Assembly: GCA_024401275.1 (NCBI GenBank)
Contig: JAKSLJ010000031.1
Span: forward strand, 1 to 38,027
Origin: Bacteroidaceae bacterium
Lineage (GTDB): Bacteria; Bacteroidota; Bacteroidia; Bacteroidales; Bacteroidaceae
Length of the DNA stretch: 38,027 nt
Reading direction: 5' to 3'
The translations under genes were made by a program, and so were the position numbers. Of the stretch, positions 1 through 38,027 are shown in pieces. Below the pieces are notes generated by a model that was not told where the DNA came from, searched no databases, and saw only the letters and a list, made by a program, of their open reading frames with translations. The stretch's first letter is position 1. Every line of letters starts with the position of its first letter.

Positions 1-2
1 GC

Positions 3-137
3 GCAAAGCATTGGCACGGAGCTACAAAGGATTCATGGTTCCAGCACCTTGCAAGTCATGTTCATGTCGGTGATCCTGAAAGTAACGAATGGCTTGAACC
101 AGTTACGGACGAGCAATATAACGAAGCAAACAAATAA
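3..137 (+). CDS. Cupin-domain protein, C-terminal fragment (5' end outside window)
   Basis: The frame is open from the window edge to TAA at 135-137 and encodes 44 residues. It starts with a metal-ligand-like H-W-H-G segment and ends NEWLEPVTDEQYNEANK. The HWHGATKDSWFQHLA pattern and the NEWLEPV ending are typical of the last strand of small cupins, including those fused to carboxymuconolactone decarboxylase domains in gut Bacteroidales. The histidines would bind the metal. The rest of the gene is upstream, so the exact subfamily and substrate cannot be told. A strong terminator hairpin follows 45 bp downstream. I am fairly sure of the cupin fold and unsure of the enzyme type. Confidence 0.7.
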   Translation, partial: AKHWHGATKDSWFQHLASHVHVGDPESNEWLEPVTDEQYNEANK

Positions 138-181
138 AAGGGAAACTAGGAAATTATTCTCCCAAACGACAAAAATGAAAA

Positions 182-230
182 AAAGAGTTCTCTCTGCTAT
201 CTGATGGCAGTAAGAACTCTTTATCTTTTT
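182..230 (+). terminator. Rho-independent terminator after the cupin gene
   Basis: AAAGAGTTCT (182-191) pairs perfectly with AGAACTCTTT (213-222). An inner stem, TGCTATC with GATGGCA, contains one G-U pair. A T-rich tract follows at 220-230. The rest of 231-320, up to the next promoter, shows nothing recognisable. Confidence 0.8.
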
Positions 231-320
231 CGGGAATCAGAAATCTTCGGCTACTGTATAAAACTGCAATGTAAGTAGAACACTTTTACATGAAATTTGT
301 GAATTGATTATCCGAAATTC

Positions 321-349
321 TTGTATTTAGAATAATTTTACTACTTTTG
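321..349 (+). promoter_or_regulatory. Promoter of the DUF1349 lipoprotein gene
   Basis: TACTTTTG at 342-349 matches the Bacteroidetes TAnnTTTG -7 element exactly. A TTG at 321-323 lies 18 bp upstream in the -33 position. Transcription would start near 356, giving a leader of about 95 nt before the ATG at 451. Confidence 0.6.
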
Positions 350-450
350 CATCGTTTTCTCGTTGCTCACCTTTAAATCCTCTTAACTCCTTAAAGTTGA
401 AGCTTGCGAAACTTGAGTATGATGATAGAAAACAACTAAAAAACATAATA

Positions 451-1155
451 ATGAAAAAGACCTTTTTATCACTCGCCGTGCTTGCAATGTTGGTTGCATG
501 TGGCGACAAATCAGAAAATCAACAAATCGTCAAATCATCAAATGACACTATGACACTAAACATCGAAGATTTCCAGTGGACACGCGAACCAGAGTCATGC
601 GTGATCAAGGGCGACACTATCGAAGTGGTAACCAAACAGCACACCGACCTTTGGCAGCGCACCTACTACCACTTCCAGAATGACAATGCTCCAGTCTTCC
701 AGATGAAGACAAAGGAGAAGTTCTTCAGCTTCATCGTAAAGACGGATTTTGCTGAGAGTCATCATCGCTTCGACCAGTGCGGCGTGGTTATGTACCTCGA
801 CTCAGAAAACTGGCTGAAGGGAAGCATTGAGTATGAGAATGAGGAGTTCCAGCACCTCGGTAGCGTGGCAACAAACCACGGCTACAGCGATTGGGCAACG
901 ACAGCCATTCCTGCTGACGTGAAGAGCATGTGGTATCGCCTCTCACGTCGTGAGGATGACTTCTGCATCGAGTGCTCTAAAGACGGCAAGGAGTGGAGTC
1001 AGATGCGTGTATGCCACATGTATGAGGCAAAGGATGAAGTCAGCTTCGGCATCTACGCTTGTTCACCAGAGGAATCTTCATTCAAGGCAGTATTCACCAA
1101 TATGCAGTTGACTGAATGTGCATGGAAGGCACACGACGGTCAGCAGCCGGATTAG
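451..1155 (+). CDS. DUF1349 domain lipoprotein
   Basis: The product has 234 residues. The in-frame ATG at 397 is rejected as start because the ATG at 451 begins a clean lipoprotein signal (MKKTFLSLAVLAMLVAC, lipid-attached Cys17). The mature part reads as one DUF1349 domain, a concanavalin-like beta sandwich. It shows FQWTREPESC near the start, CGVVMYLDSENWLKGSIEYEN in the middle (quoted in part) and a C-terminal strand region ending FKAVFTNMQL. The family is often carbohydrate-related and sometimes called regulation of enolase protein 1, although its activity is poorly defined. The position just upstream of two glycoside hydrolases fits a role in glycan handling on the cell surface. It has its own promoter at 321-349. 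The domain call is fairly secure and the function is open. Confidence 0.75.
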   Translation: MKKTFLSLAVLAMLVACGDKSENQQIVKSSNDTMTLNIEDFQWTREPESCVIKGDTIEVVTKQHTDLWQRTYYHFQNDNAPVFQMKTKEKFFSFIVKTDFAESHHRFDQCGVVMYLDSENWLKGSIEYENEEFQHLGSVATNHGYSDWATTAIPADVKSMWYRLSRREDDFCIECSKDGKEWSQMRVCHMYEAKDEVSFGIYACSPEESSFKAVFTNMQLTECAWKAHDGQQPD

Positions 1156-1364
1156 AATGACCAGCAACGGATGTTCAATACAAACAAACAAAGAAGCAGA
1201 AATGACAAGTAACGAACAAGCATTCTTTTCACAGATGCATGATCTTGGGTATTCCCATGGTCAAGAGGATGGCGAGCATTGATTACATAGACAAACAACA
1301 TCAGTCTTGAAATTATCTCAAAGTTGATGAGACACAACCAATACTTATATGACAAAAAAAGTAC

Positions 1365-1446
1365 AGTTCAAAAAAATACCTGACAATGATGTGTCTTCGC
1401 GACAGAACATTGCCAGGGTTTAAAAAAGAAAGAGAGAGAGTATATT
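1365..1446 (-). ncRNA. Possible small RNA of about 75-80 nt
   Basis: On the minus strand a full promoter (1453-1483) is followed at once by a two-tier hairpin. CCTGGCAATG (1417-1408) pairs with CATTGTCAGG (1388-1379), with one wobble pair. Inside it TGTC and GACA enclose a 5-nt loop. Directly after the stem the minus strand reads TATTTTTTTG, a terminator-like T run. Promoter, short body and terminator with no convincing ORF between them is the layout of a small RNA. The hairpin could instead be only a terminator or leader element. No family was recognised. Confidence 0.35.
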
Positions 1447-1452
1447 CTGGTG

Positions 1453-1483
1453 CAAAGGTAAAACTTTTTTGCATTCCGCCAAA
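1453..1483 (-). promoter_or_regulatory. Minus-strand promoter, divergent from the GH3 gene
   Basis: Read on the minus strand, TTTG (1483-1480) stands 19 bp before TACCTTTG (1460-1453), a full match to the Bacteroidetes -33/-7 consensus. No sizeable minus-strand gene lies downstream, so its product would be the possible small RNA. Confidence 0.6.
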
Positions 1484-1521
1484 GAAAAATGCAAGAAAAA
1501 CCAAAAAATAACGCATTTTTC

Positions 1522-1552
1522 TTTATTTTTCGCCACTTTTTGAGTAAATTTG
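1522..1552 (+). promoter_or_regulatory. Promoter of the GH3-GH43 operon
   Basis: TAAATTTG at 1545-1552 matches TAnnTTTG. TTTA at 1522-1525 is the likely -33 box, 19 bp upstream. The ATG at 1584 leaves a leader of about 25 nt. Confidence 0.6.
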
Positions 1553-1583
1553 CAGCGAAATCAAATGAAATTCAAAAAAAAAC

Positions 1584-3770
1584 ATGATGAAAAGTATCAT
1601 CGCAACTGTCACTTTGGTATTAACAACTATGAACTCAATGGCACAAACTTACCTTGATCCGAATGCTTCCGTGGAAGATCGCGTAGAGGACGCACTCAAG
1701 CGCATGACTGTGGAAGAAAAGATTGATATGTTCCACGCTACAGGAAAATTCGTTTCACTCGGTGTGCCACGTCTCGGCATCCGACAGATAAACCACTCGG
1801 ACGGTCCTCACGGCTGTCGCGGAGAACTCAACTGGAACGACTACAACTCTGCAGGTTGGGAGAACGACTACATCGTAGCCTTCCCTGCCCTATCCTGTCT
1901 GGCTTCTACTTGGAACAAGGAACTCTCTTCGCTCTACGGCGACAAAGTGAGCGAAGAATTTGCATTCCGCAACAAGACGCTCCTACTAGGTCCTGGCGTT
2001 TCGCTCGTGAGAACACCACTCTGCGGGCGCAACTTTGAGTACATGGGCGAAGATCCTTTCCTTGCCGGCGAAATGGCTGTGCCTTATATTCAGGCTGTAC
2101 AAAAGAACGGCATCGGCTGCTGCTTGAAGCATTTCTTCCTAAACAATCAGGAGACTGACCGCTTCACATACAACGCAAATGTTAGCGAACGTGCCGTCCG
2201 CGAAATCTATCTGCCTGCCTTCAAGCGTTGCGTAGATGGTGGAGTATGGTCTATCATGGGGTCTTACAACAAATGGCTCAATACCCATTGCTCACAGAAC
2301 AACACGCTTCTCAACGGAATCCTCAAGAAGGAATGGGGATTTGACGGAGCTGTCGTTTCCGACTGGGGCGGTTGCCACGACACAAACGAAGCCATCTATG
2401 GTGGTCTCGACATCGAAATGGGTTCTTTCACCGATGGTATTGCCGAAGGCATGAAGGGCGGTTTCGACCAGTATTATATGGCTAATCCCATGAAGAAACT
2501 CGCCGCTGAAGGCAAGCTCGACATGAAAGTTGTTGACGAGAAAGCTCGCCGCGTGCTCCGACTCATATTCCGCACTTCAATGAGTCCTAACCAGATTATC
2601 GGAAAGCAACGCTCGGAAGACCATTATGCGGCTGCTCAGGCTATTGCTGAGGAAGGAATAGTAATGCTTAAGAACGATAAGAACATTCTTCCTATTCAGG
2701 CTGACAAGTACCAGAAGATTCTCGTAGTCGGCGAAAATGCTACTCGTGACCTTTCTGCCGGCGGCGGTTCTTCGGAGCTGAAGAGCAAGGGCGATGTATT
2801 CCCACTCGACGAGCTGAAGACTGTTTATGGCGACAAGATAGACTATGCTCAAGGCTACAAGTGCGACGAAATGTCATACACCAACCATACTCCTACTTCT
2901 CCAGAAGTAAGACAGAAACTCTTTGACGAAGCTATTGAAAAGGCAAAGTCTGCCGACCTTATTATTTATATAGGTGGCTTGAACAAGGATTTGGGACAGG
3001 ATTGCGAGGATGCCGACCGCAAGACTTATGGTCTTTCTTTCGGACAGAACGAGCTTATCTCCGCTCTTGCAAAGATTCAGAAGAACATCATCGTCGTAAA
3101 CAACGGCGGTTCTGCATACGAAACTCCATGGCTCGACGAGGTTAAGGCTCTCGTCCACATTTGGTACCTCGGCACTATGAGCGGTCGCGCTATGGTTAAC
3201 GTCCTTTCCGGAAAGGTTTGTCCTTCAGGCAAACTCCCTGTGACATGGGCAAAGAAGCTTAGCGACTATTACTACACTCAGTTTGGCGAAGAGGCTTATC
3301 CGGGAGTCAACAAGCAGGTTTACTACAAGGAGGGCATCTACGTTGGTTACCGTCACTTCAACACACACAACGTAAAGCCACAGTTCCCATTCGGCTTCGG
3401 TCTTTCTTACACCACATTCAAGTACGGAAAGCCAACTATCTCAGCAAAGGAAATGGCAAAGGACGGCAAGCTTACAGTTTCTGTTGATGTAACGAACGCT
3501 GGCAAGGTTGCGGGTAAGGAAATCGTACAGCTCTACATCGGCGAGGAGAAGTGTTCCGTTGATCGTCCTACAAAGGAGCTCAAGGGTTTCACAAAGCTTG
3601 CCCTTGAACCAGGCGAGACAAAGACTGCCACATTCGAGATTACAGAAGACCAGCTGCAATACTGGAGCGAAGCAGAGCATAAGTTTGTCTCTGAGGCAGG
3701 CAAGTTCAAGGCTTACGTCTGCGCAAGCGAGACTGATGTCAAGGGCATTGCAGAGTTCATCTTGAAGTAG
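1584..3770 (+). CDS. Secreted glycoside hydrolase family 3 enzyme (beta-glucosidase/xylosidase type)
   Basis: The product has 728 residues, the usual length for a three-part GH3 enzyme. A Sec signal (about residues 1-21, ending SMAQ) sends it to the periplasm or surface. The N-terminal barrel carries GEDPFLAGEM and the KHFFLNNQE motif (K182-H183). The nucleophile lies in VVSDWGG, with Asp260 as the catalytic residue. The C-terminal sandwich domain (about 345-590) has GEGIVMLKN-like and LPVTWAKKL segments, and a fibronectin III-like domain (about 630-720) closes the protein. GH3 enzymes release terminal sugars from beta-glucans, xylo-oligosaccharides and other glycosides; substrate cannot be read from sequence alone. 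Two adjacent ATGs (1584 and 1587) are possible starts. The GH43-like gene follows after 49 bp, probably in one operon. Confidence 0.9.
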   Translation: MMKSIIATVTLVLTTMNSMAQTYLDPNASVEDRVEDALKRMTVEEKIDMFHATGKFVSLGVPRLGIRQINHSDGPHGCRGELNWNDYNSAGWENDYIVAFPALSCLASTWNKELSSLYGDKVSEEFAFRNKTLLLGPGVSLVRTPLCGRNFEYMGEDPFLAGEMAVPYIQAVQKNGIGCCLKHFFLNNQETDRFTYNANVSERAVREIYLPAFKRCVDGGVWSIMGSYNKWLNTHCSQNNTLLNGILKKEWGFDGAVVSDWGGCHDTNEAIYGGLDIEMGSFTDGIAEGMKGGFDQYYMANPMKKLAAEGKLDMKVVDEKARRVLRLIFRTSMSPNQIIGKQRSEDHYAAAQAIAEEGIVMLKNDKNILPIQADKYQKILVVGENATRDLSAGGGSSELKSKGDVFPLDELKTVYGDKIDYAQGYKCDEMSYTNHTPTSPEVRQKLFDEAIEKAKSADLIIYIGGLNKDLGQDCEDADRKTYGLSFGQNELISALAKIQKNIIVVNNGGSAYETPWLDEVKALVHIWYLGTMSGRAMVNVLSGKVCPSGKLPVTWAKKLSDYYYTQFGEEAYPGVNKQVYYKEGIYVGYRHFNTHNVKPQFPFGFGLSYTTFKYGKPTISAKEMAKDGKLTVSVDVTNAGKVAGKEIVQLYIGEEKCSVDRPTKELKGFTKLALEPGETKTATFEITEDQLQYWSEAEHKFVSEAGKFKAYVCASETDVKGIAEFILK

Positions 3771-3819
3771 GGCGAACATTTGTAAACCACAATTCTGGTT
3801 TTATAAACAAAAACATAAT

Positions 3820-4977
3820 ATGAAAAGACTCAGTACAATAGCCTGTGCCTTAATGGCTTGCGCAACCGTTTTCGCAAAAGGCAACGAAAAACCACAGATA
3901 CCTTCAGAGGCTGAGATGGGTGCATACGTCATGGTTTATCACAAAGACGCAGACCACAGCCTACACATGGCTTTAAGCTACGACAGCTACAACTGGACAT
4001 CACTCAACGACGACAAGCCGGTAATATCTGGCGACAGCATAGCCATGCAACATGGCATACGCGACCCACACATCTTCCGCGGTCCTGACGGCGGTTTCTA
4101 CCTCGCCATGACCGACCTCCACATCTTCTCACAGAAGAAATTTGCTGACAATCCGCGTTTCTCCAAGATCTCGGAATATCGCGAGACGGAATGGGAACGC
4201 GACGGCTACGGATGGGGAAACAACAAGGGACTTGTGCTCATGAAGTCGTTCGACCTTATCCATTGGACACGCACAAACCTTGACTTCACAAAGCTTACTT
4301 GCAAGACCGGACTTACCGACCATCATGGCACCCCTATCCCATGGAGCGAGGTGGGCTGTGTTTGGGCACCGGAAACAGTTTATGACTATGAGACGGGCCA
4401 TCTTATGGTGCATTTCACGACTCGCATGAAAGCAGGTACAGAGATGATTTTCTATGTCTATATGAACGACGATTTCACAGAGATGATCTCAGAGCCAAAG
4501 CTTCTCTTCGAAGCTCCTCACGACAAGAACGGAATGGCTGCTTATACGGTCATAGACTCCGACATCTGCAAGGTTGGCGACACTTACCATCTCTTCTATG
4601 TTAGTCACGAAAGCACCCCTACCGTAAAGCATGCTACGAGCAAGAACATCACAGGTCCTTACACTATGGACGACAACTATAACGACGGCGAAAAAGAAGG
4701 CCACGAAGCACCTAACTGCTGGAAGCGTCTCGGTCAGGACAAGTGGGTTGTCATGTTCGACAACTACTACCGCCACCCACACAACTTCGGTTTCGTAGAG
4801 ACTACCGACTTCAAGACATTCACACCAATAGGTTATTTCGATGCGGAAGAGTCGCCTATGAAGCGCGCAAACTTCTCAGAACAGAAGCATGCAGCCGTAG
4901 CTCCGCTTACCGTAAAGGAGGCAAAGGCACTCGAAAAATTCTGGACAAAGACAACAAAGAAAAACAAGAAGAAATAG
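3820..4977 (+). CDS. GH43-like five-bladed propeller glycosidase, secreted
   Basis: The product has 385 residues, with a signal peptide ending near residue 20 (ATVFAKG). The propeller pattern is clear: RDPHIFRGPDGGFYLAMTD (Asp82, candidate general base), VGCVWAPETVYD, YTVIDSDICKVGDTYHLFY (Asp246 or Asp248, candidate pKa modulator) and EGHEAPNC (Glu293 or Glu296, candidate acid). WAPE and DGxFYL motifs are typical of GH43-type arabinosidases and xylosidases that trim side chains. It follows the GH3 gene by 49 bp and precedes the DUF4491 gene by 19 bp, so the three are probably co-transcribed, and the two enzymes may act on the same hemicellulose. The C-terminus is Lys-rich. Fold assignment is secure; the exact GH43 subfamily or a related clan-F family is not. 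Confidence 0.8.
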   Translation: MKRLSTIACALMACATVFAKGNEKPQIPSEAEMGAYVMVYHKDADHSLHMALSYDSYNWTSLNDDKPVISGDSIAMQHGIRDPHIFRGPDGGFYLAMTDLHIFSQKKFADNPRFSKISEYRETEWERDGYGWGNNKGLVLMKSFDLIHWTRTNLDFTKLTCKTGLTDHHGTPIPWSEVGCVWAPETVYDYETGHLMVHFTTRMKAGTEMIFYVYMNDDFTEMISEPKLLFEAPHDKNGMAAYTVIDSDICKVGDTYHLFYVSHESTPTVKHATSKNITGPYTMDDNYNDGEKEGHEAPNCWKRLGQDKWVVMFDNYYRHPHNFGFVETTDFKTFTPIGYFDAEESPMKRANFSEQKHAAVAPLTVKEAKALEKFWTKTTKKNKKK

Positions 4978-4996
4978 CGATTCTCTGATTATAAAT

Positions 4997-5287
4997 ATGA
5001 ATTATCTAGGCATAATAATCGCCGTGGTAACATTCCTCGTAATAGGTTTGTTCCACCCGATTGTAATAAAGGCAGAATATTATTTTGGAGTAAAATGCTG
5101 GTGGGCATTTGCTCTTGCAGGCGTAGTCTTCCTTGCCCTTTCCTTATTCGTTGAAAACATCATCGCGTCGTCAGTTCTCGGCGTGATAGGATGTAGCTCG
5201 TTCTGGAGCATTCTGGAGATTTTCGAGCAGCGCGAAAGAGTAAGGAAAGGCTGGTTCCCAAAGAACCCAAAGCGCAATGACTACTAA
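4997..5287 (+). CDS. DUF4491 small membrane protein
   Basis: The product has 96 residues and three hydrophobic segments (about 4-22, 33-52 and 54-75). The cytosol-like tail is ERVRKGWFPKNPKRNDY. The opening MNYLGIIIAVVTFLVIGLFHP, IVIKAEYYFG and the ending RKGWFPKNPKR are hallmarks of DUF4491, a Bacteroidetes family of unknown function with a length near 95-100 residues. It lies 19 bp after the GH43-like gene and before a strong terminator, so it is the likely last gene of that operon. Nothing indicates a link to glycan metabolism beyond position. Confidence 0.75.
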   Translation: MNYLGIIIAVVTFLVIGLFHPIVIKAEYYFGVKCWWAFALAGVVFLALSLFVENIIASSVLGVIGCSSFWSILEIFEQRERVRKGWFPKNPKRNDY

Positions 5288-5300
5288 AAAATTTCATTCG

Positions 5301-5360
5301 TAATCCTAAGGGAAACCGGTCGTTTCCCTTAGGATTATGAGTCGTTTCCCTAAGGGAAAT
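5301..5360 (+). terminator. Terminator with 16-bp perfect stem, followed by a third copy of the arm
   Basis: TAATCCTAAGGGAAAC (5301-5316) pairs perfectly with GTTTCCCTTAGGATTA (5322-5337) around a 5-nt loop. A further GTTTCCCTAAGGGAAAT (5344-5360) repeats the arm and is itself nearly palindromic; it is followed by a T-rich tract. This ends the GH3-GH43-DUF4491 operon. Confidence 0.75.
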
Positions 5361-5428
5361 TTCTTTATTTCTTTTTAGTTCTTATCCAGTTTCTTTGAGA
5401 CACATATAATCTTTGAGCGAACCATTTT

Positions 5429-5498
5429 GTAGGGCGAGGATTTCCGAGCCGTGATTCAGGTTTTCTGCGGTGAAACGGCTCACAAATGTTCGCCCTAC
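5429..5498 (+). repeat. 70-bp interspersed palindromic element, copy A
   Basis: The copy begins GTAGGGCGAGGATTTCCGAG and ends CACAAATGTTCGCCCTAC. Outer arms GTAGGGCGA/TCGCCCTAC and inner arms GAGCCG/CGGCTC form an interrupted hairpin around a variable centre containing GATTCAGGTTTT. Apart from a variable stretch in the centre, it matches the reverse complement of copy C (7089-7158) almost base for base. It lies in the 415-bp gap 5288-5702, which otherwise holds the terminator above and the HU promoter region. Confidence 0.8.
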
Positions 5499-5536
5499 AA
5501 AAGTTACTTTTTACATAAAAATAATTGCGAAAAAAC

Positions 5537-5567
5537 TTGCGTATTTCAATAAATTTTCGTAACTTTG
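5537..5567 (+). promoter_or_regulatory. Promoter of the HU-like gene
   Basis: TAACTTTG (5560-5567) is a perfect -7 element. TTG at 5537-5539 lies 20 bp upstream. Transcription would begin near 5573, giving a leader of about 130 nt with two small hairpins: GCTGCA/TGCAGC (5598-5618) and AGCCC/GGGCT (5628-5647). Confidence 0.7.
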
Positions 5568-5571
5568 TACC

Positions 5572-5706
5572 GTGAAAATAAGAGAGTTACATGAATCGCT
5601 GCAGAGGTTCTATGCAGCTCTCCCAGAAGCCCAAAACGGTGGGGGCTCAGAATACCACCTATTCGTTTTACCAGGATTTAAAAAAGAAAGGAGATTTTTA
5701 TCATGA
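5572..5706 (+). CDS. Possible 44-residue upstream ORF overlapping the HU-like gene
   Basis: A GTG at 5572 opens 44 codons that end at TGA 5704-5706, overlapping the HU ATG (5703) as ATGA. The peptide is protein-like, with an amphipathic start (KIRELHESLQRFYAAL), a Gly-rich turn and a basic end (LPGFKKERRFLS). The GTG lies about where transcription should start, so it would have to be leaderless or nearly so, which is the main doubt. The frame upstream is closed by a stop at 5560. A 50-codon frame from ATG 5591 is also open in another phase, so this could be chance. If real, it could couple HU translation to its own. Confidence 0.3.
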   Translation: MKIRELHESLQRFYAALPEAQNGGGSEYHLFVLPGFKKERRFLS

Positions 5707-6104
5707 TCCGTTACGAAAAGTACCAAAGCAAGAGCACCCTTGAAGGTGCAAACGGTAAGTGGTTCATCCGTGTTAAGGCTAATGACACCCTCGACCTCGC
5801 CGACATGGCACAACACATGGCAGAGCACAACTGCGGTTTCTCTGAGGCGCAGATCTACGGTGTTCTCAAGGCGCTCATCTCTTGTGTCAAGGAGCAGCTT
5901 CTTAATGGCAAGAAGGTCAAGCTCGATGACCTCGCCATCTTCTACCTCAGCTGCCACTGTAAGCCATCCGACACAGCCAATGAGGCAACGCCAGACAAGA
6001 TTCGCAGCCTCCAGATGAAGGTACGTTCTACCGGTCGTCTCTCAAGCGCCCAGATCGCCCAGGCTGTGAAGATGAAGGAGCAGGAGAAGTACTCGATTGA
6101 GTAG
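5703..6104 (+). CDS. HU-family DNA-binding protein (HU-like, Bacteroidetes type)
   Basis: The product has 133 residues. The start MIRYEKYQSKSTLEGANGKWFIRV and the sequence that follows (LADMAQHMAEHNCGFSEAQIYGVLKALISCVKEQLLNGKKVKLDDLAIFYLS) give the helical dimer part and the beta-arm entry of HU/IHF-like proteins, as in the longer HU-like proteins common in Bacteroidales. GKKVKLDDLAIF replaces the classical GF-GxF arm entry. The tail IRSLQMKVRSTGRLSSAQIAQAVKMKEQEKYSIE is longer than in E. coli HU and may form the arm and extra strands. It probably bends or coats DNA. It has its own promoter, and its stop codon is followed within a few bases by a GC-rich repeat. Confidence is good for the fold; partner and targets are unknown. 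Confidence 0.75.
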   Translation: MIRYEKYQSKSTLEGANGKWFIRVKANDTLDLADMAQHMAEHNCGFSEAQIYGVLKALISCVKEQLLNGKKVKLDDLAIFYLSCHCKPSDTANEATPDKIRSLQMKVRSTGRLSSAQIAQAVKMKEQEKYSIE

Positions 6105-6107
6105 GAA

Positions 6108-6149
6108 GGGGCCCCACCCCCCCTCCCCTCCCTAGGGAGGGGGGGAAAT
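6108..6149 (+). repeat. GC-rich interspersed repeat, copy 1
   Basis: The run of C then G blocks, GGGGCCCCACCCCCCCTCCC then CTAGGGAGGGGGGGAAAT, starts three bases after the HU stop codon. The reverse complement of a similar block occurs at 6388-6426, so the pair forms an inverted repeat around about 240 bp. Confidence 0.65.
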
Positions 6150-6167
6150 GGATTGAAGGCGAAAAAT

Positions 6168-6240
6168 GTAGGGCGAAGTTTACTGAGCCGGTAGTGCGGG
6201 AATAAAAACCTGAATCGCGGCTCACAAATGTTCGCCCTAC
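6168..6240 (-). repeat. Interspersed palindromic element, copy B (73 bp)
   Basis: The copy begins GTAGGGCGAAGTTTACTGAG and ends CGGCTCACAAATGTTCGCCCTAC (last 20 bases TCACAAATGTTCGCCCTAC plus one). The centre AAAACCTGAATCGCGGCTC is in the opposite orientation to copy A. It lies in the gap between the HU-like gene and the DUF6371 gene. Confidence 0.75.
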
Positions 6241-6299
6241 AAAATACTCCCTACAAAAAACTCCCTACAAAAAACTCCCTACAAAAAAACTTCCCACAA
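6233..6299 (+). repeat. 14-bp tandem array grown from the end of the palindromic element
   Basis: The final arm of copy B continues as CGCCCTACAAAATA (6233-6246). CTCCCTACAAAAAA follows at 6247-6260 and 6261-6274, a 15-base version at 6275-6289, and a decayed CTTCCCACAA at 6290-6299. Period 14 from inside the element suggests slippage duplication of its end. Confidence 0.7.
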
Positions 6300-6301
6300 T
6301 G

Positions 6302-6331
6302 AAGCCCTCCCAACAATCGGGAGGGCTTTTT
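6302..6331. terminator. Terminator between convergent HU-like and DUF6371 genes
   Basis: AAGCCCTCCC (6302-6311) pairs perfectly with GGGAGGGCTT (6319-6328) around a 7-nt loop and is followed by TTTTT. The T run favours plus-strand use; the minus strand has an A/T-rich exit too. Confidence 0.8.
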
Positions 6332-6384
6332 CATGTTACAACTGTTCTCTCATCAATATCGATAATCCCTACTCGCAAAGGTGA

Positions 6385-7404
6385 TTAATTTCCCCCTCCC
6401 CCTGGGGGGAGGGCCGGGGTGGGGCCGAGAATGACATCTGCGATGTCTGTGTTCGGCTCGTAGCGCTCAAGCTCGTTTACTATGCTGTATTGCCTGTGTC
6501 CGCTTTCCTTCATTCGCTCGCTCCACTTATGGTATTCTCCGCTGTCAGGATAAACCACAATGGTGCGGTTCATAAGCGGCTGGAGCTTCTGCGGCTGAAG
6601 GTTGCCGCAACCGCCTGTAGCAAGCCAGACATAATCCGGATAATGGCAAGCGCAGATGAGTGCCGACTTCTCGCTCTCGACTATGCAAACAACCTTGTCG
6701 GGATAGCGGTTTATGAGATGCAAGCCGAACAGCACTTTTTCCGTCTGCTCCAGTTGCGGACCTTTCTTCGTCTTCTCGCAGATTGAGCGAATGGAGTTGC
6801 CCCAACCTTCTGCCCGATGTCCGTCGCCTTTGTATGCAATCAGCTTAGCGTCATGCACCCGCTCCTGCTCGTCTATCATCCAGAAGATTGCTGCCGGACC
6901 ATAGTTCACGCCACGGACAACAATATCCTTCTCCGTTCCGCCTACATAATACTCCGCCAGCACCTTCCGCTTTGTCTCTTCGGCGTAAGGAAGCTGCATG
7001 AACCATCGGCTGAAAGTGCTCTCACGGCTTGTCGCCTTCTCAGCCCATTCAAAAGGGAAGAACTCGGTCTGATGGTACTCGTTGCTTTGTAGGGCGAACA
7101 TTTGTGAGCCGTTTGCGCGAATAAAACCTGAATCGCGGCTCGGAAATCCTCGCCCTACTTGCGGATAATCGCGGCTCATGTCGTCAGGTCGCAGTTCTGG
7201 ATGATCGCGGAAAAGTTCACGAGGTGGATAGTTTGCGCCACATCGGTTCTTGTGGTCACAGATACCGCAGTTGTCAGAGAGTTCAAGACCAGTGGTAGCA
7301 TCAACATATCGTCTGAAAGATTTTCTGCTACCACAATAAGGACATGTGTGCTTCACGCCTTTCTTTGGAAGAATGAAGCGATGGGGGACTGATTGTATAT
7401 TCAT
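6385..7404 (-). CDS. DUF6371-type primase-like protein with zinc finger and TOPRIM-like core
   Basis: The product has 339 residues. An N-terminal zinc ribbon has Cys21, Cys24, Cys46, Cys49 and nearby Cys55 (CPYCGSRKSF and CGICDHKNRC). A TOPRIM-like half follows: KVVCIVESEKSALICA (Glu-rich first motif) and RTIVVYPDSGEYHKW (second Asp motif). This layout is that of DUF6371/toprim proteins of Bacteroidales mobile elements, which would prime replication. The RepA-type ATPase gene lies upstream on the same strand, 107 bp away. Two repeats are translated in it. A whole 70-bp palindromic element encodes Val83-Leu105 (VGRGFPSRDSGFIRANGSQM and on), and a GC-rich repeat encodes the C-terminal tail GPTPALPPGGGGN and the stop. 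Whether the insert harms function is unknown; the frame stays open. Confidence 0.75.
   Translation of the reverse strand: MNIQSVPHRFILPKKGVKHTCPYCGSRKSFRRYVDATTGLELSDNCGICDHKNRCGANYPPRELFRDHPELRPDDMSRDYPQVGRGFPSRDSGFIRANGSQMFALQSNEYHQTEFFPFEWAEKATSRESTFSRWFMQLPYAEETKRKVLAEYYVGGTEKDIVVRGVNYGPAAIFWMIDEQERVHDAKLIAYKGDGHRAEGWGNSIRSICEKTKKGPQLEQTEKVLFGLHLINRYPDKVVCIVESEKSALICACHYPDYVWLATGGCGNLQPQKLQPLMNRTIVVYPDSGEYHKWSERMKESGHRQYSIVNELERYEPNTDIADVILGPTPALPPGGGGN
6388..6426 (-). repeat. GC-rich interspersed repeat, copy 2, inside the 3' end of the DUF6371 gene
   Basis: On the minus strand it reads GGCCCCACCCCGGCCCTCCC and onward to GGGGGAAATT, matching copy 1 at 6108-6149. It supplies the last 13 codons and borders the stop codon. 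Confidence 0.65.
7089..7158 (-). repeat. 70-bp palindromic element, copy C, inside a coding sequence
   Basis: The ends are exact: GTAGGGCGA at 7089 and TCGCCCTAC ending at 7158. On the minus strand it starts exactly at codon 83 of the DUF6371 gene. Its reverse complement agrees with copy A at all but the central bases. Confidence 0.85.
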
Positions 7405-7441
7405 AGTTCTATTTCTGTAATGAATAAAAGTGAATGACTAA

Positions 7442-7504
7442 GATTACTTGGACAGTCAGTCAATTATCCCTTATAGAGGGGAATTGACTGACTGTCTTGT
7501 AATC
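7442..7504. promoter_or_regulatory. Long hairpin between the RepA-type and DUF6371 genes
   Basis: GACAGTCAGTCAATT (7451-7465) pairs perfectly with AATTGACTGACTGTC (7482-7496). An outer GATTAC/GTAATC pair (7442-7447, 7499-7504) and an inner CCC/GGG pair extend it. There is no clear T run after it, so it may act as an attenuator, a processing site or an operator rather than a full terminator. Confidence 0.55.
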
Positions 7505-7511
7505 ATTCAAA

Positions 7512-8729
7512 TTAGAACACTAACGCAGTTATCACAGAGTCAACTTCCGATATTGACGGCGTTGAGCCCTCCTTCATTTCCTTGAGGATATTCTTGACCG
7601 TTGATTCCTTCTTGCCTATACGCTGCATGACAGCTTCTACCAAAGCCTTTCGTTCCATCTTGCCACCGTTGACATTAAGGATGTCCAGAACTATCTGCTT
7701 GCGCTCTTCGAACACAGCCTTTCTCTCGGCTTCCTTCTGATCTTGCTTTGACTGCGCCTTATGCTGCTCAATCTGCTGATGAAGCTCGTCGGCACAAACA
7801 GGAACACCATCTTCGTCAAATGTGAAGTGAAACTCAGGTACAGGCGCATAGCGATGGGTTGGGAACTTTACTGTCACGATGTTTGAGTCGTCGTCCTTCT
7901 CGCACTTCATGACCGTAACACCCTTCTGCTCAAAATAAGCACCGAGGTGACCACGAAGCTCAGTATAGCCATCGGTCTTGTTCGTGTGAAGCACGTTGAT
8001 GATGGCACATTTCTCCACTTCCGCAATCTTCATAAGGAAGTTTAGCACGAGATTCTGGCTCGCCTCCACATCGTTGAAGTTGGCGCAAAGGTCAACGATA
8101 CCATCAATGATTACGAGCTGTGGGTTGTACTTGTGGATAAAGTAGAGGATGCCTGTTTCCATCTCCTTCGGCGTGAGTGGACGGAAGTTTACGAGATGAA
8201 TACGGTCTGACAGAGCCTTCACATCAACGCCAGCCATCTTTGCTGCCTTCACACCGAGCGATTGGGTGTCAATTGTCTTCATCTCCGTGTCTATGTAGAG
8301 TATAGACATGCCTTTAATAAGACACTTCACGCGGTTCCATTCGCCACAGAGTATCGCAGCCATGAGAATAGCCACAAGCGATGTCTTGCCACCCTTCTGC
8401 TTAGCACCGATAGTGTGAAGGTCGCCTTGCGTAATAACCGGCACATCGTCAACACTGAACAGAAACGTGTTCTTCGGATACTCTGCGTCCATGTCAATCT
8501 CGCACGCCTTCAACTTGTTTTCCAACTCGGCATCAATCCCTCCATTGCCCTCGGCAATTTTGGCTTCTGCATCAGCCATAGCAGTGTCAAGATCCCTCAG
8601 ATTCAGGTGATTGCGATAACCTTCAGCGAGAGGTGAATTACTTTGAAGCATGTCGCTAACGACTTCTCCGATGTGGCGAGGAGCATTCGTGTTTTTTGCT
8701 CCTTCAACCGAATTCTTTGTGATTTCCAT
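7512..8729 (-). CDS. RepA-type AAA ATPase / replicative helicase-like protein (AAA_25)
   Basis: The product has 405 residues. Walker A is GAKQKGGKTS (residues 108-117). ILYIDTE follows at about 144-149 and Walker B is QLVIIDG (about 204-210, Asp209). These are the RecA-fold signatures of AAA_25/RepA proteins that act with DUF6371-type primases on plasmids and integrated elements. The N-terminal 85 residues are acidic and helical. The C-terminal 110 contain a charged coiled coil (QIEQHKAQSKQDQKEAERKA, about 318-337) and a winged-helix-like end (ILDILNVNGGKMERKALVEA, about 349-368). A promoter is seen at 8992-8999, giving a leader of about 255 nt. It probably powers replication of a mobile or relic element; no integrase is visible. 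Ordinary chromosomal retention is also possible. Confidence 0.8.
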   Translation of the reverse strand: MEITKNSVEGAKNTNAPRHIGEVVSDMLQSNSPLAEGYRNHLNLRDLDTAMADAEAKIAEGNGGIDAELENKLKACEIDMDAEYPKNTFLFSVDDVPVITQGDLHTIGAKQKGGKTSLVAILMAAILCGEWNRVKCLIKGMSILYIDTEMKTIDTQSLGVKAAKMAGVDVKALSDRIHLVNFRPLTPKEMETGILYFIHKYNPQLVIIDGIVDLCANFNDVEASQNLVLNFLMKIAEVEKCAIINVLHTNKTDGYTELRGHLGAYFEQKGVTVMKCEKDDDSNIVTVKFPTHRYAPVPEFHFTFDEDGVPVCADELHQQIEQHKAQSKQDQKEAERKAVFEERKQIVLDILNVNGGKMERKALVEAVMQRIGKKESTVKNILKEMKEGSTPSISEVDSVITALVF

Positions 8730-9049
8730 TTCTGCTTAATAATTTTATGGAATAACACATAATGGGAATTATAGACCCCGGCCGCAGATTAATCCCTTAA
8801 TCCTCATATAGGCACACAGAAGGTCTGTTACGGAGTTGTACCTTCTCCGCCACGCCAGCTGGCGAATTGTTTTGCTTTCTTACAATACATAAGGAATGGT
8901 GCTATGGGGTTACCTTTGCGTTATCCTACCGTGTCGTCACAGGGTGTAATATAAAGAAAGCAGCAGAAACTCCAATTTGAAATTTCTGCTGCAAAGGTAT
9001 TAATGTGTATTGAATTTCTGGGTAATGTAGCTGCTACAAAATAACAATA
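8730..9049 (-). promoter_or_regulatory. Upstream region and leader of the RepA-type gene
   Basis: Minus-strand TACCTTTG (8999-8992) is a -7 match, with a weak -33. It overlaps one arm of a perfect 10-bp inverted repeat, GCAGCAGAAA (8960-8969) and TTTCTGCTGC (8983-8992), at the start of the transcript. Further along the leader AGAAGGT and ACCTTCT can pair (8821-8847 area). No gene is seen in these 320 bases. The inverted repeat may be an operator or an RNA hairpin. Confidence 0.5.
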
Positions 9050-9080
9050 AAACCTGCTACAAAATTCATGTAGCAGGTTT
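9050..9080 (-). terminator. Terminator of the coiled-coil gene
   Basis: AAACCTGCTACA (9050-9061) pairs perfectly with TGTAGCAGGTTT (9069-9080) around a 7-nt loop, 14 bp after the stop codon. The sequence then runs TTATTGTTAT on the minus strand. TGCTACAAAA and AGCAGGTTTA are each repeated once nearby. Confidence 0.7.
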
Positions 9081-9094
9081 ATAGCAGGTTTATA

Positions 9095-9919
9095 TCAAGG
9101 CATTAGACTCATATACCGTTTAAAAGACGCCTCACTCAAACCTGTTAGTTTTGAAAGTAATGGTTTCCATTCTTCTTTACTCATTTTAGTACTCTTTTCT
9201 GAACCGGCAACTATTTCAACAGCTTTTCTTGCCGTCATCTTATAATGTCTAATTTGATCTCCTTGGCCAGTATCTATTAATATTGTTTCGTCGTCAGGAT
9301 CATCTTGTTCTTTCAACTTTTTGTTCTCTTCACGCAATAGGACATTTTCACCTGTAAGCTTGGCTATTTCCTTTCGAAGATTTGTTATTGTTTCATCCTT
9401 TTCTTGTAGAAGCTTGCTGTCCATAGCTGCGCCTTGAGTATAGACTGGTGCGTTGCATTCAGGAAGATCCTTCAATAGTTTTTGTAAGTACTCTAACCTA
9501 CCATATCTAACTTCTTTGAAATACCCCATAATACCAGTAAGACTTGGCAAAACTGTTTCTATATATATCTTTTTGTCTTTGTAAAGATAGAATAGGATGA
9601 TATATAGTTGAGTAGATATCATATCGGTAAGTCTTATAGCTGTTCCCCAAGTAGCAGGCTTTTTAATTTCTGTTCTTTCGCGCAACTCATTTTTGATTTT
9701 GCTGACATATAGGTCTGGACTTGGATGTTTTACAAGACGATCTAAGTATGGGATGCATTCATCCCATATAGTTGCATGGCAATTAAGGTCACGAAAGAAA
9801 TCTATTTTATATAGCACTCTATCATAAATAACTTCTAATTCAAGGTCACTTATGACAGAGCTTCTCTGCTTTGGCTTATCAGTTTCTTCCATATGTTTGT
9901 TTTGATTGATGCTGTTCAT
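9095..9919 (-). CDS. Unknown protein with central coiled coil, divergent from the methyltransferase operon
   Basis: The product has 274 residues from ATG 9919; a second Met at residue 10 (MEETDKPKQ) is also possible. I do not recognise a named family. Residues about 20-150 are helical with basic and aromatic residues. A heptad-rich coiled coil spans about 170-206 (LQEKDETITNLRKEIAKLTG, then LLREENKKLKEQ). A C-terminal segment of about 45 residues (KMTARKAVEIVAG and LSKLTGLSEASFKRYMSLMP) resembles the small helical end found on other Bacteroidales mobile-element proteins; this is an impression, not a match. It has its own strong promoter (9951-9982), back to back with that of the methyltransferase operon. 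The region is visibly AT-rich compared with flanking genes, which suggests transfer. It may be a partner or regulator of that operon. Confidence 0.6.
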   Translation of the reverse strand: MNSINQNKHMEETDKPKQRSSVISDLELEVIYDRVLYKIDFFRDLNCHATIWDECIPYLDRLVKHPSPDLYVSKIKNELRERTEIKKPATWGTAIRLTDMISTQLYIILFYLYKDKKIYIETVLPSLTGIMGYFKEVRYGRLEYLQKLLKDLPECNAPVYTQGAAMDSKLLQEKDETITNLRKEIAKLTGENVLLREENKKLKEQDDPDDETILIDTGQGDQIRHYKMTARKAVEIVAGSEKSTKMSKEEWKPLLSKLTGLSEASFKRYMSLMP

Positions 9920-9950
9920 CTTAAGATTAATATTTTATAAAATACGCCCA

Positions 9951-9982
9951 CAAAGGTACGTTTTTTTACCTAATACTCCAAA
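9951..9982 (-). promoter_or_regulatory. Promoter of the coiled-coil gene
   Basis: On the minus strand TTTG (9982-9979) is followed 20 bp later by TACCTTTG (9958-9951). It is divergent from the methyltransferase promoter, whose -33 box begins only 16 bp away. Confidence 0.7.
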
Positions 9983-9997
9983 AAAAGAGCGTTTTTT

Positions 9998-10028
9998 TTT
10001 GATAAAACCAGTTTTTCTCGTAACTTTG
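9998..10028 (+). promoter_or_regulatory. Promoter of the methyltransferase-nuclease operon
   Basis: TTTG (9998-10001), a 19-bp spacer and TAACTTTG (10021-10028) form an ideal Bacteroidetes promoter. Transcription would start near 10035, more than 300 nt before the ATG at 10352. Confidence 0.75.
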
Positions 10029-10034
10029 CAGAGC

Positions 10035-10351
10035 AAAAGCAGAGAAAACTGCTTGCAGACATACGAAAAAATAGCATTGACTATTATTTGCGTTCTCCTG
10101 AAAAGCCTGGAAACTTTTGATTGGAATAAGAGCACAAACTAATAGCAGTTAGGCACACCTCTGGGACAACTGGGAGTGTTGCCTTATCCTATCCATATAA
10201 TTTAATCAATGTTCATGCAATAGGGCATGAACATCTTGTGGATAGGATGAGGTTTCATTCCAGGCTGCCTCGGAGAACGCATGAGAAGGTTCATGCCCTT
10301 CTTGTGTTCTTGCGTGAGTGATAGGTCGGTGCATAATGACAACCTATCATT
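10035..10351 (+). promoter_or_regulatory. Structured 5' leader of the methyltransferase operon, attenuator-like
   Basis: Hairpins seen in order: AAGCAG/CTGCTT (about 10039-10058). A two-tier stem ATCCTATCCA (10186-10195)/TGGATAGGAT (10239-10248) encloses TGTTCATGC (10210-10218)/GCATGAACA (10225-10233). AGAAGG/CCTTCT lies at 10284-10302. TGATAGGT (10319-10326)/ACCTATCA (10342-10349) stops two bases before the start codon. GGGCATGAAC (10223-10232) can instead pair perfectly with GTTCATGCCC (10289-10298), which gives a mutually exclusive fold. Mini-ORFs at 10227-10250 and 10247-10321 overlap as ATGA, and the second stops where the last hairpin begins. This has the form of translational or transcriptional attenuation; the trigger is unknown. 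Confidence 0.55.
10247..10321 (+). CDS. Possible 24-residue leader peptide
   Basis: ATG 10247 overlaps the stop of a 7-codon ORF (10227-10250) as ATGA and runs 24 codons to TGA 10319-10321. The peptide starts MRFHSRLPRRTHEKV and is rich in Arg and His. Its stop codon falls exactly at the start of the hairpin that covers the methyltransferase start. That position is the only reason to suspect it; chance is not excluded. Confidence 0.25.
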   Translation: MRFHSRLPRRTHEKVHALLVFLRE

Positions 10352-11323
10352 ATGGCAGCAAATAACAACAGTCTTGGCAAAGCAAAGAAAGCCAAGAAAG
10401 ATGAATTCTACACCCAACTTCCAGATATAGAAAAGGAACTTAGACACTACGAGCATCATTTCAAAGACAAGGTAGTGCTGTGTAATTGCGATGATCCTAA
10501 AGTGAGTAACTTCTTTGTGTACTTCGTAAGGAATTTCAAGCACTTAGGATTGAAGCGTCTTATCACCACTTGCTATAAGAATAACGAGCCTTCTCTATTC
10601 AGTAATAATGATAGTGAACAGGCTGTTTACCTTATTTATGATGGAGGTGATGACAATAATCCGGATCCCGTAAAAGTGTCAACAACAGCCGTACCATTGA
10701 AAGGTGATGGCGACTTTCGTTCTATGGAATGCATCGAACTTCTGAAGCAAGCAGACATAGTCGTTACAAATCCGCCATTCTCTCTTTTTAGGGAATATGT
10801 TGCACAGCTGATTAGATACGAGAAGAAGTTCTTGATAATAGGAAATCAGAACGCGATTACTTACAAGGAGATATTCCCCCTAATTAGGAATAATAAGCTA
10901 TGGTTAGGATATGGCTTCACAAGAAATTGCGCTCATTTCATAAATAAATCATACGAGGATACAGCTACGGATGCAGACCATCGTGAAGGAATGATAAGAG
11001 TTTCTGGCGTCATGTGGTTTACCAATATGGATGTAAAACAAAGGCATGAAGAGCCAGAGCTATTCAAGAACTATACTCCTGAAGCATTTCCGCACTATGA
11101 TAATTTTGATGCTATCAATGTTGACAAGGCGGCGGAAATTCCTCTGGATTATAGTGGCATGATAGGAGTACCTATCACATACTTGCAGAAACATTGTCCA
11201 GAGTATTATGATATTCTTTATTGCAGTGCGTTCTCTGATGAGAGCAACTACGGATGTGGCTCTTTGAAAATCAACGGCAAAAAGATATATGCACGATTAA
11301 TCATCAAAAAGAAACAGCAATGA
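10352..11323 (+). CDS. EcoRI-family adenine-specific DNA methyltransferase
   Basis: The product has 323 residues. The catalytic motif IV is DIVVTNPPFSLF (NPPF at 140-143). The start KAKKAKKDEFYTQLPDIEKEL, the block VVLCNCDDPKVSNFFVYF (SAM-site region) and FLIIGNQNAITYKEIFPLI after the motif are the ordered signatures of the EcoRI methylase family (PF13651). It would methylate adenine N6 in a specific site; the site cannot be read from sequence. Its TGA overlaps the ATG of the DUF262-HNH gene (ATGA), so the two are translationally coupled. The leader suggests strong control of its synthesis. AT-rich codon use, unlike the flanking operons, points to horizontal transfer. It may be the protective half of a restriction-modification pair, or an orphan methylase. 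Confidence 0.9.
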   Translation: MAANNNSLGKAKKAKKDEFYTQLPDIEKELRHYEHHFKDKVVLCNCDDPKVSNFFVYFVRNFKHLGLKRLITTCYKNNEPSLFSNNDSEQAVYLIYDGGDDNNPDPVKVSTTAVPLKGDGDFRSMECIELLKQADIVVTNPPFSLFREYVAQLIRYEKKFLIIGNQNAITYKEIFPLIRNNKLWLGYGFTRNCAHFINKSYEDTATDADHREGMIRVSGVMWFTNMDVKQRHEEPELFKNYTPEAFPHYDNFDAINVDKAAEIPLDYSGMIGVPITYLQKHCPEYYDILYCSAFSDESNYGCGSLKINGKKIYARLIIKKKQQ

Positions 11324-12462
11324 AAGAAAAGATGACAATAGAACTTCAGAAGATTACTATCCGTGAGTTGATTGATGGTTATCGCAATGATGAAGAAGAA
11401 GGTGTTGTAGCATACCATGGTCTTCTTAATGTAAGGCCAAAATATCAGCGCGAGTTTGTGTATTCACCGGAGAAGCAGATTGCTGTATTACGAAGTGTAA
11501 TGCATGGCTACCCTATAGGTGTTATGTATTGGGTTCGCAATGAAGACGGAACTCTTGAAATGCTCGACGGTCAGCAGCGTACAGTAAGTATATGTGAATA
11601 TGTAGCAGCTAATGCATTCAGCATAGATTCCTTCAAATTCCACAATCTTCAAGAGGCGAAGCCCAAGTTGGCAGAGGAAATACTTGACTATACGATTCAT
11701 GTATATTTCTGTGAGGGTTCTACTGACGATAAACTAGAATGGTTCAGGACGATAAACATTGGTACAGAGCCTTTGAAAGACCAAGAAATGCGCAATGCTT
11801 TCTATACAGGAGAATGGCTTACAGATGCGAAGAAGAAGTTCTCCAAGGTTACTGGAGTATGTGTAAGGAAGAACGAAGGGCTTGTTACAGGCACTCCAAA
11901 CCGACAGGAACTATTGGAAAAGGTTCTACTATGGAAAGCTCAATATGATGGAATAGATGAAGGAAAGCCCGACCTTACAATTCGCAAATACATGGCTGAG
12001 CATCAGCATGATGGTAATGCTGATAGTGAACGCCAGTATTTCTTCAAGGTTATAGATTGGGCAAACATGCTTTTTGATGGTAACTGGAAGATTAAGAAGG
12101 GGCAGCCATGGGGTGAACTCTACAATCTTTATCATAATAATGACTATGACTCAACATTCCTTAAATCAGAAGTAGAGCGTCTTTTGATTGATGATGAAGT
12201 TGAGAGAAGTGGAAAAATGGGAATAATCCGCTATCTGTTGAGTGGTGATGAGAAATACTTGAATCTCCGAACCTTTAGTTATGCTCAGAAACTGACATTG
12301 TACCAAAGGCAAAAAGGTATATGTAATATTTGTAAGAAGCATTTCGCATTTGAAGAAATGGAAGCAGACCATATAGATCCTTGGAAGGATAATGGAAAGA
12401 CTATTTTAGAAAATGGTCAGATGCTTTGTAGGCATTGTAATAGAACAAAAAGTGATAAGTAA
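11320..12462 (+). CDS. DUF262 protein with C-terminal HNH nuclease domain
   Basis: The product has 380 residues. A frame open 22 codons further upstream lies inside the methyltransferase; the ATG at 11320, overlapping its stop, is the natural start. The N-terminal DUF262 (ParB/GmrS-like NTPase) domain shows YQREFVYSPEKQ and the DGQQR motif at 83-87. The middle is helical. The last 47 residues form a zinc-type HNH fold with CNIC (Cys335, Cys338), EADHIDPW (His351), Asn365 and CRHCNRTKSDK (Cys370, Cys373). The third catalytic position is Asn374, an HNN variant as in many HNH enzymes. Related DUF262 nucleases act in modification-dependent (GmrSD) or phosphorothioate-linked (SspE) phage defence. 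Here, coupling to an adenine methylase suggests a restriction partner. It is followed by a terminator. The role is inferred. Confidence 0.8.
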   Translation: MKEKMTIELQKITIRELIDGYRNDEEEGVVAYHGLLNVRPKYQREFVYSPEKQIAVLRSVMHGYPIGVMYWVRNEDGTLEMLDGQQRTVSICEYVAANAFSIDSFKFHNLQEAKPKLAEEILDYTIHVYFCEGSTDDKLEWFRTINIGTEPLKDQEMRNAFYTGEWLTDAKKKFSKVTGVCVRKNEGLVTGTPNRQELLEKVLLWKAQYDGIDEGKPDLTIRKYMAEHQHDGNADSERQYFFKVIDWANMLFDGNWKIKKGQPWGELYNLYHNNDYDSTFLKSEVERLLIDDEVERSGKMGIIRYLLSGDEKYLNLRTFSYAQKLTLYQRQKGICNICKKHFAFEEMEADHIDPWKDNGKTILENGQMLCRHCNRTKSDK

Positions 12463-12467
12463 ACAAG

Positions 12468-12507
12468 AAGCCGCGACTCTCTGGGATTTGAGAATCGCGG
12501 CTTGTTT
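12468..12507. terminator. Bidirectional terminator between the HNH gene and the FISUMP/barrel gene
   Basis: AAGCCGCGACTCTC (12468-12481) and GAGAATCGCGGCTT (12490-12503) pair with one mismatch on the plus strand and a wobble on the minus strand. A T-rich exit follows on the plus strand. GAATCGCGGCT also occurs inside palindromic elements B and C. Confidence 0.75.
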
Positions 12508-12525
12508 CTTTATCATATCTCCTGC

Positions 12526-14724
12526 CTAGAAGAAGACAGTCATGCCGATGCGCATTGGCTTGGACTGATAGACCTTGTAGTCCGCATGGCTTGGGGCATG
12601 GTTGAGGAGACCATGCGAAGTGGTGAAGTCAAACATGACATTCTTGATGCGAATGGATGCACCAACTTCCCAACTGGCATTGAAGCGCTTCTGGAACGGG
12701 TTATCCCAATCGTCCTCCTCGAGCAGGCTCCAGCTGCCGAGTTCCTCATCGTCATCGTCGCAGTCGTACTCGTAAACATTGGAACCGATGATGCAGTCGA
12801 GACCTACACCACCGAAGACACCGAGTTGGAAGTACTCGCTGAAGTTGGCTGTGAACTTGAGGTGGAGCGGGAGGTAGAGGTTATGCTCGCTGTAGAGGTT
12901 CTTGGCGGTGAAGTACTCGCGCGGACCATGGTAGCCCTCGTAGTAGTCGCTGAACTTGTCGCTGTTTGCCCAGAAGTACTCGTAGAAGAGACCTGTATGG
13001 AGGCCGAAGCCTGCACCGAACTGCGGATCGTAGGTGATACCAGCCTGGATACCGTTGACGAACTTGTCTTCGTCGAACATGCCTTCCGTCTGCTTATGAC
13101 CGTCAATGTCGAACTCCCATACCTTCTGCACGTAGCCGGCAGTAAGGCCTAAGACGCACTCGTCGTTAGGATTCTCGTTGAAAGCCTTGCGGTACTTGTA
13201 TGGGGTATAACCGCCAGAGTTGTTGCTGCCAGAGTTGTAGGAACTTGTGGTGCCTGAATTTGATGAGGTCGATGGCTTTGAGCTAGTTACGTTTGTAGCG
13301 CTGCAAACAGGGCGGATAGCAGTATACCTATTTATTGAACGTCCATCACTTTCAAGCTCATTATAACTATCATAGCTGAAAGTGATAATATACGCCTCAT
13401 CCTTATTAAAGTTGTTCTTGTCACGTAACCATGACATAATTTCACGGCCACCGCCTTGCATTTTGTAGGCTGGGAGGAAGATGGAGTTGCCGTTAGGACC
13501 AGTCACCTGCATTCCATACACATTATTGTAATAGCCTTCAAGGAATGTACAGTTTTCAATCAGCTCATCGTACTCATCTGAAGAAGGAATACGCCATGAG
13601 CCTTTCCAGTTGAAGCGGGCAGCATCTTTGCTCATTGGCAGCTCGTCTAATTCTTCGTTGGATTTGTCGTATGGTACATCTTCTATGCTGCGTGGTTGTA
13701 CCTCTCCCCAGCGGAAACTGTAACCGTCTTCAGTTGGCGATGATGCACCGATGTCTGTTGTTGCCCACTTGGTACCTGAAGGTAGGCCAAGGTCAACATA
13801 TCCATGGCCATTCTCGTAACCCGTAGGTGATGATGGGGCTTTGGTTATTTTTACTGTGGACAGTATTCGGCTGCCGTTTGAGTCATATATAGCTTCTGAC
13901 TTCTTACTATCATCCTTTTTGTATTTTTCCCAGAAGCCATTGTCGTCGTAGTACACAGGCCTGATCATTGCAGGCACATTCTTGGTACGAGGAAGGCATG
14001 TAAGCTTGTCGAAGTATACAGTACTGAATGCTATCATTGCTCCATAGTCATCACGATAATCGTATTCTTCGGAGAGCCAGTAATAGATGACAGGATTCTC
14101 TTCACTTGCGCTTGTGGCAGCAGGAAGGAAGATGGAGTTGCCGTTAGGTCCGGTGATCTTGACTCCATAATTGCCATTGTAGGAACCTTCCTCGAGTTTG
14201 CAGTACTTTAAGACCTCGTTGGCCTGATCTTTTGTAGGTATGCGCCACTGGCCTTTCCAATTTGCACGGGCGGCATCGTCCGTAAGTATGATTTGGCTAT
14301 AGCTGTGTGCTGTTGCTGCATAGTTCTTATCCTGAGCTGCAGTCTTGGTCGAGCCCCAGTTGTAGGTGGCGGTTTTGCCTGATGAGAGTGTAGAGCCAAG
14401 GTTCTCGGTAGCCCACTTGGTGCCTGATGGCAGGCCAAGGTCAACGTAGCCATGTCCATTGTCATTGCCTGTAGCTGATGTTATGGTCTTGAATACTGTG
14501 CTTTTCTTGTACCTTACCTTGTTGTCGTCGTAGACTTTGCTTAAACCGGAACTCGCGATTTTCTGGCCATTGTATTTTGGACCTTTGTTAGACTTGGCAT
14601 ATTTGCTGCCTACGGGATTGTCAGCTGGGTTGGTAGGACCAGATGCCATACAAGCAACGGATGCCATGAGTGCCAGGGCCAGAAGCAGGAGGCGATGGCG
14701 TTGGGAAATGAATAAGTGTTTCAT
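12526..14724 (-). CDS. FISUMP-domain outer-membrane beta-barrel protein (internal start of the fused frame)
   Basis: Starting at ATG 14724 the product would have 732 residues, with a signal sequence (MKHLFISQRHRLLLLALALM, then ASVACMASG). Two FISUMP domains lie at about 91-258 and 307-473. Each begins GHGYVDLGLPSGTKWAT and contains WRIP and GPNGNSIFLPA, the marks of the Fibrobacter succinogenes major paralogous domain. A Ser/Thr/Asn linker (474-510) leads to a barrel of about 208 residues with alternating strands (LYLPLHLKFTANFSEYFQLG) and a terminal Phe, as for BAM-inserted barrels. The intact signal peptide argues that this is a separate protein, at least ancestrally. No separate promoter was found, so it probably depends on the promoter at 15900-15930. 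The function of FISUMP is not established. Confidence 0.7.
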   Translation of the reverse strand: MKHLFISQRHRLLLLALALMASVACMASGPTNPADNPVGSKYAKSNKGPKYNGQKIASSGLSKVYDDNKVRYKKSTVFKTITSATGNDNGHGYVDLGLPSGTKWATENLGSTLSSGKTATYNWGSTKTAAQDKNYAATAHSYSQIILTDDAARANWKGQWRIPTKDQANEVLKYCKLEEGSYNGNYGVKITGPNGNSIFLPAATSASEENPVIYYWLSEEYDYRDDYGAMIAFSTVYFDKLTCLPRTKNVPAMIRPVYYDDNGFWEKYKKDDSKKSEAIYDSNGSRILSTVKITKAPSSPTGYENGHGYVDLGLPSGTKWATTDIGASSPTEDGYSFRWGEVQPRSIEDVPYDKSNEELDELPMSKDAARFNWKGSWRIPSSDEYDELIENCTFLEGYYNNVYGMQVTGPNGNSIFLPAYKMQGGGREIMSWLRDKNNFNKDEAYIITFSYDSYNELESDGRSINRYTAIRPVCSATNVTSSKPSTSSNSGTTSSYNSGSNNSGGYTPYKYRKAFNENPNDECVLGLTAGYVQKVWEFDIDGHKQTEGMFDEDKFVNGIQAGITYDPQFGAGFGLHTGLFYEYFWANSDKFSDYYEGYHGPREYFTAKNLYSEHNLYLPLHLKFTANFSEYFQLGVFGGVGLDCIIGSNVYEYDCDDDDEELGSWSLLEEDDWDNPFQKRFNASWEVGASIRIKNVMFDFTTSHGLLNHAPSHADYKVYQSKPMRIGMTVFF

Positions 14725-15831
14725 AGTTCTATGTGTTTTAGAAGGTGTAAAAATCGTTCGTAGGGCGAAGACTGACGCCAGTTGGAGATACTCAGGAGCC
14801 ATGAGCGTGTGAGGCCAGAAGATGCCGACGCAAATGACCAAAGCCACAGAAGCGGCAACGAGCTTACGCAATAACGAGCCACGACGGGTAAGGAAGACCA
14901 GTGGCAGCAAAGGATTGAAGAGCAGCAGTAGCCATGTCCACGACATGTGGGGCAGGTCGGTGCCAAGCCACAGGTAAGTGATGCACAGCCCCAACGTTAA
15001 CCATGCTGCCATACAGAAACGCCACGACAGCAGACACAATACGACCAAGATAAGAAGCACCCAAGAAGTAGAAATAAAGACGGGCTCAGGCTTACCTGTG
15101 GATGGTACCAACCACTCGGCATCTTTGCTGAGCACCGGTTGCCCGTTGATGGTGGCGTTCTGTAGTGCCTCGGCCATATACGTAGGAATGAATATCTGGT
15201 CGTGCATCGGTAGGATTATGTCGGCATCGGAGCCTGTGATGGTCATGGTAAACAGCTTGGCCCATGAGTTGGCGCAGTCGTAATCGGTTACCACATCGTG
15301 GAAGGTGTGACCCATGAGTTTAGGCATGTCCTGATATTCTATGACATCGGCGTCGAGAGCCTGCTCAAGCATGAGTTGTATGCGCGATGTACAGTTCCAC
15401 CCCATTGGGTCGAAGATAATGGTCTGTCCTCGTTCCACGTCATTATCGAGGGCACGCCATAGCTCGCGCTTCACCTCATCGGGTAGTAGGAGCTTGTACT
15501 GACACACCCCACGTCCCTCGGCTTGATAGCGCTCGGTAAACTGGTTGGTGGGCATGGCAATCATGCCTGCCTGCAACTTGCCTGTGATGAAAAGGCGATT
15601 CATGTCCTCTTCAGGAACATCAGAGAGAACGCTGAAGCAGAAATCCATGTCGTACTCGGGGCACACCATTCTCAATGCAGCATGACCAGCAGCAGAGCTG
15701 ATTTTGGGACTGGGATCGACGACGATGAGGTATGAAGACACAAACTCCTGCTCTTCTGCAGGCACATCGGTTTCTGCTGCCCATAGTGAAGTAGTAAGGA
15801 ACATGAGTATCGTTAGTAAAAGGTCTCGCAT
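12526..15831 (-). CDS. Fused frame: DUF4105 (Lnb-like) membrane protein + FISUMP/outer-membrane barrel protein
   Basis: The frame is open without a stop for 1101 residues from ATG 15831. This start is preferred to the ATG at 15975 because the promoter lies between them, at 15900-15930. Part one has a signal-like start (MRDLLLTILMFLTTSLWAAE), the DUF4105 core (SSAAGHAALRM near 45-55, WNCTSRIQLMLEQAL near 145-159, IFIPTYMAEAL near 213-223) and membrane helices at about 254-340. Part two starts at Met370 (14724) with its own signal peptide, two FISUMP domains and a C-terminal barrel. The normal stop of the first gene seems to be missing, and a degenerate copy of the palindromic element lies at the join. 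The proteins may be made as one chain or separately from the internal start. Confidence 0.7.
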   Translation of the reverse strand: MRDLLLTILMFLTTSLWAAETDVPAEEQEFVSSYLIVVDPSPKISSAAGHAALRMVCPEYDMDFCFSVLSDVPEEDMNRLFITGKLQAGMIAMPTNQFTERYQAEGRGVCQYKLLLPDEVKRELWRALDNDVERGQTIIFDPMGWNCTSRIQLMLEQALDADVIEYQDMPKLMGHTFHDVVTDYDCANSWAKLFTMTITGSDADIILPMHDQIFIPTYMAEALQNATINGQPVLSKDAEWLVPSTGKPEPVFISTSWVLLILVVLCLLSWRFCMAAWLTLGLCITYLWLGTDLPHMSWTWLLLLFNPLLPLVFLTRRGSLLRKLVAASVALVICVGIFWPHTLMAPEYLQLASVFALRTIFTPSKTHRTMKHLFISQRHRLLLLALALMASVACMASGPTNPADNPVGSKYAKSNKGPKYNGQKIASSGLSKVYDDNKVRYKKSTVFKTITSATGNDNGHGYVDLGLPSGTKWATENLGSTLSSGKTATYNWGSTKTAAQDKNYAATAHSYSQIILTDDAARANWKGQWRIPTKDQANEVLKYCKLEEGSYNGNYGVKITGPNGNSIFLPAATSASEENPVIYYWLSEEYDYRDDYGAMIAFSTVYFDKLTCLPRTKNVPAMIRPVYYDDNGFWEKYKKDDSKKSEAIYDSNGSRILSTVKITKAPSSPTGYENGHGYVDLGLPSGTKWATTDIGASSPTEDGYSFRWGEVQPRSIEDVPYDKSNEELDELPMSKDAARFNWKGSWRIPSSDEYDELIENCTFLEGYYNNVYGMQVTGPNGNSIFLPAYKMQGGGREIMSWLRDKNNFNKDEAYIITFSYDSYNELESDGRSINRYTAIRPVCSATNVTSSKPSTSSNSGTTSSYNSGSNNSGGYTPYKYRKAFNENPNDECVLGLTAGYVQKVWEFDIDGHKQTEGMFDEDKFVNGIQAGITYDPQFGAGFGLHTGLFYEYFWANSDKFSDYYEGYHGPREYFTAKNLYSEHNLYLPLHLKFTANFSEYFQLGVFGGVGLDCIIGSNVYEYDCDDDDEELGSWSLLEEDDWDNPFQKRFNASWEVGASIRIKNVMFDFTTSHGLLNHAPSHADYKVYQSKPMRIGMTVFF
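14760..14779 (+). repeat. Degenerate end of the palindromic element at the gene-fusion point
   Basis: GTAGGGCGAAGACTGACGCC matches the first arm of copy B (GTAGGGCGAAGTTTACTGAG) after allowing a 3-base gap. It sits between codons 350 and 358 of the fused frame, just before the second signal peptide. Confidence 0.45.
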
Positions 15832-15899
15832 ATGTATGTGCGTTAGTGTGGAGGTATCACAGCTTTCATAAAATACGACTTCATGTCGCAATCCGTCGG

Positions 15900-15930
15900 C
15901 AAAGTTACTACTTTCTATTCTATCTGCAAA
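15900..15930 (-). promoter_or_regulatory. Promoter of the DUF4105/FISUMP frame
   Basis: On the minus strand TTTG (15930-15927), a 19-bp spacer and TAACTTTG (15907-15900) form an ideal promoter. It fixes the start of the gene at ATG 15831, downstream of it. Confidence 0.75.
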
Positions 15931-15964
15931 ATATTTCGGTGAAAAGTTGATGGTGTGATAAGAA

Positions 15965-15999
15965 ATTGTCCCCAATGTTGAGTGAACATTGGGGACAAT
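15965..15999 (-). terminator. Terminator of the susC-susD-susE-like operon
   Basis: ATTGTCCCCAATGTT (15965-15979) pairs perfectly with AACATTGGGGACAAT (15985-15999) around 5 nt. On the minus strand TTTCTTATC follows. It lies 25 bp after the stop of the SusE-like gene and shields the next promoter. Confidence 0.8.
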
Positions 16000-16024
16000 A
16001 AGGATTTTTAGAATGATTGAAAGC

Positions 16025-17848
16025 TTACTTCTTGAAAGAAGCGAACTTCTTGGAAACTGGCTTGAAGCTCTTGTGCATTGCAGCTGCCTTCTTAAGAGGA
16101 AGTGAGCGCTTCATGTTCTTGACAGAGATTGGGCTTGCAGCCTTTGCCTTACGCGGTGCCTCAGCATAGCCTGTGAGCTGGTAAGTGTCCATAGTGAAGC
16201 CGAAGTCACCTGCCTCAACTGACCATGCAAGGTTGAAGACGAATGTGCCAGACTCTTCGTCGTAGTAGCTTGGCAACTGGTCTGTAAGGCCTGCTGTTGT
16301 GAGGTCCCAAGCGAAGATGTCGCCATACCTAGAGTCAGTAACACCTGTGTAGCAAGGCTCTACAATGATGTTGTTCTCTTCGTCAATAGTGAAGACAAGT
16401 CCTTCGCCTTCTGTGCCATTATCCTCATAGCCGAGGTTAACCCAAGGAGAAATCATCAACTTGTTCTCGTTCTGGTCGCATTCGTAGAGGATCGCCTCTT
16501 CAGGATCGTAGTCTTCCCACATAGGTCCACCTTCCTCGCTATAGCTCTTAACGCAGTGTGTGTAGATACCCTTGTAGTATGCTGTGTAAGTCTCCTTGCC
16601 ACCACCTTCAGGAATCTTGACGAGTGCGTTGAAAGCACCCTGCTCATTACCTTCCTCGTCATAAGTTACGACAACAACAGAGTAGTCGCCTGGCTGGTCG
16701 TATGGGAAGCGGAGCTCAGAGCTTTCTGTAATCTCCAGAACAGACTCGTCGCCATTCTGGATCATTTCGTAAGCAACCATTGGGTCCTTGCCAGCAGCCA
16801 TTGCAGCCTTGGCAGAAGCTACATTCTCGCCGAGAGTTACGTTGACAACAGCCTGTCCGTTCTCCTTAGTGTCGATAAGACGGCCTACGACGTCAATCTC
16901 AGCAGAGTAGTCAGACATTTCGAAGCCAGGGAAAGTGATGATGATGTCACCATCAGACTCAGAACCTCCCCAGCCGCCTATACCGAACATGTAGTATTCA
17001 GGAGCGAGCTGGATAGCACCTACAGTACCGTCTTCCTGATATGCAAGAACCTTGTTCTGCATCCAGTTAGAAGGATCGTTAAGACTATTGAATACGCCAG
17101 GGAATACGAGGCAAACATTAGCGTTGTAAGTTGTGTTAAGGTAACCAGTATTGAACTCGTAGTGGCTTCCGTCGCCATAGAAGTAAACCATGTCGTCCTC
17201 TGGAACAGTCTGTTCAAGAACAACGTCGCCCTTCTTGAGCACCTTGAAGTAGAGCCATGGTGAAGCATCTTTTCCGCTTGGAACGAAGACGTTCTCAATA
17301 CGATAGAGAGAAGGCTCTACCTGGTTCTGGTAGATGTCCATCTTCACCTCAAAGCCCCAGAAGAAGTCTTCCACGAGCTTACCCTGACCGACGCTTACCC
17401 AAGGAGCAGGAATACCAGCGATGAGAGTGAACTCAGAAACGCCGTAAGGAGAAGTGGCGTCAACATCCTTGATGGCAACCTTGATAGTGTCAAAATGGTC
17501 GAACTCCATCTCTTCAGGATTATAAGAGAAGTTGAGTGAGCCGTCCTTTGCACCAGCAGCGAAAGAGACGCTTGGGGCAGAGCAGCTGATCTTTGAACCT
17601 TCAGGAATCTGAACGGTTACAGCAACATTTGCAGCATCAGCCGTCTTGACGCGGCTTACAGGAATAGAGAATGAGTTCTCCTTGCTGCTGAGGTTCTTCG
17701 TTGTAACGGAATTAACGCCGTTGAAGTAAACCTCCATACCTGCAACCTTCTGGGCAGGCGTATAGTCTTCGCTTTCAGTACAAGCTGAGAAGCCGAAGGC
17801 AAGGGCTGCCATAAGGGCAAGTGTGTATATTTTATTAATGTATTTCAT
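16025..17848 (-). CDS. SusE/SusF-like surface lipoprotein
   Basis: The product has 607 residues and a lipoprotein signal (MKYINKIYTLALMAALAFGF, then SAC with Cys23). It is last in the susC-susD operon, where SusE/F-type glycan-binding lipoproteins usually lie. The N-terminal part has repeated beta-sandwich-like segments (AANVAVTVQIPEGSKIS, DTIKVAIKDVD) of the Calx-beta/BACON kind. The C-terminal half has Trp- and Tyr-rich strands (WVSVGQGKLVEDFFWGF, TGVTDSRYGDIFAWDL) that could bind sugars. The end is unusually basic (PRKAKAASPISVKNMKRSLP, SFKPVSKKFASFKK). I see no enzyme motif. Sequence does not show which glycan or other ligand it binds. Confidence 0.75.
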   Translation of the reverse strand: MKYINKIYTLALMAALAFGFSACTESEDYTPAQKVAGMEVYFNGVNSVTTKNLSSKENSFSIPVSRVKTADAANVAVTVQIPEGSKISCSAPSVSFAAGAKDGSLNFSYNPEEMEFDHFDTIKVAIKDVDATSPYGVSEFTLIAGIPAPWVSVGQGKLVEDFFWGFEVKMDIYQNQVEPSLYRIENVFVPSGKDASPWLYFKVLKKGDVVLEQTVPEDDMVYFYGDGSHYEFNTGYLNTTYNANVCLVFPGVFNSLNDPSNWMQNKVLAYQEDGTVGAIQLAPEYYMFGIGGWGGSESDGDIIITFPGFEMSDYSAEIDVVGRLIDTKENGQAVVNVTLGENVASAKAAMAAGKDPMVAYEMIQNGDESVLEITESSELRFPYDQPGDYSVVVVTYDEEGNEQGAFNALVKIPEGGGKETYTAYYKGIYTHCVKSYSEEGGPMWEDYDPEEAILYECDQNENKLMISPWVNLGYEDNGTEGEGLVFTIDEENNIIVEPCYTGVTDSRYGDIFAWDLTTAGLTDQLPSYYDEESGTFVFNLAWSVEAGDFGFTMDTYQLTGYAEAPRKAKAASPISVKNMKRSLPLKKAAAMHKSFKPVSKKFASFKK

Positions 17849-17878
17849 ATACGGTTTTTAGTTTTTTATTTGGATATG

Positions 17879-17955
17879 CCCGACGAAGAATCGTCGGGAA
17901 CGGGGGCTGTTAGTCAGCCTCGACTGAAATCGTCGGAACGGGGGCTATTAGTCAG
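17879..17955 (-). repeat. Hairpin and direct duplication of the susD 3' end
   Basis: CCCGACGA (17879-17886)/TCGTCGGG (17891-17898) forms an 8-bp hairpin. TCGTCGGGAACGGGGGCTGT and on to 17917 is repeated with small changes at 17930-17955. The second copy includes the susD stop codon, so the first is a duplicate of the gene's very end in the susD-susE gap. Confidence 0.65.
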
Positions 17956-19594
17956 TAACGCCGTCGCGGAGAGATGGTTCCTGACCTGATTCAGGGAGCG
18001 AACCGCCCTTGTTGTCAACGATAGCCATGTTGTATTCGTACTCGTACTTAGAGAAACGCATGTTGAGCCATCCGTCGTTAGCCTGCATGTTGAACTTGAA
18101 TGCGTCAGGCACATTGCTTTCCTGTTCTTCGCCATGGAAGCGAACGAGTGGCTTGCCAAGACGCTTCATGTCGGCTGTGAAGAAACCTTCGCCCCAAAGT
18201 TCAATACGACGCTGGAACCAGATTTCGTCAGTAAGAGAACGGCTACTCATATCGCATCTGTATGAAGGGTCGCGATAATTCTGTACGAAGAAGTTGAGAA
18301 GGTCGCGAGCTTCCTGTTCACGGTTGCTCTTAGCAAGACCTTCAGCTCTGATGAGGTACATTTCCTCAACGCGCATGAATGGCCAGTCGTTGTTGTTAGT
18401 AGTAGAACCGATACCAGACTTCATACCGAACTTAACGTTAGCGTATGCAGGGAATGGCACCTTGTTGCCGTCTGGGTCTTCCCAACCAGGGATAGCCTGT
18501 CCCTTAACGCCAGTAGTACCCCACTCAAGACCATCAAGAAGCGGAGACTGCTTGTCAGCATTCAACCACCATCCCTTACGAACGTCAGTAGCAGGAATCT
18601 TATCGTAAAGAAGGACATTGATCATTGGAGTATTCTCTGTAGCAGCTGCATAGCCGTTCCATGAGAAAGAAGAAATCCAAGAAGCAACAGTAGCGTAGCC
18701 AGCATCACCGAGAACTTGCTTTTCAGTCATGATGTAACCCCACATCCAGTTTTTCTCATCAATCTTGCAGAAAGAAGGATGGCTTACCTCTTCGATAGAA
18801 GCAGGCTCGTAGTTACCGATAGCCTTCTCTGCATCAGCAGCAGCTTCAGCCCAGTTACCCATAGCGAGATTAGCACGAGCACGGAGACCGTAAGCTACGT
18901 CCTGGTCAATCTGCATCTTGTTAGGACGCTCGAAACCAGCGAGCTTCTCAACAGCATAGTTGAGGTCTTCGATGATATACTCCCAAACCTCCTTGTTGGT
19001 AGCGCGAGGGTTGTTAGCATAGTCAACGCCATCACGAAGGATAGGAATACAGAGATCGTCTGGATGGCTTGCGCAGTCGAATGCGAAGTAAGGAGCGAGC
19101 TGCATGTAAGCGAAAGCACGCATAGCACGAGCCTGAGCCATGTTGTAGATAGCTGCCTTATCCTGAGTGTCTTCTGGGTAAGAAGCGATAACCTGGTTGC
19201 AGACACCAATCTGAGTGTAAGGATGCTTGTAGCGCTCGTATGGGTTAGCGTAAGAAGCATCGCGTGAAGTCATAGCACCACAAGTAGAGAACCAGTTGTA
19301 GTTATTGTTCATCATTACGAGGTCAGCACCTTCTGCGTCCTGGCTGAGCGCCATAGAGCCGTAACCGAAGTCGTCGGCACGCCCGCTGCTTTCACCGTAA
19401 ACAGCGTATGGCTCCAACATCATAGTGAACATACCGCTGAATGTAGCGTTGATGCGCTCTGGATTAACCTTAGTTATCTCCTGAAGCTGCTCGGCAGTAA
19501 TATTGTTGTCTTGTGGGTACTGCTCGTCGATGTCGCTACAAGAAGCAACGAGGAGAGCACCAGCGGCAAGAGTAAGAATTTTATTTAGTTTCAT
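17948..19594 (-). CDS. SusD/RagB family nutrient-binding outer-membrane lipoprotein
   Basis: The product has 548 residues, usual for SusD. The lipobox is LVASC (Cys19). TPR-like helices (AQARAMRAFAYMQLAPYFAF, RARANLAMGNWAEAAADAEK) and the late motif FMRVEEMYLIRAEGLAK with WGEGFFTADMKRLGKPLVRF are typical of SusD/RagB. It would sit as a lid on the SusC barrel encoded just upstream (gap 22 bp) and capture an oligosaccharide or peptide at the cell surface. No glycosidase gene is in this operon, so the substrate is unknown. Confidence 0.9.
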   Translation of the reverse strand: MKLNKILTLAAGALLVASCSDIDEQYPQDNNITAEQLQEITKVNPERINATFSGMFTMMLEPYAVYGESSGRADDFGYGSMALSQDAEGADLVMMNNNYNWFSTCGAMTSRDASYANPYERYKHPYTQIGVCNQVIASYPEDTQDKAAIYNMAQARAMRAFAYMQLAPYFAFDCASHPDDLCIPILRDGVDYANNPRATNKEVWEYIIEDLNYAVEKLAGFERPNKMQIDQDVAYGLRARANLAMGNWAEAAADAEKAIGNYEPASIEEVSHPSFCKIDEKNWMWGYIMTEKQVLGDAGYATVASWISSFSWNGYAAATENTPMINVLLYDKIPATDVRKGWWLNADKQSPLLDGLEWGTTGVKGQAIPGWEDPDGNKVPFPAYANVKFGMKSGIGSTTNNNDWPFMRVEEMYLIRAEGLAKSNREQEARDLLNFFVQNYRDPSYRCDMSSRSLTDEIWFQRRIELWGEGFFTADMKRLGKPLVRFHGEEQESNVPDAFKFNMQANDGWLNMRFSKYEYEYNMAIVDNKGGSLPESGQEPSLRDGVTD

Positions 19595-19616
19595 CTTTTA
19601 TTCCTTTCTTAATATA

Positions 19617-22600
19617 TTAGAATGTCACAGTAATACCAGCTGTTACAGAACGACCTGCAGAGTAAGCATCAGAAATCATACCTGCACCAGAAGTCATGGA
19701 ACCGATACCGTAGTTGAAACGAGGGTCAAGACCCTTACGAGCTGTGAGGAGGAAGAGGTTCTCGCCGGAGAAGTAAACGCGGAGACCGCGGATTTCGAGA
19801 GTGCGAAGAACGTTCTTTGGAACATTGTAACCAACAGTAAGGTTGCTCAAGCAGAGATAGTTAGAGCTTGTGAGGAAGAAATCGATAGGTGTCTGAGAAT
19901 CAACGAGAAGACCGTCGTCAGAAGCAGCAGAACTCCAACGTGGGATGTTAGAGTTAGGATTTTCCTCTGACCAGCAGTTGCGGAGATCCTTGTGGAGGTT
20001 AGAACCTGGATCGAAGCCCATTGTACGCTGATAAGAACCATCGTAGATCTTACCACCGAGAGAGTAGGTGAACTGAGCAGAGATGTCGAAGCCGTAGAGG
20101 TTGAGAGTAGTACCGAAACCACCTGTGAGGTCGGCAAGTGTAGTACCCAAGTCGAACTGGTCAGCCTCTTCGTAGTTTGTAGTAGTTACGATGTTGCCAG
20201 TCTTATTGCCATCCTTGTCGCGCTCATACATGTAGTACTGAGCCTTACCCTTGTCAGCTTCCAACTTAGGATCGTTTGTTGGGTTAGTGAATACGCCAGC
20301 ATACTTGAGGAGGTAAGCGTCGTAGATAGAACCACCTACGCGGATAATCTGGTCAGAGTAAGTAAGACCCTCTGGTGGGACAGTTGAGTCGAGCTTAGTA
20401 ATCTTGTTCTTGTTTGTAGTAGCGTTGAGGTTGATAGACCACTCGATGTTCTTAGTCTTGATAGGAGTATAGTCGAGAGTGACTTCAAGACCCTGGTTGT
20501 ACATGTTACCAACGTTGAGTGGGTAGCGAGATACAGGAAGACCAGAAGAAAGTGGAATACGACGTGAGTAGAGCATGTCTGTAGTATTACGACGATAGAA
20601 GTCGATGCTACCGTTCAAGCGATAGTTGAAGAAGGAGAAGTCAACACCGAAGTTCCAAGACTTGTTCTTCTCCCAAGTGAGGTCTTCGTTGCCCTTCTGA
20701 GCAAGTGTGAGGCTGTATTCGCCTGTATCCTCGTTGTAAGAAGAGCTGTAACGGTCAGCCCACATGGTGTTGTTGCTTGGGAAAGCAGTACCTGTGTAGA
20801 GGTTGTCGTTACCGTTAGAACCCCAAGATGCCTTGAGCTTCAAGAGGTTGATCCACTTAGCATCAGCGAGGAAAGCTTCCTTGTTGATCTGCCAAGCAGC
20901 ACCTACAGAACCGAATGTACCCCAACGATGACCAGGAGCAAAGCGTGAAGAAGCCTCACGACGGATAGAAGCACTAAGGTAGTAACGCTCGTCGTAATCG
21001 TAAGAAGCACGAGCGAGGAAACCTTCTGTCATGTAAGTACCAGTAGCAGAACTTACAGACATGTCAGCCTTGCCGAGAGCGTTGTCAAGTTCAGCGATGA
21101 ATGGGCTGAAGAGGTGAGAGTTCTGACCAGAGAGAGCCTGCTCCTTGAGGTTGTACTGCTCGTAACCAGCAATAACGCTGATGTTGTGCTTGTCAGCAAT
21201 TGTAGTCTGATAGTTAGCAGTATAGAGTTGGTTTGTAGAGAAGTAACGGTCGCTTTCCACATAAACGATACCATCGTAAGCAGCGCTGCTTCCGAATGGG
21301 CTGTAGAGAGCGTTGTAACGAGAGTTGAGGTTCTGAGCTGTAAGAGCAGCAGTAAGAGTCATACCCTTGAAAGGAGTAACGTCAGCCTGCCATGTTCCCA
21401 TGAAGTAGTCGCGGACAGTATTCTTGTTGTCAATCTCGTTGTCGCCAATAGCGTTACCTACGATAGAAGGACGCTTCTGGTTAGTCTGGTTACGGTCGTA
21501 AACCTTCATGCCGTCCTTCATCTTGATAGAGCCGTCAGCGTTGCGAACGTAGAGTGGGTAGATTGGACCCATTGAGTTTGCGATGTAGAAGATGTTGCCT
21601 GATGAACCGTAATTAGAAGAAATAGAAGGAGACTTAGCGTCTGTATGAGTATAGTTCATGTTGGAAGTGAACTTCAACCATTCACGAATCTGATAAGAAA
21701 CGTTAGCACGACCATTATAACGCTGGTACTGAGAGTTGCTTACCATACCGCCGTCATCGAGATAGCCGAGACCTGCGTAGTAAGTAAGACGACCGCTGGC
21801 TCCGCTTACAGAAGCATTGTACTCCTGACGGAATGAGTTGTGGAATGCCTCGTCATACCAGTTGTCTGGCTGATAGTAGTATTCGCCGTCAGTATAACCC
21901 TTTACAGCGTTAGGGTTGAACTTGAAGTTTGTACCTACAAGACGCTGACCTTCAGGAATTGTGAACACCTGATAACCAACACCACCGTTGTTGCGGTTGA
22001 GGAGATTTGCATTAGCGAAGTCGTGAGCAGCCTCAGCAGTAGAGCCATGGTAGTACTTTGAACCCCAAAGTCCCTTATAAACCTGCTCGTAATACTCTTC
22101 AGGAGAAGTGATTACGTCGTAGTTTGGAACAAGACGAGAGTTAGAACCCCACTTTGCGTCAACCGTAATCTGAGGGTCACGACCGACCTTTGCCTGCTTT
22201 GTTGTGATGATGACAACACCGTTACCACCACGAGCACCGTAGATGGCAGAGGCAGAAGCATCCTTGAGGACAGAGATAGACTCAATGTCGCCAGGATTGA
22301 TATCAGCAACATTACCGTCAAGTGGAGCGCCATCAACGATGTAGAGAGGAGCTGAACTTGCACTCATGGAACCGATACCACGAACGCGGATAACAGGAGC
22401 AGAGCCAGGAGCACCTGATGAAGAAGTAGCAGTTACACCAGCCATCTTACCTACAATGGCAGAAGTGGCAGTTGAAGTAACGTGCTTTGAGATGTCAGCT
22501 GACTTAACCTCAGCAGCAGCACCTGTGAAGGCAGAACGCTTTGAAGTACCGTAACCGATGACCATTACTTCATCGAGAAGTGACTCGTCAGCATCGAGAG

Positions 22601-22874
22601 CTACACGCATGTTCTGCGCAGCCTTCATTGTCTTTGACTCCATTCCTACATAAGAGAACTCAATGTTGGAGTTCTTAGAAGGAACTGTGATTGCGAAGTG
22701 ACCGTCAACATCGGTGATAACGCCCTTGTCGCTACCAGCCACCTTAACTGTCGCTCCGACTACAGGCTCGCCATCATCGCTTGACACGACAACACCGTTA
22801 GCCTCTACCTGTGCCATAGCCATGCCTACGAAGCAGAACAATGACACAAGGATCATAGTTAGTCTTTGTTTCAT
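19617..22874 (-). CDS. SusC/RagA family TonB-linked outer-membrane transporter
   Basis: The product has 1085 residues, full length for the family. The signal peptide ends at about residue 21 (FVGMAMAQ). A carboxypeptidase-like regulatory domain follows (about 25-100, GEPVVGATVKV and GHFAITVP), then the family motif DEVMVIGYGTSKRSAFTGA and the TonB plug (LYIVDGAPLDG, IESISVLKDASASAIYGARG). The barrel fills the rest and ends SVTAGITVTF with a terminal Phe. With SusD it imports ligand using TonB energy. It is the first gene of the operon. Its only visible promoter lies in a segment between 20-bp inverted repeats, which suggests phase-variable expression. Confidence 0.95.
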   Translation of the reverse strand: MKQRLTMILVSLFCFVGMAMAQVEANGVVVSSDDGEPVVGATVKVAGSDKGVITDVDGHFAITVPSKNSNIEFSYVGMESKTMKAAQNMRVALDADESLLDEVMVIGYGTSKRSAFTGAAAEVKSADISKHVTSTATSAIVGKMAGVTATSSSGAPGSAPVIRVRGIGSMSASSAPLYIVDGAPLDGNVADINPGDIESISVLKDASASAIYGARGGNGVVIITTKQAKVGRDPQITVDAKWGSNSRLVPNYDVITSPEEYYEQVYKGLWGSKYYHGSTAEAAHDFANANLLNRNNGGVGYQVFTIPEGQRLVGTNFKFNPNAVKGYTDGEYYYQPDNWYDEAFHNSFRQEYNASVSGASGRLTYYAGLGYLDDGGMVSNSQYQRYNGRANVSYQIREWLKFTSNMNYTHTDAKSPSISSNYGSSGNIFYIANSMGPIYPLYVRNADGSIKMKDGMKVYDRNQTNQKRPSIVGNAIGDNEIDNKNTVRDYFMGTWQADVTPFKGMTLTAALTAQNLNSRYNALYSPFGSSAAYDGIVYVESDRYFSTNQLYTANYQTTIADKHNISVIAGYEQYNLKEQALSGQNSHLFSPFIAELDNALGKADMSVSSATGTYMTEGFLARASYDYDERYYLSASIRREASSRFAPGHRWGTFGSVGAAWQINKEAFLADAKWINLLKLKASWGSNGNDNLYTGTAFPSNNTMWADRYSSSYNEDTGEYSLTLAQKGNEDLTWEKNKSWNFGVDFSFFNYRLNGSIDFYRRNTTDMLYSRRIPLSSGLPVSRYPLNVGNMYNQGLEVTLDYTPIKTKNIEWSINLNATTNKNKITKLDSTVPPEGLTYSDQIIRVGGSIYDAYLLKYAGVFTNPTNDPKLEADKGKAQYYMYERDKDGNKTGNIVTTTNYEEADQFDLGTTLADLTGGFGTTLNLYGFDISAQFTYSLGGKIYDGSYQRTMGFDPGSNLHKDLRNCWSEENPNSNIPRWSSAASDDGLLVDSQTPIDFFLTSSNYLCLSNLTVGYNVPKNVLRTLEIRGLRVYFSGENLFLLTARKGLDPRFNYGIGSMTSGAGMISDAYSAGRSVTAGITVTF

Positions 22875-23000
22875 AAAGTGAAAATTAATAATTATTGTTT
22901 AGTTTTTATCTTCATTTTTCTTCTTGTTTCATCCTTGCTATTGCACCTGAATCCACGCAATTAAGCCTCTCTTGGATATGCTCGAAAATACCTTTTTGCA

Positions 23001-23210
23001 GTATCGGGTTTATGAGAAATGGGCTATAAGCAGAGCTTAATTTTCTGCAAAGTTATGTATTTTTTGGACAAATAATGGCAGAAATGTGAATAAACCTTAA
23101 AAAAAATAATTTATGATATTGATTTAAAACAAAAGTCGCCATTTTATGCACAAACGTTTTCCAAAATGTGCATAAAAACTTCAAATTGTTATTTCTCATA
23201 AACCCGATAC
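23001..23210. promoter_or_regulatory. Putative invertible promoter segment upstream of susC
   Basis: GTATCGGGTTTATGAGAAAT (23001-23020) and its exact reverse complement ATTTCTCATAAACCCGATAC (23191-23210) flank 170 bp. The flanks outside and inside the repeats do not match. The segment holds a minus-strand TAACTTTG (23055-23048) pointing at susC, with a weak -33. It also has an internal inverted repeat, TTTATGCACA (23143-23152)/TGTGCATAAA (23167-23176). No other promoter is visible between it and susC. As drawn the susC operon would be ON; inversion would point the promoter at the helicase. No recombinase gene is in the window. Confidence 0.65.
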
Positions 23211-23266
23211 CTTAAGGAAAAGATTCTTTGCAAAAAGAAAGAGAGAAACAAAAAAATCAATACTTC

Positions 23267-23297
23267 TTGGCAGTTCAAAAAATTATCACTAACTTTG
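23267..23297 (+). promoter_or_regulatory. Promoter of the helicase gene
   Basis: TTG (23267-23269) and TAACTTTG (23290-23297) are 20 bp apart. It lies outside the inverted repeats, so the helicase would be transcribed whichever way the segment faces. Confidence 0.7.
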
Positions 23298-23316
23298 CAG
23301 CCGTAAAAGAGAAAAT

Positions 23317-25176
23317 ATGAACAACGAACTGACAAAAGCGCAGACACTTATCGAGCAGACGGGCATGAACGTGCTGCTTCTTGGTAAGGCTGGAACCGGA
23401 AAAACAACATTTCTTCGTAACCTTTATCAGCGTGGCATGAAACGCATGGTTATCCTTGCACCAACAGGTGTGGCTGCAATGAACGCGGGAGGAACTACAA
23501 TACATAGTTTCTTCCAGTTGCCTTTGAGTCCTTTCGTGCCTGACACGCAATTCCGAACAAACGACAGCAGCGCACAACGCAGATTCAAGTTCAGCAAGGA
23601 GAAACGCGCCATAATCCGCAGCCTTGACCTTCTTGTGATAGACGAGATTTCCATGGTTCGCGCCGACTTGCTTGACGCGGTTGACCAGGTTTTGCGCCGT
23701 TTCCGCACAGATCATCACAAACCTTTCGGTGGTGTTCAACTTCTTCTCATAGGTGACTTGGCACAGCTGGCACCAGTTGTTACAGACCGAGACAGAGATA
23801 TTCTCCGCGGCTATTACGACACACCATTCTTCTATGGCTCAAAAGCCTTGCAGATAACACCTTATGTAAGCATAGAACTGACCAAGGTTTTCCGCCAGAC
23901 TGACGAGCAGTTCCTCAACATTCTCAACGAGATACGAAGTGGAAATGTCAAGCAGGAAACGCTCGATCTCCTGAACAAAAGATACCAACCAGAGGCAGCC
24001 AACACAGAAGGCTATATCCGACTGACCACTCACAACCGCACAGCTGACAACTACAATCAGCAGATGCTTGACGCCATTGACCGACAAGAGTTCACATACA
24101 AATGCAAGGTGGAAGGCGATTTTCCGGCTAACCTCTACCCTATCGACGAGGAACTCCGACTAAAAGAAGGCGCACAAGTGATGTTCTGCAAGAATGACTC
24201 TTCTGCCGAGCATCAGTATTACAATGGAAAAATTGCGCAAGTCATTGATTTGGAGAAGAATAAGATTGTAGTACAATGTCTTGAAGACGACGAGATTGTA
24301 GAAGTTCCGCAACACGAATGGACAAACTCAAAATACACTCTCGACAGCGAAACGCACGAGATTGTAGAGGACATTCAAGGCAGATTCGTACAGTTTCCAC
24401 TACGACTTGCATGGGCAATAACAATTCATAAAAGCCAAGGTCTGACCTTTGACAACTGTATTATAGATGCCGAACATTCCTTCGCTTCCGGTCAGGTTTA
24501 CGTTGCCCTCAGCCGTTGCCGCACCCTTGAAGGTCTTGTTCTCTCCTCTCCTATCAGTACTCGCGGCATCATCGTGGAGCAATCTGTCCGCGCTTATCTT
24601 GACGACCAGACAGAGAGAAGCACAGATGCAACGAAAGACATGGCTATGCTCCGTAAAGCTTATTACGTAAATCTTATAAGCGAGATGTACGACTTCAACG
24701 GCATCTACCAAGCTCATGAACGCGTTCAGCGCATTCTTCAGGATGGCTATGTCAAGAAGATGCCAGCGCTCGTTTCACGCTACAACGAAGCATACATGAA
24801 GGTTAAGCCTGAACTGATAAATGTAGCAGATAAGTTCAAGGCTCAATATGATTATCTGATAGCCAATTCCGAGGACTATGAGAACGACGAGAAGATAAAA
24901 GAGCGTCTGGAAAAAGGTACGGAATATTTTACAAACAAGCTGAAGGAGATTTACAAAAACATTCTCGGAGACGAAGCGCCATCAACAGAAAACAAGGCGA
25001 TTCAGGAAAGAATGGACACAGCTCACGCCGACTTCATGGACATTCTGCGCATAAAGACAGAAACGCTTAAAGAAATAAAGAAATCCGGTTTCTCTACGAC
25101 AAACTATCTGAAAGCCAAGGCAAAAGCTGCGACTTCTGATGTAAAGAAAAAGAGAACAACTAGGAAAAGAAAATAA
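23317..25176 (+). CDS. PIF1/RecD-like AAA helicase
   Basis: The product has 619 residues. Walker A is GKAGTGKTT (Lys29), APTGVAAMNAGGTTIHSFF is motif Ia, and VIDEISMVRADLLD is Walker B. GGVQLLLIGDLAQLAPV is motif III, and AITIHKSQGLTFD and GQVYVALSRC are motifs V and VI (UvrD C2 type). These in order define the superfamily 1B PIF1-like helicases common in Bacteroidales. The last 180 residues are helical and highly charged, with a Lys/Arg-rich end, and may bind DNA. It would unwind DNA 5' to 3' in repair or replication. It is transcribed away from susC from its own promoter. Confidence 0.9.
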   Translation: MNNELTKAQTLIEQTGMNVLLLGKAGTGKTTFLRNLYQRGMKRMVILAPTGVAAMNAGGTTIHSFFQLPLSPFVPDTQFRTNDSSAQRRFKFSKEKRAIIRSLDLLVIDEISMVRADLLDAVDQVLRRFRTDHHKPFGGVQLLLIGDLAQLAPVVTDRDRDILRGYYDTPFFYGSKALQITPYVSIELTKVFRQTDEQFLNILNEIRSGNVKQETLDLLNKRYQPEAANTEGYIRLTTHNRTADNYNQQMLDAIDRQEFTYKCKVEGDFPANLYPIDEELRLKEGAQVMFCKNDSSAEHQYYNGKIAQVIDLEKNKIVVQCLEDDEIVEVPQHEWTNSKYTLDSETHEIVEDIQGRFVQFPLRLAWAITIHKSQGLTFDNCIIDAEHSFASGQVYVALSRCRTLEGLVLSSPISTRGIIVEQSVRAYLDDQTERSTDATKDMAMLRKAYYVNLISEMYDFNGIYQAHERVQRILQDGYVKKMPALVSRYNEAYMKVKPELINVADKFKAQYDYLIANSEDYENDEKIKERLEKGTEYFTNKLKEIYKNILGDEAPSTENKAIQERMDTAHADFMDILRIKTETLKEIKKSGFSTTNYLKAKAKAATSDVKKKRTTRKRK

Positions 25177-25200
25177 CATTTAGGATTAGGATTGCCGCAA

Positions 25201-25331
25201 TGGAAACGATGCCTCATGGCATCGTTAAACTGCCGCAAGACAAATCTGCTCATTAACGACACCATGGGGTGTCGTTTCCAAAGAACGCAAAGCAAATCCG
25301 CTCATTAACGACGCTATGAGGCGTCGTTTAC
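25201..25331 (+). repeat. Cluster of three short palindromic repeats (family 2)
   Basis: Stems: AACGATGCC/GGCATCGTT (25205-25226), AACGACACC/GGTGTCGTT (about 25254-25275) and AACGACGC/GCGTCGTT (about 25308-25329), with CATGG-like loops and shared spacers such as CTCATTAACGAC. The first copy extends into AAACTGCCGCAA and matches 35 of 38 bases at 36078-36115. Stem changes are paired (T-A to C-G). They lie between convergent genes and could also stop transcription. Confidence 0.75.
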
Positions 25332-25349
25332 TATAAATGGCCTCTACCA

Positions 25350-25841
25350 TTACTTCCCAAGCGTAATGACCTCACAATCCTTGAATTCGCTGCCATCAAT
25401 CTGAAGCCTTACTAGGGTTCGCTCCACTTGCCAACCTTGAACTCCAGCCGCACCAGGGTTGATGTGCAGAAGATTGAAAGTCTTGTCGTACTTTATCTTC
25501 AGGATATGAGAATGTCCGCTAATAAACAGTTTTGGCGGATTGTTTATGATTTGGCGAACTATCGAGGGATCGTATTTCCCAGGATAGCCGCCAATATGTT
25601 TCATCAGAACATCAACTTCCTCACACTTCCACCTCAGTACTTCCGGATACATACGGCGAAGAATGCCGCCATCGCAGTTGCCACAGACAGCTCTTACCGG
25701 TCGGAACTCAGCCAAACGATCTATGAGAGTAACATCGCAGATATCTCCTGCGTGCCAAATCTCATCGCACGGCTCAAAGTACTTCAGGTAACGATCGTCC
25801 CAGAAAGAGTGAGTATCGCTGATTATTCCTATTGTTTTCAT
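25350..25841 (-). CDS. YfcE/MJ0936-type metallophosphoesterase
   Basis: The product has 163 residues. Metal-site motifs of the calcineurin-like fold appear in order: ISDTHSFWDDR (Asp9-x-His11), HAGDICD (Asp), VCGNCDGG (the GNCD variant of GNHD), FISGHSHILKIKYD and LLHINPGAAG. The short single-domain form matches YfcE/MJ0936-type phosphodiesterases. They hydrolyse phosphodiesters with Mn or similar metals; the natural substrate is uncertain. It starts 4 bp after the acyl-CoA synthetase stop, so the two form an operon. Confidence 0.85.
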   Translation of the reverse strand: MKTIGIISDTHSFWDDRYLKYFEPCDEIWHAGDICDVTLIDRLAEFRPVRAVCGNCDGGILRRMYPEVLRWKCEEVDVLMKHIGGYPGKYDPSIVRQIINNPPKLFISGHSHILKIKYDKTFNLLHINPGAAGVQGWQVERTLVRLQIDGSEFKDCEVITLGK

Positions 25842-25845
25842 TCAC

Positions 25846-27495
25846 TTACTTCGCGTCGTTCTCACGAATCTCTACACGACGAATCTTTCCTGAGATTGTC
25901 TTAGGAAGTTCCTCAACAAACTCCACGATACGAGGATATTTGTAAGGAGCAGTCTCGCGCTTTACATGCTGCTGAAGTTCCTTGACAAGCTCTTCGCCTG
26001 CACGCTTCTTCCAAGCATCTGCAAGAACTACGGTAGCCTTTACGACCATACCGCGAATCTCGTCAGGCACACCAGTAATGGCACATTCTACGACAGCAGG
26101 GTGAGTCATGAGAGCTGATTCCACCTCGAAAGGACCAATACGGTAACCAGAACTCTTGATAACATCATCGAGTCGGCCTTCAAACCAATAGTAACCATCT
26201 TCATCACGCCAAGCAACATCGCCAGTATGATAAACGCCGTCGTGCCATGTGCTCTTTGTAAGCTCTTCGTCGCGATAATAGCCCTGGAAAAGTCCAAGTG
26301 GGTTATTGTCTGTATAAACAACGAGCTCGCCCTTTTCGTTATCATCACATGGAGTTCCGTCTGGACGGATAAGTCCGATGTTATACTGAGAGTTAGGCAT
26401 TCCCATGCTTCCTGGCTTTGGCTCCATCCAAGGCATAGTACCGAGGGTCATGGTTGTTTCTGTCTGTCCGAAACCTTCCATAAGCTTTATGCCTGTAAGC
26501 TCGTAGAACCTCTGATAAACATTAGGATTGAGAGCCTCACCTGCCGTACAAGCATGTTCAAGAGAAGAAAGGTCGTACTTTGAGAAGTCTTCCTGAATCA
26601 TGAAGCGATAAACCGTAGGAGGTGCACAGAAAGAAGTGATCTTGTACTTCTCAATCATCTTCAACATGTCAGCTGCCGCAAACTTCTTATGGTCGTAGAT
26701 GAACACAGTTGCACCTGCAAACCACTGTCCGTACATCTTGCCCCAAACAGCCTTGCCCCAACCTGTGTCAGCTACAGTAAGATGGATGCTTCCGCGGTGA
26801 AGGTTATGCCAATAAACGCCTGTTACAAGATGGCCTAGTGCGTATGTGTGGGAATGAGCCACCATCTTTGGTTCGCCACTCGTACCACTTGTAAAGTACA
26901 TAAGCAGCATATCGTCCTTTGAGTTGTGCTCAAGTCTCTCCCATGGCTCTGACAGAGGCATCTCCTTGTTCCAGTCATGGAAACCTTCCGGTACGATAGG
27001 ACCTACGCTGACCAAGGTCTCCAAAGAAGGACTGTAAGGCTTTGCCTTCTGAATCTGCTCAAGCACATATTCTTCTCCAACACAAATTATTGCCTTAACA
27101 TCAGCACGATTGTTACGATAAATGATGTCATGCTCAGTAAGCATGTGAGTAGCAGGTATGGCAATAGCTCCAATCTTACAGAGTGCAAGCATACTAAGCC
27201 ACCATTCATAACGGCGCTTCAAGATGAGCATTACCATGTCGCCCTTGCTTATTCCGAGGTCTGCAAAATAACCAGCCACCTGGTCAGTTTCCACCTTAAG
27301 TTCTGCAAAAGTCGTGATTCGCTCTTCTCCTTCGTCATTAACCCAGATGATTGCTTTACCATCAGGCCATTCTTCTGCCCAACGGTCCATTACATCGTAA
27401 GAGAAATTGAAATCATCAGGAACAATGAATTCAATGTTTTTGGCATAATCTTCTACTGAAGAAAATTCGTGTTGCTTGAGAAATTTTTTATACAT
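25846..27495 (-). CDS. AMP-forming acyl-CoA synthetase (acetyl/medium-chain type)
   Basis: The product has 549 residues. The adenylate-forming motifs are complete: MYFTSGTSGEPKMVAHSH (P-loop), GFGQTETTMTLG (A5), YHTGDVAWRDEDGYYWFEGR (A7) with DDVIKSSGYRIGPFEVE (A8), and LPKTISGKIRR with catalytic Lys537 (A10). ADTGWGKAVWGKMYGQWFAG is typical of medium-chain and related fatty-acid synthetases. It would activate a short or medium carboxylic acid to its CoA thioester in the cytoplasm. Its chain length preference cannot be read. It precedes the phosphoesterase gene by 4 bp. Confidence 0.9.
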   Translation of the reverse strand: MYKKFLKQHEFSSVEDYAKNIEFIVPDDFNFSYDVMDRWAEEWPDGKAIIWVNDEGEERITTFAELKVETDQVAGYFADLGISKGDMVMLILKRRYEWWLSMLALCKIGAIAIPATHMLTEHDIIYRNNRADVKAIICVGEEYVLEQIQKAKPYSPSLETLVSVGPIVPEGFHDWNKEMPLSEPWERLEHNSKDDMLLMYFTSGTSGEPKMVAHSHTYALGHLVTGVYWHNLHRGSIHLTVADTGWGKAVWGKMYGQWFAGATVFIYDHKKFAAADMLKMIEKYKITSFCAPPTVYRFMIQEDFSKYDLSSLEHACTAGEALNPNVYQRFYELTGIKLMEGFGQTETTMTLGTMPWMEPKPGSMGMPNSQYNIGLIRPDGTPCDDNEKGELVVYTDNNPLGLFQGYYRDEELTKSTWHDGVYHTGDVAWRDEDGYYWFEGRLDDVIKSSGYRIGPFEVESALMTHPAVVECAITGVPDEIRGMVVKATVVLADAWKKRAGEELVKELQQHVKRETAPYKYPRIVEFVEELPKTISGKIRRVEIRENDAK

Positions 27496-27891
27496 TTGTA
27501 TTTATTAAAGCAAAATTGTGATTTTCTATATTTTGTAAAGAAGTGATTTCTTTTTAGGCAAAGTAGTGATTTTCGGTAGGAATATCGCTCCTTTTTTCAA
27601 GATGCGGTTTATCTCTTAGCCAGCGCAAAAGTATAACAAAAAAACGAAATATTGAACAAAAATTCGCAAATTTGGTTAAAAATTGAACATTTTTCTCTCG
27701 TTTTTGCACACCCAAAATGTAGTGTGCGCATTTTTTTGTTCGTTTTTTAAAGCACAATAGTTTAGAAAACTTTTTCCATGAAAATATTCTCATTGCCTCA
27801 TGATTCTCCTTTGTCTTTCCAAAGTAGCCGCTTCGAATCCGAAAGTGAGGAAACTTTACAATAAAAGAAGATCCTGCGCGTTATATATATA
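27496..27891. other. 396-bp divergent intergenic region
   Basis: It is AT-rich, between the acyl-CoA synthetase (minus) and the methyltransferase (plus). A minus-strand TACTTTTG (27633-27626) could be the synthetase promoter, with a poor -33. A 6-bp hairpin GCACAC/GTGTGC (27706-27727) is present. I see no gene. ATTGAACA occurs twice, at 27651 and 27683. Confidence 0.4.
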
Positions 27892-29040
27892 ATGATACAG
27901 CTACCTGATAAATTCGTCACATATACAAAAGAACTATTCGGAGAAGAACTCTGGCAAGTTTACCTGAATTCTTTCGAAGAAGAGACACCTGTAAGTATTC
28001 GTCTCAGCGGAAAAACTTCTGCTGAACAGCTATCGCATCTGCCTTTGAGAGAAAAGATTCCTTGGTCAGAGAAGGGATATTACCTTACGGAAAGGCCTCA
28101 GTTCACTCTTGATCCGCTGCTTCATGCCGGCGCATACTATGTTCAAGAGGCTAGTTCGCAATATCTTGACGAGGTGCTACGAAAGGCAACTAAAGACCTC
28201 GAGATAAACCTTGCAGCCGATTTCTGTGCAGCTCCTGGCGGAAAATCTCTCATCATAAAGGACTTTCTGCCAGCTAATGCCACGCTTATCTCTAACGAAT
28301 TTGTTCGTAAACGCGCTTGGATTCTAGCCGAAAATATTGAGAAAAGCCAAAGGGATTTACAATTTACAGATTTAAGCCAAAGTCAAAGTCAAGGTCCGAA
28401 GATAATCGTCACGAACAATTCTACAGACGAAATAGCTCGTTCAGGCAATGTTTTTGACCTCATTGTCTGCGATGTCCCTTGTTCTGGCGAAGGAATGTTC
28501 CGCAAGGATAGGGCAACAATAAAGGAATGGAGCATTGACAATGTGATGAAATGCGCTGCTCTTCAGAAAGAAATCGTTACGAATGCGTGGAAATGTCTGC
28601 GAAAAGGCGGTGTACTGGTTTATTCCACTTGCACTTTCAACCGATATGAGGACGAGGAAAACATGGCTTACATCGAGAAAGAATTAGGCGGAGAAATAAT
28701 CGTAGAACCACGCAAGTTCGTTCCTGGCAGAGATTGCGGAGAAGGTCAATTCATGGTTGCTTTCCGAAAAAACACAGAGTGCGAAAAGAAGAAAGCGAAA
28801 TGCCGACTCAATGTTGTACCGAAAACACAAGAGGAAATTCCCGCTGAAACGCCTTTATGCAATGTCTCAAAGGAAGATGCGCTGAACTATCTTCGCGGAA
28901 ATTCCATCGTGCTTCCTGCTGACACGCCAAAGGGAATTGTTGCCGTTTGTTACGAAGGTTTCATTCTCGGAACAGCTAAGAACATTGGCAATAGAGCCAA
29001 CAACCACTATCCAAAAGAGTGGCGTATCAAGCACTTGTAA
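27892..29040 (+). CDS. RsmF/RsmB-like RNA cytosine-5 methyltransferase (NOL1/NOP2/Sun family)
   Basis: The product has 382 residues. SAM motif I is AADFCAAPGGKS. VCDVPCSGEGMFRKD contains Cys197 and VYSTCTF contains Cys247, the two Cys of RNA m5C methylases. GAYYVQEASSQYL precedes the core. A C-terminal RNA-binding part follows (ALNYLRGNSIVLPADTPKGI, NRANNHYPKEWRI), as in RsmF. It would methylate a cytosine in 16S rRNA or tRNA. An unusual stretch, about residues 152-165 (SQRDLQFTDLSQSQSQ), lies in the SAM-domain loop before IIVTNNST. It is encoded by a 20-bp repeat between 9-bp direct repeats, which most relatives should lack. The frame is intact. Confidence 0.85.
   Translation: MIQLPDKFVTYTKELFGEELWQVYLNSFEEETPVSIRLSGKTSAEQLSHLPLREKIPWSEKGYYLTERPQFTLDPLLHAGAYYVQEASSQYLDEVLRKATKDLEINLAADFCAAPGGKSLIIKDFLPANATLISNEFVRKRAWILAENIEKSQRDLQFTDLSQSQSQGPKIIVTNNSTDEIARSGNVFDLIVCDVPCSGEGMFRKDRATIKEWSIDNVMKCAALQKEIVTNAWKCLRKGGVLVYSTCTFNRYEDEENMAYIEKELGGEIIVEPRKFVPGRDCGEGQFMVAFRKNTECEKKKAKCRLNVVPKTQEEIPAETPLCNVSKEDALNYLRGNSIVLPADTPKGIVAVCYEGFILGTAKNIGNRANNHYPKEWRIKHL
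28344..28382 (+). repeat. 20-bp AT-rich interspersed repeat with 9-bp direct repeats, inside the RsmF-like gene
   Basis: GATTTACAATTTACAGATTT (28354-28373) matches 19 of 20 bases at 30928-30947. It is bordered by AAGCCAAAG at 28344-28352 and 28374-28382. The period is 30 bp, ten codons, so the frame is kept. Confidence 0.6.
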
Positions 29041-29251
29041 AAGTTGTACTCAAAGATAAAACTACGAATTTTCGCGAATTATACGAATTATAATCGTTGA
29101 ATGGGCTCAGAATTGGCTTTCCCTATCGCAAAACCTTCGTTTAATTCGTGGTTGACACATTATAGGGATTTAATTGAACACTACGAATAATTACGAATAT
29201 ACCCCCCAAAAAATTCGTACAATTCGTTTTATTCGTGGTTTACTGCTATAT
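29041..29251. repeat. AT-rich gap with scattered ACGAATT repeats
   Basis: Short copies such as ACGAATTTTCGCGAATTATA and ACGAATTATAA in the left half face AATTCGTACAATTCGTTTT and TTCGTGGTTTA in the right half. They form a loose inverted array between convergent genes. No clear terminator or gene is seen. Confidence 0.45.
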
Positions 29252-29725
29252 TCAACATCCCTTCGCAACAGCTTCATAGAGTCCTTCCACAGCGTCTTCC
29301 AGAAGTTCTATAACGAAGTGGAAATCGCGTTCAGAACCGTAATAAGGGTCTGGAATTGTCTGCTGTCCTGGATGATTTTTCAGGAAACTGCTCATGCGCA
29401 GAATCTTGTCGGCGTAAGTCTTGTCGGCTGCAACACGGCGCAGATCGCGAACATTCTCCTCGTCCATTGCCACGACATAATCGAAGTAACCGAAGTCTTC
29501 CGTACAAACCTGACGAGCACGCATCTGGAGGTCATAGCCGTGAGAAGCAGCAGCCTTACGCATACGGCGGTCAGGAAGCTGACCGACATGCCAAGAACCG
29601 ATACCTGCGGAATCTATCTCCCACATGTATTCCTCTCCTTTATTAATAATGTATTGGCGGAAAACCTCTTCCGCCATTGGAGAGCGACATATATTGCCAA
29701 GACAAACAAAGAGTATCTTTTTCAT
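29252..29725 (-). CDS. Low-molecular-weight protein-tyrosine phosphatase
   Basis: The product has 157 residues, the usual size. The P-loop is FVCLGNICRSPMAEE (CX5R, nucleophile Cys8, Arg14). The general acid lies in IPDPYYGSERDF (the DPYYG motif). It removes phosphate from tyrosine, or acts on small phosphoesters in the cytoplasm. In some bacteria it pairs with tyrosine kinases for capsule control; no kinase is nearby here. It is third in a likely operon after the C_GCAxxG and cyclophilin genes, 4 bp after the latter. Confidence 0.92.
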   Translation of the reverse strand: MKKILFVCLGNICRSPMAEEVFRQYIINKGEEYMWEIDSAGIGSWHVGQLPDRRMRKAAASHGYDLQMRARQVCTEDFGYFDYVVAMDEENVRDLRRVAADKTYADKILRMSSFLKNHPGQQTIPDPYYGSERDFHFVIELLEDAVEGLYEAVAKGC

Positions 29726-29729
29726 AGCT

Positions 29730-30428
29730 TTACTTCACAACAGTTGCCTTTGTTATCACCACATCCTCCGTTGGGCGAGCGTTGCTGTCAGTAGGAATTT
29801 CAAGAATCTGACCTACCACTTCCAAGCCTTCTACGATTTCGCCAAAGACGGTGTAAGTGCCATCAAGCCAAGGAGTTCCAGGATTTCTCTGATAGTATTG
29901 GCTCAGTCTCTCCCACTCTTCTTCAGCCATCTTGCCGAAGACCTTCTCGTTGCGGTAATACACATCAAACATTTCGTCTTCTGACTGTCGCTTACCCCAA
30001 ACAAAATAGAACTGACAAGTGCTTGACTTGTACTCAGGATTATCTGCATCACCTTCGCGAGCAGCTGCCAAAACACCACGCTTATGGCGATATTTAGGGA
30101 AGATAATCTCAGCTGGAATCTCTTCCATTGTGTCGTCAGTTCCTTCACCAAGCATCTCACCTGGCTTAGCGTTCTTGCTCTTTGGGTCGCCTCCTTGAAT
30201 CATGAAGTTCTTTATGCAACGGTGGAAAAGAGTGCCATCGTAGAAGCCTTCACTCACATGCTTCATCATAGCGTCGCGATGAAGCGGAGTATCGTTGAAA
30301 AGAACAAAGCGGATATTTCCCTTGTTAGTTTCAAAGAGAATCTCATGACGAACTGTGTCTGACGCTTCCTGAGCAGAAGCAAGAACTGAAACAAAGAGGA
30401 AAGAGAGGAAGAATAGTATCTTTTTCAT
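29730..30428 (-). CDS. Secreted cyclophilin-type peptidyl-prolyl isomerase
   Basis: The product has 232 residues. The signal peptide is MKKILFFLSFLFVSVLASAQ. The cyclophilin core has GTLFHRCIKNFMIQGGDPKS (active Arg in FHR) and later STCQFYFVWGK and GTYTVFGEIVEGLEVVGQI. Insertions between the two halves (RHKRGVLAAAREGDADNPEY) are common in Bacteroidales forms. It would speed proline isomerisation of exported proteins in the periplasm. It lies 14 bp after the C_GCAxxG gene. Confidence 0.92.
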   Translation of the reverse strand: MKKILFFLSFLFVSVLASAQEASDTVRHEILFETNKGNIRFVLFNDTPLHRDAMMKHVSEGFYDGTLFHRCIKNFMIQGGDPKSKNAKPGEMLGEGTDDTMEEIPAEIIFPKYRHKRGVLAAAREGDADNPEYKSSTCQFYFVWGKRQSEDEMFDVYYRNEKVFGKMAEEEWERLSQYYQRNPGTPWLDGTYTVFGEIVEGLEVVGQILEIPTDSNARPTEDVVITKATVVK

Positions 30429-30442
30429 TGCTATAATGTTTA

Positions 30443-30910
30443 TTATCGTTTAGTATTAAGATATTCAGCAAATATGCGAGCAGCGGAGATAATCTGCTTC
30501 ACGCATGGGCGTGATTTGTAGTATTCGGCAGTTCGTTCACTTGCCTGATAAGTCAGAGGAGCGTCTTTTTTCAGTTTCAGAAGTTCCATGCAGCAGATGC
30601 TTCCATGCTCCTTTTCGAACTCAGCAGCAAGCTGTTGCACCACCTTGTAGCAAGCCGACTTCCCTGCGGTATCTCCTGGCGTAACAGAACCACATTCCAT
30701 TCCCGCGAGAGTAGCAAGAGCGCAAACGGCTCCACAAGTCAGTCGCATCCTTCCAATGCCTCCACCATGACCTGCACTCAAGCGCAAAGCCTGCTCTGTC
30801 GTGAAGCCATAGACATCGGCAAAGGCAGCGACAACGCTCTGCGAACAGTTGAATCCTTGCATGAAGAATTCTTCCGCTTTACGCATTCGGAACTCAGGCG
30901 ATAAGTCCAT
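30443..30910 (-). CDS. C_GCAxxG_C_C family redox-type protein
   Basis: The product has 155 residues. The family pattern of conserved cysteines and glycines is visible: GFNCSQSVVAAF near residue 20, GHGGGIGRMRLTCGAVCALA (giving the CGAVCA motif), then SICCMELLKLK and SRPCVKQI. The family is thought to bind metal or act in redox chemistry; its biochemical role is undefined. No signal peptide is seen, so it is probably cytoplasmic. It heads the operon with the cyclophilin and phosphatase genes; a TAACTTTG promoter is seen at 30985-30978. Confidence 0.8.
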   Translation of the reverse strand: MDLSPEFRMRKAEEFFMQGFNCSQSVVAAFADVYGFTTEQALRLSAGHGGGIGRMRLTCGAVCALATLAGMECGSVTPGDTAGKSACYKVVQQLAAEFEKEHGSICCMELLKLKKDAPLTYQASERTAEYYKSRPCVKQIISAARIFAEYLNTKR

Positions 30911-30927
30911 ACATTTACGTATTTACT

Positions 30928-30971
30928 GATTTACGATTTACAGATTTGCAATTTTCTGATTTGCAATTTTC
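30928..30971 (+). repeat. AT-rich repeat, intergenic copy with tandem unit
   Basis: GATTTACGATTTACAGATTT (30928-30947) is the second copy of the repeat seen in the RsmF-like gene. GATTTGCAATTTTC occurs in tandem at 30943-30956 and 30958-30971. It lies in the leader of the C_GCAxxG gene. Confidence 0.6.
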
Positions 30972-30977
30972 AAGGGG

Positions 30978-30985
30978 CAAAGTTA
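30978..30985 (-). promoter_or_regulatory. Promoter of the C_GCAxxG operon
   Basis: On the minus strand TAACTTTG (30985-30978) is an exact -7 element. The -33 region is not well conserved. The leader of about 65 nt contains the AT-rich repeat. Confidence 0.55.
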
Positions 30986-31047
30986 CAAAGTTTTTGGCAA
31001 AAGTAAAAAAAAAGAAGGAAAACCTACCGCGTTTCATTAAAAAAATG

Positions 31048-31055
31048 TAATTTTG
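31048..31055 (+). promoter_or_regulatory. Promoter of the MATE transporter gene
   Basis: TAATTTTG (31048-31055) matches TAnnTTTG; the -33 box is weak. The ATG at 31118 lies about 55 nt beyond the expected start of transcription. Confidence 0.5.
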
Positions 31056-31117
31056 CATCTGAAAAATAAGATATAGAAACCAAAATCAAGACAAAAACTG
31101 ACGCAGACAAGACATAA

Positions 31118-32476
31118 ATGAAACAAACCAACAACACATCACTTGAGCTGGAACAGAAGTCCGTAGGCAGACTGCTTTGGCAGTATGCTCTACCTTCAAT
31201 CATAGCAATGACCGCCTCTTCGCTGTACAATACGGTGGATAGCATCTTCATCGGTCAGTGCGTTGGTCCTCTTGCCATTTCAGGTCTTGCCATAACATTC
31301 CCCTTCATGAATCTCTCGGCTGCCTTCGGTGCAGCTATCGGCGTGGGTGCATCCTCATATCTCTCAATGAAGCTCGGACAGCACGACTACTCAACAGCCC
31401 GTACCGTCTTGGGCAACACCACAACGCTGAACATCATAATCGGAATCGTTTTTGGTGCGTTAAGCCTACTGTTCCTCGACCCGATACTTTACTTCTTCGG
31501 AGCATCGCCAGACACTATCAGCTATGCACGAGAGTACATGATCTGGATTCTTCTGGGAAACACCTTCACGCACCTCTACTTCGGTATGAACGCCCTGCTA
31601 CGAGCGGCAAGCAAACCGAAGATGGCAATGTACGCTACGATATTCACCGTAGTACTGAACACGATACTCGACCCGATACTCATCTATGTCCTAGACATGG
31701 GAATACAGGGCGCTGCCATAGCCACTGTGGTTTCGCAGTTCCTTGCCATGTGCTGGCAGTTCAAGCAGTTCTTCAACAAGAACGAGATTCTCCACCTTGA
31801 ACGAGGCACATACAAGCCAAGACTCGACATCGTAAAGAACATCATATCCATCGGTATAGCGCCTTTCTCGCTGAATGTATGCGCTTGCATCGTGGTAATA
31901 TTCATAAACCAGGGACTTTCCACTTACGGCGGAGACCTTGAGGTGGGAGCTTACGGAATAGGCAACAAAGTGGTCTTCATCTTCGTCATGTTCTGCATGG
32001 GCATAAACCAGGGAATGCAGCCGATAGTCGGTTACAACTACGGAGCCGGAAAGATGGATCGCGTAAAAAAGGCACTCTACCTGTCAATGGCTGTGGCATC
32101 TGCCATCACCTTTACGGGTTTCCTCTTTGCCATGATAATCCCAGAACCTATCTGCCGCCTGTTCACCAATGACGAAGCTCTGCTTGTTCGTGCCGCTTAC
32201 GCATTGAGGATAAACATGTCGCTCTTCTTCTGCGTTGGTTTCCAGATGGTTATCGGTAACTTCTTCCAGAGTATCGGAAAGGCTAAACTGAGCATCTTCC
32301 TCTCGCTTTCACGCCAGATGATATTCCTTTTGCCAATGCTTATCCTGCTGCCAAAGATTTTCGGACTCGATGGCGTTTGGTACTCACTTCCGGCTAGCGA
32401 CCTCATCTCTGCCTTCGTGGCACTCATTATATTCACTATCTACCAGAAGAAACATCTGAACAAACAACTCATCTGA
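31118..32476 (+). CDS. MATE family efflux transporter
   Basis: The product has 452 residues and about 12 membrane segments in two similar halves. The N-terminal half starts LLWQYALPSIIAMTASSLYN with VDSIFIGQCVGPLAISGLAI. The second half contains GIAPFSLNVCACIVVIFINQ and GMQPIVGYNYGAGKMDRVKK, the typical MATE marks (NQGMQPIVGYNYGA). It would export drugs or metabolites in exchange for Na+ or H+. The cytidylate kinase-like gene starts 14 bp after its stop and may be co-transcribed. Confidence 0.92.
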   Translation: MKQTNNTSLELEQKSVGRLLWQYALPSIIAMTASSLYNTVDSIFIGQCVGPLAISGLAITFPFMNLSAAFGAAIGVGASSYLSMKLGQHDYSTARTVLGNTTTLNIIIGIVFGALSLLFLDPILYFFGASPDTISYAREYMIWILLGNTFTHLYFGMNALLRAASKPKMAMYATIFTVVLNTILDPILIYVLDMGIQGAAIATVVSQFLAMCWQFKQFFNKNEILHLERGTYKPRLDIVKNIISIGIAPFSLNVCACIVVIFINQGLSTYGGDLEVGAYGIGNKVVFIFVMFCMGINQGMQPIVGYNYGAGKMDRVKKALYLSMAVASAITFTGFLFAMIIPEPICRLFTNDEALLVRAAYALRINMSLFFCVGFQMVIGNFFQSIGKAKLSIFLSLSRQMIFLLPMLILLPKIFGLDGVWYSLPASDLISAFVALIIFTIYQKKHLNKQLI

Positions 32477-32490
32477 TTACTTTTTCTACT

Positions 32491-33111
32491 ATGATAATAA
32501 CTATAGGACGCCAAACAGGCAGCGGAGGACACGAGATAGCAAAGAAGCTCGCCGAGGCTCTGAACCTGAAGTTCTTCGACAAGGAAATCCTGAACATCGC
32601 GGCTGAAGACAGCGGCTACGACAGACGATTCTTCGAGAAGAACGACGAGAAGCACGGGTTCTTCCGCAACATTGTCGGAACCTCTGTTACTACGGGAGCC
32701 ATGGGATTCTTCGGTGGAAATTTCAACAATGGTTTCTCGCAGGAGAAGCTCTTCATCCTACAGTCGGATGCCATCAAGAAGGCTGCGCAAGAGGGCAACT
32801 GCCTCTTCGTTGGCAGATGTGCCGACTATGTGCTACGCGACTGTCCCGATGTCATCAACATCTTCATTACGGCTCCACTTGAAGACCGCGTGGCACGACT
32901 GATGAAACGCCACAACTGCTCTGCCGAACAAGCCGAAAAGCACATCAGGGAGAAGCAGGACACAAGAGCAAGCTTCTACAACTACTACAGCGGAAAGAAA
33001 TGGGGAAATGCCGCGTCATACGACATCTGCATAAACTCATCGCTGCTAGGCATTGAAGGAACGGTCGAATACATCAAGAATCTCATCCTCAACACAGCGA
33101 GAAACTCTTAA
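32491..33111 (+). CDS. Cytidylate kinase-like family protein
   Basis: The product has 206 residues. The P-loop is GRQTGSGGHEIAKKL near the start, followed by NLKFFDKEILN. NCLFVGRCADYVL and VARLMKRHNCSAEQAEKHIR are the core and lid regions of the cytidylate kinase-like family (PF13189). It is distinct from the housekeeping Cmk, and the substrate is unproven. It follows the MATE gene closely. Confidence 0.85.
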   Translation: MIITIGRQTGSGGHEIAKKLAEALNLKFFDKEILNIAAEDSGYDRRFFEKNDEKHGFFRNIVGTSVTTGAMGFFGGNFNNGFSQEKLFILQSDAIKKAAQEGNCLFVGRCADYVLRDCPDVINIFITAPLEDRVARLMKRHNCSAEQAEKHIREKQDTRASFYNYYSGKKWGNAASYDICINSSLLGIEGTVEYIKNLILNTARNS

Positions 33112-33190
33112 TCTATATCGCGTTCATTTAATAAAGGAAAAAATTATTTTACTTTTCACAACCATTTAGTTCATATAGATACAAGCAACC

Positions 33191-33763
33191 GTGGACAACA
33201 AAACTAAACCTACATACGATTCACCGGACAAGGCTTCTGCCCAGATAAAAATGCTACTCGACGAAGGGCGGAAAGATCAGGCACTGAAGCTCCTATCCAA
33301 AGCCTTTGGTGAAACAATCTATTGGCAGGCAAGGCGAATGGTCGTTGTCCACGAGGATGCCCAGGATGTGCTACAGGAGAGTTTCATCAGGATAGTCAAG
33401 AGCATTGATTCTTTCAAATGGGAAAGCAAGCTATCGTCCTGGATATACAGAATCGTAACTAACGAGAGCCTAAGACTCCTTGACTCGCGTAACCGAAAGT
33501 TGCAGACACAAAGCCTCGATGACATCACGAAGGTTATCTCCACATCAGACTTTGTTGATCTTGGCGACACTGCTGCCATAAAGCTTCAGGCTGCAATACA
33601 AAAGCTGCCGGCTAAGCAGCAGATGGCATTCAATATGAGGTACTACGACGACCTTCCGTATGAGGAAATCGCGCTTATTCTCGATTCGAATGCTGCTGCG
33701 GTAAAGATGAATTACCACCACGCCAAGGAGAAAATCCTACAACTACTTAAAGATAACAGTTAA
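33191..33763 (+). CDS. ECF-type RNA polymerase sigma factor
   Basis: The product has 190 residues. The start is GTG 33191; an in-frame stop at 33176 leaves no earlier ATG. Region 2 is seen at about 50-95 (DAQDVLQESFIRIVKSIDSF and WIYRIVTNESLRLLDSRNRK). Region 4 is at about 135-188 (LPAKQQMAFNMRYYDDLPYE and AAVKMNYHHAKEKILQLL). It would direct transcription of an extracytoplasmic regulon. It is followed after 19 bp by a one-TM protein that may be its anti-sigma factor, and then by a Spy/LTXXQ-like protein, the usual layout of an envelope-stress unit. Confidence 0.88.
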   Translation: MDNKTKPTYDSPDKASAQIKMLLDEGRKDQALKLLSKAFGETIYWQARRMVVVHEDAQDVLQESFIRIVKSIDSFKWESKLSSWIYRIVTNESLRLLDSRNRKLQTQSLDDITKVISTSDFVDLGDTAAIKLQAAIQKLPAKQQMAFNMRYYDDLPYEEIALILDSNAAAVKMNYHHAKEKILQLLKDNS

Positions 33764-33782
33764 GAAACTACATTTTTGAATT

Positions 33783-34148
33783 ATGACACAAGATATTTTT
33801 GAAGAAGTAGGAAAGAAAATGCCTTACCAAATGCCTCAGACGCTCAACTTCGAGGCGATGATGGACAAGGCTATCGCGACGGAGAAAACTGCCGAGAAGA
33901 AGAAGAGTAAGTTTATCCTGTTGCGCTGGATTAGTGCGTCAGCCGTTTCCGCTGCTGCCGTGGCTGTTATAGTGCTCGTATTCACATTCACATCTTCACC
34001 AGCTGTTGCCGATCCTTCAACTGAGTACCATGCTGCCATTGAAAGCTTCTGCAACAATGCTTCAAACGAGCAGATGGAGATGCACATGGACATGGCTGCC
34101 ATCGATGTAGTCAACAACATGGACGATTACCAGGAGTACTTCAACTAA
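33783..34148 (+). CDS. One-TM protein, possible anti-sigma factor
   Basis: The product has 121 residues. About 45 polar residues (cytosolic side) come before a basic stretch (EKKKSKFILLRW) and one membrane helix at about 48-68 (ISASAVSAAAVAVIVLVFTF). An acidic, Met-rich outer part of about 50 residues follows (NEQMEMHMDMAAIDVVNNMD). No zinc-type anti-sigma motif is present. Topology and place right after the ECF sigma gene suggest a membrane anti-sigma or sensor; I do not recognise the family. Confidence 0.6.
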   Translation: MTQDIFEEVGKKMPYQMPQTLNFEAMMDKAIATEKTAEKKKSKFILLRWISASAVSAAAVAVIVLVFTFTSSPAVADPSTEYHAAIESFCNNASNEQMEMHMDMAAIDVVNNMDDYQEYFN

Positions 34149-34177
34149 AAAGAACATTCTAAATAAAAAAAACTAAT

Positions 34178-34597
34178 ATGAAAAAACTATTTTCAATCAT
34201 CCTGTTAGTCTTCTCGCTATGCTTATGCGCACAGGCACAGGATTACAACACAATCCTCGAGAAGAGATGCGAGTATATAGCCCATGAGCTGAACCTTGAC
34301 GACAGCAAAGAGAAGGCTTTCAAGCCTATCTACATGGAATACTGCAAGCAGATGGCAGAACTTTTCAAGCAGGAACATGGAAAGAGAAAGCCACAAGACC
34401 AGAAGACTGAAGCTGAGGTTGAGCAGGACATAAAGGCTAACTTCGCAAGAGCAAAAAAGATCGTCTGCATCCGAGAATGCTGCTACGCCAAGTTGCGCAA
34501 ATTCCTCACACCAAAACAAATCGTAAAGATCTACGAAATAGAGCGTAAGGAACAACAGAAAATCAGACAAAATCATCACAGAGGAGGTAATAAATAA
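34178..34597 (+). CDS. Periplasmic Spy/LTXXQ-like helical protein
   Basis: The product has 139 residues. The signal peptide is MKKLFSIILLVFSLCLCAQA. The mature part is all-helical and charged, with the pattern ELNLDDSKEKAFKPIYMEYC early and KFLTPKQIVKIYEIERKEQQ late. The LTPKQ segment recalls the LTXXQ motif of Spy/CpxP stress chaperones. Several Cys are present (CIRECCYAKL). As third gene of the ECF unit it probably shields or senses envelope proteins. Membership is inferred from pattern. Confidence 0.6.
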   Translation: MKKLFSIILLVFSLCLCAQAQDYNTILEKRCEYIAHELNLDDSKEKAFKPIYMEYCKQMAELFKQEHGKRKPQDQKTEAEVEQDIKANFARAKKIVCIRECCYAKLRKFLTPKQIVKIYEIERKEQQKIRQNHHRGGNK

Positions 34598-34612
34598 AAA
34601 CATCCGGACAAA

Positions 34613-36373
34613 ATGATTCTCGAACTACTTGCTCCGGCAAAGAACAAACAGTGCGGCATCGAGGCTATACGCCACGGTGCTGATGCTGTTTATATAGGTG
34701 CAGCCCGTTTTGGTGCAAGAGCTGCCGCCGGCAACACCATAGAAGACATCAGCCAGCTATGCCAATATGCCCATGTCTTCGGTGCTAAGGTGTATGTTAC
34801 CGTAAACACTCTTCTCCACGATGACGAGCTTACGGATGCTGCCGAACTGCTCTGCCAGCTGAAGGACATTGATGTTGACGCTGTACTCATACAAGACCTC
34901 CGACTTCTTGACTATGCTCCTGAGGGACTTGCCATGCACGCTTCCACTCAGACGGACAATCGTTCCGTTGAGCGAGTGGAGGAAATGGCAAAACTTGGCT
35001 TCGAGAGAGTCGTCGTGGCAAGGGAAATGCCATTGGAGGACATCCGAACCATAAAGAAGAAACTCCCAAACCTTGAGATAGAATGCTTTGTGCATGGCGC
35101 TCTTTGCGTAAGTTATTCTGGTGCATGCTATGCTTCGGAATATTGCTTCAATCGTAGTGCCAACCGTGGCGAATGCGCACAATTCTGCCGACTGCCCTTT
35201 GACCTTGTCGATGCAGAGGGAAAGACTATCATCTACTCCAAGCACCTTCTTTCGCTGAAGGACATGTGCCGAATAGACGCTCTTGAGGAACTTGCCGAGG
35301 CTGGTGTCTGCTCGTTCAAGATAGAAGGCAGACTGAAGGAAGAAGACTATGTCAAGAATGTCGTTGCCGCTTACAGTCAGCGACTTAACCGCATCTGCGA
35401 GAAGTCTGGCGGAAAGTACAAGCGTGCTTCCAGAGGAAAGGTGGAATACTTCTTCCGTCCTGATCTGCGTCGCACCTTCAATCGTGGCTATACCGACTAT
35501 TTCCTCTACGGTCGAAAGCCTGGCATTGAGAATCTCATTACGCCAAAGTCTGTGGGAATGCAGGTCGGAAAGGTCAAGGACAGGGCTAAGTATTGGTTTT
35601 CTGTTGCCACAAGCGAACCCTTTGCCAATGGCGACGGACTTTGCTTCATCGACGAGAAGAAGCGTATGCAAGGCTTCCGCATAAACAAGGTTGAAGGCAA
35701 CCGACTCATTCCGCAGAAGATGCCTGATGACCTCAAAAAAGGCACCCTTCTTTTCCGTAACCATGATGAGGCTTTCACCAAGCTCCTTCAAGGCAAGACT
35801 GCCGAGAGGAACATCGAGATAAGCATGAAGCTTGAGGTCTATTCAAGCAAACTTGTCCTTTCCGTTGACTTGGGAGGCAAGACCATAAAGCAGGAGATGG
35901 AAAGCGAAACGCCATTCTCTGCTGCCCAGAAACCTCAGACGGACAACATCATCCGCAATCTCAACAAGCTTGGCAACACGCCTTATGTCTGCAACAACAT
36001 CGCTGTGGAATGGAAAGAAGGCACAGAACTCTTCGTTCCTGCAAGCCTCGTCTCCAGAATAAGACAGTCATGTCTCATGGAAACGACGCCCCATGGCGTC
36101 GTTAAACTGCCGCAACAAACCTCCGCAGACAACATTCTGCATTCTGCATCCAGCATTCTGCATTCATCCGAAGGCATTCTGCATTCAAATGAGACTATCC
36201 TCATGCAATGCAAACATTGCATACGCTATGCCTTAGGCTATTGCCCAAAGGAGACAAACGAGCGTCAGCCATGGAAAGAACCGCTCTCCCTCAGGATGTC
36301 CGACAGCCGAATGTTCACCCTCCAGTTCGATTGCAAACATTGCCAGATGAATGTATTACTCCACAAGATGTAG
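34613..36373 (+). CDS. U32 family protein (RlhA/YhbU-type, 23S rRNA or tRNA hydroxylation)
   Basis: The product has 586 residues. The U32 core is clear: LLAPAKNKQCGIEAIRHGAD, ADAVYIGAARFGARA, and the Cys-rich ECFVHGALCVSYSGACYAS with NRGECAQFCRLPF, which supplies iron-sulfur ligands. A second domain of the DUF3656 type follows. The C-terminus ends CKHCIRYALGYCPK and FDCKHCQMNVLLHKM. E. coli relatives hydroxylate RNA rather than act as peptidases. Between residues about 489 and 528 the usual linker is replaced by two repeats: a translated palindrome (METTPHGVVKLPQ) and three copies of ILHS with period 7. The stop codon TAG is part of a palindromic element arm. The frame is intact. Confidence 0.85.
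   Translation: MILELLAPAKNKQCGIEAIRHGADAVYIGAARFGARAAAGNTIEDISQLCQYAHVFGAKVYVTVNTLLHDDELTDAAELLCQLKDIDVDAVLIQDLRLLDYAPEGLAMHASTQTDNRSVERVEEMAKLGFERVVVAREMPLEDIRTIKKKLPNLEIECFVHGALCVSYSGACYASEYCFNRSANRGECAQFCRLPFDLVDAEGKTIIYSKHLLSLKDMCRIDALEELAEAGVCSFKIEGRLKEEDYVKNVVAAYSQRLNRICEKSGGKYKRASRGKVEYFFRPDLRRTFNRGYTDYFLYGRKPGIENLITPKSVGMQVGKVKDRAKYWFSVATSEPFANGDGLCFIDEKKRMQGFRINKVEGNRLIPQKMPDDLKKGTLLFRNHDEAFTKLLQGKTAERNIEISMKLEVYSSKLVLSVDLGGKTIKQEMESETPFSAAQKPQTDNIIRNLNKLGNTPYVCNNIAVEWKEGTELFVPASLVSRIRQSCLMETTPHGVVKLPQQTSADNILHSASSILHSSEGILHSNETILMQCKHCIRYALGYCPKETNERQPWKEPLSLRMSDSRMFTLQFDCKHCQMNVLLHKM
36078..36115 (+). repeat. Palindromic repeat family 2, copy inside the U32 gene
   Basis: The copy starts TGGAAACGACGCCCCATGGC and continues GTCGTTAAACTGCCGCAA. 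It matches 25201-25238 at 35 of 38 bases. Two of the three differences are a paired change that keeps the stem. Confidence 0.8.
36134..36196 (+). repeat. 21-bp tandem repeat, three units, in frame in the U32 gene
   Basis: Each unit starts ATTCTGCATTC or ATTCTGCATT and has length 21 (7 codons). It encodes ILHSASS, ILHSSEG and ILHSNET. It follows the palindrome after 18 bp. Confidence 0.75.
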
Positions 36374-36392
36374 GGCGAGGATTTCCGAGCCG
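36370..36392 (+). repeat. Half copy of the 70-bp palindromic element at the U32 stop codon
   Basis: GTAGGGCGAGGATTTCCGAG followed by CCG equals the first 23 bases of copy A. The second arm is missing. Its TAG (36371-36373) is the U32 stop codon. Confidence 0.75.
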
Positions 36393-36436
36393 CAACTTGT
36401 ATATCATTTCCAATATCGCTAATGTTTAACTGAAAA

Positions 36437-37303
36437 TTGAGAAAGCTTAGCTACATACTCCCCCTCATCTCCCTCCTTGCTCTACTGCTACTAAGCAGCT
36501 GCAAGCACAGCGAGAGAGCCCAGAGCCGATACTACGGTGAAAGCTACAACTTCATCGTAGATGTTGACTCCATGCAGCTACTGCGCTTTCTCCCCTCTGA
36601 GGCATCCACTTTCCAGGACACAGTCTATGTCTATGAAAACGACAGGGTTGCCATAGCCGACATCCTCACCAGCGACTCACTCGAGATAACCAGCGACACA
36701 TCATGGGTGCAACTCATGCGCGACGCCACCACATTCGGTTGGATAGAAGAGATGAGCATGAGAGAGCAGGTAGTGCCTGCCGACCCTATTTCGCAGGGAA
36801 TCAAAGGCTTTGCCGACAACCACTTGCTCGTTTTCCTCATCTTCATCACAGCCATCGTGGCAACATATTGGCTTAGAAAGAGCTACAAGATGAAGGTGCC
36901 TATTGTCCATCTGAACGACATCCCTTCGGCTTATCCAGCCGTACTGTGCATGTTCATGGCGGTAAATGCCACCATCTACGCAACAATCCAGCTTTACTAT
37001 CAGGAGTCTTGGCAACATTTCTACTACCACCCTACCCTCAATCCGCTTGCCGAGCATGGCATCATCGCTTTTTTCCTCCTGCTTGTCTGGGTTATCATCA
37101 TCATGGCAGTAGCCTGCGTTTCCGAGGTTTTCCGTCTCCTTAAGCCCCTTGAGGCGACGCTCTATCTTCTCGGTCTCATAGCCGTCTGCGCCATCGACTA
37201 CATCATTTTCTCCCAGCTCACACTCTGCTACATCGGCTATCCCCTCCTCCTCGCCTACCTCTATTTCGCAATCAGAGGCATTAAAGGCATTTGCATCAGT
37301 TAG
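36437..37303 (+). CDS. Membrane lipoprotein of unknown function (TTG start)
   Basis: The product has 288 residues. The start is TTG 36437, because a stop (36431) closes the frame just upstream and the reading MRKLSYILPLISLLALLLLS, then SC, is a perfect lipoprotein signal from there. Residues about 28-105 form a periplasmic beta-rich domain (SYNFIVDVDSMQLLRFLPSE, VYENDRVAIADILTSDSLEI) that may be SH3-like. Four hydrophobic helices follow (about 130-148, 170-190, 210-232 and 240-280). I do not recognise a named family. The nearest neighbour upstream is the U32 gene, 63 bp away, with half a palindromic element between them. Confidence 0.65.
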   Translation: MRKLSYILPLISLLALLLLSSCKHSERAQSRYYGESYNFIVDVDSMQLLRFLPSEASTFQDTVYVYENDRVAIADILTSDSLEITSDTSWVQLMRDATTFGWIEEMSMREQVVPADPISQGIKGFADNHLLVFLIFITAIVATYWLRKSYKMKVPIVHLNDIPSAYPAVLCMFMAVNATIYATIQLYYQESWQHFYYHPTLNPLAEHGIIAFFLLLVWVIIIMAVACVSEVFRLLKPLEATLYLLGLIAVCAIDYIIFSQLTLCYIGYPLLLAYLYFAIRGIKGICIS

Positions 37304-37596
37304 AATAGAATTAGTGAAAAAAAAAGGTTGGAAAGAATTATCTGAAGGAAAATCCTCACAAAGAGCAAACTTAAGGTTTGAAAGGAAAATAGACAAACCG
37401 ACAAAAAAGAGTGTGCTCCTATGGCTCTAATTCCATTAAAACTCTCTTTCCCTAATTATATAAAGAGAGATGTATAAGCAGAAAAATACACGAAAAAAGT
37501 ATAAGTCCGTCCGCTCAAAAAAACAGTATAAAGCGGACGGACAGACGGACGGACGGACAAAAAAGATATAGGAAAATACAATAGAAACTGTATTTT
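37304..37596. other. 293-bp intergenic region before the S46 peptidase end
   Basis: It is purine-rich and AT-rich and holds the GGAC repeat and terminator at 37505-37558. ORF content is negligible, and no promoter for either flanking gene was recognised. Confidence 0.4.
37505..37558 (-). terminator. Terminator of the S46 peptidase gene with GGAC tandem repeats
   Basis: GTCCGTCCGCT (37505-37515) pairs perfectly with AGCGGACGGAC (37532-37542). The right arm continues into GGAC repeats to 37558 (GACGGACGGACGGAC). On the minus strand the exit reads TTATACTTTTTT. The four-base repeat is prone to slippage. Confidence 0.65.
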
Positions 37597-38025
37597 TTAC
37601 TTCAGGATTTCCTTAACAAGATTCTTTGCACCACCCCACTTGTCGATGAGGTAGAGCATATAGCGAGAGTCAACACAGATAGTGCGACCAAGTGTAGCAT
37701 CGAAGTAAATGTCGTTAGCGAGGCTGTCCCAGTTGCCATCGAAAGCAAGACCGAGGAGCTGTCCCTTATCGCCGAAGACTGGAGAACCAGAGTTACCACC
37801 AGTGATATCGTTGTTGGTAAGGAAGCAGAGCTGCATCTTCTTTGTCTGCTTGTCAGCATACTTTCCGAAGCTCTTCTGACTCATAAGCTTGAGGAGTTCT
37901 GGCTCAACCTTGTAGTCATCAATCTTATCGCCATCCTTCATCTTAGCCACCATACTCTCAGCGTCAGTATAATAGCCAGAAGGCTGACCTGCAAGCATAT
38001 ACTCGCCTACCTGACCGTAAGTGAG
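37597..38025 (-). CDS. S46 family dipeptidyl-peptidase, C-terminal part (5' end outside window)
   Basis: 142 codons are visible and the frame continues past the window edge (LTYGQVGEY before the first Met). The motif DITGGNSGSPVF carries the catalytic Ser of the S46 family (DPP7/DPP11). FDGNWDSLANDIYFDATLGR and VDSRYMLYLIDKWGGAKNLV are the family's usual C-terminal segments. These periplasmic enzymes clip dipeptides from peptide N-termini and feed amino-acid-using Bacteroidales. The N-terminal catalytic residues are not in view. Confidence 0.9.
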   Translation of the reverse strand, partial: LTYGQVGEYMLAGQPSGYYTDAESMVAKMKDGDKIDDYKVEPELLKLMSQKSFGKYADKQTKKMQLCFLTNNDITGGNSGSPVFGDKGQLLGLAFDGNWDSLANDIYFDATLGRTICVDSRYMLYLIDKWGGAKNLVKEILK

Positions 38026-38027
38026 AC

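Follow-up and report, generated by a model that had tools for sequence, protein, structure and literature searches.

A 210-bp unit upstream of a susC gene is probably a site-specific, phase-variable promoter switch of the operon formed by susC, susD and a third gene. The unit lies in a stretch of 38,027 nucleotides, the whole of which we call "the window", and is made up of two exact 20-bp inverted repeats, the "arms", and the 170 bp between them. The arms bracket a promoter motif that is oriented toward susC, and between the window and a second species an identical change of two bases is seen in the one arm and in the other. An earlier, sequence-only reading of this DNA had proposed an invertible susC promoter. 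The proposal stands as the best reading of the locus on account of the co-varying arms in the second species, and is weakened by the fact that both known copies, in the assemblies of the two genomes, are in the ON orientation.

Results

The susC-proximal arm, GTATCGGGTTTATGAGAAAT, occupies positions 23001..23020 (+), with its inner half TTATGAGAAAT facing the segment, and its exact inverted copy, the distal arm, occupies 23191..23210 (-); the putative invertible segment is the 170 bp in between (23021..23190, no strand). The exact 20-bp inverted copies described from the letters alone are therefore real. Inverted repeats of 10-40 nt around a non-coding segment, as found at 23001-23210, are the property by which invertons are defined in the account of PMC11892184, which also sorts them into motif groups. 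The window holds exactly one 20-bp inverted pair with a start-to-start spacing of 600 bp or less, and 20 dinucleotide-preserving shuffles of the window yielded no pair of 16 bp or more within that spacing, in keeping with the earlier claim that the odds of an accidental 20-bp pair are tiny. With up to three mismatches allowed, the arm was found in the window at its two known places only, and in none of 100 shuffles. A search of the whole genome to which the window belongs (G000; 3.2 Mb, 71 contigs, 91% completeness) for more copies of the repeat, as the earlier reading had suggested, returned none within two mismatches, and the sole additional site at three mismatches is C67:93111. Chance or an assembly artefact could be invoked insofar as the locus was read from one MAG contig, and is scarcely credible in the face of the shuffles and of a second MAG that shares this architecture.

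Two longer exact inverted pairs occur in the window, one of 26 nt (842 nt apart) and one of 24 nt (29 kb apart), and both are members of an interspersed repeat family found elsewhere in the window. A repeat that starts GTAGGGCGA is present in direct and inverted copies at window positions 3767, 5428, 6167, 7088 and 36369, and repeats of this type also occur on another contig of the same genome (L034 5526-5593).

Read toward susC, the order of elements is the distal arm, the 170 bp with an inner dyad and a -7 box, the proximal arm, a 126-bp leader and susC. Promoter boxes were called with TAnnTTTG, which we take to be the Bacteroidales-type -7 consensus. The box TAACTTTG at 23048-23055 (-), whose counterpart in the second carrier is TAAATTTG, is the sole TAnnTTTG box in the segment and the only one between susC and the neighbouring helicase gene that faces susC. 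The earlier statement that the segment contains a single recognisable susC promoter thus agrees with the motif search, and a promoter inside the repeats that faces the gene of a surface molecule, as in invertons, is present at the level of the motif, with a weak, non-canonical -33 element (the closest TTG lies 13 nt upstream of the box, compared with 20 nt at the helicase box). A sigma-70 consensus scan of 22800-23400 gave no promoter. The inner dyad, TTTTATGCACA-N14-TGTGCATAAAA (23142-23152 and 23167-23177, no strand), is partly kept in the second carrier and is possibly a regulator site that would flip together with the promoter. An RNA structure or riboswitch was considered and rejected: the susC leader folds no better than shuffled sequences (z 1.36), and the only Rfam match in 22800-23400, outside the segment, has 21.8 bits against a cut-off of 55.6. 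No RNA hairpin is expected between the arms, because transcription is predicted to start downstream of the distal arm.

Family models identify susC (19617..22874, -) as the gene of a SusC/RagA TonB-dependent receptor of 1085 aa and susD (17948..19594, -) as a gene of 548 aa. The third gene of the cluster, in the susE position (16025..17848, -; 607 aa), has no Pfam match, and its only NCBIfam domain match is below cut-off; the earlier designation susC-susD-susE is accordingly backed by family models in its first two members and has no Pfam family behind the third. Flipping of the segment should cost susC its promoter. Behind the operon, window positions 12526-15975 encode a 1149-aa protein whose N-terminal domain is Lnb-like and which matches Lcl_C below the cut-off, and at 10352-12462 an EcoRI-type adenine methyltransferase gene overlaps the gene of a GmrSD_N/HNH protein, perhaps as a restriction-modification pair.

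The neighbour on the far side of the segment is a PIF1-like helicase gene (23317..25176, +). The helicase gene has a promoter of its own whose -7 box (23290..23297, +) is outside the segment, and flipping should therefore be unneeded for helicase expression. In the second carrier the helicase gene does not adjoin the segment, and the neighbour is instead an alkaline-phosphatase-like gene that points in the same direction as susC and is followed by an inverted repeat of terminator-like appearance. The suggestion that inversion would direct transcription at the helicase consequently does not describe a conserved feature of the locus.

In the same genome, SusC family members were found at 24 places, 12 of which exceed the family cut-off. 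In the flanking DNA available for them, an exact inverted pair of more than 15 bp precedes the gene at this locus alone; the pairs at the other places measure 12-15 bp, or are located behind the gene (26 bp, L070). One of them, a 15-bp AT-rich inverted pair that spans 299 bp ahead of a second susC (L068 938-1236, G000:C23), is a weak switch candidate.

The second carrier is a horse-faeces MAG with a completeness of 86% (G112, the same genome as L017, as judged by equal places and scores). Two inner half-sites at a distance of 150-180 bp occurred as a pattern in 2 of 398 congeneric genomes, the window's own and this one. When the whole segment served as a DNA query and the top two candidates of each genome were scored, these two alone among the 398 were likewise returned. 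In the second carrier 171 bp separate the arms, ahead of an orthologous susC (87% protein identity). The homologous segment has the same orientation as in the window: 151 of 212 alignment columns are identical as assembled, compared with 112 of 219 when the interior is reversed. Within the interior, 117 of 172 aligned columns (68%) agree.

The arms themselves carry the strongest evidence. Both arms of the window read GTATCGG-GT-TTATGAGAAAT, and those of the second carrier read GTATCGG-TG-TTATGCAAAAT (distal) and GTATCGG-TG-TTATGAGAAAT (proximal). GTATCGG, TTATG and AAAT are unchanged in all arms, and at arm positions 8-9 the same change, GT to TG, is seen in both arms. The distal arm of the second carrier has two further mismatches (GCAAAAT versus GAGAAAT), so that its arms differ from one another at two other positions. 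A matched change is what would be expected if the bases involved in strand exchange must match, and two distant 20-mers that drift independently would rarely be expected to acquire an identical one. Conserved and co-varying arms were found in 1 of the 397 other congeners, and the covariation is a single evolutionary comparison (two species, one event) to which no statistic is attached.

Two other explanations bear on this comparison. The unit might be a former inverton that is locked ON, its arms being relics of recombination and its recombinase lost or absent. We consider this unlikely: neither genome yielded a dedicated invertase, the orientation is equal in both and the arms of the second carrier mismatch at two positions, but those of the window are exactly identical over 20 bp though about one third of the interior differs between the species, the two arms changed in step, and neither genome is complete. 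Alternatively, a DNA-binding regulator might use the arms as two operators and loop the promoter, with no recombination at all, an arrangement that the symmetry of the arms about the promoter and the additional dyad inside would suit. Operators, however, need neither a base-for-base match nor joint change, 20 exact bases with no internal dyad would be unusual for a dimeric regulator, and the genome holds no other copy within two mismatches; on these grounds we regard the operator pair as very improbable.

Homology between the two carriers covers the switch and the operon as a block (16158..23213, -; 82.4% identity over 7118 aligned columns). It begins at 23213, three bases outside the distal arm, and stops inside the third gene, close to its end, at 16158. 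The genes upstream of the block differ, with the helicase in the window and the alkaline-phosphatase-like gene in the second carrier. From these limits and the differing upstream genes it follows that switch and operon travel or persist as one block from which the helicase is excluded. When a wider query was compared with 40 relatives, the matches besides the locus itself were only 27-44 bp long, one of them elsewhere in the window's genome.

The coincidence of the homology limit with the distal arm, together with the terminal inverted repeats, is also what a MITE with 20-bp terminal repeats would leave on insertion ahead of susC, where it would have brought a promoter, and inverted repeats ahead of some distant susC genes do resemble interspersed repeats. 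Against such an insertion, the unit is present in a single genome copy, is flanked by no target-site duplication (TTGCA versus CTTAA) and is conserved with the operon, and we give it very little credence indeed. Mobile carriage was rejected as well, as the segment has no match in plasmid or phage collections. In viral contigs, no relatives of this SusC were confirmed and the paired-arm pattern had no match; a looser version of that pattern matched at least 120 stretches. Five single-arm-like sites in viral contigs, whose flanks are unlike each other and unlike the arms, are taken for chance, with no computed expectation behind that judgement.

We searched the genus for SusC relatives. At E <= 1e-300, 35 of the 398 genomes matched, and 30 loci were returned. 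The arms described here are present at two of the 30, those of the window and the second carrier, and absent from the other 28, whose SusC proteins are 52-60% identical. The full 900 bp upstream was available for 21 of these distant loci and less for 7, and in L113, L118, L121 and L130 the start codon assigned to the gene is uncertain. Other inverted pairs with a score of at least 12 occur upstream in 6 of the 28 (L105, L109, L110, L115, L120 and L129) and with a score of at least 15 in 5, compared with 5 and 0 of 150 shuffled upstream sequences. The pairs at those six loci are unrelated to the window's arms, and some resemble interspersed repeats. In a smaller set of SusC loci, 15 of 17 were scanned (L024 and L026 were left out for having less than 30 bp upstream), and short upstream DNA limited the scan at L018 (at most 62 bp), L020 (at most 4 bp) and L023 (at most 171 bp); the second carrier (L017) alone has the window's pair, and L019, L027, L029 and L032 have unrelated pairs. 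Unrelated inverted pairs before other susC genes mean that an inverted pair alone is no proof of a switch, and the bare repeat in the window counts for less as evidence on this account. As far as the comparison of these loci can tell, the matched arm change is what singles out the window's pair among inverted pairs upstream of susC.

Several of the distant loci deserve mention on their own account. Long perfect or imperfect inverted pairs with scores of 18-36 lie upstream of susC in L105, L109, L115 and L120. At L110 (G243:C188) two divergent susC genes, at 12-1001 (-) and 1345-4554 (+), are separated by a 343-bp spacer whose ends are perfect 30-bp inverted repeats that cover each start codon and leader; this may be a two-way susC switch of its own, or mere shared leader sequence.

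The recombinase that would act on the arms was sought in both carriers. No invertase gene was found among the scanned large genes of the window. PF00239 and model searches found no Mpi-like small serine invertase in either genome (completeness 91% and 86%), Mpi being one of the recombinases named in the earlier reading, and an invertase may have gone unseen in these incomplete genomes. PF00239 detected one serine recombinase in the window's genome, a 465-aa protein whose best model is CcrA and which scores 68 bits with the Mpi model against a cut-off of 272, and none in the second carrier; a serine invertase common to both genomes is not supported. The tyrosine recombinases of the window's genome are a XerD-like protein of 294 aa, a XerC-like protein of 320 aa (the Xer labels denote best matches, below the curated cut-offs of those models) and an integrase of 401 aa that has an arm-binding domain. 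Orthologues of these three in the second carrier are 89%, 73% and 83% identical, respectively (401 and 413 aa for the integrase), and its contig C50 has two more partial integrase matches side by side. Searches of the genomes for a dedicated invertase thus returned just Xer-like proteins, element-type integrases and one large serine recombinase; the recombinases common to both incomplete genomes are the XerC-like protein, the XerD-like protein and the 401-aa integrase, none of them linked to the arms.

The 401-aa integrase was demoted as a candidate, but not discarded, as its arm-binding domain is like that of element integrases and it is conserved beside a GGGtGRT gene. The arm pattern with up to four mismatches does not occur around it in 12 kb of the window's genome or 19 kb of the second carrier. 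The integrase and GGGtGRT genes (L036 2311-5626 and L100 6880-10196) are kept in both species and the DNA beyond them differs, which gives the locus the look of an integration hotspot whose cargo has been exchanged.

The inner half-site of the arms, TTATGNNAAAT, resembles the XerD half of dif, which we take to be TTATGTTAAAT in E. coli. All four arms of the two carriers match the XerD-type half-site consensus TTATGNNAANT, and in 99,838 bp of DNA from the window's genome this half-site occurs 7 times, two of which are these arms (TTATGNNAANT is contained in 70 of 99,724 20-mers). No XerC-type half-site is recognisable in the outer arm halves or their flanks. A search for a dif-like pattern gave 91 matches, compared with 51 for a control, and no clear dif for this genus; C67:93111 was rejected as the chromosomal dif for want of a XerC-type half, and C71:33290 because it appears to overlap a start codon. 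The cell's housekeeping recombinases for chromosome dimers, XerC/XerD, might invert the promoter, which would then need no invertase of its own. They would use the XerD-type half-site TTATGNNAAAT of each arm together with a XerC half that is degenerate, and the co-varying bases would lie in the core that is exchanged, much as phages borrow Xer. We put this forward as a rather doubtful proposal.

Discussion

A phase-variable promoter at this locus would work as follows. As assembled, the switch stands ON. A recombinase, presumably a tyrosine recombinase encoded elsewhere, would bind both 20-bp arms and exchange strands mid-arm around TCGGGT/TCGGTG; the 170-bp segment would flip, so that neither the -7 box nor the inner dyad would point at susC any longer, and some of the cells would have a silent operon, OFF being a predicted loss of transcription.

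Switches of this kind have precedents in Bacteroidales. PMC4747536 describes how outer-membrane loci and SusC/SusD clusters of B. fragilis undergo promoter inversion, the recombinases responsible having distant sites of action as well, and SusCD inversions are listed in the review PMC12632263, which was the only match to a literature search on Segatella copri and invertons. Close in design are IVp-I and IVp-II of Bacteroides fragilis, controlled by Tsr19/BF2766, where, as in the window, a promoter lies between inverted repeats ahead of surface genes (PMC4747536). By that account, one tyrosine recombinase, Tsr19, inverts one local and one distant promoter, and groES/EL across IVp-II is unaffected. 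The Tsr19 recombinase is known and linked to one of its sites (PMC4747536), whereas the window's putative switch has none linked to it. The B. fragilis recombinase Tsr0667 acts on SusC/SusD clusters (PMC4747536; cited in PMC12632263) as a shufflon with multiple inversions in three clusters and nine further regions (PMC4747536). The window differs in having one simple promoter pair with no other site copy within two mismatches; the several recombination sites within a SusC/SusD cluster that mark a shufflon were not found, one pair being present in the window. The Mpi regulon of B. fragilis, reported to comprise 13 regions with seven capsule promoters (PMC4747536), resembles the window in its short inverted repeats around promoters. 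In contrast, the window offers a single site before susC, no capsule locus and no small serine invertase in the genome searches.

Other reports bear on which genes are switched and by which enzyme. Resistance genes with invertible promoters are described from Bacteroidales including Prevotella (PMC8748976), and a polysaccharide promoter is reported to invert despite a defective adjacent recombinase (PMC13114119). Microvirus-related proviruses of Bacteroidetes seem, according to PMC3091885, to recombine at dif-like sites with no recombinase of their own. These elements, which probably borrow XerC/XerD, share with the window's segment a half-site that is dif-like, and for neither was a recombinase of its own found; but they integrate, whereas the window's segment would invert, and no XerC-type half can be recognised in it.

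Conclusions

The kind of switch is already known, and the window supplies a concrete arm sequence that is open to testing. It adds a probable phase-variable susC promoter in the genus, the nearest carrier found being a MAG from horse faeces. If no dedicated invertase exists, the question arises which enzyme flips the segment; if the Xer proposal were true, inversion worked by these proteins would link the phase variation of surface proteins with cell division and the segregation of chromosomes. In Bacteroides, phase-variable expression of SusC/SusD can decide which cells take up a nutrient or meet phages and antibodies.
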